The notes under the pieces were generated by a model. That model saw only the letters and a program-made list of their open reading frames with translations, did not search any database and had not been told where the DNA came from. Positions 1-64,000 of a stretch of DNA of 64,000 nucleotides are shown here, one piece after another (the first letter of the stretch is position 1; every line of letters starts with the position of its first letter). The stretch lies in the NCBI RefSeq assembly GCF_001638985.1, contig NW_017265148.1:1175511-1239510 (forward strand), written 5' to 3'. This DNA is from Phycomyces blakesleeanus NRRL 1555(-) (lineage: Eukaryota > Mucoromycota > Mucoromycetes > Mucorales > Phycomycetaceae). The position numbers and the translations under genes are program-made.

Positions 1-839
1 TATTTGCTTCCTTTCAAAGGTTACCAAGTTACTTATGAAGTTAATAAAGCAAGCACACCAAGACAAGAGGTGTTTGGTAAAGAATACAAAACATACAAGA
101 CATAAAAAATGGCTATAGTTATTTGGCTTATTATTTATAAAATAATAATAATTTGAAGCATTTTGATAGTGTGCTTCTGCTAATCAAACAAGTGTAAGAG
201 TACGCCCAATCGTAGCACTTTTATGTGAGTTGATAAATCACCTTTATAAAAAATATATTTCTATTAATTTAAAGAGTGCCTTTTGCTGCTACTCTCGAAT
301 CGATTCTTTTATATATTCAGTATATAAAGACTCTCTCTATCTCTTACTAGGCTTCTTTTATTTACTCTATATGTATTATATTAATGTACTCTAAGCAATA
401 GATATCCCTATAGATTGTGTATTGGATAATACAATTTATTCTTGTAATAAAAAGATATATATATGCACCTTTAATAAAAATGTATATCATATATATAGTA
501 TAACAATATTATCCCAAATCTTCAAGTCTCTTATAACTTACAAAAATAAAATCTCAAGGCTAGTGCTTTAACATACTATGTCTTTTCCAAGTTTAATTTT
601 GAGCAGATACCCAAGTAGCTTTTATTTTGTACACGCATAAAAAGCAAGTGTTTATTTCTTATTTATTCTTTTTGAAAGAAAACAGATTATATATATAATT
701 GAATAGTGCTTTTGTGAAAATAATTTATAATTTTGGCTAACAATATATGCTCATCAATATTATTAGCTGTATTCTACTTGAATAAAAAACATTGTGCCAA
801 TGAGTTTTAGTCTCTTGGATTGCATGCTTGCAGACACTT
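1..839. repeat. Left arm of large inverted repeat
   Basis: Bases 1-835 are the reverse complement of 3063-3897. Paired positions sum to 3898 with no indel, and every segment I compared was identical. A mismatch at 836 and divergence after 839 mark the inner end. The outer end cannot be seen because the match is still perfect at base 1 of the window. The arm is AT-rich and non-coding, with a TATA-like stretch and CT-rich tract around 318-345, which gives it an LTR-like or transposon-end look. Confidence 0.95.
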
Positions 840-3058
840 CGGAATTATATTACAAAAACCATAAAATGAATAAAAAAAAGGTGGGAACCTCGAAGTGTCA
901 ACTTAACTTAGAAGCACAAAGGAAAATGCATTGGTTTATGTAGTTCTTATCCGTGAGTAGTGCGTATTGAAATTCAGCAAGTAAAACCAGTTTCCTGGCT
1001 TCTCTATATTTTCCAGTGGAACACAGAAGTAAAAGGTCAAATGCGAGCAAATTGAACAAAAAGCTGTGGTGGGTTGTTTTGAAATGAACAGATAAAAAGT
1101 TGAGACAGCTATCTGGAGATGTGTATGACGTATACTGGGCGACTACATTGTTTTGTGGTTACAAAAAAAGAGCAACTGAGTCTGGCATATAAGTAAGAAT
1201 AAATTTATGAAGTAATGATAAACGCCTTTACAGATTACAGGGGAGGCAAAGGTTAATAAATAACCACCATGATGTACTTTATGACTTAAAAATCAGTGCG
1301 AGTTTTTGTGGTACTGGTATAACCAGAAAATAAGATATGCTGGTACACATAAGGTTAAGATAAAGCAATATAAGCAAAATATACTAAATGTGGAGAAGCC
1401 CAGAATACTAGAAGAAAAGCAGGCTTCTCTGATAGAATACATATAGACATATAATGATTTGAGCTGATACGATCAATAGCATTAAAGACTGGAGTAAAGT
1501 CTACAGTAGAATTGAGAGATAGAGAGTAAGCAGAACAACAAAGAGAAGAGAGAAAATATATCAGATCTCCAGCGCATACCGATTCGGGATTGGCATGGAA
1601 ACAAAGAATTGCTAATTTGAAGAGTTGAAGAATAAAAATTCTGTAATAAAATACTAAAACAGGAGTGAAGGAATTGATAACGTCTTGGGAGATGAGATTT
1701 ATGAATAACATGTTATTTCTTGTAGCCTAGACCGCAAAAAAGAATTGACCGGTTGTAAATGAGTATTGATTACTATTGAGCCTGAGATCAAGACGGAAAT
1801 ATAAGTAATTTATTGTTAGCAATTCCAGTTTAATGGATCTGCCTTTACTCTATTAACTAATACATAAACTATTGACACGTAGTTTATTATTACTCTATAT
1901 TCTTATCATAATATGACATTTACAATTATACATAGTATATATACAGTATATTTATAAAGCATCTACATACTTATCTTACTCTAGTAATACCTTATTTAGA
2001 TACTACACATAAGTATACCTATAATTCAAATACACTACTCAAGTATTTGAGTTGGAAAACTCCGAGGCTACCAATAGTATGGATATTCGTTCTTGTCCAA
2101 AATCTCTGGCTGATATGACTGGATGACCGCCATATACATAGATATTTCCAGAAGAATAACACTTTTTAATTATGCTTCATAGCATCAATTACTTGGACAC
2201 ATACTAAAATATAATTTAGCAGACATATAGATACCAACAATAAATACTATTTCAAAAACAATTGAATTTTGTTACTTTTTTTTTTCTTTTGAAATAAGAC
2301 ATCATATATAAGCTATTATGAATTATATTCTCTATATTCTCTTTATCAATCTCAAAACAGAACGTTTAAAAGATTCTAGAATGAATAGTATAGACTTCTT
2401 CTATAGAATTTCCAAAAAACAAAAACCAAATAATTAGTTTCAAGTGAAATTAATGTAAGCAATATTCAGCCTAACACAAGTGTTCAGAGTTCAGAATAAA
2501 AGAAAGACTCCTATTGGTCAGAGCATATACAGGGTAGATCGCGTCTGTAAAAGAGTACTATATTGGGCACAGTATGATATCCATGGACTTTGAGAAGAAA
2601 AACGATTACGGAATGCTAAAAGAACTATAAGCTAAGCGGAATATTGCAAACCCACCAAAAGAAGGATATTATTCAACAAGAGACTTCCTTTTATTTTCAA
2701 AAAGAGTGTTGTTTATAAGATCAAATGCCAAGCTAATAAACCAGTCAGGAAATCCATAAAAGAGACTCACAAATATGGATTCTGCACAAGTTTATTGTGA
2801 ATATTAGAACCTGTCATTGTCATTGTCAAGTCTTTGTTTTTATATAGCAATTCGGCAAGATAACGACTCTGTAAGCTTTAAACATTGGCCACTACAAAAA
2901 GAATAAAATGAAAAAGATTTCTGTATACAATTATAGCTAGAAAAGCAAAAAAAAAAATGATTGACTTCAAAACATAACTTGTGATTTTTTCCCATATATT
3001 AAAGATATGCTTTAAAGTTTTCAAATAAAGAATGTATATTGATAGTACTAACATTGGC
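840..3058. other. Non-coding spacer between inverted-repeat arms
   Basis: This 2.2 kb spacer is AT-rich. I see no ORF with recognisable protein content; the longest frame (118 codons on -, 1355-1711) has no domain-like features. If the structure is a transposon, the spacer would be a non-autonomous interior. Confidence 0.6.
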
Positions 3059-3897
3059 AAGCGTCTGCAAGCATGCAATCCAAGAGACTAAAACTCATTG
3101 GCACAATGTTTTTTATTCAAGTAGAATACAGCTAATAATATTGATGAGCATATATTGTTAGCCAAAATTATAAATTATTTTCACAAAAGCACTATTCAAT
3201 TATATATATAATCTGTTTTCTTTCAAAAAGAATAAATAAGAAATAAACACTTGCTTTTTATGCGTGTACAAAATAAAAGCTACTTGGGTATCTGCTCAAA
3301 ATTAAACTTGGAAAAGACATAGTATGTTAAAGCACTAGCCTTGAGATTTTATTTTTGTAAGTTATAAGAGACTTGAAGATTTGGGATAATATTGTTATAC
3401 TATATATATGATATACATTTTTATTAAAGGTGCATATATATATCTTTTTATTACAAGAATAAATTGTATTATCCAATACACAATCTATAGGGATATCTAT
3501 TGCTTAGAGTACATTAATATAATACATATAGAGTAAATAAAAGAAGCCTAGTAAGAGATAGAGAGAGTCTTTATATACTGAATATATAAAAGAATCGATT
3601 CGAGAGTAGCAGCAAAAGGCACTCTTTAAATTAATAGAAATATATTTTTTATAAAGGTGATTTATCAACTCACATAAAAGTGCTACGATTGGGCGTACTC
3701 TTACACTTGTTTGATTAGCAGAAGCACACTATCAAAATGCTTCAAATTATTATTATTTTATAAATAATAAGCCAAATAACTATAGCCATTTTTTATGTCT
3801 TGTATGTTTTGTATTCTTTACCAAACACCTCTTGTCTTGGTGTGCTTGCTTTATTAACTTCATAAGTAACTTGGTAACCTTTGAAAGGAAGCAAATA
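3059..3897. repeat. Right arm of large inverted repeat
   Basis: Reverse complement of 1-839 (see the left arm). The sequence continues past 3897 with GGGTGAGAG, so either the right arm ends there or the repeat continues beyond the left edge of the window. No TSD can be tested because the left flank is missing. Confidence 0.95.
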
Positions 3898-4850
3898 GGG
3901 TGAGAGAAAATATGAAACGTGTGATACATACCTGTATAAATGTATATATATTTGGTTTCCTTGTTTGTACTTAGCCTGTTTATTTGCATGACTCCCCCCC
4001 TTATCTTTTATATCAGGACGGTCTTAATTTTTCCGAAAACGCCTTTCAAGGCCTGGCCTTTATAAAACAGTAGATACATTTAAAGGATACTACAATATAG
4101 CACTGCAAAAAGTAAGAGTATGGGTACTGAATGTAAGAGTTGGAAAGAAAGACCAGTGTTATATTTTAAAAGGGCCTTCTGTTTTCATTTTTCAACTTGT
4201 GTATATACAATATTATACTCAGGTACTTTCCCTGAAAAGTATTTGTAGTGACGAAAACAAATGATCAGCGTGACCAACACCACACAAGATGCATGCATCC
4301 ATCCATCCTCCTCCCCCTATCTCCCCCAATCTTTTGATTGATGTATACTTTCAATGAATTTTATTGGACTAAAGTGAGGGAGGCGTCATCATCTCCCCAT
4401 TTCTGTTTTTATAGCTAGAGAAAAATTTTCGCGTCTTTTGGTTTTCCTTTTTTCCCTTTTTCTTTGTACTGGCCGTGTCTACTGGTGGAGACGATGAAGA
4501 GCTTCTGGTAATATATGGGTTTATGTCCGGCCGGTCATCGTTTATACACAGAAGCCAAGAGGGACTTCCGATAGCCATGCTTCTTTTCTTATGAACGGCT
4601 AGCCAGATCACTTTAAGATAAGTATATGATTTTTTACGTTATGTGCGATGCAACTTTGAATACTAATTAATCAAAGCCTGTGGAGTAGGCGACTGTAAGA
4701 GTTCAAAAGACGTTCATAAAGCCTTGGCAATATTATTTTGTTAAGCTTGTTGAGCTGATTTTGGACTCTTACGACCGACCGCTCTCTCTTTTTGTTTCTT
4801 TCTTTCAAAAGGGCCCGATGGAGTAGTAGCCACGGGTCAACCATGGTCTA
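3898..4850. other. Intergenic, nothing recognised
   Basis: No supported gene. A 7-base C run lies at about 3993-3999 and a CCATCCATCC / CTCCCCC pyrimidine-rich patch at about 4297-4330. An 80-codon frame on - (4369-4611) is Ser/Lys-rich with no domain. Confidence 0.5.
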
Positions 4851-5125
4851 TCGAGCAAGTCCACAAGCGCGCGTGTAGCGTGTGAGCCCGTTGTCCGTAT
4901 TCCTGTGTATTACTGGTTGCTTTCTGTCGTCTCTTCTGGTGGGCGCGGCTGGTACCATCTTTTTTGGGTTAGTTCCCGTTGCTTGTTCCCTCCCGTTGCT
5001 TGTTCCTTCCCTATGCCTTCCACGGCGGTCCATGTTATTTGAAAGGTACTGTTGCTTGTTGCTTTTTTTTGTTAGTCTGTTGCTTCCGCCAGTGGGACTT
5101 TTCTGCCAGTGGGTTTGTTGCTTCC

Positions 5126-5154
5126 CACTGGTAGGCCCTTTCCTCCTACCAGTG
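5126..5154. repeat. Hairpin within CCAGTGG/CCACTGG motif cluster
   Basis: CACTGGTAGG (5126-5135) and CCTACCAGTG (5145-5154) form a perfect 10-bp stem with a 9-nt loop. The surrounding 5090-5310 stretch carries many further CCAGTGG, CCACTGG and TTGCCAG/TTGCCGG copies. It is more GC-rich than its surroundings and looks like a simple-repeat-derived block. Confidence 0.75.
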
Positions 5155-5459
5155 AACCTGTCATCTCTCGCCAGTGGACCTTTTTATATAGCCGCCAGTT
5201 GCCGGTTGCCGGTTGCCAGGTTGCCAGTTGCCAGTTGCCAGCCGCCCATTTTCCTTCCACTGGCGGGTCCATTTATCTCACTGGTAGGAGCCATTTATCC
5301 CACTGGTCGGACATTTGCTTCCTGTTGCTTCCTGTTGCTTCTGCCGGGGAACTCGATGGTTCCATTTCTGCCGCAAAGTTGTCGGCTATGTCGTGTCCTC
5401 AAGACACCTCGTCAAAAGCCGATAAGGCTCACCAGAAGCCCAACAAGGGCGCCTAGAAA

Positions 5460-5990
5460 AAGGCTACACCAGCCCATAAGATAGGCCAAAGTATGCGCCA
5501 GAGCAAAGACCAATCAGGCCCACAAGACAGGCTAATGTAAGTGTCAGGAAAAGGACCAAACTATCTCAAGACATAATCTAATTGTTTTTGTATTGTTACA
5601 ATGCAGGCTCCAAGTGCGCACCAGATAAAGGGCAAACCGGCCCACAAGAAAGGCCAAAGTATGTGCCAGCAAAAAGGGCAAACCATCCCACAAGAAAGGC
5701 CAAAGTATGTGCCAGAAGAAAAGGGCAAACCGCCCCACAAGAAAGGCCAAAGTATGTGCCAGAAGAAAAGGGCAAACCAGCCCCACAAGAAAGGCCAAAG
5801 TATGTGCCAGAAGAAAAGGGCAAACCAGCCCACAAGAAAGGCCAAAGTAGGCGCCAGAGCAAACATCAATCCGGCCTACAAGAAAGGCTAATGTAAGTGT
5901 CGGGGAAAAGGGTGAAATATATCAAGACATAGACTAATTGTTCTTTGTATTGCTACAACACAGGCTCCAAATGCGCACCAGAGAAAAAAA
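5460..5990 (+). pseudogene. Duplicated exon-intron unit with internal minisatellite
   Basis: Two intron-like segments, 5537-5606 and 5893-5963 (70 and 71 bp), are near copies of each other. Both begin GTAAGTGTC, carry a CTAAT branch-like motif and end in CAG before GCTCCAA. They bracket a 286-bp exon-like block (5607-5892). The tail of the exon before the first intron resembles the tail of this block, so the whole exon+intron unit was duplicated. The encoded peptide would be Lys/Pro/Gln-rich (repeats around QERPKYVPEEKGKPA), but unit lengths of 46, 47, 47 and 48 bp rotate the frame, and upstream frames hit stops. I recognise no protein family. It could be a degenerate repetitive-protein gene or a repeat that only mimics splice sites. 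Confidence 0.5.
5630..5880. repeat. 46-48 bp minisatellite, about 5.5 copies
   Basis: The unit starts GGGCAAACC at 5630, 5676, 5723, 5770 and 5818, spacings of 46, 47, 47 and 48. The core reads CACAAGAAAGGCCAAAG then TATGTGCCAG. The last copy is diverged. Confidence 0.9.
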
Positions 5991-6456
5991 GGCTTTTCAG
6001 AGACCCTCAAGGTCACTGTCAAGATTCAAAGCCAAATCAAGATAGATAGTCAAAAAAGAAAAGAAGAAAAAGAGAAAAAAATATATAAAAAGAAAATGAA
6101 AAGATACAAAAAAAAAAGAAAAGAAAAAAGAAAAGAAAAACAACCAGAACAATATTGACCAGAAAAAATTGTGCTCACAATTATCTCTCTATCTCAGATC
6201 AAACCCCATAGTCACTAGTACAATCTCCAAAATAGTCAAGCCAAGGTCCATTGCTATGTCCAAGTCCAAGTCCAAATCCAATTCCAAGTCTTGTCCAAGT
6301 CCAAGTCCAAATGTCCAAAAACTGTCCAAGTACTGTTCTAGTACTAGTCCTAGCACACAAACATATACAAACAAATAGAGAAGTACACAATTAGAGAAGT
6401 AGACAAATACATACACACACAAACACACACAATTTCTATTTTTCTATTTCTTTCTT

Positions 6457-6487
<31 letters not shown>

Positions 6488-6760
6488 AATACACACACAC
6501 ATACACATAGTCATAGTCATAGTCATACAAACATACATATACACACTTATATACATACATATATACATACAAAAGTAGAGGCGCATTTCTATCAAAGTCC
6601 AAAATCTGGGTTGTACCTCCAAGTCTCAAGGCCAAGTCGATTTCCAAGAAGGGGTCCAATGCAAAATTCCAAAAGCAAGTTCCAAAAAAAAACCAAAAAC
6701 CAAAAATCAAAAATCAAAAACCAAAAATCAAAAACCAAATCCGAACTTGAGGCATATACT

Positions 6761-6940
6761 AAGTCCTCCACTTCAAAAGGATCAAATCCAAAAACCGAGG
6801 CGTAGACCAAAACCTATCAGAAATGATCAGGCACATTAAGTCCTCCACTCCAAAAGGATCAAATCCAAAAACCGAGGCGTAGACCAAAGCCTATCAGAAA
6901 TGATCAGGCACATTAAGTCCTCCACTCCAAAAGGATCAAA
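6761..6940. repeat. 77-bp tandem repeat, about 2.3 copies
   Basis: AAGTCCTCCACT recurs at 6761, 6838 and 6915, exactly 77 bp apart. The unit includes CCGAGGCGTAGACC and ATGATCAGGCAC. A diverged relative of the unit edge flanks both sides (ATCCGA..TGAGGC at about 6739 and 6945). Confidence 0.9.
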
Positions 6941-7041
6941 AGAAATCCGACCCTGAGGCCTATACTAAGCCCTCCTCTCTCTCTCAAAAAAAAAAAAAAA
7001 AAAACAAAACAAAACAAAAAAAAAAAAAAAAAAAAGCAAAA

Positions 7042-7084
<43 letters not shown>

Positions 7085-7329
7085 AAAGCAAAAAAAAAGC
7101 AAAAAAAGATGAACAAACCGGAAGAACTCTGCATTGGAACCTGGACCTGGATTGAAGCAAAGCTGCGAACTGGAACAAGACTCTGGATTAAGACAAGGTA
7201 TGAAATCCCTTTTTACATATATACATACAAAGCAAATGAAGTCTTTGATCAAAAACAAAAAACAAAAAAAAATGCTCAAAAAAAGAAGCTCAAAAAAAAC
7301 AGAAAGAGCAAAAAGAGCAATACCAAAAC

Positions 7330-7850
7330 CCCCTTCTCTTATTCTTTTCAATATCAAAACCCCCTTCTCTTATTACTATTATGTGAAATTGACTGGACAA
7401 AAAAAAAGAAGTAAAAAAAAAATCAAAAAAAAAAATCAAAATCAAAAATCAAAATCAAAATCAAAAAGTCCAAATTATCCCCTTTACTATGTGTGCTGTG
7501 TTCGGACAAAAAACAATTAAAAAAAAAAATCAAAAAAAAAATCAAAAAGTCCAAATTATCCCCCTTTATTATGTGTGCTGTGTTTGGACAAAAAAAAAAG
7601 CAAAAAAAAAAAAGTCCAAATTATCTTTTTTATTCTCTTCAATATCAAAATCATCCTCTTGTTACTATTCCGTGAAATTGACTGGACAAAAAAAAAGAAT
7701 CAAAAAAAGAATCAAAAAAACAAGAAAAAAAACAAAAAGTCCAAATTATCCCCTTTATTATTTTTCAATACCAAAATCCTCCTCCTCCTATCACTCTTAG
7801 CTTATATTGACTGGACAAAAAAAAAAAGAAGAAAAAAAAACGGACAAAAA
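7330..7850. repeat. Degenerate repeats ending TTGACTGGACAAAAA
   Basis: Units at about 7345-7405, 7640-7700 and 7755-7830 share a CAATATCAAAA-like start, a pyrimidine-rich middle and a TTGACTGGAC + A-run end. Interspersed units share AAGTCCAAATTATCCC and TGTGTGCTGTGT (7468-7505, 7548-7585, 7613, 7737). Confidence 0.75.
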
Positions 7851-7888
7851 AAAAGATCAAAAGAAAAATCAAATGGACCAAAAAAAAA

Positions 7889-7945
7889 AACCGACTGGAC
7901 TTGACTGGAACCGACTGGACTCGACTGGACTAGCATGGCCTGGAA
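7889..7945. repeat. GACTGGAMY short tandem repeat
   Basis: CCGACTGGACT is repeated about six times with small variation. It ends the low-complexity block. Confidence 0.8.
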
Positions 7946-7960
7946 TATCTTAGTATACTT

Positions 7961-10900
7961 AATTTAATTTAACCTAACTTATATTCCCCTTATAAAAATT
8001 TGAACAATAAATTTTGATCTCATTTGACTTTGATATTATCATTATGTTTTGTCTCTTTGATTTTGATCTTAAATTTGTCTTTAAAAAATATTATTAATAA
8101 TGTTTTTGGTACTACTATATTACACTTGAGAGCTGTCTTATTATACTTGTGTTCCTTGGTAAGGTAGACAAGGTGTATTTTCTAATGAGACATTCATTCA
8201 GTTTACTATAGCACGGCGGGATTTCTTTTGATATCGCTCATTAAAATCAACTTTGAAGTGGTGGTGTAGCTGTAAAAATGACCCAACGTAGTTAACTAGC
8301 TCTCCTTAATTTGTTCTTTACTAAAATTGTCTTTCCACCAGTATTCATTTTCTTGCCACTAAGTTTATACTTACACTATATGGCTAACCTAAAATGTGGA
8401 ATATTTAACATGGTACATTATAAGGCTGGATGTGAGACCCTGAAACGAATATAAGTAGCTAAAAAAAAAAAAGAACCTTACATTTGTTGCACTGCTTATA
8501 TATTGGGACTAGATTTTGTTTAAAAGCATATTTTTGCAAAAACATGGTAGATGTCTTACTGTAGAAAGCGTTTAAAGTAGTTAGATAGCCACTCAAAAGT
8601 TAACAGACTTTAAGACTATAAGGATCCCATAAAACCTTTTGATTTTCAAATTTTACATATAAAAAATGTGTGTTATACAAAATGTGTACCATAGGTATAG
8701 AAGACTAGAGAAAAAAGAAGAGTAGAAAGATGTTTCTAGCTGCAGTTTATAAAGATGAACTGTGTATCAATATAGAATATTACAGCTAAAAAAATATTAG
8801 TAATAAGAAAAAATAAAGGACAAATTTTAACTTCTCAAGAGATACTAATGTTGTATTTCAGGTACAAAAATATTACAGATAAAAAATTTAATAGGGACGT
8901 ATATAAATACTTTGAAGCGGTTTATAGGTTGTCTTTATTCATAAATAAGTAAAGAAACACAATCTGCTATGGCTATTCAACCTCTGGCTTCTTAAGGATT
9001 TCTTATTTTACTATATTAGGATACTAGATCGATTAATATTGGAAAAAGATATACACTCTTTCCAAAAAAAACAATCATTGATGCAAATCTAGTTAAGAAA
9101 ATTAGTGTACTTTTTTATTCATTTCTGTACCAAATTGACTTTTATTTGTGCCTCAATAATTACTGGTAAGAGTGTGTGTATATATAACAACAACTCTTGC
9201 TTAATTATTTTCCTTTATTTCATTAAATTATCTGCGGATTTAATTTCTAATGACTGTCTGCCTGCCTCTTGTTTTGCTCTTTTTTTTTAAACAAGTGCAC
9301 AGACCACCCTGGAGTAACCTGTAAATTACCCTTCTTGGACTTGTACTATGCTTCTTAATTCTTTGTTAGTATACTGATCAAAATCAAGTTTATCATCACC
9401 TTTATTTTTTTTACCTCTTTACCTTGCCTTACTTTTTGCTTGTGTGTTTTTAAAAGGAAATAAAAAGGATGTCTTTCAAAGTACTTTGCTTCACACATAC
9501 GCATACTATATTTGCTTTCATTTTTACAGATAGGTGTGAATATATACAAAAGTTATAGTCAATCAAATGTATTCACCCAAGCATGCTTTACAAAAAAAAA
9601 CCATATACCTCGTTACAGCTTGTACGCTCTAAAGAATTAATAAATATAATGTTCAGCTCAGCCCAACCCAGCCGAATCTTAGCAGTCTGAGCGAGAGGTC
9701 TGAGCATAACATTTGAACATGTACTCCAGCAAGAGATTTACTAACAGATTTTAGTAGTATTTTAGTCAAACACAATCATGATATTTTCGTATTCTCTTAT
9801 TTACACATTCGACAAAATTAAGTCCTTTCGTCCCACAAGATATTTTTTGCCTCAAAGTCATTTCATTGAATTGGTAATATATATACATAAGCCCCGTAGT
9901 ATAGATTTGACTATGGTATCTCTTATATATATATATATATATATATATATTAGTGATATTCCGAATAGTTTATCTATGCACATTACACACTTTGGTAACT
10001 CTGACTCCAACTCATGGATTATTATTAGTAAATCTTGCCCGTAATTTAGGTTCTTGATATGACATACCAGCAGCTCCTGTGGTGTATTTGTCGTTACCTA
10101 TGTCTTCTTATTCTTCTTTTTTGGACAATAGTGCCAGGATTGGAGGTCATTTTTTTTTAATAAGAACATTGAGAAAAAAAGAGGGGGTGCAGTGCATAAA
10201 TTTATTGCTCAAAATTGAATTGAAAATCTACTATAATAATATTGTACCTAAGGATCTCTTTTTTTTATCTATTGTGTTAAAGGTGAAGATCAAACTCTTT
10301 TTCTCTCTTTGCAGTAGAAATCTAACACTGGCAATTTCCGTTGAATTAAAGGCAAATGTGGAAGAAGATTTTAAATGGTCAAGGTAGAAAGAAAACCCCT
10401 ACGTTCAACGTCCTCTCTTTTAACTTTCCACCAGCTGTTATATTCATTTTGTTTTAGTCTGCATTGGCTTGTCTTCAACTTGGTCTTGGTCTTGGTCTTT
10501 TGTTTGTTTATTTGTTTGTTCTTTTTGGCTCAGTACGGGTCTCCTTGTTTTATATAGTAAGCTACTGCTGGTATATTAACAATGGTTATCTCTACCGATG
10601 TAATGAAAATAAGCAGCCATCATCTATTTGGTTTGTCTGTCAAATTGTTTATTCTTGTCTTGAAAGTATAATTTAATATTAAGATTTATATTTGTGTGTG
10701 AAGAGAGTGGCTAATCCAGCTCTTTAAGCTTTTGCTCCTTAATTCTTTTTCTCTGCCAGTCTGACTTTATACGTGCGCAAGTACAAATTCCCACGAACAC
10801 ATTAAGCAAGTGATTGCTATTTAACCTTATGTTTTGTGAGATAAGATAGTCTATAGAACAGAATATTAATGTGATAATATGTGTGTGTATTACATGTTTG

Positions 10901-11065
10901 CACTATATATAATTCTGGTCAAAATGTGAATAAGCACCGTATATATATATAAACGATTGGAAGTGTATCTTATTCAAAAGTAGTATATATTTATATATCG
11001 GAAGTACGTCATTTACCCTATAGTCTCAATATACACATATACACCAACGTCTTCAAACTAACTTT
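7961..11065. other. AT-rich gene-free region
   Basis: About 3.1 kb without a convincing coding region. It contains one LTR A-like fragment (listed separately), a TA microsatellite (about 9925-9952) and scattered homopolymers. Several 60-100 codon frames are open, but they are hydrophobic/low-complexity and have no recognised domain. The 3' region of the peroxiredoxin gene lies at the right edge. Confidence 0.6.
8849..9040 (+). repeat. Diverged LTR A-related fragment
   Basis: It starts TGTTGTATTTCAGGTAC and can be followed through TACTTTGAAG, TTATTCATAAATAA, ACACAATCTGCT and TTCTTAAGG. These blocks occur in the same order as in the LTR A copies at 19763 and 35660. The right end fades out, and no TSD was identified. 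Confidence 0.7.
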
Positions 11066-11611
11066 CTAAAGCGTCTTTACTACATTCTCAGCCAAGCTGA
11101 CATTCAATCCAGTCTTGTCGGGTTCAACAAACAGCTTCTTGACCTTGCCGTGCTCGACCACAGCCGCAAACCGCTTGAATCTGTGACCTCCGAGTGCAGC
11201 AGAGGCATCAAAGTTGAGATCCATGGCCTTTGCGAGTGCGCCGGTAGGATCGGCCAGGAGTTCGACCTCGCCATTGTTGTTGTTCTGCGACTCTCCCCAG
11301 GCAGTCATGACAAACGGATCATTGACAGAAACACAGGCAACGTAATCAATTCCCTTTTTCTTCAGCTCGTCAGCAAGCTTGATGAAGCCAGGTAAGTGGG
11401 TCTTTGAACATCCGGGAGTGAAGGCACCAGGAACACCAAAGAGGATAGCCTTGGGTTTGTCAGAAAACAACTTGTGGATGTCGACAGTGTCTCCGGGCGA
11501 CTTGCGGGCAACCTCTAGCGAAGGAAGCTTGTCACCTTCTTTGATGGCACGTACACTGGATACGTGAAATGCTCGACGCGTAATAAAGCTAGCTGCACTT
11601 GTTCTCAGCAT
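11066..11611 (-). CDS. Mitochondrial-type peroxiredoxin (PrxII/Prx5)
   Basis: Intronless 181-residue thiol peroxidase of the Prx5/PrxII (redoxin) family, which reduces H2O2 and alkyl hydroperoxides. The active-site motif is PGAFTPGCSKTHLPG with the peroxidatic Cys at residue 68, followed by the family signature VSVNDPFVM (about 95-102). A second Cys at residue 93 lies 25 residues after the first, the spacing of the peroxidatic/resolving pair known from plant PrxII, so an intramolecular disulfide mechanism is likely (inference). The N-terminus (MLRTSAASFITRRAFHVSS) is rich in Arg/Ser, lacks acidic residues and resembles a mitochondrial presequence. The start at 11611 keeps that presequence. 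The stop is TAG at 11066. It shares a 575-bp upstream region with the divergent AMPK gamma gene. The ORF is clean, with no sign of decay. Confidence 0.95.
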   Translation of the reverse strand: MLRTSAASFITRRAFHVSSVRAIKEGDKLPSLEVARKSPGDTVDIHKLFSDKPKAILFGVPGAFTPGCSKTHLPGFIKLADELKKKGIDYVACVSVNDPFVMTAWGESQNNNNGEVELLADPTGALAKAMDLNFDASAALGGHRFKRFAAVVEHGKVKKLFVEPDKTGLNVSLAENVVKTL

Positions 11612-11972
11612 AATAATTATAATTTTTTGTAAGATATATATATATATCCGTTAAGGTATAAGACTTTAAAGAGAAAACAATAAAGAGGGAGAAGAAGAAG
11701 AAGGATAAAATATATAAAGAGAAAAAAAGAAGGACTTGATATTTTATTTTACAAATATAAATAATTCATTCTCATTTGTTGTATTTTATATATCTTAATT
11801 ATATAAAATACACTCTACTCACCCATCAATTTTTCTTTTACACAGGAAGGGCAGGCCAAAAGACTTTAGGCAGTCACGGTGCCTTAATCGCATGGCCACA
11901 GAAAGGAATATCCGTTGCCTCTACAGATATCGCCGCTTATCTTGCCTGAAAAAAAAAATATAAATATAAAAC

Positions 11973-12012
<40 letters not shown>

Positions 12013-12186
12013 ATAAAAGCTATCTGTAGTTGATAAGATATTAAGACAGTTTGACTAGTGATAGTGGCTCCACTTCTCCCTCCCTCCTTTTATCCTTATC
12101 TACATTTTATACATTTTATATATATATACGTTTTCTTTATCAATACATTTTATATTCCTCTTTTACTTTCTTTACTTTTTCTTATT
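11612..12186. promoter_or_regulatory. Divergent promoter region (peroxiredoxin / AMPK gamma)
   Basis: AT-rich intergenic region separating the two divergent starts. It contains a TA microsatellite (about 11983-12010) and pyrimidine-rich DNA just before the AMPK gamma ATG. An unexpectedly GC-richer island (11847-11949) is listed separately. Confidence 0.6.
11847..11949 (+). other. Orphan exon-like island
   Basis: TTTTCTTTTACACAG at 11832-11846 is a good 3' splice site. It is followed by a 103-bp GC-richer stretch open in one frame to TGA at 11947-11949. That frame would encode about 33 residues (centre GSHGALIAWPQKGISVAS). I see no matching upstream exon, because the peroxiredoxin lies on the opposite strand upstream. 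It may be a relic of a displaced gene end or a false resemblance. Confidence 0.3.
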
Positions 12187-12425
12187 ATGTCTTCATCTCC
12201 TCCATTTGGCTGGCAAAAACAATCCAATTCAAACAAGGATGATTCAAAAAAGAGCATCCAAATGCTCATGGAGTCATTTCTCAAGGAACACACAGCCTAC
12301 GATGTCTTGCCAGTAAGCTACCGTCTTGTCGTTTTCGATACATCTTTACTTGTCAAAAGAGCTTTGGCTGCTTTGATGCAGAATGGTGGGTGCACAATTT
12401 CTTTTTCTTTTTTCTATGTGTTTAC

Positions 12426-12457
<32 letters not shown>

Positions 12458-13206
12458 GCGTGTGTCATTTTCTCTATTATTCGTTTCATTTCTTCTTCCT
12501 CTTCTTTTTCATACAAATACATAAACACTTTGCCTCTACATATTCGGGTTATTTGTTTGTTAGTTTGCTTGTTTGGTTGTTTTCTTTTCCTTTAAAGAGA
12601 AATAGATAGATAGTGTGTCTTCCTCTTTTTCTTTTTCTTTTTATTATTACTTTGGCTTGGTTTGGGGTACCCTAGGTAGAGAACAGAAATTGCCCAATTC
12701 CCACCCCCCACCCCATCCCCTTTCTCAGGCATTGTCTCGGCTCCCCTCTGGTCAAGCAAGACCCAGAAATTTGCCGGAATGTTGATGGTTGCGGATTTTA
12801 TCAAGCTTATCCAGTACTACTACGCCCACGCCTCTGACCCGGACACCCTGCTCGAACTCGACACTCTTCAGATCCAAGACCTGCGTGATCCGGGACGGCA
12901 CAACGGGACTCTTGCACCCCAGCAGCTCCTCTCAATGCATCCCATGGCCAGTCTTCACGAGGCATGTCGGCTGTTGGCCGAGAGTAGGGCTCATAGGGTA
13001 GCTCTGTTGGACAGGGATGAGAGTGCATGCGGGACTGAGATGATCGTGAGTGTGATTACTCAGTACAGGCTGCTTAAGTTCATTGCTGTCAATGTAAGTT
13101 GAGTTTGCTGACAAAAGATCAGCCAAGAGATTTTAAAAAGGATAAAAAATAAATAAAAGGTTATATGGAAGGAATGGGCAGTGTTGGTGAGTGGGTAAAT
13201 TAAAAT

Positions 13207-13241
<35 letters not shown>

Positions 13242-14113
13242 TCTTGTGTTGCTGCTTTTGCTTGCTGACATGATAATAATGTGGAATTGGCTTGGCAGTT
13301 CAAGCAGACGGATGCGTTAAAACAGTCTTTAGCTGATCTCAAGATTGGAACATATGGAAGTGATGTCGCAACAGCTACCATTGATACTCCTGTGATCGAC
13401 ATCATCAATACCTTTGCTGAAATGAATATCAGTGCTATTCCAATTGTGGATGAGAACGGTAATTATGGGCCAAGATAACGCATATGTTGAAAGAAACAAA
13501 AAATAAATTAAAGTCAAGAAAAGAAAAAGGGAGATATATTAAGTGTGATTGATACTGAATGTATTTTGGTATTACTTTTTATTATTCTTGTAGGTGTTGT
13601 GTTGAATGTATATGAAACTGTGGATGTTATGGTGAGTAGAATGTGACTCTCTTCTTCTTCGTTTATGGCTTTTGAGTTTGATAGTCTCATATCTGTATGC
13701 ACCATTTAAACTGTCCTGATTATTACTAAATATATATATATATATTGAGTGTAGAGTATAGCAAAGAGTGGACTTTACAACAAATTGAATATTCCTGTTG
13801 GTGAAGTTATATCATCACGACCTACGGTAAATAACCATAGTACTAATAGTCATTTAGTCATTTAGTCATACAAAAATGGTAGAAATAAGAATGCTGTGTG
13901 GTTTATTTAAATATACATACATATATAATCTGGTGTAAATAGGACTACATTGGTGTTCACACCTGTACTATGGAATCAACCATTCACTCAATCTTTAATA
14001 TGATCCGAAAACAACGTACTTATCGCCTGGTTATCATTGACGATGAAAGCAAACTTGTTGGAATTGTCAGTCTATCGGATATACTTGGGTACCTTGTAGG
14101 ATATAAGCAATAA
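12187..14113 (+). CDS. snf4: AMPK/SNF1 gamma subunit (SNF4-like, four CBS domains)
   Basis: Regulatory gamma subunit of the SNF1/AMPK energy-sensing kinase. Six exons: 12187-12385, 12729-13093, 13299-13458, 13594-13631, 13755-13826 and 13943-14113. All introns are GT-AG, phases are consistent, and the total is 334 residues, close to yeast Snf4. CBS1 (about 40-100) has SAPLWSSKTQKFAGML. CBS2 (about 120-188) has HRVALLD. CBS3 (about 195-258) has ISAIPIVDENG. CBS4 (about 265-330) has YRLVIIDDESKLVGIVSLSD. The CBS1 strand before APLW reads NGIVS, like fungal proteins and unlike the Arg-containing animal one. CBS4 has Tyr where animals have His before the Arg. These differences suggest altered nucleotide sites (inference from family knowledge). 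The ATG at 12187 was chosen because the upstream open frame is T-rich translation. Exon 4 is a 38-bp micro-exon. Confidence 0.95.
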
Positions 14114-15839
14114 ATAAGAAAGAGAAGAAAGAGAGATAAAATATTGATAGTTTAACATGTGGGTATAATATAAGATAATGAATAGAAGCTATAATTATGA
14201 TAATTATGATGATGAACCAAACCATAATTTATAAATACAATAATTATATAAGTTTGTAAAGTTTATCAATATTGATCAATATGAAAGAAGGGGTTTCAGC
14301 AGTACTTTAATTTTAATATATTATTGCCTGAAATTGATCTAGAAAGGAAGAAGAAACTCGGCGTCCAATTATCTAACAAGGGGATTAATAGAAAGGTAGT
14401 AGGGATCGCAAAATTGTCAACTGTATACCAACAATATATATATATATATATATAATAGCAACAGTATATAGAATGAGGTTTTGCATGATAAGTCATTTTT
14501 TGGATGGTGCGAAAACCGCTCCCAAAAAGGCTTCGTAAAGGAAAAACGTGCAGATAGCCATTGTTGATATCCTTCCTTGAAGGTCTTGGACTTCACCAAA
14601 GAAACCCAGTGGGAAAAATGCATGGTCAATACGTAGTGCTGTAATTCCCTTGGACTCACTGGTTCGTGGATCTACTTTTCTCTACAGGATTTTTGGGTAG
14701 TATACTAATTCACTGCATCAATAACACTAATAGCAGCACCTATCATCCAAAACGAGGTCTGCTTCCGTGTTGTGGGAAGAATAGTCTAAATTCACAGTTT
14801 TTTTTTGTTTCTGGCCTTTTATATAGAGTATTAAATAAGCCTTAGGAAATGAAAGTACTTCAACCATATATGGAACATATAATGCCCATAGGGATAAATA
14901 TTGATTGTCTTTATGTCTAACTTTGACACGAGTTCCAGACAAGGGTCTTATAAATATCTTTAGTTGGCAACTCTATGCAAGTATTATGTAGCTGAAAAAA
15001 AAACATGTGTTTTCTTAAGTTTCTTTCTATATTCAAAAGTCGTTGAAGATGAGGTCCCTTCTTTGCTCTCCTTTGTATCTTTTCAAAAAAATGAGCTTAC
15101 TAATATCGAAAGAAGAATTGTTTGTTTCAAAAAAGAAAATAAAACTATCCGGAGAGAATCGGAAAAAAAAGAACAAAAGGGAAGACAATCAATCAGAAAA
15201 GGTTCTCACTTGTCTGCATCAATACCAAGTTTATTATTTTGATGGTTTAAATTGGTACAGGGAACAATATTGCAGCTTATTTGAGAGTATTGGTATTGAA
15301 ATAAGCTAGAAGGGATCTGACAGGCAAACATGAGCTGGGCCCAGTGTAGATGGATTTGCACAGCAATTTTGAGAAACATTACGGGCAGCCTGGACAGCCT
15401 GAAAGTATTCAATGCTACTCATCATCAGTATGTCATGGCGGCACACATTTTTTGGATTGTGGATCAGACTTTGCAGCAATCTTACAGGTGAAAATATTTT
15501 ATTGTGGGTTTTTCTAGGCCTTGCGCATTTTAGCATATTGGCTACCCGATGAGAGCTGAAGAATAAATGAAAATAATAAAAAGTAACCCCCTAAATATGA
15601 GGGGGAATAAAAAAATATGTAAAAAGTGAAGGATAAATAAAGAAAAAGTAGGGAACACGCATGACAGAAACAAAGATGAATAGTCAGCAAAACAGTAAGA
15701 GAGTACGTAAAAAAACCCCTGTGGGGGAAAATGGCTTTTAGAAAGTCTAAGACTAAAATAGATAATACAGCTAGTAATAATACAGGTGAAATAAATATAT
15801 AAGAAAAATAAATGACACGAAAGAATCGAGAATAAGTAA
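14114..15839. other. Intergenic, unrecognised minus-strand frames
   Basis: No gene can be named. Two open frames on - (14942-14727 and 14659-14417, 71 and 80 codons) contain ordinary-looking residues (for example SPRELQHYVLTMHFSHW) and could be exon remnants of one decayed gene. Another - frame lies at 15306-15536. G/C hairpins near 15580 and 15715 are listed separately. Confidence 0.4.
15586..15604. terminator. CCCCCT/AGGGGG hairpin downstream of zinc-finger ORF
   Basis: CCCCCT-AAATATG-AGGGGG is a perfect 6-bp G/C stem in AT-rich DNA. A second one, CCCC-TGT-GGGG, sits at about 15716-15726. Both lie 100-250 bp downstream of the stop of the minus-strand zinc-finger ORF, in its probable 3' UTR. 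The role is unknown. Confidence 0.45.
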
Positions 15840-18218
15840 CTAGGTACTGACGGCACCAGAATTGGGAACGGATTTCAGCAGGGATAGGAGCTCCAAAGAG
15901 AAATCCCTTTTAGAAACTCGGACGATCCATTTATGGATCCAGCGAGCAGGTGACAATGGAGACAAACCAGGCAGTGTATCCAAGGCAGGGCCAATAGGCG
16001 GTGTGCAAGTGTCAGTCACAAGTGAGGCCGGTGAAACAGGAGTATGAGTCAACATTGGCGGTTCAGGTATTGTGGCCTTGCCCTTTGCTCTATCGGACTT
16101 TTTCCCACGTCCACGTCTAGTCTTTTTCGTTTCGACCTTCTCCACATATATCTCCATGGCTTCCACATCAGCATTGTCATTGTCATCATTATTTTCATCG
16201 TCGTCATTAGATGAGTCCAAAGCAGCTTCAATCATCGAAACAGTCATGGGGCGAACAGCAGGCACACATGCCTGACCAGGCCGGACAGCAGCAGATTTGT
16301 TACGACGTGATCGTCGACGTGGAACAACATTCACATCAACATCCAAAGAAGACGAGAGATTATCAATGGGGGTCAGGATAGGTGCATCAGCATTCACCAA
16401 GTTCAGCAAAGCAGTACGACTAGGGTGCATGGAGTCACCAATAAGTGGGAAAGTGACGATTGGTGAAGATGATGCAGCAGACGATTCCATCAGCGCAAGT
16501 CGTTGTGGGTGAATGGCAGCAAATCGTCGAGCAGGTGGAGGACGCAATGAAGATACGGGTGTCAAAGTGGCAGGTAGTGCGAGTGGAGGCGTGACAGGAT
16601 GTGCAGCCACAGCAGAATTCCGGCGATCCTGGTCTGCAAAAAGACGAGCACGATGAGCAGGGTCCATGTTCCAACAGTCGTTCCAATTGACAGCAGAAGA
16701 AGACACATCATGTGAGGAAGAGGATAAATGCGAAGATGGAGGTGAAGCAGAAAGAGTAGACAACACAGTAGCAGGCGCACCATCATTGCAAAGTGCAAGT
16801 TCGGCAGTATCTCCAATAATTGAATTATCCACAACAGGCGCAGTCGCATTGTCAGCAGTGTCAGAAGCGTCAGTGGCATCGTCACCAAGTATATCGGCCA
16901 GCACATCACCAACAGGTGCAGAAGAAGCAAGAAGCAGAGGAGAGATCTGGGGTGATGGTGAGGGTGATGGTGAAGAAAAAGGTAGTGATGGAAGTTTAAG
17001 GTCAAGGCCCCGCAGAAAATTCGACGCTTGCTCGGAAGCAGAGACAATAATAGGAGCAGCAGAAGCAATCTGGGGATCATGAGCAACAGAGGCTAATGTT
17101 TTCGCAGGTGGTCGCGTGTATCGATGTCCAGTTTGTTGAGGTGAGCGGTCATTCAGAGTACGTTTGCCAAGTAAGAAAATGAGGGAAGGCTGAGGGGGTA
17201 GTGCAGGAGAAACAGCAAGAGGTGTTGCATACCCAGAGCTAATATTATCCTCAATCCCATCGTCAATAACAGAGGATGTTGTGTTATCCAAGGCCCCCAA
17301 TGGTGTATCAAAAGCCTCAATAGGTGTATCATCCAAGTCGTTTTCATAATCAACACCAACGTCCACGTTCGCACTCAATGCAGAAAACGGATAATTGCCA
17401 ACAAGAGAGAGAATGCCAGACTGTTGTGGTGAGTTGGAAGACGTGTGTAGAAATGAACTGATGATATTAGGATGTTTCCATATGCGCTTTTGACGAAGGT
17501 GTTGAGTAACAGTAGCAGAATCCCAACCAACAAGACCAATAATTTCGTGCAGAGAAGAGAGGTCGGTTCCAGCAAAAGGGAGACGCCATGTGCCTGCAAG
17601 GGCATCAACAAAACCAGGGTGTGTCTGACGATGAGCAACAATATCACAGGAAGGAAAGTATTGGTCACAACCATAGCAGATACTGTTGTCGAGGTCAACA
17701 TCATCAACATCAGTCCCAACAGAACAGTCATATTTCACATGGTTGGTCACATCCAACTTTTCAACAGTGGCAAACCCACAACGACACGGACAAGTCCAAA
17801 CGATCCGCAAATATCGTTTGTGCTTGAGAAGATGGTGTCGTTGCAAAGAGTAGGCCTCAGTGTACTGGCGAGGGCAACAGGGACAGATGAAGGCCTTGGC
17901 CGTGCTGATAACGGAAAAGTCGTCAATAGGGCGGAAATCGGGTGCCTTGCCCAAGATAGGTGGGACACGAACAAGGTGAGGCTCCACATAAGATGTGACA
18001 CAATCATGGTGAATAAAGTCGTCGCGAGTTGCAAAAGAGTGAGCACACTCATAGCATTTCCAGTCATTGACAAATTTCCGTTTGTGTTTGTGAGAACCAT
18101 GCAAGGAGAATGCGCGTGCAGAGAAGAATAGTGTATGTTCGGTGGGGGGGCACAATGGACAACGGAAAAAATCAGAGTCGATGTACCCATCAAAGTGTTG
18201 GGTAAGAGTGGCGGACAT
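15840..18218 (-). CDS. Multi-zinc-finger protein of unknown function
   Basis: Uninterrupted ORF. The open frame begins at 18389, but its first 57 codons are Phe/hydrophobic translation of a T-rich stretch. I prefer the ATG at 18218 (MSATLTQHFDGYIDSDF), which gives 792 residues. The N-terminal quarter has about five Cys/His finger-like modules: FRCPLC..HGSHKH, WKCYEC..HHDC, FICPCC..RHHLLKH, WTCPCRCGF..HVKYDC and ICYGCDQYF..HRQTH. The middle is Ser/Pro/Ala-rich and probably disordered. Near the C-terminus lie an Asp/Asn-rich run and basic RRRSRRNK and KKTRRGRGKK patches that could bind nucleic acid. Finger-bearing N-termini of this kind occur in transcription factors and in R2/NeSL-type retrotransposon proteins. 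No reverse transcriptase follows, so which applies is open. It starts about 400 bp beyond a co-oriented tRNA gene and is much more GC-rich than its flanks. Confidence 0.6.
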   Translation of the reverse strand: MSATLTQHFDGYIDSDFFRCPLCPPTEHTLFFSARAFSLHGSHKHKRKFVNDWKCYECAHSFATRDDFIHHDCVTSYVEPHLVRVPPILGKAPDFRPIDDFSVISTAKAFICPCCPRQYTEAYSLQRHHLLKHKRYLRIVWTCPCRCGFATVEKLDVTNHVKYDCSVGTDVDDVDLDNSICYGCDQYFPSCDIVAHRQTHPGFVDALAGTWRLPFAGTDLSSLHEIIGLVGWDSATVTQHLRQKRIWKHPNIISSFLHTSSNSPQQSGILSLVGNYPFSALSANVDVGVDYENDLDDTPIEAFDTPLGALDNTTSSVIDDGIEDNISSGYATPLAVSPALPPQPSLIFLLGKRTLNDRSPQQTGHRYTRPPAKTLASVAHDPQIASAAPIIVSASEQASNFLRGLDLKLPSLPFSSPSPSPSPQISPLLLASSAPVGDVLADILGDDATDASDTADNATAPVVDNSIIGDTAELALCNDGAPATVLSTLSASPPSSHLSSSSHDVSSSAVNWNDCWNMDPAHRARLFADQDRRNSAVAAHPVTPPLALPATLTPVSSLRPPPARRFAAIHPQRLALMESSAASSSPIVTFPLIGDSMHPSRTALLNLVNADAPILTPIDNLSSSLDVDVNVVPRRRSRRNKSAAVRPGQACVPAVRPMTVSMIEAALDSSNDDDENNDDNDNADVEAMEIYVEKVETKKTRRGRGKKSDRAKGKATIPEPPMLTHTPVSPASLVTDTCTPPIGPALDTLPGLSPLSPARWIHKWIVRVSKRDFSLELLSLLKSVPNSGAVST

Positions 18219-18623
18219 GGTGGCGGAAAATGGTCGGACAGAGAAAAAAAAAAGGAAAAAAAAAGGATACCAGGCCCCAGCAATAAGCATTGTCGAAAAA
18301 GAAAACGTATGAAAATGTTGGAAGACGAGGCTGAAAATTTCACAGTAGTTTGTTGTTGACGAGTAGATCGAAAGTGTGTTAATGGCCAATGCCGAGTTAC
18401 TTAATAATTAAAAGGTGTTTTTCAACGATGTTGACAAGGTTGAGATGAGCTGAGATGGCGGAATCACAAGATTTTCGGACAGATGTTGAAAAAAAAAATA
18501 TGTTTCAGTTGTCGCAGAGATACACTTCTTGTACCAAAAGATAGGTCTTGACGAGGTTGTTCTTTTGTATTAAGTGCAAAAAGTATGTTATTTTGATAGA
18601 TTATGAGTATTCGGCAAAACTAT
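18219..18623. promoter_or_regulatory. Upstream region of zinc-finger ORF / 3' flank of tRNA
   Basis: Non-coding 405 bp between the chosen zinc-finger start and the 3' end of the tRNA-Glu gene. It has an A-run near 18491-18500, which is a T-run in the sense of both minus-strand genes. No other feature was recognised. Confidence 0.4.
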
Positions 18624-18694
18624 TCCGCATCGGGGAATCGAACCCCGGTCACGACGGTGAAAGCGACGGATCATAACCACTAGACCAATGCGGA
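18624..18694 (-). tRNA. tRNA-Glu (anticodon UUC)
   Basis: The reverse complement folds as a canonical 71-nt cloverleaf. The acceptor stem is TCCGCAT/ATGCGGA. The D-arm box A reads TGGTCTAGTGGTTA, the anticodon loop is CTTTCAC (UUC), and the T-arm box B is GGTTCGATTCC. There is no intron. CCA is not encoded, as expected for a eukaryotic nuclear tRNA. Confidence 0.97.
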
Positions 18695-18789
18695 TTACAT
18701 GATATTGATGTAAAACGCAAAGTAATGTAGAAATAAAATATGGATTACTGCTGAATCTGAGAGTAAGACGAAAGGATAAAATAATATAA

Positions 18790-19122
18790 TTATATTTTGA
18801 AATAAAGAAGTAGAAACAAAGTGCAGACAAGAAGTACAGTGAGACTTTGTTTATTGATGAAAAGAGAAATGATCTTCTATTACTATTTGTTATCTGACTT
18901 TATATAGACATTGCGTGTGTATTTGAGATAATGATACGAGTATATCATATGATATCTGTTTTCTTATATCATAGATGATATATTGTTAAGTTATTACCCA
19001 CACTCTTATTTGAGTGATTAGTGATGTTGACTAAGTTGTGTGACCTTGTTGTCAGTATGTTATTCATTTAATGATAGTGTGAGAAATAGATACTGGTCGC
19101 TTCTTCAATATGTCTGTTGTGA
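18790..19122 (-). repeat. LTR C-related fragment (minus orientation)
   Basis: Read on -, it shares with the LTR C copy at 35348-36286 the blocks GCGACCAGTATC, ACACACGCAATG TCTATATAAA (TATA box), AATAGAAGATCAT and TCAATAAACAAAGTCTCAC (poly-A signal region). The 5' part of the LTR is missing or diverged beyond 19122. No TSD was found. Confidence 0.75.
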
Positions 19123-19545
19123 GGAGAAAATAAAGCAAAATACAATATAAATAAAAGAATTTATGAGAACTTATATAGGTTGTTTATTTCAAAAGAAAAA
19201 TAAAAAATAATAATAATTCAATTATTTTTCTATACAGAAATATCTACTGATATTTATATGTTTTTTCTAATTTGTAATTCAGTGTATGCTTAAGTAATCT
19301 TTATCACAGTGAGTCATCTTCCAGAAGTATTGTTCTTCTGGAAATATCAGGAAAGACTAATTGATATGATACTTCTCCAGTCAGATCAGTCTGAAAGTTT
19401 TGGTAAAGAAGAATATTTATGCTATTAGTAATGTTTTACTATTTCGAGCCAGATACTCGGATAATGTTTCATAATATCAAATAGTTGTAGTTACAGTCTC
19501 TCAATTAAGTATTTGTCTAATAAAAGAAATATGTACATAAAATAT
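19123..19545. other. AT-rich stretch with one hairpin
   Basis: No gene. TTCCAGAAG (19319-19327) and CTTCTGGAA (19335-19343) form a 9-bp stem with a 7-nt loop. The segment is possibly part of an old LTR-type repeat, but I could not match it to another copy. Confidence 0.4.
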
Positions 19546-19762
19546 TGTTGTATTTGGGATACTTTAATATCTGATATCATATATGAACCTAGAAAGAAGT
19601 ACCTGTCAAAGAGGTTGTTATAAATGATTATCCAATATAAAGTCCTATTTGAAACATAAGAGCAATGTGTCAGATCCATCATTGGATCATTTTCAAGAAG
19701 TAGTTTAACTATTATTGCAAAGTCATTACAATGACTCATATCCAGGGTGACTAGATATATCT
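19546..19762 (-). repeat. LTR D-related fragment (minus orientation)
   Basis: It begins TGTTGTATTTGGGATAC, the reverse complement of the right end of LTR D (36440). It runs through TGTCAGATC, TCATATCCAGGGTGAC and AGATATATCT, where it is cut by LTR A copy 1. It matches both outer parts of the LTR D copy at 35149-36440 but lacks the LTR C that sits inside that copy. This independently confirms that C is an insertion there. Confidence 0.75.
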
Positions 19763-20306
19763 TGTGGTATTTCAGGTACGAAACAATAGAAAAATAAAAT
19801 ATTTGATAATAGAGACATATAGAAATACTTTGAGACTGTATATAAGTTGTCCTTTATTCATAAATAAAAAGTGTCCCTTTTTATAAGAAAACACAATCTG
19901 CTCTTGTCATTACGTCTTAGTTTCTTAAGGCTTTCTTCCTTTACTATATTTGGTTATTAGAGTGTATTTACTGCTTAACTAGTGTCGGTGTTACAATTAT
20001 GACATCAAGTCATAAATTGTATTTCTTTAGCTCTTAGCTATTCTTTTCTCTTTTATACTAGAGCTTTAGGGCTTTCTACTAAATTAGCTCCATATGGATC
20101 TGACACAGTTTACCCGGCAGTATGATATAATTATCTTAACAATCTTTAAGATATTATCTACAGTACTAACTGTAATAATTATTGGGCTGATTACTTAATC
20201 GTTTATATATATATTATACTGACAAGATGATAACTACTACGCTATCCCAATATGAATATGTTCTTATATGTGATAAATCCAACATCCGAGTGTCTGGATT
20301 ACCACA
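19763..20306 (+). repeat. LTR A, copy 1 (544 bp)
   Basis: It starts TGTGGTATTTCAGG and ends GGATTACCACA, so it has the TGTGGT...ACCACA inverted ends of an LTR. It is nearly identical to copy 2 at 35660-36202. The flanks (..TATCT and GAACA..) do not match, so no TSD is visible. It may be one end of a rearranged element. No internal gag/pol sequence is attached. Confidence 0.9.
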
Positions 20307-20579
20307 GAACATACTAAGACAAATACTAAGAATCTAGTCAATAATACTAAAAACATAAGAACTAAATCATAGAAGATAATGGTAGAGAAACAGACATTAC
20401 ATGATATCATCATATCATCATCAAGCTAAATACAATGTCTATATAAGCGCATAATACTAATAGCAATAGAACAACATCTCTTTTCTGATTCTTTCACTTC
20501 TTCTAATAAAACAAAATCTCATTGTACTCTTATATGCACTTGTTTTATTTTAAATCTCATTTTTTTCCCATATATAACA
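20307..20579 (+). repeat. LTR C-like sequence abutting E0
   Basis: It shares with LTR C the series AGAAACAGACATYACATGATAT, CAATGTCTATATAA, AATAGCAATAGAA and ACAAARTCTCA, and it ends ATATATAACA at 20579, like LTR C. It directly precedes the surviving part of the E0 transposase, so its insertion probably removed or separated the E0 5' end. Confidence 0.7.
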
Positions 20580-21442
20580 AATGGTTGCAAAGATACCATC
20601 TGAAGATATTAGTGCAAAAGTCCATGTACTAATGACAACTGACAACATCCCAGCTCTGGAAACAATGGCTTGTAATGTGGACTATATAAGTAAGGATGGC
20701 TGCTGCATCTGCCACGTTGTAGGCCAGTCTCCTGGCCATGACCAATATTTTCAAATGGCCTCTACCATAACCATGCGTGCATCAGAAAGCTTCAAGTAAT
20801 TTGACGAGGTAACATTATCAAGCAAAAAAGAGTTAACTGGCCAATCTCCATCCTCACTACTGAATTCCTTCTCTGGTCCGTTCTTTTTTATATTGGATGA
20901 AATGCATGGCGTTTGTCACAGAATTGCGAAACAGGTTTGGGGGCTTGTGTGTGACAAGTATAGAAAAGATCATTCTCTCTCTCTCTTATGCTGCTCAAAA
21001 AGAAATTGGCACTGTAATGATGTCAACTAGAAGAAGCATTCTGGCATCTTTCTATGGTGCTTAGATAAATGTTATGACAAGATCAAAATACTTCTGGGCT
21101 GTGGACTGGGTCAACTTCATCTTGTTTGTTATCTCCACGCTTGTGGTAGAGCATGTCTGCAGCCAAGTTGCCCACAAGGCGTTGCATGATCTTATCCAAA
21201 CAGGCAACCTACTCATAAGCTGGGAGTTATCAGTAGAGAAGAAAACCTTGATCAAAACATAAGCTTTAATTATAATTAATAAAATTGCTTTATAGCTTGT
21301 GTTAACTTATCTTTTTTTTTAGAAATCTCATTGCATGGAATGTATATCTGGAAGCCTTTCTAGCCAAAAAAGAGGTTCAGCTCAAAGTCTTTACAATTAA
21401 TCAGTATTTTCTGCAGCACTATTTTGCAATAATAGAAGCATA
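20580..21442 (+). pseudogene. E0 transposase-like pseudogene, 5' part
   Basis: Conceptual translation, with several stops and frame changes, gives a recognisable transposase-type protein. It contains CCICHVVGQSPGHD (about 20700-20740), then LDEMHGVCHRIAKQVWGLV, IGTVMMSTRRSILASFYGA and AVDWVNFILFVISTLVVE, and finally FTINQYFLQHYFAIIEA at its right end. The DEMH...W and AVDW(V)xF segments resemble transposase-like proteins common in Mucoromycota; the exact superfamily is not certain. The frame is cut at 21442 by DNA transposon E1 and resumes at 38950. The 5' end is replaced by an LTR C-like sequence. It is inactive. Confidence 0.75.
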
Positions 21443-21480
21443 CAGTCAAAGCTCAGTATAGTGATATTTGATATAGTGAT
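21443..21480 (+). repeat. E1 left terminal inverted repeat
   Basis: CAGTCAAAGCTCAGTATAGTGATAT matches the right end in all but two of its first 25 bases. A second TATAGTGAT copy follows. It is preceded by TA. Confidence 0.85.
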
Positions 21481-21585
21481 AATTTTTTGGAAAATTTGGG
21501 CCCGTGTCTGCTTATTATTACTATTTTTCAATATATTTTTTTTGTATTGTTTATTAAAGAAATTTCATAGTCATGTGCTATCTAT

Positions 21586-24500
21586 CTAAAAGAGTGAGTC
21601 TTCTAATTCTATTTTTCTAATATTTAAGGTAGTGATGGCAGCTATTCGGTTAGTGACAAAAGGAACATCATGGAAGATATGTTGGAAGTGAGTGTCCCAA
21701 ATGGCCCCTATTGTGCATCCCAGAATACTATAGGCGGACACTGTGGTATTTTTGACTTCAACTGACATTGGAGAAGAAGGAAGGAGAAGGTGGTCAAACG
21801 TAAGCGATGTGGGATATTCCAGGAACCGGGTTGCAATTTGATGCCAAATTAACTTTTTATGAGGGCATGCCCAGAATAGATGTTCATCATCTTCCAGTTC
21901 GCCACATAAAATGCATTGTGGGTCGTCTACAACCGTAACGTTATGGCTAAATAGCCGCTGCCTACTAGGAACCTTTCCATGCATCAATCTCCACCAGATG
22001 GTATAGATTCTAAGAGGAAGACGTGATTCCCAAAAGCTACGCCAGTTTACTGGTGCTGCATGTGGGAATAGGGGTGAGACTTGGGTGAGGGGCGGTCTTA
22101 TGTGTGCACGGATCACTTGAGCAGAGAGATTGCGTATCCGTGGAACTTTTAGTATCCCAGAGGAAAGGAAGCCTTGAAAGTGGCAAGGTGGAGTCGGAAA
22201 GAAGGAGGCCATCACTGAGCCAGGCTCTTGCAATGGAGAAACTGTGAGCAGAGAGAACCACTCCTTCAGTCGGAGTTCACCATGATCCAAAAGGGTAAAC
22301 AGCGTGTCTATGTTAGACCTGGCTTGTCTTCGTTCATACTGGTTGAGTCGACGTATGCATCCAAGAGTGTAGTCATATATGAATGCATTACATACACGTA
22401 GTTTACCGCAGGTAAAGAAGAGTGGTAGAGGATGAGATGGGGCCAGAATCGTGCTGAGAGGTAACTCCTGTACAGTGACAGGATTTATGACAGTCCAGTC
22501 AAAGGAGAGAGGAATGGTTTTCATAGCACAGAAGATTGTAGGAAAGATACTAAAGGTGTTGAGGCGAGGTGACCGCAGCTCAGGAAACACCAGAGGAAGA
22601 AGTGGGTCGGTTGTATTGCAATACTGCCTTATAAGGTATGCCAGTATTTTGCCGGCAAAAGATAGTGGGGCAGTCTGATCGAGCAAGGGGAGGATCCATC
22701 TGGTTTGCAGTAAGGAATATTGGGTCTGAGGATCCAGGATGCCAAGGCCGCCTTCTCATCGTGGACGAGTGCATAAGTCAAATCTAACAAATGGGTAGCG
22801 TCCATGAGATAAAAATTTAATTACTTCTGAACGAAGTCTGCTTATGTCTGCCGTATTCACTGGAAGGATGTGTATTACATGCCATGCCCTACTCAGAAGA
22901 AGTGAGTTGGCGACTAGCCCTCTACCAAGAACCGAAAGGTTTCACTGTGCTAAAAATTGTGCGTGGTTACGGATCTTTGTAATTACGTCTTCAAAAGCAC
23001 AGGATAGTTGAGTCTTTGAGCTGGTGAGAGGGTAACCGAGATATGTTATTGGCTGCGAGCTACGACTATCATGCCATGAAGTTATTTCGTGGTTCTGCAG
23101 ATGAGAATTCCAAGTCTGTTGTTCACGACCAGATAAGGAGACTGCAACTGTTTTATATCTATTCATTCTGGCATTTGACGCACGGCCATATACCTGGGGC
23201 TGATCCATCAGGGTGTCGAGCTTGTCAGGCGTGCTCAAGAACACTACTACGTCATCAGCATATGCTAAGAACTTAATAGGTGGTGGCTCGTCTATAGACT
23301 GGGGCAATAAAGGGAGGCCATTTGAGATGACAAATCCTTTGAGTTGTTTGGTGGCAAGGATGGTGCAGAGTAGAGGTTCGAGGGCCAGGTTGAAAAGAAG
23401 AGGGGAGAGTGGATCCCCTTGTCGCAAACCTCGCCCTTGTTTGATTGGAGCTGACAGATATCCATTGATATTGATACAAAGTGTTGTGTCAAAGAAGAGG
23501 GCTATGATGGCGAGAATGAAAGTGGAAGGAAACCCAAACCGAAGAAGGCATCGACGCAGGTACTCAGAGTGAACTCGATCATAAGCCTTTTTTTAGTCAA
23601 GTAGTAACCCGATTCTGGGTAGTTTGTATCTTTGAGCCGTATCCATGATTATTCTGGCGACTATTCCATTATCTGCAATGAACCTATTTCCCAAAAACCC
23701 TGTTTGGTATGGGTTGATAGTGAGTTTCATCGCGGTTAGAAGGCGTGATGTGATAAGGTGAGTGAAGAGTTTGGTGTCAGCACATATCAGCGATATAGGC
23801 CTCCAGTTGGACAATGAAGTAAGGTCTCCCTTTTTTGGCAGCAGAATAACCATGGACCGTTTCCATGATCGCGGAATTTCTTGATGTTGGAGAGCTAGGT
23901 TAAAGACTTTGACCATCAGACCTTGGGCAAATTTGTGCTGGAATAGCCAACGAAGAAGTTCGTATGGTATACCATCTACGCCTGGGCTACTGCGAGTGGG
24001 GGAGTGATTAAGGGCTCTCAATATGTCCTCGGCATCCCATTCTGCCGTAATATTCTCTCCCTCTTTGCTAGGTAGGCAGCTGGAATCTGGAATATTGGCC
24101 AACAGTCACTCGACGGCATTATCATTGATGGTTTTGGCAGCATACAAATCAGAATAGAAGGTGTGGGCGCATTTAACCAGACCATCTGGGGATTTGGTTA
24201 GGCCACCATTTTCTTGCAGTGCTCAGATGTTCTGTGCCTGTCGGCGTTCTTTCAAGCATTGGTAGAAGTAGGCATTTGAGCATTCTCCATGTTCGCGCCA
24301 CTTATGTCCTGATCGAAGTGCTATGATGCGGGCATCAACTTCTTGTTGGCAGTCTATCTGATGCTCAACTTCAAGCAGCTGTTGATGGAGGACTGAGGAG
24401 GGATCGTCGTCTAGAGAGTTGGGAACGTATTCTTGTTCTTCTGTCAGTGGGGTTGGTGAGGTGTGGGGTTCGTCCACAATTCTATGACTTTGTGGTTGGC

Positions 24501-25584
24501 TAGTCCCTAAGTATTCCTGAGCTACCTCTTTGTTGGAGATATGTTGCGTATGCTGTGTGTGTGGACGACTGTGTGGGTTGCTTGGGTGTCTCAATTGTGA
24601 GTCACTTTGAGACTGACTGTGCAGCTGTGTTACTATAGCAGATCGTTGCTCCAGTAGTATCTTCTGCATAGTCTTGGCTTTGTTTCTAGCTTTACGACTA
24701 TGGTCTATAGCCATGGCTTTCAAATTAGCCTTTATCAGGTCCCATTGGATGTGAGGTGCTACATTAGAAATCTGTGTTTCTGCTGCATCAAGGAAGGTAG
24801 TCATTGTGTTGCAAAACTCTTTATCAGACAGGAGGTATGGGTTGAACCTCCAGATTCCAGGTCCATGCTGAGGTGACCCAATTGAAAGTTGGATGCTGAT
24901 ACTGAAATGATCCGTCCAAGATCCGGCAACATATTCAACCACAGGAGAGTGTACTGATATCTTTAGGTCGTTTGTGACAAAAAGGAAATCGAGGGTTGAT
25001 CCAGTGGTGAATGTTGGGAGTGGCGTGCAGTTCACAGGAGTGATGGCGTCAAACCAATGGTGGGATAACCATTGGGTCCATGCGGTTGGAAGGGGTGGGG
25101 AGGAAGTGAGTCTTGTGTTGTAATTGAGATCTCCAAATAACACACTTTTTGGAAGTGGTGGAGAACTAAAGGCTAGATAGTGATCTAGAAGAGAGTAGAA
25201 GAGAGGGCGTTGCTCTGGGTGGGCAGGTGCATAAATGACAAAGAAGTTGAGCGGGTCATGTATTTTATGGACGTGGTGAATTGTGGCAGTAAGCAGACGG
25301 CTGTCTGTTAGGTGTGTGGGGTCGAAGGAGTTGAGATGTGGTTCTATATGGTATTCGGGGTTAAAGGAAACTAGACCACAGTGATGTGACCATGTGCTAG
25401 ATTGAGCTTGAAGGAGTGTAGAGATGGATGATTGCATATTTTTGGTGTCAGTATGCGATTCTTGGATGGCGAGGATGTCATATTTTTGTTGTCATATATG
25501 GCGGGCGAAATGTCGACCAGAGGTGGTCAGCATCTTTTTTAAGCCTCTGCAGTTAAGTGAGGCAATTCTTATATGGCTAGACAT
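21586..25584 (-). pseudogene. LINE1 ORF2: endonuclease-reverse transcriptase
   Basis: A single frame of 1333 codons from ATG at 25584. It is interrupted by six nonsense codons and no frameshift (stops at 25492, 24223, 24106, 23593, 22942 and 22756). AP endonuclease: LNCRG, IQESHT, FGDLN, STLDFLF and SWTDHF (about residues 7-220). Reverse transcriptase: SSPGVDGIPYELL, LPKKGDL..SNWRPISL, LLLD-KKAYDRVH, RQGDPLSPLLFNLALEPLL and an intact catalytic LAYADDVVVFL. The C-terminal segment has CILCGELEDDEHLFWAC, a zf-RVT-type knuckle. ORF1 ends 2 nt before this ATG. As it stands the ORF cannot give a functional protein. Confidence 0.92.
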
Positions 25585-25586
25585 AT

Positions 25587-26969
25587 TTACTGCCCTAAAC
25601 CATCAGTGATGATGGTCTTGTGGACAGCTGAAGGATCTGGGAAGAGTCCTTGGGTGGGTTTGTTGTTTTGGTTTCTTTTACCATTAATGATGAGAGTGGG
25701 GTCAACATCATTTCTCAGTCGGGACTTCTGGCCAGTCGCCTTGGGTGGGTTGGCCATAGCTTCATTAGTCATTATGGTGTCTTCATCACCTGCTAGTCCT
25801 CCTTGTGCTTCTGTAGTCGGTCCGACTGTAATTTCGCTACTCTCAGTTATACCTTCGAGACTACGTTGTTGTTCTTCAACGAGGGCAATCTTGTCCTCAA
25901 GTGCATTTTCACTTTGCACAAGTGCCTCTTGCATTTTCGCATTTTCTCTGACTAGACGGGCCAGTTCTTCTTCAAGCTGGCGGTTGTTATCTCCATTCTC
26001 TGGTGAGATAACTTGAGGATCTTCTTGGCGTTGACACTTACGTTCCTTCTCAATTGTTTTGTCAGGACATTGTGCCCGAATGTGGCCTGGCTTTTTACAA
26101 CCATAGCACAGGCGAGGGCTCTTCGTCCTCTTCTCACAGTTTGCTTTCTTATGGCCCTCTCCATGACAATAATTGCATGCCACAGGCATGTTCTGCCACT
26201 TGGCATAAATCTCTCATTCCTCACAAAAGTCAATCTTGTGTGTTAGGGGAATGTATTCAATCCCTTCCTTTGGAGCAGTGTCCAACATGACAAAGCCTTT
26301 GCCCCCAAACAATTGAAACTGAGGGTCCATATAAAGACCAATATGAATCACTCGACCGAAATGGCCCATGACTTCTTGAACTTGAGGCTCTAATTTATCT
26401 GCCCTGCGGAGAGGCAACTTATCAAGGTGTAAGCGAAGGATGTTGCTATCCCCACCAAATGTAGGGGTGGCTAAGAGAGTTTGATGTCCAATGACAACGC
26501 CCTCTGAACAAGCCCTGGGCACATCTTCAATAGTGTCAAATGAAATAATTGCTATATTTCTATCTCTACAGTCTTGACCCAGGGCCCCTACTATGCTAGG
26601 GTACTGGGACTTTAGGGCCTGAAAAAACTGGGCAGCGTCTAAGCCACTATCTGTGATGTCAAAAACAATAGCATTGTCTTCATTCGACGAAATCCACATT
26701 TGGTTTGCCTTTTGCTGGGCTAATTCTGCTTTTGCAGAAGCATCATCAAAAATGGTTACTGGCTTTCCTCGGGCTATACGAGCCTAATTGCCAAAAATTG
26801 GTACGGGTTTGGCAGATTGTGACAATGTTGACAATGAGATGTCAGAGGGGGAGACCGTGTGTAGATGAGTGGGCGAGCCATTAAGGCTAGGCTGAGGTGA
26901 AATCCGTGGGTTGTTGATTGTACTATGCATAGGATCAGGCGGATTTTGTCATCCATTTGTTGTTATCAT
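25587..26969 (-). pseudogene. LINE1 ORF1: CCHC nucleic-acid-binding protein
   Basis: A 461-codon frame from ATG at 26969 to TAA at 25587, with three nonsense codons (26949-26951, 26784-26786, 26214-26216) and no frameshift. The central part resembles an RNA-binding fold (LRLHLDKLPLRRADKLEPQV..). It is followed by two CX2CX4HX4C knuckles, CNYCHGEGHKKANC and CYGCKKPGHIRAQC, and then a coiled-coil-like EEELARLVRENAKMQEAL region. In L1-type elements ORF1 coats the RNA as a chaperone. The TAA and the ORF2 ATG are separated by AT. Confidence 0.9.
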
Positions 26970-27193
26970 TTTTCTTTTTTGGAAGCAACCACAATACGTG
27001 AAATAATCTATTTTTCGATATAGTGATAGTGATAAAATTTGAATCCACCAGTATCACTATCACATCCACTGATTTTTTTTTTCATTTATGGTAATTTCAA
27101 GGGTGCCGAATGATTTTATTGGCTTAGCTAAAGAATAGTTTTACGGAAATTCATATAACCGACACAAGTTAATACCAATTAACGTTTTCTGAC

Positions 27194-28540
27194 ATGAGTA
27201 CCCCTGAGGGATTGAACCCACAGGACAGGGCACACACGTTACGGCAAGGTAACCCACCTAACCGTGCCCAGTCTACAACACTACGTCCAAAGAACAAATC
27301 TTTGCACATCTTTACTGCTCCCAACTTTGACAAGAATATGATTGTGGATCTTGCATCCGCTGCATGGGCTAGTACCATCCATCCAATAAGTGTCTTGTTT
27401 AATCTCGGAAAACTCGTTCCCACAAGGGACGTGGATGATGTTCTCTCTGACCGTGTAGGCCGGATGACCTCTCTCACTCTCCGTTATACTCGCTCAAAAG
27501 ACCTTCTGGCAGAAGCCTTCTTTACTGACCCTTCCTCCCGCACCAAAGCAACGTCCGATGGGTTGACCTATCAGAACACCCGAATCATTGCTATACCAAG
27601 ATTGCCTTCTAACAGCCACATTGTTAAGGTTAATCTTTACCGTATTAACGCCTGCGATCCTAGCACAGATCTACTTGAGCCCATCGAAAATGCATTCCGG
27701 CCTTTTGGCAAAATCGTTCAGCTGAGAGCTTATCTCTCACACCGTGGTACTTTCCGTGGTGAAGCCACTATCTATTTAGACACCTCTGGACAAGATGAAG
27801 TCCGCAGTCTCCCAAGCCATCTCCACCTTGGTGGGTCTCTTTCCTGCCTTGCTGAGCTCTGCTCCACCGATATCACACCTGTGTGTGGATACTGCCGAGA
27901 GGAAGGGCATTATCTACACTCCTGCACAAAACGTCCTCCCCGCGCACCTCGCTGCCAACGATGCGGTGTTCTTGGTCACGCCATAGACAGTCGCAAGTGC
28001 CCCACTCATCCAGACAATATTGAAGCCGAGCGGGCTATCCAAGAGCAGCAGCAGATTGCACTTGCCGATACTGCGTCCCTTCGCGCACACCAATACTCGG
28101 TCGCTATGATAGAGACACCCATACCACCAGTCACTTCATCAACCTTGACTCCTACCCATGCTTCACCCATTCTCAACCCACCTGCTACATACACAATACG
28201 TTGCCGTTCCATATCAGTGATGAATACTCGCGCCATGACAACCAGAAACCGGACCCCACACAACGGCAATCCCCCAATTTCATTTGATACAACTATGTAT
28301 GACCCGACTGGCCGTGGGCTCAATGCCAGCAAGCACTCACCAGGCGCCCGAGGCCTACATAGTCGCGATGATGGCATTAACCCAGCAATTTACACTGATG
28401 ACGAACTTCGACAGTCTCTTTTTGAGGCCACTCTCCAGACTCGCGCCCAAGGTGCATTCCCGTATACTGATCTGGATGGTAACACACCTATGACTGATGG
28501 AACTGAAAAGTCTGACCGCTCAGGTCAGCCAAGTTCATAA
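27194..28540 (+). CDS. LINE2 ORF1: CCHC nucleic-acid-binding protein
   Basis: Intact 448-residue ORF. The central region (about 130-230) resembles the RNA-binding portion of LINE ORF1 proteins (LEPIENAFRPFGKIVQLRAYL). It is followed by knuckles CGYCREEGHYLHSC (about 236-249) and CQRCGVLGHAIDSRKC (about 257-272, slightly expanded spacing). The C-terminal 170 residues are Thr/Pro/Ser-rich and low in structure. The stop TAA at 28538-28540 is followed without a gap by the ORF2 ATG, so termination-reinitiation is a plausible way to make ORF2 (inference). Confidence 0.9.
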   Translation: MSTPEGLNPQDRAHTLRQGNPPNRAQSTTLRPKNKSLHIFTAPNFDKNMIVDLASAAWASTIHPISVLFNLGKLVPTRDVDDVLSDRVGRMTSLTLRYTRSKDLLAEAFFTDPSSRTKATSDGLTYQNTRIIAIPRLPSNSHIVKVNLYRINACDPSTDLLEPIENAFRPFGKIVQLRAYLSHRGTFRGEATIYLDTSGQDEVRSLPSHLHLGGSLSCLAELCSTDITPVCGYCREEGHYLHSCTKRPPRAPRCQRCGVLGHAIDSRKCPTHPDNIEAERAIQEQQQIALADTASLRAHQYSVAMIETPIPPVTSSTLTPTHASPILNPPATYTIRCRSISVMNTRAMTTRNRTPHNGNPPISFDTTMYDPTGRGLNASKHSPGARGLHSRDDGINPAIYTDDELRQSLFEATLQTRAQGAFPYTDLDGNTPMTDGTEKSDRSGQPSS

Positions 28541-31500
28541 ATGACTGTACAACATCTTCACATAGGAACCTTGAATGTTCGAGGTCTCCTCTCTACCATC
28601 AATAACCCGCAATCCCCAAAACTTCTTTTCATCCGACACCTTCATACCCTTTCCCCTTCCCTTTCATTACTTGCTCTCCGAGAGACTCATTTACTCCCTA
28701 TACATCACTCATCTATTCACCTTACATTCCAAGCACAGGCCAGCCTATGGACCCCACATTGCGGCCTCGTCTCTTTCGATCCCCTCCTCCAATTATCTCA
28801 ACTGCATGTTTCTCCTGACAACCGTGCACTCGTTGTCAAGGTTACACATACTGACCATCGTGTTAATCCTTTTGTAGTTGTGGTTATTTATGCACCCAAC
28901 ATTCCTTCCCACCGGCATACTTTCTTCTCCTCATTAGCACGCACTCTCCCTACTGTCATTCCTTCCCTGCCCACCTTTATTCTGGGGGACTTTAACTGTG
29001 ATCTTAGCCATCGTCGCAGCCATCCACCAGACTGGAAAGGATACATTCAGGGTAATTGCGTAGATGCCATCACTAATTCTTCTTCACCCCCGTTACCCAC
29101 TTTCCACAGCTCTCGCACCCACACACGCATCGACTACATTTTCCGTCCACACAGCATTGTTACCAAACGCCCTGAGGTAACATTTATCAATCCTTTATGG
29201 ACTGACCACTGCCTTCTTGCGGTCTCCATTCCTTTCTCTTGCCCACCAGGTCCTGGAGTCTGGAGGTTTAATACGCAATATCTCCTGCATGATGAATTTG
29301 ATGCTCTCATTACCGACTTTCTGGATAAGGCCGACTCTTTTCTCTCTCCTGACATGTCTTCCGGTTCTCGGTGGGATCATATTAAGCATGCTATCAAACA
29401 GCTCGCCCTAACGTACTCTAAACGAGTTCAACGTCAACTCCGAAATCAGGAACGCCATCTTCATCGTGCTTGAAATGAACTTGCAATTCATACTCATTCT
29501 CCTCAACTTCTCCGCATTGAACATAAGCTTGCCACCATACAATTGTCTCGGGCCTCCACCTTGGCTGCCAGATCTGGTGCTAAATGGTGTGAAGCTGGCG
29601 AGACTTCTTCGAAATATTTCTTTTGTGTGCTCAAACAGCAAGCCGCTGCAAAAACTATCTCCTCTCTTGTCGACCCTGTCACTGGCGCGATCTACACCTC
29701 TCCCGCGGATTTGCTTGGCCATACTCACTCTTTCTACCAATCTTTTTACTCGCTGGAACCCATTGACTATCCTGCTGCACACTCTCTTATCGACAAATTC
29801 CCACCTTCTGCCCGTCTGTCTTCCACTGACTCTGCCTACCTCATTGCTGATGTCACCTTGGATGACATTCTGTCTGTCCTTAAAGCCACCCCCATCAACT
29901 CTAGTCCTGGGATGGATGGTTTGCCCTACCCATTATGGGCTCGGCTCTTCTGTCACCCAACGGTCCAAAATCTTGCAGTTCAAGTCTATAATAATGCATT
30001 GCATGGTGTTTTTCCTCCATCTTGGCTGGAAACCGTACTTGTTCTCCTACCAAAAGCCGGTGACACTACCTCTCTCCGCAACTGGCGACCTGTATCTCTT
30101 ATAAACTGTGACGCCAAGTTGTTCACCAAAATGCTTACGTCCCGTTTATGATATGGTATCGACACACTCATAACACCATTCCAAATGGGTTTTATGGCAG
30201 ATCGGTTTATTGCTGACAATGGTTTGCTGACACGCCTTGCCATGTCACATGCACAAATAACCCAAGACCCATTTGTTGCCCTTCTTTTGGATCAGAAGAA
30301 GGCCTATGACCGTGTCCACCCTGCGTATCTTCGTCTTGTCCTGGCCAGAGCCGGTTTCCCCACAATTTTTGTTGACTCCATCTGTGGTCTCTTCTTTTCT
30401 ACTCAAATCCACGTGAATGTGAATGGGCACATATCTTCTTCTTTTCTACATAGCCGGGGGCTACGTCAAGGTGATCCTCTCTCCCCCTTGCTGTTTAACC
30501 TGGCCTTCGAACCTTTGCTTAGATCCATTCTCGCTTCCCCTGCCATCCGTGGTTTCCGATTTCTGGTTCCGCCATCTCTCTCATCGTCCTCTCCTGAGCT
30601 CTCACCACCTCCACTCAAACTTCTTGCTTATGCCAATGACCTTCTCGTCTTTCTTTCTCTGCCTGCCGAGATGAGTGGTCTACTCAACCTTTTGCATATA
30701 TTTGGCTTAGCCTCTAACGCGAAAGTCAATCTCCATAAGACAGTTGCTGTTGCTATGTCTGGACAATTTCATCCGGATTGGGGCCCTGTATTGGATGCTG
30801 CTGATATTCACAGTCGACATGACCGTCACTCTGTCACTGCCATCTGTTACCTAGGCTTCCCATTGAGCTCACATCCGTCCCAGCTTGAGACCTTCCGTGC
30901 GGCTTTACTGGTCAAGCTTAGGAACCATTGCACACTACTTTCTCAAAGATGCTTGTCCGTTCGTGGTAAAAGTATTGTGGCAAACTCACTTCTTCTCAGC
31001 TCAGTATGGCATATGCTATACGTGACTCCTGCACCGCTATCTTTCTTTGCTGCCATTCACACTCATATTCGCTCATTCCTGCGACTAGGTTTCGGTAGCC
31101 CTGGCTGGCCGCTTCTCTGTCTGCCACACAAATCAGGCGGTTTGGGCCTGATTGATCCTGATCATCAACAACGAGCTCTTCAATTGCGCTGGATTCTCCC
31201 TATCTTGCATTCTCACTCTTTTTCTTCTACTTCCTTTATACTGCCATACCTCGAATTTATACTTCCTCTAAACTTTCGTGCTCCTTCTGCCAGTATTGCA
31301 CTTTTGTTTCCCTGTAGTAGTGCAACTTGCCCGACTTCACTTCTTCCACTGCATCGCGCTTGTACCTCACTTCTTCCAGCTTCTCTCCCATCCAACTTGC
31401 AATTGCCACCAACTGTGGTCCAACACTTCCCATTAACTTCAATATGGATGAACGTGCCACCCTTTGTTGACTCTTCTCTGAACCTGAAAACAATTCTGGT

Positions 31501-32254
31501 TTCTGATGCATTTTCTCTGGAGACTGATGACCGTCTTGTCCGCAAGGTTCGTGGTACGTTTTCTTGGGCACGTAATCGTATCGGTCATTTCTTCCAACAG
31601 ATTGATTCTGGCAGGATGGTCCTCTGTCCTTGGTTTATCTCTTGCCTTGAACATCGACCTTCTACTGACACCCCTTCCCCCAATCTTTCCTCACTTCTTT
31701 CTTTGGTACGGTTAGACAACACTAGTTTGGGTAAAGCTAGCACCAGATCTCTTCGACGCCATCTTTGCCCGCAAGTGCCCTCATCTCTAAATTCGTCTGT
31801 CCAACGGCGTAAATTCTGATCTGTCTCTATACCCCACCACTGTCACACAGTCTGGTGGAAAATGCTTTGGGATAGAATGCCAACCCGAAAACGTCTCAAT
31901 CTATTTATATCTCGACGCTTCCCCAGCTCATCTTGCATCTTTTGTCAAGATGCTACTGAAGATCAGTATCACTTTTTCTTTGGCTGTTCTATCAAACGGC
32001 AGGTGTGGAATGTCATTCTCTCTCGCTTTTGCCCGGCCTAGAACCTTGCTGAAATCTGCCTTCTCCTTACCAGAGGCAGCTTCCCACCACGTTCCTCCCA
32101 TCAAGGCCTTTGGATTATCCTTTCTGCTGTCACTGCTAAAGCGATTTGGAGTGCTCATTGGAAATTTGTTTTTGATGACCAACCCTTTCTGTCAGGCGTT
32201 ATGGCACAAAAAGCGTCCACTGTAATAGAAAAACACATCAGTACACTAGCTTAA
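28541..32254 (+). pseudogene. LINE2 ORF2: endonuclease-reverse transcriptase
   Basis: One 1238-codon frame with four nonsense codons (29471, 30149 and 31817, all TGA; 32039, TAG) and no frameshift. AP endonuclease: LNVRG, LRETHL, ILGDFNCDL, TRIDYIF and LWTDHCLL (residues 10-230). Reverse transcriptase: SSPGMDGLPYPLW, LPKAGD..RNWRPVSL, ALLLDQKKAYDRVHP and LRQGDPLSPLLFNLAFEPLL. The catalytic box reads YANDLLVFL: AAT at 30635-30637 replaces the first metal-binding Asp. The C-terminal knuckle is CIFCQDATEDQYHFFFGC. Even without the stops, the Asp-to-Asn change should abolish polymerase activity. Confidence 0.93.
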
Positions 32255-35200
32255 GTATTTCCTGTCTAATTTCCTCTCCTGTTTCATTCCGTTTTTTTCT
32301 TATATTTTCGTATTTCCTCCCCCTTGTCCCTCTATCTCTTATCTGTTCAATGAAGTCCACTTTGATGGCATTTTAAAAGCTGCACGCAGAGCATGACAGC
32401 AGATCAATAAAATACTAAAAAAAAATTTATTGGCTTAGAGAGTGAATCTTTAGTTTAACATGTTTAAATTCAGAAGTAGCTGCACGAAACGACTAGAATT
32501 GTAACAAAAAAGGAATGGCTGTATTTTTTCAGAAAATTATTTTAATTTCAGATAATACAGGATTTTAAAATGGGGGGAGAAATGAAGAGGTCTGAAAAAG
32601 AAAAGATTTTATTGGTCAAAACCCATTGGGAAAAAATTCATTTTTTTTTGTTAAGTCATTTTATTTAGTATGCAATTTTGGCAATGTTCATTAACATCCA
32701 CCAAAACACATCAAACTTCTCAACGTTAAGCAGTTTTTCTCTGCTATTGTTGCCATGCTGCAAGAGAATGTCTATAGCTTGGACAACTTCAACTTCTTCT
32801 TCACAAATCTCCAGGAGATGGCCAAAAGGAACAACAACAATGTTATGCACATTAGCAGTTATTACAGAAGGAGTGTATATGCATTCAATACTATTGCTAG
32901 GTATCATTTGATACTTTTGCATGTAATATTTTTTAACAAAATTATTCATAATGTCTTGTGTGGAAATTGTTTTGACCTGACCAAGAAAGATTTGACCATT
33001 TGCTTGAAAAACACCTGCAAGTGTATCGCACAAAGTGGGAGTCAGCAAACCAGAATTGTCACTATTAGGCCGTGACCCAAAGAAGTGCCTTCTGAATTCA
33101 GGAGATACAGATAGTTCCTGTACATATTTTCCAGCAGTGCATCTCACTTGCTGACTTGTTCCATTCACGTCTCTCATTGCATTGTAATATCCGCCATTAC
33201 ACAAATAATGGCAAATGAATTGCTTTCCAAATCTGAGAGCAACATCTCGAGAAGTTGATTGTCTGTTAGTTTGGAAAAGATGCTCACAGATGAACTTATT
33301 AAATTGTTCACCGTTCTCTGTCTCGTATTGGAGAACTAATCCGAAACAAACGATGTCTTTAGCTATGTGATGGAGGAGGTGAACTTTGGGCTTGAAAGTG
33401 AGACCCTGCTTAGTGTGCTTGCTCTTTTTAATATGTATGTCCAATGCAAGGAGTAGGTTTGTCACTTCATTTATAGCATGTTTTATTAGGACAATGTAAT
33501 AATCAAAGTCTTTGCTTATTCCACGCATGTACAACAAAGATGACAATTTAGCAACTGCATGGAGAGTCTTAGTAAGAAGTTTGAATTTGCTATTTCCAGA
33601 AAAAAGCACTGTCATAACGTTTGGGAGAACTTGCATCAGCTGTTTGTAGTTGCGCCCAGCAAACAAACCATTATGACGAAGCTAGTTTCTGAATCTTCTG
33701 CTATAACTCTTGCAGACTCTGTAAGAACTCAGAGCTGACTCAAGCCTTGCCATTTCTGCTGTTGACATTTTCGAGAACTTAAGGAGGTAAGTGACCAGAT
33801 ACTGTGATAAGCCAAGCAGGATGGTGTGAAGAATTTCAACAGGCATGTCATTTGTTGCATCAAATGCTTCAAGTCTGAGAAATTCTTTGCTGCCATTCTT
33901 ACTATAGTTTAGGTCACACTCATGCTTATACAATTTTGAATCTGTATTGGCAGTGGCAAAAGCATTTAAGAATTCCTTTGTTCTTTTTTCAGCGCCATTA
34001 TGGTCAACTGGAAGATAAGATATCTCTGGCATGTTGTCTTTTTGAGTGCTTCGGGGTGCTTCTAAATGGCCTTTCCTGCAGAAATGCTTTCCTGATGTTC
34101 CACTGTGCATAGCAAGTTGCGATTGCCAAGGATTATCACCCATGAACAATAACAGAGGAGCAACGACCAGAACATCTTCATCATGATCTTTGGAGTACAT
34201 CACAATTCCTTTCTCCAATTCCACAAAATCATCAACAATTGGGGGCAGCATCTCGACAGCATTCAGCACATGATTCGAGGTGGAAATGAACATCACATTC
34301 TCTTGATTATTTCTCACCTCAAGAGGCATCGCGGCAAAATACATGAGATAGCTGTTGTACTTGTTGTATTGCTTTGAAGAGTTTCTGGAAGTGTCGTCAG
34401 AATACAAATTCAGTGGGCAAATAACCACTTTCATTAACCTGCCTCTGGGAAGTTTTATCTTGAATCTTTCAACAAAGGACGTGTTGAGCCACAATTGAGA
34501 CTGAATATCAACAAGAGTGGCATAAACAATCTCAGAAGGGCAGGAAGAAACAGATAAATCACACCCAAGAAAAAGATTGCTGTCTTTCTGAACAATAGAC
34601 AGGATCTTATCGACTTCAATAGTATACTTAAGGAGGGAGACAGCAAAATTTGTGGATCCACCACACGACCAGATGTAAGCATCGTCACAATGACTTAGCA
34701 TAGTACCATGGCCACCATACACTTGGAAGGCATTGGCATATGTAGATCCATTTTTTGTATAAAACTTCTCCAAGAAGAACCAATTTGACCACTCTTGTAC
34801 TTCAACAACACTACCTACCCAATAATCCGAACCTTCGGATGTAGTCATCAGGTTTTGGAACATGTGATTTTCCTTCCACTTGGTGCCTTGGTTGAGGTTC
34901 AACCGTTGATTTTCAGTGAAATCAGAAAGTGATGACACCTGTGCCGTTTTTCCTGGACATGCCAGAGTATGTCTGAGATACTCAGACGGTTTGTTTATCG
35001 AAAATTCATGGCATTGGCCTTTTCGATTTACAGCAGTGCATGTTGTTGTCGGAAATACCGGGATCTCATTCTTCTTTTGCAAGTGATAGTTTATCACTGC
35101 GTCAGGCTTCGGAAAATCCAATTTCTCCCCAACTTCCTCACGAGCCTCTGTTATATTTGTATGTGAAAAGATGGAACGATAAGTACTTTGAGACTCTTTT

Positions 35201-35347
35201 TTATTGTGTTTATTAAAAGTTCAAGTCAAATCCAATTGTCTTAATAAAAGTTATTTTATCTATGATATTTATATTTATTGAGATATATCCAGTCACCCTG
35301 AATATGAGTCATCGTAACGGCTTTGTGATAATAGTTTAAGTACTTCT

Positions 35348-36286
35348 TGTTGTATCCAACATCATTGTAGATTCAAATAGAGTGCACAGACAATAAGACA
35401 AAGACATATTGAATAAGCGACCAGTATCAATTATACATTATTTCTCACACTATCATTAAATAAAGAATATACCAATAACAAGGTCACACACCTTAGTCAA
35501 CATCACTAATCACTCAAACAAGAGCGTGGGTAATAATTTAACAATATATTATCTATGATATAAGAAAACAGACATCACATGATATACTCATATCATTATC
35601 CTAAATACACACGCAATGTCTATATAAACTCACATAGCAAATAGCAATAGAAGATCATCTGTGGTATTTCAGGTACGAAACAATAGAAAAATAAAATATT
35701 TGATAATAGAGACGTATAGAAATACTTTGAGACTGTATCTAAGTTTTTTTTATTCATAAATAAAAAGTGTCCCTTTTTATAAGAAAACACAATCTGCTCT
35801 TGTCATTACGTCTTAGTTTCTTAAGGCTTTCTTCCTTTACTATATTTGGTTATTAGAGTGTATTTACTGCTTAACTAGTGTCGGTGTTACAATTATGACA
35901 TCAAGTCATAAATCGTACTTCTTTAGCTCTTAGCTATTCTTTTCTCTTTTATACTAGAGCTTTAGGACTTCCTACTAAATTAGCTCCATATCGATCTGAC
36001 ACAGTTTACCCGGCAGTATGATATAATTATCTTAACAATCTTTAAGATATTATCTACAGTACTAACTGTAATAATTATTGGGCTGATTACTTAATCGTTT
36101 ATATATATTTTATACTGACAAGATGATAGCCACTACGCTATCCCAATATGAATATGTTCTTATATGTGATAAATCCAACATCCGAGTGTCTGGATCACCA
36201 CATCATCTCTCTTTTCATCAATAAACAAAGTCTCACCGTACTTCTCATCTGTACTTTGTTTTTCTTTCTTTTCTAAAAATATAACA
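35348..36286 (+). repeat. Solo LTR C (391 bp net) inside LTR D
   Basis: Ends TGTTGTATCCAACATC...AAAAATATAACA. Flanked by the duplication CTTCT (35343-35347 and 36287-36291). It contains a TATATAAA box and TCAATAAAC poly-A-type signal and is interrupted by LTR A. Confidence 0.9.
35660..36202 (+). repeat. Solo LTR A, copy 2 (543 bp) inside LTR C
   Basis: Ends TGTGGTATTTC...GGATCACCACA. Flanked by the duplication TCATC (35655-35659 and 36203-36207). It is nearly identical to copy 1 at 19763, with scattered single-base differences. It is the innermost and youngest insertion of the stack. Confidence 0.95.
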
Positions 36287-37768
36287 CTTCTTGAAGATGA
36301 TCTAATGATAGATCTGACACATTGCTCTTATGTTTCAGATAGGACTTCATATTGGATAATTATTTATAACGACCTCTTTGACAGGTACTTCTGTCTGGGT
36401 TCGTATATGATATTGGATATTAAAGTATCCCAAATACAACAGCCTCCAACAACTTCTCCATCACAAACATGATTTTCTTGATAGATCTTTCAGAAGAAAG
36501 ATCTTTATTGTCATGGAACAAGGCATGTAAGATAAATGCTGCCTTGGATTTGAAAGGACTGGTATATCCAGAAAAACCCTCAGAATTGTTTTCTTGATGG
36601 TAGACTGTTTGTGTGTTGCTATCTCCATCCGAATAGGCATTCATGGTCGCTGCTATAGGGTTAGCACCCATAAAAACCGCTCCCATTTCAGTATTAAGGA
36701 CCAGGACATCACTTTCAACATCAAAGTCTGTGCTTTCCCATCGCTTGACATGACTTCTTCATCATCACAAAAGTACTGGTCAAGTAAGTCATCACAAGGT
36801 TGGTCACTATAAACAATTAAATAAGTGGTAAGCATTTGTATTTTACAGTATTAACTAAGAAAGCTCACTTTGGTATATCATCCTCACTATCATCAGAAGT
36901 ACACTCGCTATAGAAATTCTGAGGTGACTCTAAGATGAACTCCATTTGCATAGACATGTTATCAGTTTCTGGGGTGATGGCTGCAGATGAAGACGGTTCT
37001 CCCAAGTTTACACTGCTAACATTAGAGTAAGTTCAAAACTGGCTGCATTTTTTTTAGGATTTCTATAATATGAAAGATTACTAACTTTCTTCTCAAAAGA
37101 ATTCTTTCATATTCCTCGGTTTCCTTTGGATGACATTTATTAAAATGTCTTCTGAGGCCATTCAACGTCTTGTATGTCTTTGGCTTTGGGCAAACGGTGC
37201 ATACAAGTTCTCTGTTTGCAGTAGAATTAATGCTGAGAAATTTATTTCTCTTTGTGGAAAAAGTGTTCTGCATGTTCGAAATATTGAAGTGCAAGAGGTA
37301 GAAAACGCTAATTAATTCCATGCCCACAATATCCTTAATTATGCCAAAAGAAGACTACTAAAAAACAGCCCCACTTGAGAAGATACCAGATAATTTTCTT
37401 TGTTTACTTGTATTCTTTTCTTTTCTTTTATGTTTTCATCACCGTAAAGTAAGTCCAAAGTGTAATCTAACCAAAAGTTATTCTTCACTACATTTAAAAC
37501 ACTCAAGTAAGTGCTCTACATAATGTGTAGCTTTTTAATTAATATTAATTCAAGCTTTTTAATAGATTAATAATTAGATTGCAACATGGGAATGTAATAA
37601 AAAATTACATGAAGATTTTTTAAAATATTTGTTAAGGCTCATAAGGTATGTACTCAAAATATAACTTAGCCAACTATGATCTTCACTCTAATTATCATGC
37701 CAATATTTAGGTAAACTGATCATAATATGTTTCTATCTATCCAATATCAAGGTAATTTCAATAGCTTT

Positions 37769-38300
37769 TGTTGTAAATGAGTATTGACTACTGCTGTAAT
37801 TGAGAATAAGTCTGAAGGAAATAATATAAGGCCTCAGCTATTCTAGTCAAAGGTGTCTACCGATTACTTTATTATTTAACACACAGGTTTAGCATGCATG
37901 ATAGTGATTATATTTCATATGATGATATCACCATAATATGGGATACATCAGTGGATTATTATAAGCATAATTATAACTCATAAACACATTTACTTTCGAT
38001 GTTAATACTTCATTGGGACTACACACATTTATATAATTAATCATACATTAATTATCCCAAGATCACGTTGCTCTGATTAAGGCTCAGATAGGATCGATTA
38101 CCTGACCCCAGTCATATAATTTTCCCAATCCAAAACAATATAAATAGCAGTAGTAGTTCAGTGTAGGAACCTCGTCAAACTTTGATACAAAATCTTTCTC
38201 AATAAACAAAACCTACACAAGTTCTCATGAATCTTCGTTTCTAATTTCAAATCTTGAATTCTTCCTCTTAAAAACTTCTTCAACTTCAACCACCACAACA
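37769..38300 (+). repeat. Solo LTR B, copy 1 (532 bp)
   Basis: Ends TGTTGTAAATGAG...CCACCACAACA. TSD GCTTT (37764-37768 and 38301-38305). It contains AATATAAATAGC (TATA region) and CTCAATAAACAAAAC (poly-A signal region). It lies in the non-coding 5' region of E1. The inverted copy is at 40422-40954. Confidence 0.95.
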
Positions 38301-38884
38301 GCTTTTATTAGCAAATGTCATTTTAATAATTTATTTTTTTTCTTTCACAGTTAGTTTTCCTATATCTGGCTTTTAGAATATTCAAAGCATTGTTTTATTC
38401 TATGTATGCTATTGTTATATAATAGTTGCTATTGCAGAGATTCTATTATTGTAGAATAGCTACTATTATATAGGATGCGTAATTGTAGGATTATTATTTT
38501 TTGAAACTAATAAAATATTTTTTGAAACAATTTTTTTTCTATAATTTCACTCTCATCATCTGACCCCCCATATTTTCTGCTTTTGATAAATCGCTTTTTG
38601 AAAAGGTTCTGTGTTTCCTTGTTCCGTATAAGGAAATTTAGTGCGACCAACTTTATTTCAAAAAACGGCAACTGGTCTTTAAAAAAACCAGTGGGTGTGA
38701 TATCGAGCTCTGAGTTTATTTTTATACTATAAAAAAATAAATGTAGTATATATTTTATTTAACATTTTAAAACAAACCTAATTTCTTAGACAAAATACTA
38801 TGAATCCTATTAGAAAACAGTAGTCACTCACAGCTACATTAGAAATATCACTAAATAATACATAGAGTAAGAAAAAAACACGCT

Positions 38885-38947
38885 CGATATAGTGATAGTG
38901 ATAAAATTTCTGTCCACCATCCATATCACTATATCGAGCTTTGACTG
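38885..38947 (-). repeat. E1 right terminal inverted repeat and subterminal palindrome
   Basis: On -, it starts CAGTCAAAGCTCGATATAGTGATAT. The subterminal segment CGATATAGTGATAGTGATAAAATTT also occurs near the left end (27016-27040), where LINE1 split the left terminal region. Followed by TA at 38948. Confidence 0.85.
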
Positions 38948-38949
38948 TA

Positions 38950-39740
38950 TGGTTTCTTCGGGGCATATAGTGCAGGATCACTAGTAAGGGCAATTGGAGA
39001 ATACTTGTGAGAAATCAAAAGTAATTTGGCAATTGGAATCAATGCTGAGAACATCATGCTTGGCTTGACGCAGATTCGACAGATGAGAATTAAAAATTCA
39101 ACAATGACAACTGCAACAGCAACAGCAACAGCAACAACTCTCCTTCAGTATGATGATTCCTCTGCTGGTAGCCCAATTGACTGAGAGAGTAGTAATGTTG
39201 ATACTGATTCTGACATTGAGTTCTGGGAGTCTTTGAGGAACAGAATAATTGTTGATAGCTTTGAAGGCATTTCTTGTCTTCTAGAACATCTTTAAAAGTT
39301 TTATAAATCAAAGAGAGAAGAATGTAACATGATTGAAACAGCCAGTAAAACAAGCCATAAAGCATTTGTAAATAGTTGTATTATAGACTCTACACTTGAC
39401 TATAATTGTGTAAGAGAGGCAAATAACGTCAGACTCTAGGTTCAGGTTGATGAGAACCGCAACATTGGGAAGAGCTATTTTCTGATCTACAAGGATTTCA
39501 TTGGGAGGGCTGTGATTTTCTTTGAGCACAAGCTCAACAACAAGAGGTGACTGCTTGTCCTTGTCAATGCTTATGTAGTTTGTTTGGTAAATAGTATACC
39601 AGCCATCAACAATGCGCAAATGAAGCTAAAGGTAGTTCACCTGGCAGATGTCAAAGAATTAGTTAGTTTGGTGAAGTCAGACACAACTATAAACACAATA
39701 ACAACAACAGCAACAACATATGTAGTGTGATCAGAGCTTA
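38950..39740 (+). pseudogene. E0 transposase-like pseudogene, 3' part
   Basis: Continuation of the 20580-21442 frame after the E1 insertion: YGFFGAYSAGSLVRAIGEYL, a TGA, then EIKSNLAIGINAENIMLGLTQIR. A (CAA/CAG)n stretch (about 39108-39137) encodes Thr/Ala repeats. Further stops interrupt VDENRNIGKSYFLIYKDFIGRAVIFFEHKLNNKR and KLKVVHLADVKELVSLVK. It ends TYVV-stop near 39730. Inactive. Confidence 0.7.
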
Positions 39741-40117
39741 ACTGCGGCCTAAAACTGTTACTTGATTCTCTTGCAGACCTATAATTTGTTTTTTTTTCTT
39801 GTAATACATTTTTTTTTCAAACTGTCTTAACATATTCTATCCTCCCAGCAAAAAGTTTAAATATTTTTCTCTTTTTTACCTCTGACTTTTAATAGTCATC
39901 AATTGTAATCTACATTTACAAAAAATGTAAGATCTGTAGTTAAAATGTACTTTTGTCTATCAGAAGATTTAATTTTAGGTGGTCAATCTGCTTTTTGTCA
40001 ACCTTTTCAAAAAACAGAGATTTTCCTGTTTCATTTTGAATATTTGGTGATTCTTTTAATTATTATAGACTAAAAACAAAGCCACAAATGCAAAAAACTG
40101 CCCCTATTTGTTGTAGT
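39741..40117. other. AT-rich stretch, probably E0 3' region
   Basis: No gene. T-runs around 39788-39818. No end repeat of E0 could be identified. Confidence 0.4.
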
Positions 40118-41780
40118 GTCAAACCTTTGCTCAGCTGGCTAACTGCCAAGAACTCTCTTTCAGAATTTGATTATTCTATCATTGACTACACTGACTAACC
40201 TCCACCACCACCTATCGAATACTTAGCTTATGCAGATGACATTCTTGTATTTCTTAAGACATCATCTGATCTTGATACTCTACACAGATACCTGGACACA
40301 TATTCCAGAGCCTCAAATGCATAGATTAACATGCATAAGACACAAGTCTTCTCCTTGGCTGGTAACTCACTTCCAGAGTGCCGTACACACCTACAACAAA
40401 AGCTTATTATCTCATGGTATGTGTTGTGGTGGTTGAAGTTGAAGAAGTTTTTAAGAGGAAGAATTGAAGATTTGAGATTAGGAACAAAGATTCGTGAGAA
40501 CTTGTGTAGGTTTTGTTTATTGAGAAAGGATTTTGTATCAAAGTTTGACGAGGTTCCTACACTGAACTACTACTGCTATTTATATTATTTTGGATCGGGA
40601 AAATTATATGACTGGGGTCAGGTAATCGATCCTATCTGAGCCTTAATCAGAGCAACGTGATCTTGGGATAATTAATGTATGATTAATTATATAAATGTGT
40701 GTAGTCCCAATGAAGTATTAACATCGAAAGTAAATGTATTTATGAGTTATAATTATGCTTATAATAATCCACTGATGTATCCCATATTATGGTGATATCA
40801 TCATATGAAATATAATCACTATCATGCATGCTAAACCTGTATGTTGAATAATAAAGTAATTGGTAGACACCTTTGACTGGAATAGCTAAGGCCTTATATT
40901 ATTTCCTTCAGACTTATTCTCAATTACAGCAGTAGTCAATACTCATTTACAACAGTATGATCACACTTAGCCAACTGCTCTTACATACTTGGACTTTCCA
41001 TTAATATTATCTCTTGCACAAATAGATCAATTCTATATCTCACTCTTGAATATAGTTGACTCATCCTGTAGCATATACCTGCAACAATCACTCTTGGTTC
41101 TAGGTCGAGCTACTGTAATAAACACATTGATTCTTTCCCATGTTTGGCATGTTCTTTGAGTAATAATGCTCCTCCAAAAGTTCTTTGACAAACTCCAATC
41201 CATTGTAGACCAGTTCCTCTGGAGGGATGTGTTCCCTATAGCAAGTTTGTTTACTCTATGTTTTTCAAAACTGCAAGGAGACCTAGGTGTGCTGGACCCT
41301 CAGATTCAATAAAAAGCCCTGACTATGTGATAACTACAACCAATTCTTGATAACAAACCCTCAGAATCATTTGTCATCCCTTGGATAAAGCACTTTCTTG
41401 ATCTACACATGTTCTTTGGGGATTTCTGCCTTTCTTTATTGTCTTCTAGACTGTATATTTTCGTTTTACACACAAAGAATGGTGCACTTTCTACTCTCAT
41501 GGGCACAATGAACTCTATCTAATAAGATTTTTCACTTCTCACTTTGAGCTACACCACTTGTTTTTCTCTGAAGATGCTGGATGCTGTAACCTACACAGCT
41601 TCTTCTGCACATGTTAGCTCTGGCTGAAAGCGTTTTAATGCTTCTGATGCTTTCCTTTTTTATCAGGACTTGCAAGTTATTGGCTTCCAAATGCAAACCA
41701 AATGGTCCATCTCACCATATCTGTTTGCTAAGCTGTTTCAGAACCTTGGTACTGTAACTGCTGAGCTCATGCATTTCTTT
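40118..41780 (+). pseudogene. LINE4: reverse transcriptase fragment
   Basis: A 5'-truncated LINE ORF2 remnant starting in the RT domain (PPPPIEYLAYADDILVFLKTS, catalytic box intact in translation). It continues through SRASNA..HKTQVFSLAG, then LTR B copy 2, then YDHT.PTALTYLGLSI and decayed C-terminal sequence with many stops. Reading across the LTR with its TSD counted once restores the alignment with other LINEs. Confidence 0.8.
40422..40954 (-). repeat. Solo LTR B, copy 2 (533 bp), inverted
   Basis: Reverse complement of copy 1 at 37769-38300. TSD GTATG (40417-40421 and 40955-40959). Inserted into LINE4. Together with copy 1 it forms a 530-bp inverted repeat with a 2.1 kb spacer. Confidence 0.95.
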
Positions 41781-41819
41781 TAGTATGTCACTTCACCTCC
41801 TAATAACCACTGAGCTTGA

Positions 41820-44429
41820 CGACGATGCCAGCAAATTGACAAAAGTGCCAGCGAAACCAACAAAGCTGGCAATGGCAGCAATATCGACATGGAGGAAGTA
41901 AGTCATGCCCTGGATGATGCAGGCCCAGCTAACTTTTTATACGCGCACATCCGGGATAGCATGATGTCTTCCGTAACCAACCTCAACTCACCAGTGGATG
42001 AAGATGTTGATTGGCTCAACAGCTTACTTGGATCATGCTTAACCTGGAACTCTAATACCTCGACTACTCACCCATTCCCAGACCTTCAGTCAATGGTGTT
42101 ACTTGCTCTGGTAGATGGTGACAACAATATGTTCTCTTGTAGAATCTTGAAAAAGATCCTTTTCACCATCAGACTTGTTCTAAAGCTGCAAGAGGAAGCC
42201 ATCACAAACGGATCACCTTTCAAGCTATCCCGTTTGGATGCACTCTTGAACTACCAGAGCAGAAAGAAGTCCAAGCTCCCTGTACTCACTTCGATACCTG
42301 TGACAATCGATTTGCTCAAAAACAAGTCTGTCTTGGCATATGTAAACATGCCCTCAGATCACTTGAAGTTACTTGCCACGAACCCCGTGAAAGCAAAGTC
42401 CATGTTTGCTATGCCTGATCATATGCCAGACCAGTTTGTATGCTTACAGCAAGGCAAGAAATGGAGAACACACAAGAATTTCCAGCAGCCGATGTTTACA
42501 CACAACAAGATAGACTTTTGGTCTGGGATGTTGTTGAGTTTGCCAGTGGCTCTGCCAATGCCTGTTTCTTTGTAGAGTCTTTTCATACAATAGGCATCTC
42601 TGCTGTGTATGCTTGAAGTTATAATGTTTTGCTCCCTGAAAACAACCATTTCGTTCACATCGAAACTAAGCGTACTAGTATGAGAGTTAAGAAATTACTC
42701 CAGGTTGATGCTTCTCCTATCGATATTGACTTTTGCTTCAGTGTGTCCCCAAGGAAGATTGACCCCGTACTTCCAGTTCACTGGTCCTTGCTCCTAGTCC
42801 CCCATTTCTTGAAACGGCATATCCCTCAAGATCTTGACAACCTGAATAACAAAAACCATTTTTACAAGGTTAGGATTGCGATGATAACACTCTTTACGAA
42901 TGACATGTTAGGAAGCTGGTCAAAGCAGTACAATCCTTACAAAAGTTGGTCTATGAAGTGTGCAGCTCTTTCCTTTGAAGAGAAGTCTTTAATAGAGAAC
43001 ATCTACTTCCTATCTGCAATCCTAAAGAAAGATGGTGCAAGTGGAATGTCATTGCTCCCTGTCTTTGTCAAAGACCTCAAGATGCTTGAAGCTGGACTGG
43101 TAATGTTCTCAGCTGAAGACAATGAACATGTCTTAGTCGTAGGACCACTTCTTTGGATTGAGGCTGACACACCATGCCATTCCGAACTCTGTGGTTTACG
43201 TGCCTCTACTTGTCTGTATCAATGCTAGAAATGCTATGTGGTGTTATAAAGAACCGCGGAAAAATTGAAGGATGAGATACACTATACGGGTAGTCATGCT
43301 AGCAGAACTAAGGAACGTTATCAGATTGCTACATCTACCCCAGATAGAAGTTCAACTATACTAGATGCTCCCTTGACTGGTAAAAACTTTAAGGCAAGTG
43401 AACTAAGCTTCCAATATATGGCAATGAACGTACTGTTAGATCTGGATTCGTTTGATCCGTCGACCAATACACCTGTAGAAATACTACATAACATTCTTCT
43501 TGGTGTTGCGAAGTATTTGGTGACCGATTTGGTAAAGGTCGTTCTAAAGGGACACCCCGGTTTACTAAACAAGCTAATTGACTCCTTGAATGAATATGAG
43601 AAGTCTCAAGGTTTATCACGAAAGTTTACTAGACTCCTAAGACATTGCGGCTCGTTCCTTGGAAGAGATTTTAAGATTCTTGTACAAATCCTCCCCATCG
43701 TCTTGGCTACCGAGTTTGTAAATGATAATGATCTCTCTCTCATAACCCCATGTTTTGTCCATCTTGGCCGTCTTTGTTCCCTGGTGTTTGTTAGAGCAGT
43801 TAAGTAAAATTATAATTCTTACATTGCCAGTTAAAAATACAGTTACTAGTCTGATCCAAAAACTATATTTTTATGACAAGAACTGTGGTATTGAGGGTCA
43901 TAAGCCGTATACCTCAAAGCCAAAAGTACAGCTGCTCACACATCTTCCCGACGACCTTCAAAGATTTGGAACTGCTTTACATTACGAAACCGAAAAAGGT
44001 GAGCAGTTTAACAAGCATATCCGTGAACACCTAATGCATACAAATAGATTAAACACCTCAAGAGACGTATGTCTCAAATTCGCCAAGCAAGCAGTTATGA
44101 GACACGTCATTGATGGTGGTTCATGGATGAACAAAGACGGCCAGAGAGAGCATTATGGTGGTGATACTGCAGTGTTCCTTCACGAAAATGTCGACAAGAA
44201 CTTCCAGGATATCTTGTTTGGCAGATTAAGAGACTTCGCCAATAACAACGACATTGACAATATTGCAGACCTCCCACCTCGTAATAATACCTTTGGAGTA
44301 TTCGTGCTCAATGAGAGTAGAGACCAGCCAGTCCATTATATTATTGGAAAGGTCTCCTCTCTGAGAGTAGAACACTACAGAGTTGAGAGTAGCGCCCATG
44401 GTCAAGAGAACAACTTTCTCCTCGCATAA
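41820..44429 (+). pseudogene. Second copy of the E1-type transposase
   Basis: A nearly full-length relative of the E1 transposase in the opposite orientation. N-terminal part (41889-42575): PFPDLQSMVLLALVDGDNNM, then LLNYQSRKKSKLPVL and LQQGKKWRTHKNFQQPM. After a frameshift near 42520 and a TGA (about 42614) it continues LVVGPLLWIEADTPCHSELCG. Stops near 43226 and 43250 follow, then TPVEILHNILLGVAKYLVTDLV (43480-43540) and LSRKFTRLLRHCGSFLGRD. After another frameshift near 43800 come KPKVQLLTHLPDDLQRFG, YETEKGEQFNKHIREHL and NRLNTSRDVCLKFAKQ. I did not find the CAGTCAAAGCTC ends around it. The conserved PVEILH.ILLG..KYLV and ETE.GEQFNK blocks define the family. Confidence 0.8.
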
Positions 44430-44823
44430 AGGTTCTCTAACGATCTAACTACTCCACTCAATCAATTGACAATGGTTCGAAAGCTTGACATGCACACTCA
44501 TTATGACAACAAGCTTGTAATTAATCTCAACAAGTTCGGGTCATATTGGTTCTTTGCCTCCCAGGTGTACAATGGGCGGTATTAATTAAAATTTATATTA
44601 ATAAATATTTTCTTTAATAAAAATTCATAATTTTCACTAAGTTATTTTTTGTTTTTGGTAAAACCCTGAGAAAATCCATTTATGGATGCTTACATTTTCG
44701 AATTTATCTAATGCAGACATAATATCTCAGAAAATTGCTCCAAATTGATATTCCGAAAACTTCGAATTTTTTAAACCAATCAAAATGCTTAGGAGTAAAT
44801 CAAATCCATATTTGATATCAAAA
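44430..44823. other. AT-rich non-coding stretch
   Basis: No coding content recognised. It separates the transposase relic from the truncated 5' end of LINE3. Confidence 0.5.
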
Positions 44824-47580
44824 ATCTCCTGTGGTGAAACTATGTCACCCCATCACTGACCACTTACACACTGAGCCTGATGGCATGACTGAAGCTGCCA
44901 CTTCTTTCTACAAAGGCCTGTACACACCTGAACCAATAGATCAACTAGCTATAGACGATTTACTTCGCCACCTTCCCCACGATCTCTGCCTCTCTGATAC
45001 CATATGTTCCTCTCTGACTGCTGAACTTTGCATCGAAGACATATGAGAAGGCGTGTCTTGCTCTCCACAAACAAGTAGCCTAGGACCAGACGGCCTCCCT
45101 TATGAGATCCTCCAACTCATTTTTCATCACCATTCTTGCTCCCAGTTGCTGACACTAGTATACAATAATGCTCTTAGTAGTGGCCAATTCCCTTCATCCT
45201 GGCAAACAACATGTGTTTCTCTGTTGCCCAAGATAGGCGAACTCTCATCCCTGAAGAATTGGTGACCAATTGCTCTGATCATCGCCGATGCCAAGATTTT
45301 CACTTGGCTTCTCAACGCTCGAATGGTCAAAGCTGCTAGAGTGCTTGTATCTCCGTATCAAACAGGATTTGTTTGTGGTCGCTTCATTGCTGATAATGGT
45401 ATACTTATGAAGCTGGTTATGGATCATGCCAATTCTACTGGTCACTCTGGAATTGGTCTTCTCTTGGATCAGGAAAAGGCTTACGATCGGGTTCACCCTG
45501 ACTGTCTTCAACAAGTTCTTGTTAAATTCGGTTTTCCTCCTTCAATTATAACCTGCATCACTAATTGTTTCTTCTCTTCCAACCTTAAGATTAATGTGAA
45601 TGGTTTTCTTTCTCGTCCTCTTTGTCCAGCATGTGGGCTCAGACAGGGTGACCTCATGTCCCCTGTTCTGTTTAACCTGGCCTTTGAACCACTTTTGCGC
45701 CAACTCATACACAACCTTCAGTTTCCTGGATTTGAGATCCAAAGTACACCTGAACATCCCGCACCTCCACCCATAAAGCTACTTGCTTATGCTGACGATC
45801 TTCTGGTTTTCCTCCCGCAGATCCAGGACATGTCCCGATTGCAGCACCACCTTGCCACCTATGTCTCTGCTTCCAAAGCACGCATCAACCCTCACAAGAC
45901 CCAAGCTTTCTCTCTGTCAGGCAGACCTCATCCTCACTGGGCGGACACCCTTCACAGCTTGCAGATTGTTGATTGGCATGATAGTCGCTCTCCAGAACCT
46001 CTCTGCTACCTTGGCTTTCCGATCATCTCCTCCCTCACCCAACACAACTCCTTCTGCTCACAAATCTTGTCTAAAATAGAGCTAGCTTCACATATCTACC
46101 TCTCCCGCGCCTTGTCCTTCCATGGCCGTGCTACTGTCCTAAACTCTCTTATATTGTCAAAGCTCTGGCACGTTCTTCGTGTTGTATCTGTTCCCAGCAC
46201 GTTCTTTACCAAAGTTTGCTCTTTCATGGGTCGCTTTCTTCAGCATCAAAGCTTCCCACTGATTAGACTTGACACTCTATGTCTCCCCACAAAAATGGGC
46301 GGTTTAGGGGTTTTGAATCCAAAATTGCAACAAGGTGCCCTTCAGCTCCGTTGGCTTCAACCTCTGCTCCAATCCACTTCGTCTCCTTCTGGTCTGGTGT
46401 TGCCTTGGCTGCTATATCTTCTTCGGCATTATCTGCTTGATGTCCATCCCCATCTTCCTTTCATTTTTCCTGACCTCAGACACCCTCAATTCCGAACTTA
46501 TACCAGTCCTTTCTTTAACCTTTTTGCTGCCTGCGATCTCTTGCCTCACGATTTTGACTCTACTGTGATAAATCTACCGACTTGTCTGGACATTCCTCTC
46601 GCCTCTGCAGTTGTGGTTCCACATAATCTCTCTGCCTTTCCTGCTTCTTGGCGTCACCTCCGAATCCAGGGTGCCTACAAGATCAACACCACTTTGGATA
46701 TTCTTTCTCACCACTTACCTTCTTCCTTTCCTCGTTCACCACGCATCCTCCACAAAGTCCTTCAGCGGGTGGATGATCATTCTCTTTTCCTTCACGCATT
46801 CATCATTCGCGCTTGCCTGCCTCAAAGTATCTTGACCAAACAATTCCCTGACTTGATGGCTCGCATGGGCACTGAGGTTGACCCTTCCACACTTCTGTCG
46901 GCCCTCTCTCCTACCTTTCCTTGAAAACGCTTGTCTACACGCCAATTCCGTTCCTCCTGTAAAGTCGCCACTTCTTCTATTGAGGATGTACCGCACAACA
47001 TACGAGTCATCAAATGGCGCCAATTCTGGTCTTTCGTCCTTCCGTATGCCTCTCGCAACATTTGGTTCCGGCTGCTTCACCACAAGATCTCATGTCAATC
47101 CGTGCTGCATAACCGTATTCCCACCTCATTTCCCTCCCCTAATTGTTCGCTGTGTGGAACGGAAATTGACTCTCAAAACCATTTTCTCTACGCATGCCCA
47201 CTCAAGCTTCCTCTCTGGAACACACTCTGGCTCGCGCATTTCGGCTTTTCCCCCCAATCCTCTGACATTCACAATACGCTATACAAGTTTTCCTTCCCCC
47301 CCCCCTTGATCCCACTTCACATCCTGCCCCAATACTTGGCTCTGTTCTTTTAGCCTTGTGGAGACATCACTGGGCTTTCTTATTCGGTCAATCACCTTTC
47401 GTTGCTGCTAATGGCACTACCTCTGCCAATTCCCTGCTTTCCCGTTTACAATCCGAAGAAAACCTTGATCAACGCCCTTTTTCTGTCTAAGTTCATCGCG
47501 TTTCTTCGTTTCCACATTTTTTTACATTACATTTACAACTTAAAAAACAAAATCCCCAAAAACATTTAAATAATAGAAAA
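44824..47580 (+). pseudogene. LINE3: 5'-truncated reverse transcriptase
   Basis: The 3' two-thirds of a LINE ORF2, in one frame from 44831 to about 47300. It has nonsense TGA codons at about 45044, 45263 and 46922. A frame change at the ten-C run 47296-47305 is needed to reach the natural end (TAA near 47488). RT motifs: SLGPDGLPYEIL, LPKIGELSSLKNW, LLLDQEKAYDRVHPD, CGLRQGDLMSPVLFNLAFEPLL and LAYADDLLVFLP (intact). The C-terminal knuckle is CSLCGTEIDSQNHFLYAC. An A-rich 3' end lies around 47530-47580. The longest clean segment is 533 codons (45323-46924). Confidence 0.9.
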
Positions 47581-48017
47581 ACCAAAAACAAGTTGTGGCG
47601 CCTCTTAAGCCTTTTGGACAAGAGTCCCACCAATAAACCAGAGCTTTACTCCATACAAACAAAAAACCATAGTGTATCGGGTAAACTGAATAAGGTTTCA
47701 TCCAAACAACTCGGAGCTGGATCCTTCTTTAAAGATATAAAAAATATGCTCAGCAATTGATTGCTTTAAGAACTACATGTTCTGGCTTTTTTAAAAAAAA
47801 ACTCAGGTAACTAGATCGTAAAAAATATTTTTAATAATCTATACATATTAAAGTTAAAAGAAAAATAGAGGTTTTGTAGCCAATACCCGGAGCCTATAAA
47901 GCACGCTTTAAATTGTCTTAGTTTCATGTTAAAAATTAATAGAGTATAAATTAGCTTAACTGATAGGCACTTAGGATAACTATCTTGCTTTCTATAACTC
48001 ACTATTTTTCTGCTACA
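47581..48017. other. AT-rich non-coding stretch
   Basis: Nothing recognised between the LINE3 3' end and the F-box-type pseudogene. Confidence 0.5.
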
Positions 48018-49426
48018 ATGGCAACAAAATTACCGCCAAGTGTTCTCACTTATATGACAACATATGTTGATGAATGTGACCATTCTAAATGTGCTCTAGT
48101 TTACAAACAGTGGGCAGAACCATTTTTAAATGCTTACTGGACTAAATTTTTTTTAATAGCAGGAGTATAAAGGAATTGTTCGGCAAATTTGGTCTTAAAG
48201 CAATCTATCAAAAAAAAATCTGCATCAAGTGTGGGTGCTAGAGATCGATTTATATAAAAAGTACTTTGAATATATTCCACTTTTGCAGAAAATGTTTACT
48301 ATAATAAGATATTTGTCCTGTACTAGAGATCTAACAGACAAATTAATTGGTAGAAAAATTGATTGGAACCTTTGAAAGACACTGTCACACTTGAAACTAT
48401 CTTTTGGTTGCGAGAAACCTGCACTGGAAATAATTTTCGGCCAGCTATCAACCTTGACTTATCTTATTTAACTTACAATTAGAAAAACCCCATATTCAGA
48501 GCATAGTATCACTATTTTCCTAACTGACATTGAATCACTTCACCGCTGCTTTCCACGTCTCGAATATATTAACATGGATTTTATACTTCAACCAATACCC
48601 AAAGAAGAAGTTGAAACAACAAGAGCTGTCAAACCAGCATACACTACTACAAAGATAGTCATTTCTTCAGACTATATTGATACATTGTGGATATTATACT
48701 TTGCGAACAAGTATCCCAATCTAGTTATCTTCAATTTAAAACAAGAACGAATTTTGCCAAATCACACACCGATATCTTAGGATGATCAGCAGCAATATCA
48801 TCAGACCCAGCTTCAATTACTGCTATCACTAAAACAGTTCTTTCTTTGCCTAAAAACAACACACATGCTCTTCTACAGCACCAATTCTTGGCTATTTACT
48901 TTATTTTATGACGCTCTTAAATATTTTAACGTAAAGATCAAGCATGTTACAATTCATTTTGAGGACATGTCACTAGAAGAAAATGGTATAGGCAATTGGA
49001 TCAAATACTTTTCTGAATCAGTGAACTTTCTGGATATCAAATGCTATAGTGGACTACTTACAAAAGCTAAACTATTCGTGCCTTGCCACAACTTAACTTT
49101 ATTAAATATATACAGAGGTGGTGCAGTTGACATGGATAATATTTTGGATCAGTACCCAATCTTGCTGTCATTATATATATGCGGCTCAAAGATTTGTTCC
49201 CTTAAGTATCCACAGCCTTCCCAATCACAACACTCGTTAGAAACACTGGAAATTAAGGATATATGAATGAGTCTGTATGTTTTGGAATATATATTTTTCT
49301 GTTGTGGGAAATTCAGATATATAAAATTGGGTTATATAAATGCTTCTCGACAGAATATTTATAAAACCAGACGGCCACCTGTGAAGAGGTCCTTTTTCAC
49401 AACTAAAATCGTTGATAAAATGCAGT
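48018..49426 (+). pseudogene. F-box / leucine-rich-repeat-type protein, decayed
   Basis: The N-terminus MATKLPPSVLTYMTTYVDE..CALVYKQWAEPFLNAYWT matches the F-box pattern of substrate adaptors of SCF ubiquitin ligases (LPPEVL...C..VCKQW in intact members). Downstream, in other frames with stops, come MDFILQPIPKEEVETTR, NKYPNLVIFNL, LFVPCHNLTLLNIY and SLETLEIKDI (leucine-rich-repeat-like), then a TGA (49264) and YVLEYIFFCCGKFRYIKLGYI. At least one frameshift and several nonsense codons make it a pseudogene. Such genes are often present as large families in Mucoromycota. Short intron remnants may account for part of the disruption. Confidence 0.65.
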
Positions 49427-49649
49427 AAAAGAATTCTTTTAGACAATGATACTTCTTACCTTCATATAAGTAATAAGCATATTGTCTTCGAGAAACTAGA
49501 GAATGTTAATATCACTTAATTGGATTAAAGTAATTGAGGATAGCCACCTTAATTAAACTAATATCATGCGTGTCTTAACGAAACAAACATAAAAACAAAT
49601 TGCTATAGGAGCTTGGAAAACGTGGCGTTGAACTTTGCCAAAGATGTAC

Positions 49650-52600
49650 TCTTTTTGTATTTTATCGATCTGGTATTACGTTTTACATTCATCTCTTAAA
49701 ATGCCACCATATTTGACTTAATTGAGAAGAGAAAAGAGAGAAATAATAAGGTGGAGAAATAGGAAAATATATAGAAAATTGGTAGGTAAGAGAAGAGAAA
49801 GGAGAAAGAAAAGAGAAAAACTAAAGCTAGTGTTAAATGTGTTTTTCTATTACAGAGAACGCTTTTTATCTACTAATCCAGAGAGAAAATGCTGTTTATA
49901 AAAAAGCTTCCAACGAGAACTCCAAATATCCTTAGCAGTGGTGACGGAAATTAAAATACGGGGGCTTTATGGGAGAAACATGATAGGAAAATGCCTCTGC
50001 TAAGGAAAAAGGATATGACATTGAGGTCTCAAGACGAGTAGAAGCGATGAGAAGATGGTATCCCACATTTTTTATTTGATAGAACGTCCAGAGAAGAGGT
50101 TATATTGATCTTCAGTAGTTTCAGGACTAAAATACAAAATGAGCTGAATAAATGATGAGATAAATTTATTATATTGTCGTGTTGATGTTTCATCCCAGAG
50201 CATTTTCTAGCATACTGTTTGGCAGTGATGAGGAATGCAGTCAGACCAGAATTTTCGCCAATGAACAGATGAATTTAAATATGGTGGTACCATTGGGCAA
50301 ATGTAAATCCAGAGAGATCCTGTTCTAGCTTCATCCAAACTAGTGATGTCCAACTGTATCAAGGAAAGGAACAAGAAAAGAACGATAGAAGAAGGTTCAG
50401 CAGAGAGACAATTTTCAAGGCAAAAGAGAAACAAAAAACAGCATACCATCCTCAAAGAGTCAATCTGTTGAGAGGAATGATCAGTATATTTACTTGCTCA
50501 AGAGAAGATACTAAAAGATAAATGACCATCTTGGTCATTTATGTTTATCAAAAATGCATCAGGTAAAGGAATTGCCTTCCAGCTCAAAGAAGATTCAACA
50601 AAATATGACATACACATTCATAATGAAGTCAAAGAAAAATTCTTAACCAGCGATGACAGCAGCTGTACGTTGGATAGAAGAGAAGTTGGAAAGAGTGTGG
50701 TGCTCACGCTATGTAAAGGAAGAAGTGAACTCTGGCAAACTACATCACTGCAGGGAAACAAAAGTGCAATATTAGCAGGAGTTTTAAAATATAAAGGAAT
50801 GAGACATTTGAGGTAATGCAATAGAAAGGAGGTAAACGAAAAAGAGTCATAGTATAATATAGAAAATCCATAGAAAAAGAACTCTTTGCTAATAATCGGG
50901 GCAAAGCAGATCCAAACCCCCATATTTACGTGGCAGACAGAGAAGCTGTCAGCCAGGGCTACCAAAGCTCAGGCACAGGAATGAGCGAATATATGTGCGA
51001 GTGACAACAAAGAAAGTGGGACAGGAGTCAGATATAGTAAATAGCATATTGTGATGAGAACAAGTGCATTCACCACAATACTTTCACCACGCACAGACAA
51101 ACATCTTTGGGATTGTAGCAAGTAGCAGTTCACAAGCTTAACCAGTAGAACAACAGAGAAGGCTTCAAGCTAAGAGGTGCGTGAGCTAATTGAAAAGCCA
51201 AGGTAATAGATAGCAGTTGCAGAGTGGCGGTTATGAAGGCTGTGTATGCCAGTAGCATCTAGTACAGAGCCCAAATCCAAATGAAACTGCTCAGACATAA
51301 CAGCAGCAATTGACTTACAAAGATTGGCATTTGCATTAAAGGCTAGACGAAATGTGTCCAAAAGAATGAGAGCATTCGTCTATATGGGTGAAGAGAGAAA
51401 GACGAGAAGTTCAAATCCATAATCACTAAGTTTAAGTGGATGTGGTGATATATTTGAAGAGGAATACGATATACGGAGCGAAACAAAAACTGAGAACCAC
51501 AGATGAAAGGGAAAGATAGAATGAATCTAAACAAATATTTGAAAGCCAAGTTGAAAATCCAAGGAATAGGTGAATTGCCTTGAAGTAGACCCCTGCTCAG
51601 CAGAAAAGGGAAAAATGTGTGGCCTTTAACATTTATGTGGATTTGAGTGAAGAAGAGAAGGCCATATATTGAGTCAACAAAAATGGTGGAAAAGCCTTAC
51701 CTGGCCATAAAAAAATGAGTGTATGCAGGGTAGACACGGTCGTAAGCCTTATCCTGATCCAACAGAGTGTCGACTCATAGATCTTGGTTAAGTTATGCAT
51801 GTGACATAGCGAGATATGCTAGAAAGCCATTGTCTGCAATGGATCTATCATCCATTAAACTAGTTTTAAATGGTGTTAGGAGTGGGCCAATGTCATGTAT
51901 GTATTTTTTCTAGTCAGGTGTATGGCTGCAATAATAACTGAGATCACAGTTAAAGTCTCCAAGTCGAAAGACGGGAAAAGAAAGAATAACAGTAGAAAGA
52001 GTGCGTACTAAGGAAGAGAAGAAGGTACGCCAGTGGGAAGAAATGTTCGGTCTATAAATGACCACAATTACAAAAGGATCAAGGTGATGATTGGTGTGTT
52101 TAGCCTTGACAGCGAGTGCACGGTTTTCAGGCTAAACATAGAGTTGTGAAAGTTAAAGGAGAGAATCGAAAGAGGAGAGGTCGTAATATATAGTCCATAG
52201 GCTGGTCTGTGGTTGAGATGTAATGTGAATATACAAGTGATGTATAGGGAGTAAATGAGTCTCTTGAAGAGCAGGTTATGAAAGTGGAGGGGAGAATATT
52301 CAAAGGTGTCAAATTAAAAAAAGTTTTTGGGATTGCGGGTTTTTGATAGTAGAGAGGAAACTTCGACCTTTTAAGGTTTCTTTACAGAGATTTTGTGCAA
52401 TCATTTATGAACTTGGCTCATCTGAATGGCCAGACTTTTCAGTTTTATCAGTCATAGGTGTGTTACTATCCAGGTCAGTGTATAAGGTTGCGCTTTGGGA
52501 GATAATCCGAAAAGTGGGCTCAAGAAGAGACTTTCTATGTTTGTTATCAGAAAATATCGGTTAGTTGATGCCATCGTTGTGATTGAATAAGCCTCGGGTA

Positions 52601-53372
52601 CCCTGTAAATGTTTTCTGGCATTGAGTCCACGACCAGGCGGATCATACACAGCGATATCTATGAAAGATAGGTCAATGATGTTCTATGCAGCCAAATTTC
52701 TTGTCGCCATGGCACTAGTGTTTATCACCAATATGAAACAATAATGGATTGTGAGTATGAGAGGTGAAATAAGGATGGTTGTACTTTGCGAGGAGTTAGT
52801 ATTTCTGGGATGGCTTGTTGTAGGGGTGTCTCTATCATAGCGACAGAGACTTGGCGTTCTTAAATGGACTCAGCTTTTGTAAGTGCAATCTGCTGCCACT
52901 CTTGGATAATCTACTCTGCTTCAATGTTGTCTGGATCAGTGGGGCATTCACGACTTTTAATTGCATGGCCAAAGGCGCTGCACGTTTTGCAAAGAGGTGC
53001 GCTGGTAGTGTTTTTTCTTCCAGCAGTATCTGCACACCTACACCGTTTGATAGAACATGATCCATTTATCTTTCAGGAATGCTTTTTTCAATGTTAAACA
53101 AGACAGTCGTCGGATTGATGGCACTAGCCCATGCAGCGAATGTAAGATCCACGATCATATTCTTGTCAAATTCGTGAGCAGTGAAAGTATGCAAAGATTT
53201 GTCCTTTTGATGTGGTGCTGTGGCCTGGGTACGGTTATGTGGATTATCTTACCAAAATGTGTGTGCCCTGTCCTGTGAGTGCAATCACTCGAGGGTACTA
53301 ATATCAAAAAAAAAGTTTAACTGATATTAAGTTCTGTCGGTTATATTAATTTCCGTAGAAATACTCTTCACT
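49650..53372 (-). pseudogene. LINE5: decayed, internally deleted LINE2 relative
   Basis: On -, its 5' end (53372 down to about 53290) matches the LINE2 5' UTR (ACGGAAAT.CATATAACCGACA-like). ORF1 remnants include 53065-52835 (the knuckle region in shifted frames). Endonuclease remnants lie around 52320-51930. RT/C-terminal parts include SLIQLDITSLDEARTGSLW and VHWRKFWSDCIPHHCQTV (50455-50207). The RT N-terminal third seems deleted around 51880-51950. The 3' end at 49650 has a T-run and TATTTTATCGATCTG, as in the LINE2 3' end. It is heavily mutated with frameshifts, unlike LINE2, so it is an older copy. Confidence 0.85.
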
Positions 53373-53379
53373 CTGTGGA

Positions 53380-56300
53380 TAACTGTCCTGAGTGACGCAA
53401 AGACAAACGTACCTGCCATATCTGTGGGGTAAAGGGATATATTCAGGCTCACTGCCCCCGAGACCCTCCCATAAATGCATGCCAGAAGCTCCGGAAAGGA
53501 GATAAGGCCCCGAGCTTGGCAGCCTTCCATCCTATTTATATACCGATACACCCTCTACAGCAAGCATAGCAGGTAGCTTTGAAAACGGCCAGGACTCTGG
53601 AACAGCCAGAGGCAGAAAATATTTCTGCAGGCAATCAAACCACTGTAGAAGCGTGTATGGCCAATTTGGCAAACAGCGAATGTGAAGCCAAAGCTTCACA
53701 GGTCTCCAGGACTTTAAGCGAAGACAGTGGTATCCCCCGAATCTGAGGATAAAGATGCCCTATCTGACGCACACATGAGCGACACTGACGAGACCAAAAA
53801 CAAAAATCAGACTAATGTATCTAATAAACCCAAGAAACAAATTAAAAGGAGAATTTTACGTAATGAAGCCAAGAGATTCATTTTATCAGACAGTGCAAAA
53901 CGCAATAGAGCCCTCACATTATAATAATATGATGACTACATTTAAAATAGCAACAACCAACTGTCGGTGGCTTACCGAGACCTTTAACCCCCAACAACGT
54001 AATTACTTTATTTGACACCTACGCTCAAAATATATTCAAGTACTTGCAATCTAGGAAACGCACACAAACAACCCAAAACTTCAAAAAAACTTCTTATATA
54101 CAATTTCGAGCAAACGAGAGCCAATGGACATAACACTACGGCCTTGTTTTCTTCTCGTCCTATATTTCTTCTTCTTCTTTTAATCCTACTATAGTATATG
54201 TGGTAGAGTTACTTTTGCTACTATCCGTTATATACATTACCATTTTGGCTCTATAAAGATTGCTGTCATATATGCTCCTGCAACAGTATCAAGACCCCGG
54301 GCCTTTTCCACTTCTATTCTTCAATTGACACAATTTGGCCAACCTGCTCCTTCATCTCGTTTCCTCTTCCTTAAACATTTCAACTATACTTACAGCTCTA
54401 CTTCTTCATACCCTTGTCATACATCTCTACCGTGGTTGCACCACGTTCATGAAACCTTAATTGATTGTGTCACTGATGAAGGTCAAACTCCCTATTCCAA
54501 AATTCTGCTGAAGAATGCAAATGAGTAGTATCAACTACAACTTTGCAACACCAGGTCTAGCCGGCCTCAAATACGAGCCTTCCGTAGATTACGACAATCC
54601 TATACGAGCTGATTATTTTCTTACTACGATTACTCTATCTTTCGGTACAGCTCATACCGAAAGAGGTTTATGGTGTGCTGACTCTCGACTGAAAATACCC
54701 TCATATTTCCAAGAACGCTTCTCTGTGTCTTTACAGGGTATCTTTCCCAGTTTGACTCAATTACCTTACCCTTAAGATAGATGCAAAAAAGTCAAGGCTA
54801 TTCTTTGCCAGGTTGCTAAAACATTTTCTCGGGTATCTACCGCTTGGCGTGCTGCATAAGAAAAGGCAATGAAAAGCAAACTCGATCGACTTATACATAA
54901 ATACAAGATCTACCATATCCGAGATACACAGCTTGTTGTTGTCGAACGTAAGTTTGCTCTTATAAAGCAAGAGCATGTAAATATCCTTGTTCTTAGAGCA
55001 CAGAAATATTAGAGATAAAATGAAGAACATTCTGCAGGATGCCTCAAGAGACCTGTTGCGACTAAGACAGCGCAAAAACATATTCCTTTTTTACGCCACT
55101 CTGTTTCAAATGCGACCTGCAGTACGCCTAGTACTAAGGCTGACGCTGCTAGTGCATTCTATGGGGAGGTTTATACCGCTGATCCTACTGATCACTCGAC
55201 CATTGACGATTTTCTCCACAATGTTCCTGAACATGTCTATCTTAATTAAACTGTACGGTCATCCATGACTTCCTCCTTCATCTTTGACTAAATTTGCTCT
55301 GCATCTGATAGATCTCCCCGCAAAAGTATTCTTCGCTCTGATGGCCTTCCGTATGAGTTTCTGTTATTAGTGTTAACTGAGGATGTATATTCCGACATGG
55401 ACACGACTATCTATAGTCGTGCTCTTTTACATGGTATATTTCCCCCATCTTGGAGCTCTACTTGTTTATCCCTGCTACCTATAAAAGCCGACCTTTCCAC
55501 TTTAAAAAACTGGAAACCTATTTCATTAATCAAAACTGATATCAAAGCCTTCGCCCGTTTGCTAAATTTACGTAGCACACCCGCCTCCAAGTCACTGGCT
55601 AAGCAATACCAGACTGGCCTTTTTAAAAGGCAGTTAATTACCAATAATGGGCTTATGAGCCGCATAGCTATGGAACAGACACAGCTCTCCTCCATTGACT
55701 CCGTTGGTTTGTTGCTTGACCAGGCAAAAGCGTACGATAGTGTACATCCTTAATATCTCAAGCGAGCTTTGGAACGATTTTGCTTTCCTGGTATCATTGT
55801 CCACTGTATTTCCAAACTTTTCTTCTCTATTGACGTATCTGTTAATGACAATGCATTTATTTCACCTTCTATAGAGCAACAACAGGGACTTTTCTAAGAA
55901 GATCCATTGTCACTCTTCCATCTCGCCTTTGAGCCCTTGCCCTGATGATTGATCCATGGCACTTCGTTTTATGGATCATGTATCTACATTGACGCTTTTG
56001 ACAACTCTACATCACCACCTGTTAAAATACTAGCCCACTCTGATGATTTCTTGGTTTTTCTTCACATTCTTGCAGTTTTTTTTTATTATATACCAACACT
56101 TGGACGCATACTCTCGGGCCTCTCATGCACAAACAAACCTACGTAAGATACAGGCCTTTTCGTTATCTGGTGCCTCATCAACCAAATCGCAAACTCTTCT
56201 CCAGACAAGTCTATTACTGCATGACATTATCGCACTTCACGATCTGTCCTGGCATACCTAGCGTCTCCTTTAATCTTGTTTCTAGCTTAACGAGACTAGT

Positions 56301-57329
56301 TCTATTAGTCACTCATGCAATTTGTTGAATCTGCATGTCATATTTACTCACAGCCCTCACTATTACTACTTGGTCGTTCCACATTTCTTATCACACTGAT
56401 TCTCTCTCGCATGCAGCGTGTTCTTCATGTCACTATTGCTCATATCAAGTTCTTTGATAAACTTGGGTCTATTATGCGTCAGTTCCTTCACCAGAAAATT
56501 TTACCCATGGCTAGTCTAGCCTCTCTCTGTTTTCCTTGGACACAAGACGAATTGGGTATATTAAATCCTCAATTCCAAATTCCAACAAAAGGCCTTTACC
56601 ATGCGATGGTTAAAGCCCTCTATATATCCACCAGCGTGTTGCTCCTTTTTCACTCCACGGATACAACACAGTCTTCATCCTGCCCAAACACACGGCGATA
56701 TTCGACCACCTTTGTTGTTTCCACGTCTGCGACACCATCATTTTTTGTTCTGTCCACAATGAAGCCCATTCCGCGCAACTTCTCTTTTGTCACTGTCGGC
56801 TACTTTATTTTTCTCTCTTGACAAACATTGAATATGATTACTTTTTCGGATCCTTCTGGACGTACTACAACAAGTTGGCGGAGGATTTTAGCGTCTGATA
56901 CGTTTATATATGATGAGGAGTTAGAGGCCGTCCGTCCTCGATCACCCAATGAAAGGAATTCATCTCCATACCTCATTTCCAAACTGTTTTGCTATTTTTC
57001 TACTGAAAGAGCCACCCTTATCCCCCCTTTAACATCCCTCTCTCTACTTGCCCACAAAACCACTGGCTTTCACCTGTTCTTTATTTGTTGCTGCTCTTAA
57101 TCCAAAATATGCCCTATTTAGTACTCTTGGTACCCATAGTTTTTGTGCTATATGCCGCAACCCATTCAAAGCTCTAACTTGCTTCTTTGCCACTCACCCC
57201 ACGACAATGGTGCACCTTTTGGTCATTTCCTATCCCTCACTCATCTGATAATATATGGTATCGAACTATCCTCAATACCCTCTCATTCCAAATCACCCTC
57301 TACCACCATGCCTCTGCACTATTTGACAC
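53380..57329 (+). pseudogene. LINE6: strongly decayed LINE
   Basis: ORF1 knuckle CHICGVKGYIQAHC (about 53419-53460). Endonuclease start: FKIATTNCRWLTETF (about 53943) and KIAVIYAPA (about 54260). RT: SDGLPYEFLLLV, SLLPIKADLSTLKNWKPISL, GLLLDQAKAYDSVHP (55700-55750) and the catalytic region ILAHSDDFLVFLH, in which YADD has become HSDD. C-terminal remnants run to about 57329, where LTR F copy 1 follows. Many stops and frameshifts; inactive. Confidence 0.82.
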
Positions 57330-57625
57330 TGTAGTATACACACCGTAATTGAGTGAAGTGCATACTCGACGACCAAACACTGGTTACTTCTTGCTGATGA
57401 ACCTGACAAGTTAACAATCTCCGGAGCTGTTACGCACCAGGCACACGTACACTACACACTCGTACAGTGCAAACCAACCATTACACAACAGGGTTTTGAT
57501 TTACATGGATTTTAATAGTATCAAATATAAGTAATATTACTCTGACTCGCTTTAATAAACAAAGCTTTCAAAACATCTACTTTTTCCTATATTGAGATAC
57601 TAGCTCAATAATAATCCCGAATACC
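57330..57625 (+). repeat. LTR-like repeat F, copy 1
   Basis: Begins TGTAGTATACACAC and shares GACAAGTTAACAATCTCC, CACCAGGCACA, TTCGTACAGTG-like, CTTTAATAAA and ATATTGAGATACT with copy 2 at 61779. The TATA-like and AATAAA signals suit an LTR. I could not fix the right end or a TSD. Confidence 0.65.
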
Positions 57626-58395
57626 TCAGTGTACCTCAGTGTGTGTATACGAAAAACTGCATAATTTATTTTAAATAGCCGTACGGTAAAATCTGGCGGA
57701 TTAATCAATAAACAGCACCGACAAAAAAAAAAGGAAACTATCAATAGTGCTTTTGAGAAATGATATATTAATATTAGATAATTAGTAAATCTCAGCTATA
57801 TACTCTTTATAGATTAAAATCTAAACTCTTAATCAGTTTACGTGAATGGAATAAGAATTTTTACAAATGGTTTATGTGTATGCACCTTGAACCTTGAACC
57901 TGAATAAACTTATTCGAAGGAGTATTCAAGCAATCATGATTGTTTTTATCTTGATTTTGGGAACTTGAGACGGCGGGTGTATTTGGTGACCATCGCCATT
58001 TGGAAGAGAAAAGCAGCGACATTAGGAGATTGAAACTTGTAGAACGAGGGAGAAAAATAAAAAGTAATAGTAGTTGGCTGTAAAGAGGTCAGTAATCCGA
58101 CTCTAGACACTATACAGCTCGAAAGCTCTTCCTAATAATAAAGTCTCTTACTAGTCACTTTTCTCAACTCAATCGTTCTATTCCCAACATCTACATTCAA
58201 AATTGCGAATGATTGGCTCAAGTTAATATAAAAAATGGATGACGTTACAAAGCGTGTGGCCCAAAGGTCAAAACTTGCACTTTAAATAAAGAACACGTCT
58301 CAAAGTGTGTGGCCCAAAGATTATAACGCGTTAAAAAAAGGAACACTCTCACATTATTATTTTTCTTCTTTGCGCTTTTTCATTAGTTTACTCCA
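57626..58395. promoter_or_regulatory. Upstream region of acidic-protein gene with direct repeat
   Basis: CAAAGCGTGTGGCCCAAAG (58248-58266) and CAAAGTGTGTGGCCCAAAG (58301-58319) are 18/19 identical, 53 bp apart, and lie 77-148 bp upstream of the ATG. A GATTGGCT (CCAAT-box-like) occurs at about 58211-58218. No other gene is seen here. Confidence 0.5.
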
Positions 58396-58429
58396 ATGTA
58401 CAGCAACACCAGCAGCAGCAGCAGCAGCG

Positions 58430-58461
<32 letters not shown>

Positions 58462-59152
58462 AACAACAGAAAATGCAGCAGCAAATGCAACAGCAAATGC
58501 AAATGCATTAGAAAGTCCAGCAACAGCTCTCTTGTGTTTGGTCAAAAGGCCATTAGCAAGCCGATCCCCAAGCCTCTGAGGGACCGAATTCTAATGAAGC
58601 TGGCGGGTATTCCTGCCCCAGAAGAATCTAACTACATTATTGCACTCAAAGAAAGAACGGCAATGGAGCTTTGTAAGTTTTGTCTTTATATAATAATAGA
58701 TAAGCGATAAAATATTAATACCAATAATTTCTATATATTATCAGATATTCCTAGGGGGGTTAAGCGGCAACTCCAGGAGGAGGAGTATGAGGGGCAACCG
58801 GCAAATGTAGACGGCTCTTGGCCTGCCCTTGAGCATCTTATTAAAAGAAAGAAATTGTGGTTCGAGGGCAAGGCTTTTGTCAAGGCCCGTGAGCAGGACA
58901 TAGCTCGGGCTGAGCGTTTCCAAACACCGCTCTCTGAACTCAAGCCGACAGCCATGATTCCAGAAGTTGAAGCCTTTTGCAAAAGAAAAGCACTTGCAAT
59001 GGCATACACACAGGCTGTACAAGAAGGAATAGAGGTGGAAATAGGAGAAGAAGAAAGCGAAGAAGAACAAGAAGATGATGATGACGACGAAGAAGAAGAA
59101 GAATATGAGGAATATGAAGAATATGAAGAAGTAGAAGAAGAAGGAGTAGCAG

Positions 59153-59184
<32 letters not shown>

Positions 59185-59568
59185 GCAGAAGTAGTCGCAG
59201 AAGTAGCAGAAGTAGTCTCAGAAGTAGTCGCAGCCGAAGAAGCTATTCAAGTGCAAAAGCAAGCAGAGACGCTCGCACCCAGAAGAGCAGTAAAGGCCAT
59301 GACGCTCGCTGCTAGAAAAAGAGCGGCGGAAGCACTCGCGGTTAAAAGAAGAGAAGCAGAAGCAGCAGCGACAACAACAACAACAAAGCCAGAGCCAGAA
59401 CCAAAGACAGAGGCAAAGGCAGAGTCTGAGCCTGAGCCTGAGACAGAGCCTGAGACAGAGGCAAAGACAAAAACAATGACAATGACAAAGACAAAGACAG
59501 GGACAGAGGCAAAGGCAGAACCCCGTCTGGCCAAAAGCCCATACGGCGGCTGCCATTTTCGAGTCTGA
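58396..59568 (+). CDS. Acidic, repeat-rich protein of unknown function
   Basis: Two exons, 58396-58672 and 58745-59568, separated by a 72-bp GTAAGT...TATCAG intron. The junction completes a Tyr codon and gives 366 residues. The N-terminus is Ser/Asn-rich from AGC and AAC microsatellites. Residues about 53-190 are ordinary globular-type sequence (KPIPKPLRDRILMKLAG, WPALEHLIKRKKLWFEGKAF, FQTPLSELKPTAMIPEVEAF) that I cannot assign to a family. Residues about 190-260 are nearly all Glu/Asp/Tyr, followed by an Ala/Lys/Arg-rich helix-like part and a Thr/Lys/Pro/Glu repeat tail. The short intron with both frames joining cleanly, and the absence of stops, argue for a real gene. The start could be another upstream ATG if more exons exist. 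Confidence 0.65.
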
Positions 59569-59584
59569 GTAAAAAGTCCGTAGT

Positions 59585-59628
59585 CCGGGGGTTGCTCTTC
59601 TAATGGTAACAAGAAGAGTAATCCCCGG
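59585..59628 (+). other. 17-bp stem hairpin just after the acidic-protein stop
   Basis: CCGGGGGTTGCTCTTCT (59585-59601) pairs with AGAAGAGTAATCCCCGG (59612-59628) over 17 positions, with two G-U wobbles, around a 10-nt loop. It lies 16 bp after the TGA, so it would be in the 3' UTR. Confidence 0.8.
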
Positions 59629-59689
59629 GAAACCCGGCAGAAGCAACTAACAAATATATATCTTTTTATAGCAACAGGAAGCAACAGAA

Positions 59690-59880
59690 GCAACATACTA
59701 ACATACTAACAAGCAACAGATACTAACAAGCAACGGGAACTAACAAGCAACGGGAACTAACCTTACTCACAACTAACTTTATGAACAATTAACTTTATGA
59801 ACAATTAACTTTATGAACAATTGACTTTATGAACAAATAAATTTACTAACAACTAACTTTACTAACAGCTGACTTTACTA
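59690..59880. repeat. Short tandem repeats (ACTAACAAGCAAC; TTTATGAACAATTAAC)
   Basis: Imperfect copies of ACTAACAAGCAACRG (59698-59760) are followed by four 18-bp-spaced copies of AACTTTATGAACAATT (59778-59838) and related TTTACTAACA units. Confidence 0.8.
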
Positions 59881-59889
59881 GAAGAAGCC

Positions 59890-60391
59890 GAATTAGAGTC
59901 ATAGCTAGTGTTAGAATTAGAGTCATAGCTAGTGTTAGAAGTAGAGTCTTAGATAAAGTTAGAAGTAGAGTGATAGCTAGAGTTAGAAGTAGAGTCATAG
60001 CTAGTGTTAGAAGTAGAGTCTTAGATAAAGTTAGAAGTAGAGTGATAGCTAGAGTTAGAAGTAGAGTCATAGCTAGAGTTAGAATTAGAGTCATAGCTAG
60101 AGTTAAAATTAGAGTCATAGCTAGAGTTAGAAGTAGAGTCATAGCTAGAGTTAGAATTAGAGTCATAGCTAGAGTTAAAATTAGAGTCATAGCTAGAGTT
60201 AGAAGTAGAGTCATAGATAAAGTTAGAATTAGAGTCATAGCTAGAGTTAGAATTAGAGTCATAGCTAGAGTTAGAAGTAGAGTCATAGATAAAGTTAGAA
60301 TTAGAGTCATAGCTAGAGTTAGAAGTAGAGTGATAGCTAGAGTTAGAATTAGAGTCATAGCTAGAGCTAGAATAAGAGTCATAGGTATAGC
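59890..60391. repeat. 24-bp minisatellite, 21 copies
   Basis: The unit GAAGTAGAGTCATAGCTAG AGTTA recurs every 24 bp with a few variant bases (GAA(T/G)TAGAGT, GCTAG/ATAAA). Because 24 is a multiple of 3 and the unit lacks stops in some frames, both strands appear open (VIARVRSR repeats on +, TLAMTLIL repeats on -). I do not regard either as a gene. Confidence 0.95.
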
Positions 60392-60455
60392 CAGGAAAAA
60401 ACAGCTCTTATATATTTTATCCAAAATGTATTATTATATATACTAGGAGCTTTGG

Positions 60456-60476
60456 TCCCCCCTTCCCTCGGGGGGA
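60456..60476. terminator. G/C hairpin TCCCCCC/GGGGGGA
   Basis: A perfect 7-bp stem with loop TTCCCTC, isolated in AT-rich DNA just after the minisatellite. Confidence 0.6.
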
Positions 60477-61778
60477 GCGGCCATTGGCCTATGTTGAGTT
60501 CTTTATAACTTTTCCCTACTGTTAATAGTGTACGGTACACAATTGCCAAGTAGTATAGCCTTTATATTTTATTTTAATGAGAAACAAGTAAGTTAGAGAA
60601 TACGTGACGAAAGTTATAAGTTGTATAACGTGATATCTAACTTCATCCTTTATTTCTAATTAGATAAAATAAAATGAACTGCTGGGAGCATGACTTTTAG
60701 CTAAAAGTCTAAATACGGGATAAAAGTCGAGATAAAAGCAACTGCTGGAGATGCTATTATATTATATTGCTTATTTTTCTTTATTATTATTATTATTATT
60801 ATTATTATTGCAAAAGCAAAAAAAAACCCTAAAAAAGTCTGAGGGTACCCGGAGCCCAGAGACATGTGAAGATTGTACAAAAGAATCCATGTACATCCGA
60901 CAATCATTTGAGATTAGCATGAAAGAATGTTATTGTTTGTAAAGCGAGCAGTAATAGACTTTTTTTTCCTCTCTCTCTCTCTCTCTCTTAAGTAATTCGG
61001 TGGTAAGCTGGGAATTACAGCTTTCACACTAGGTTTGACTGAAAGATGGTAACAACCGCCGTTACAATGGGGCCGAGACTCATGTTAATTGAGTACATGA
61101 CTAATTAAGAAAGATAGTTTAGTGTGATGGCTCAAGATTCACAATTCAGTATGTAACAATGGTGCTGTTTGAGTGATAAGAAAAAAAAATGATGATAGGT
61201 GTATGTACATTGATGATATTTCATTATTATTATTTCTTTGGTCCGTATCGTATTTCACAATAATGAAATTCACTTGCTCGGCTATTGGATTATACTCCAT
61301 AGTAATGAATCTACGACACACTAATAGAGCACAATAAAAAGTGAACTTAACATGCTAATATAACGATGAGGATTTTACAGTGAGCCAGTAGAAGAGGGGT
61401 GTGTGAGCGAGAAAAAGAAGACATGTAGTTTGGCTAGATGTGTCGGGGTTTTTTATTTTTTTTTATTTTTTGTGGTCGATCATTACCAAAGGGTCAGAGG
61501 TAGTTAGCAATAGAAATAAGTAGAGTCAGCACTCGTTATAGTAATAATTTAGCATGGAAAAGACATGGGTAAAATAGCCAAGCTTTAGAAGCCTTGTAGT
61601 ATTATGGTCAGTCAGGCAAGTGGAGTTAGTATACTATCATTCTTTTCAAGGATTTTCTTTTTGTGGGGGGATATAATGATAATAACGTGTGAAGCTTTAA
61701 TTGTTAGTTCAGCTAATTTAAACCATATAAATGTAAAATGAAGTTTCTGTATAATATGGTGCAATTTTTAGTAGGTCT
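60477..61778. other. AT-rich non-coding region
   Basis: No gene recognised. It contains an ATT trinucleotide run (about 60781-60809), a CT run (about 60970-60988) and T-rich tracts near 61450-61470. Confidence 0.55.
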
Positions 61779-62060
61779 TGTAGTATACACACTACAATTA
61801 AGTGAAATAAAAGCCATGGCCAAAAACTGGTCTCTTCTTGCTAATAAACCTGGCAAGTTAACAATCTCCAGAACTATCACACACCAGGCACATATACACC
61901 ACACATTCGTACAGTGTAAACCAACCAACCGTTACACAACACGGATTTGAATAGTAGCAAATATAAACAATATTACTTTGTCTCTTTAATAAATCATGCT
62001 CTCACAATATCTACTTCTCCTAATATTGAGATACTCATTCAAAATTAATCCCCAATACTC
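61779..62060 (+). repeat. LTR-like repeat F, copy 2
   Basis: Starts TGTAGTATACACACTAC and is collinear with copy 1 at 57330 through GGCAAGTTAACAATCTCC, CACCAGGCACATATACAC, ACAGTGTAAACCAACC, CTTTAATAAATC and AATATTGAGATACTC. The right boundary is not certain. Confidence 0.65.
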
Positions 62061-62840
62061 CACCACCAGCAACTCAATTGGATTATTTGTGCAAATGGTC
62101 CATGATCAATACCCACTTTCATTCAGTCAGACTTTATTTATTTATTTATCACCTGCTTCACTCAATTCTTACTGTCACAAATGCAATTGTACGAAGACGT
62201 GTATATCTTTGACTCTCTCATTTCAGGCTATAGACATTATCAGAGTAGTTTTACCTCTTACAATCTGCTCTTTTGGCTATATATATATCACATTGGTACG
62301 ACCAGAACTCGGCTTCTTATGTCACATATCTCGGCTATCATTTTTTGTTAGCTATATCTTGTGTCTGCAGCACACACATTCAACGTCAACTGTCTTTACT
62401 GGGACTATCCATTGACCTCCCCGCTCTTATCATGTCTAAACCGTATCATATATCGTGCCTGTTCTCCATTTACTCTTTAATCATACATTCTATCCAAACT
62501 CTTGGACGCAAATGTCTCACTCATGGAATATTTCTCTCTTACTCGGCTAAGTTTTCTGCGACTTAATAAGCGTTATGATGATATCGGTATTTTGTATTCA
62601 ACTCGTTATCAGCAACCCATTACAGTTCTGTTGCACTCACTCTCTCCTCCACGCCTACATCGATCACCCAATCTTTATTATACATTCTCTACAACATACC
62701 TTGAGCACACATTGCATGGCATTTAGTTACGAATTACCTATTTTCTTTCCTGAAGTGCAACCAGCCAGTCTAAAGTCGCCTTTCTCCATCACTGATACCC
62801 TCTTTTGTGTATTCGACATATATCTTCGTGGTCTCATATT
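62061..62840 (+). pseudogene. LINE7: reverse transcriptase / C-terminal remnant
   Basis: Short frames, not collinear in a single frame, resemble the part of LINE ORF2 after the catalytic site: NSASYVTYLGYHF (cf. the CYLGFP position in other copies), then IPLQHTLSTH-like and C-terminal sequence. It is too damaged for a full alignment. Confidence 0.5.
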
Positions 62841-64000
62841 TTGACTTCCCAATGACGCTATTTGTCTTACTTTGCCGTGTTTTTCTATGTGGTCACCACT
62901 CATAGAGGGTCTAATGGTACGAGGAGGGTACAATACGGCGGAAAAAAGGGTAACCTGTTTCCACTTTCGTAACACAACTGCCATTCATTCCGCCGTAGTA
63001 TATTTCAGTTTAAGCAGAATATAGGACTTTTACTTTATATTATTTTTCCTTAACTCTACGTGAATAGTACTAAAGCTTACCTTTATCATACGCTTCACCA
63101 CTGTTTGTATAGTTTTCTCATCAAACTTCTTGCTTCATCAATTGTTTGTGTATCTTCTGATAAGATGTCTAGCTGTAGCCTTCAGGGGTTGTGGTTTTTA
63201 TCAACAAGTCTGTTCTAATATCTTTATATAAGCTTTTATTTCTGAGCGGTCTTGGGTTATCCAGTGACCGTAGTCAACAAGATGTCTATTTACATTTGTG
63301 TGTTGTATTTGCTTTACCATTGGACTGAAGCTAATATAGCTTGTAAAATTGTTGGTTGTCCCATCCTATTCCTTCAGCTATGAGTTGTTTTCAGTTGATA
63401 CAAATTTAGTGACAAAGATTTACACAAAATTACACCCAATAGCACTATATAGAATTTTATTACACCAAAACACACATTCCGCCTCATAGTGTAGTAGAGA
63501 CGGTTGGGTATAATCCAAGGACTTTTTACAGCTCGCACTTTATCTCTCTTATTTTATTTTATTTTTGATGCTCTACTAAAGATTTTGCACTGAAACCAGC
63601 GTCATCAATAAAACAACAATAACAACAAGGATAAGCTAAGTGGTTTATTCAGTTGACATTCAACATCCCAGGCTCTTTTCAAGCACTTTAGTGTTTGTTT
63701 AGAAGTTTTCCTTTTTCTTTTTCTTTGCTTCTTCTGGTAGATCTAAAGGTCCAGACAAAGATGTATGTCGATACTTTGTCTCGCGTGTTTCCAAATATGC
63801 ATACCCATCTTCTTGTATACTCTCTTGTGCGTTTTCTTGGCTCTTCCACATCTTCAAGCTCTAGTGCTTTTCTGATTTTATGAAACTGTTTTTTGTGTTT
63901 GTGCACACACACACACACATATTCAAAAGAACGTCGATTGTTCGTTCTTCCAAGGTAACTTCGTTTACAGAAATTTGTTTTGCAATACTATAAAGCAGTT
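62841..64000. other. Right end of window, no gene assigned
   Basis: A frame around 62895-63020 (+) and a minus-strand stretch at about 63330-63060 (GHWITQDRSEIKAYIKILEQT..) read like remnants of coding sequence, possibly transposon-derived. I cannot name them. A CA microsatellite lies at about 63903-63920. Confidence 0.4.

Follow-up and report, generated by a model that had tools for sequence, protein, structure and literature searches.

A six-deep nest of mobile elements in Phycomyces blakesleeanus, ordered by target-site duplications and paralogous empty sites

How was a locus made almost entirely of interrupted repeats put together, and in what order did its parts arrive? The question is raised by a stretch of the window, the 64,000 nucleotides of Phycomyces blakesleeanus DNA analysed here. 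We read positions 20000-41000 of the window directly, compared the window with itself, and searched the genome (53.5 Mb, 60 contigs) with pieces of the nest to find copies of its components. Junctions were counted over 97 loci, with a row taken as contiguous when it lay no more than 12 bases from the expected spacing. The analysis indicated that this repeat-rich locus was almost certainly built by successive landings of mobile elements, forming the chain E0 > M > K > D > C > A (Table 1). Paralogous empty sites, that is, uninterrupted host copies elsewhere in the same genome, were found at all eight junctions. An earlier note had described a five-level nest and proposed that uninterrupted genomic host copies be sought across each junction; such copies were seen at every one, and all of its target-site duplications are present (TA, GCCTC, CTTCT, TCATC, GCTTT, one of 15 bp with one mismatch and one of 13 bp). 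The count of five levels did not hold, since its DNA transposon E1 consists of two elements, M and K, with one extra junction marked by the 2-bp duplication AT. The nest lies where the note had placed it, but E0 extends beyond the right limit given there, 39740, to 40118.

Table 1. Components of the nest, with positions in the window
Element	Positions	Strand	Host	Target-site duplication	Description
E0	20580-40118	+			Left-truncated CACTA-type DNA transposon fragment with Tnp2 transposase remnants; own sequence 20580-21442 and 38950-40118
M	21443-38947		E0	TA (21441-21442 / 38948-38949)	MITE, inverted repeats starting CAGTCAAAGCTC; own sequence 21443-21535, 27023-27060 and 38702-38947
LINE1	21536-27007	-	M	15 bp, CTATTTTTC[A/G]ATATA, one mismatch (21521-21535 / 27008-27022)	LINE, 3' tail at left
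K	27061-38699	-	M	AT, 2 bp (27059-27060 / 38700-38701)	DNA transposon, termini CACATCC...GGGTGTG
K transposase gene	32668-37354	-			Six-frame reading; broken in the window copy
LINE2	27128-32425	+	K	13 bp, TTTATTGGCTTAG (27115-27127 / 32426-32438)	LINE
Solo LTR B	37769-38300		K	GCTTT (37764-37768 / 38301-38305)	
Solo LTR D	35149-36441		K transposase gene	GCCTC (35144-35148 / 36442-36446)	
Solo LTR C	35348-36286		D	CTTCT (35343-35347 / 36287-36291)	
Solo LTR A	35660-36202		C	TCATC (35655-35659 / 36203-36207)	543 bp

The outermost host, E0, is interrupted by M. Three E0 copies (L070, L071 and L072) align contiguously over 20580-21442 and from 38947 or 38963 to 40115-40119, and all five rows at the M site are contiguous; the copies read GAAGCRTATGRTC, where the window instead reads GAAGCATA-[M]-TATGGTT. 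On the right, the window sequence and two of the copies end in GTAGTG and the third copy in ATAGTG; the reverse complement of the window's E0 end starts CACTAC. The E0 copy L071 matches the Transposase_21 profile at 36.2 bits (cut-off 28.6; 4.7e-09) and has a single frame spanning the site, and removing one TA copy leaves the two halves in the window in a continuous frame (...A Y G F F G A Y S...; the corresponding residues of L071 are A Y G P P R A Y S). The register across M, as across D, was worked out by hand from the read frames. The frame restoration claimed for this junction thus fits, and the TA duplication and the uninterrupted E0 copies were confirmed; the inserted element, by contrast, is M and not a transposase-bearing E1.

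At the left edge of the nest, the A-type LTR at 19763-20306 has no matching 5-base flanks, and is bordered by part of a D copy on its left (19545-19762) and by part of a C-related LTR on its right (20306-20579). Apart from a 21-base match, the window contains no other counterpart of the remainder of D (35149-35280) or of the stretch that comes before the C-related part in L029. The simplest reading would be that two A copies, one within D and the other within the C-related LTR, recombined and caused a deletion, which could also explain the abrupt start of E0 at 20580 through loss of its left part. Elsewhere in the window, an inverted repeat of 839 bases with 99.9% identity (1-839 and 3059-3897) lies near the left edge, and a repeat array with shifted copies 85-93% alike occupies 59890-60390.

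The earlier note had read E1 as a single TA-flanked DNA transposon encoding its own transposase, which would leave the nest five deep, and the transposase is indeed flanked by a 32-base inverted repeat with 91% complementarity (21436-21467 and 38923-38954). However, copies of about 380 bp carry the same ends without the transposase. These M copies (L073-L078) measure 377 bp (L073), 394 bp (L077) and 345 bp (the variant L076) from end to end, and in L073, L074, L075, L077 and L078 all or most of M's three segments make up a single short element that has CAGTCAAAGCTC-type ends and no interruption. A query made from the right end of E1 (38301-38960) gave 40 scored candidates, one of them the window itself; in 37 the match was confined to 38695-38955, and in the other two to 38302-38698. 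Comparison at the K site revealed five of six rows to be contiguous, with a deletion variant of M (L076) as the miss; M copies there read CACCAGTATCACTATATCGAGCTC, running straight across as CACTATATCGAG. The transposase relatives, for their part, begin sharply at 27061 and end at 38698 or 38699, with unrelated flanks. Given the short uninterrupted M copies, the TA-flanked element is a MITE with K, a later arrival that brought the transposase, inside it, and the chain is therefore six deep; that E1 is one transposon is extremely unlikely. A MITE wrapped round a later transposon can pass for one autonomous element and so mislead classification by ends and duplications.

Within K, the chain continues through the solo LTRs D, C and A. 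At the D site, 22 of 26 rows are contiguous, or 22 of 23 when the window's own locus (L001, L009 and L039) is left aside, the only other miss being L012, which is 31 bases off. L010 is gap-free across this site, reading CACGAGCCTCCAACAAC; removal of D and one GCCTC brings the flanking frames in the window into register, and in the relative L016 a single 946-aa frame covers the region interrupted by D, which fits the restored frame proposed for this junction. Seven of 33 rows are contiguous at the C site, and these are seven D copies (L064-L069, which read GTACTTCTTGAARATG, and L003); among the misses, three are the window's own locus and 23 show the offset that K copies without D should give, because the 400-base flanks extend past D into K. 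At the A site, 26 of 36 rows are contiguous, comprising all 24 other C loci and the related LTRs L006 and L029, with L043 reading AGATCATCTCTC; the misses are the seven D copies without C and three own-locus rows. Duplications at a single locus cannot alone exclude that the inner insertions travelled with their hosts, D already carrying C, or C carrying A, at its last move. Against this, A is absent from 24/24 other C loci, C from 7/7 other D copies, and D from all but one of the 23 K rows (all counted over the loci read, a subset of the genome's copies), and such co-travel is very unlikely. The locus is also composed of high-copy repeats, parts of which might be unrelated repeats wrongly joined in the assembly; chance joins, however, would not leave eight junctions with duplications matching the uninterrupted sequence of host copies, and we give an assembly artefact hardly any credence. 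Insertion of C into D and of A into C, as the earlier note had it, is borne out by the paralogous empty sites.

The remaining insertions branch off this chain. The LINE1 site in M is contiguous in five of seven rows, where M copies read CTATTTTTCGATATAGTG; the misses are L076 and L010, in which E0-like sequence was recognised and M was not. LINE1 matches zf-RVT (2.3e-12) and Exo_endo_phos (9.8e-05, just under the cut-off), its reverse transcriptase frames coming from six-frame reading; its 3' end is common to L081-L083, and four other copies are 94-97% identical over 22945-24105. LINE2 interrupts K at a site that is contiguous in 12/12 rows, or 11 distinct loci (L012 and L014 being the same locus), with L010 reading GATTTTATTGGCTTAGAGAGTG; it matches RVT_1 (8.6e-19) and Exo_endo_phos (3.1e-05, just under the cut-off), and ten other copies are 96-98% identical. 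At the B site in K, two of four rows are contiguous, L079 running continuously as ATGACTTTTATTAG, and the misses (L023 and L025, 29 and 32 bases off) are diverged copies. A, B, C and D each consist of a single LTR with TG..CA ends and a 5-bp duplication, as solo LTRs do, and complete A copies have exact 5-bp duplications in eight of nine other loci.

To characterize K, we compared its ends and its transposase with those of its relatives. Five relatives read at both ends start CACACC (TACACC in L017) and end GGGTGTG, except for GGGTGTA in L087 (the right end of L018) and AGGTGTG in L088 (the right end of L019). All six copies read at both ends have 2-bp duplications (AT in the window, and TA, AA, TA, TA and GA). 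In the window, LTR D and a stop that separates the frames 32668-33681 and 33685-35220 interrupt the transposase gene; a finger-like N-terminal segment lies within 37025-37354, and many K relatives have a CxxC...H finger-like N-terminus. No Pfam match was found at E<=0.01 in the K frames 32668-33681, 33685-35148 and 36444-36758. In alignment A1 (32 rows), K relatives conserve D370 (32 rows), D457 (30, two gaps), C476-x2-C479 (29 each, three gaps at C476), H709-x3-H713 (28 each) and E730 (29), for which spacing and fold suggest catalytic roles. The modelled transposase of L016 (L016:1621-4461, a relative of window 32668-37354, minus strand) appears to resemble RAG1 and Transib, and a putative BAH-like domain is predicted at about residues 218-342, before the first presumed catalytic Asp; the BAH match does not appear in sequence profiles. 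It is conceivable, though rather doubtful, that K and its Mucoromycota relatives are an undescribed lineage with the RAG1/Transib fold, in which a C2H2-type finger and a BAH-like chromatin reader might steer insertion into silenced repeats and so help to build nests.

Several further observations concern the surroundings of K and M. In L010, near 1434, E0-like sequence directly adjoins K's left end, and in L079, near 1877, an inverted E0-type end is found a short distance from K's right end. To the right of the nest, 41820-44426 holds another gene resembling a transposase, spread over several frames; it shares the EILHNILLG and GEQFNKHIREH motifs with the K transposase, and Pfam gave no match at E<=0.01 for its first three frames. 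None of the five DDE_1 matches read, out of 51, belonged to an autonomous element sharing the ends of M. These five (L093-L097) are copies of a 2.87-kb DDE_1 element with different, TA-flanked ends (CAGTGGTCCCTCGATAA), an internal CAGTCAAAGCTTGAT motif resembling M's end and open frames of 330 aa; the copies are about 98-99% alike, and the element looks recently active.

The order of arrival is as follows. The CACTA fragment E0 was there first, and the TA-targeting MITE M landed in it; K and, independently, LINE1 inserted into M. LINE2, LTR B and LTR D entered K, LTR C entered D, and LTR A entered C. A, B, C and D probably arrived as two-LTR retrotransposons and later collapsed to solo LTRs, recombination between an element's two LTRs being the standard route. 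For C, same-strand LTR pairs are separated by about 5.13 kb, and for A and B by about 5.6 kb, as judged by position. M and all later insertions landed in older mobile DNA and so broke transposon genes here and no host gene; the nest itself has no function beyond being a record of arrivals.

The strict relative order that the earlier note had claimed holds only along the chain: nesting strictly orders E0, M, K, D, C and A, and shows LINE1 to be younger than M, and LINE2 and B younger than K. It gives no order for LINE1 relative to K, nor among LINE2, B and D. The note's insertions of LINE1, LINE2 and B into E1, with their duplications, likewise stand, with LINE1 now assigned to M and the other two to K. 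This order applies to the individual copies and not to whole families. Towards the inside of the chain, identity to the best other copy increases or stays level, from 84-89% for E0 (three copies read) through 95% for M (right part), 95% for K and 97% for D to 99% for both C and A, in agreement with the nesting order, as a crude clock of single-copy similarities rather than dates; off the chain, it is 97% for LINE1, 98% for LINE2 and 99% for B.

Nested transposable-element clusters are known from plants and fungi, where insertions within insertions are likewise ordered by interruption and duplications, and the underlying process is ordinary. What distinguishes this locus is that a CACTA element, a MITE, another DNA transposon, LINEs and solo LTRs occur together in six levels. 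With paralogous empty sites at all of its junctions, the six-deep chain makes the relative order of copies from six families unusually secure in an early-diverging fungus, and the nest offers a ready test case for repeat-dating tools. TinT (PMC3014933) and TRANScendence (PMC5657132) are tools that derive chronologies from nested insertions.

E0 shares with CACTA/EnSpm elements the Tnp2 transposase match, above cut-off in L071, and the CACTAC-type end, which is known from the right side alone since the left is truncated in the window. MITEs of the pogo/Tigger type are short and non-coding, with TA duplications and inverted repeats starting CAG; M likewise has the TA duplication, inverted repeats starting CAGT and, in the three copies measured, a length of 345-394 bp. 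K could be placed in neither of two classes that were considered. EnSpm/CACTA proper would require 3 bp, the duplication length given for fungal EnSpm in PMC12730594, whereas K has 2 bp in 6/6 copies and the uninterrupted M sequence permits at most 2; the Pfam Plavaka profile matches one of 32 rows, not including L016, and the ends differ. Among the lineages compared, EnSpm ends are CAC..GTG with a 3-bp duplication, ESTA has TA, PlavakaA ends are TGT..ACA and PlavakaB ends CATCA..TGATG; the CAC..GTG ends of K combined with its mixed 2-bp duplications match none of these four. K does resemble the CMCT clade, with which it shares 5'-CA..TG-3' termini (some copies having a changed terminal base) and duplications in the 2-5 bp range, along with the conserved D/D/C-C/H-H/E residues of its relatives and, as far as the model indicates, a RAG1/Transib-type fold.
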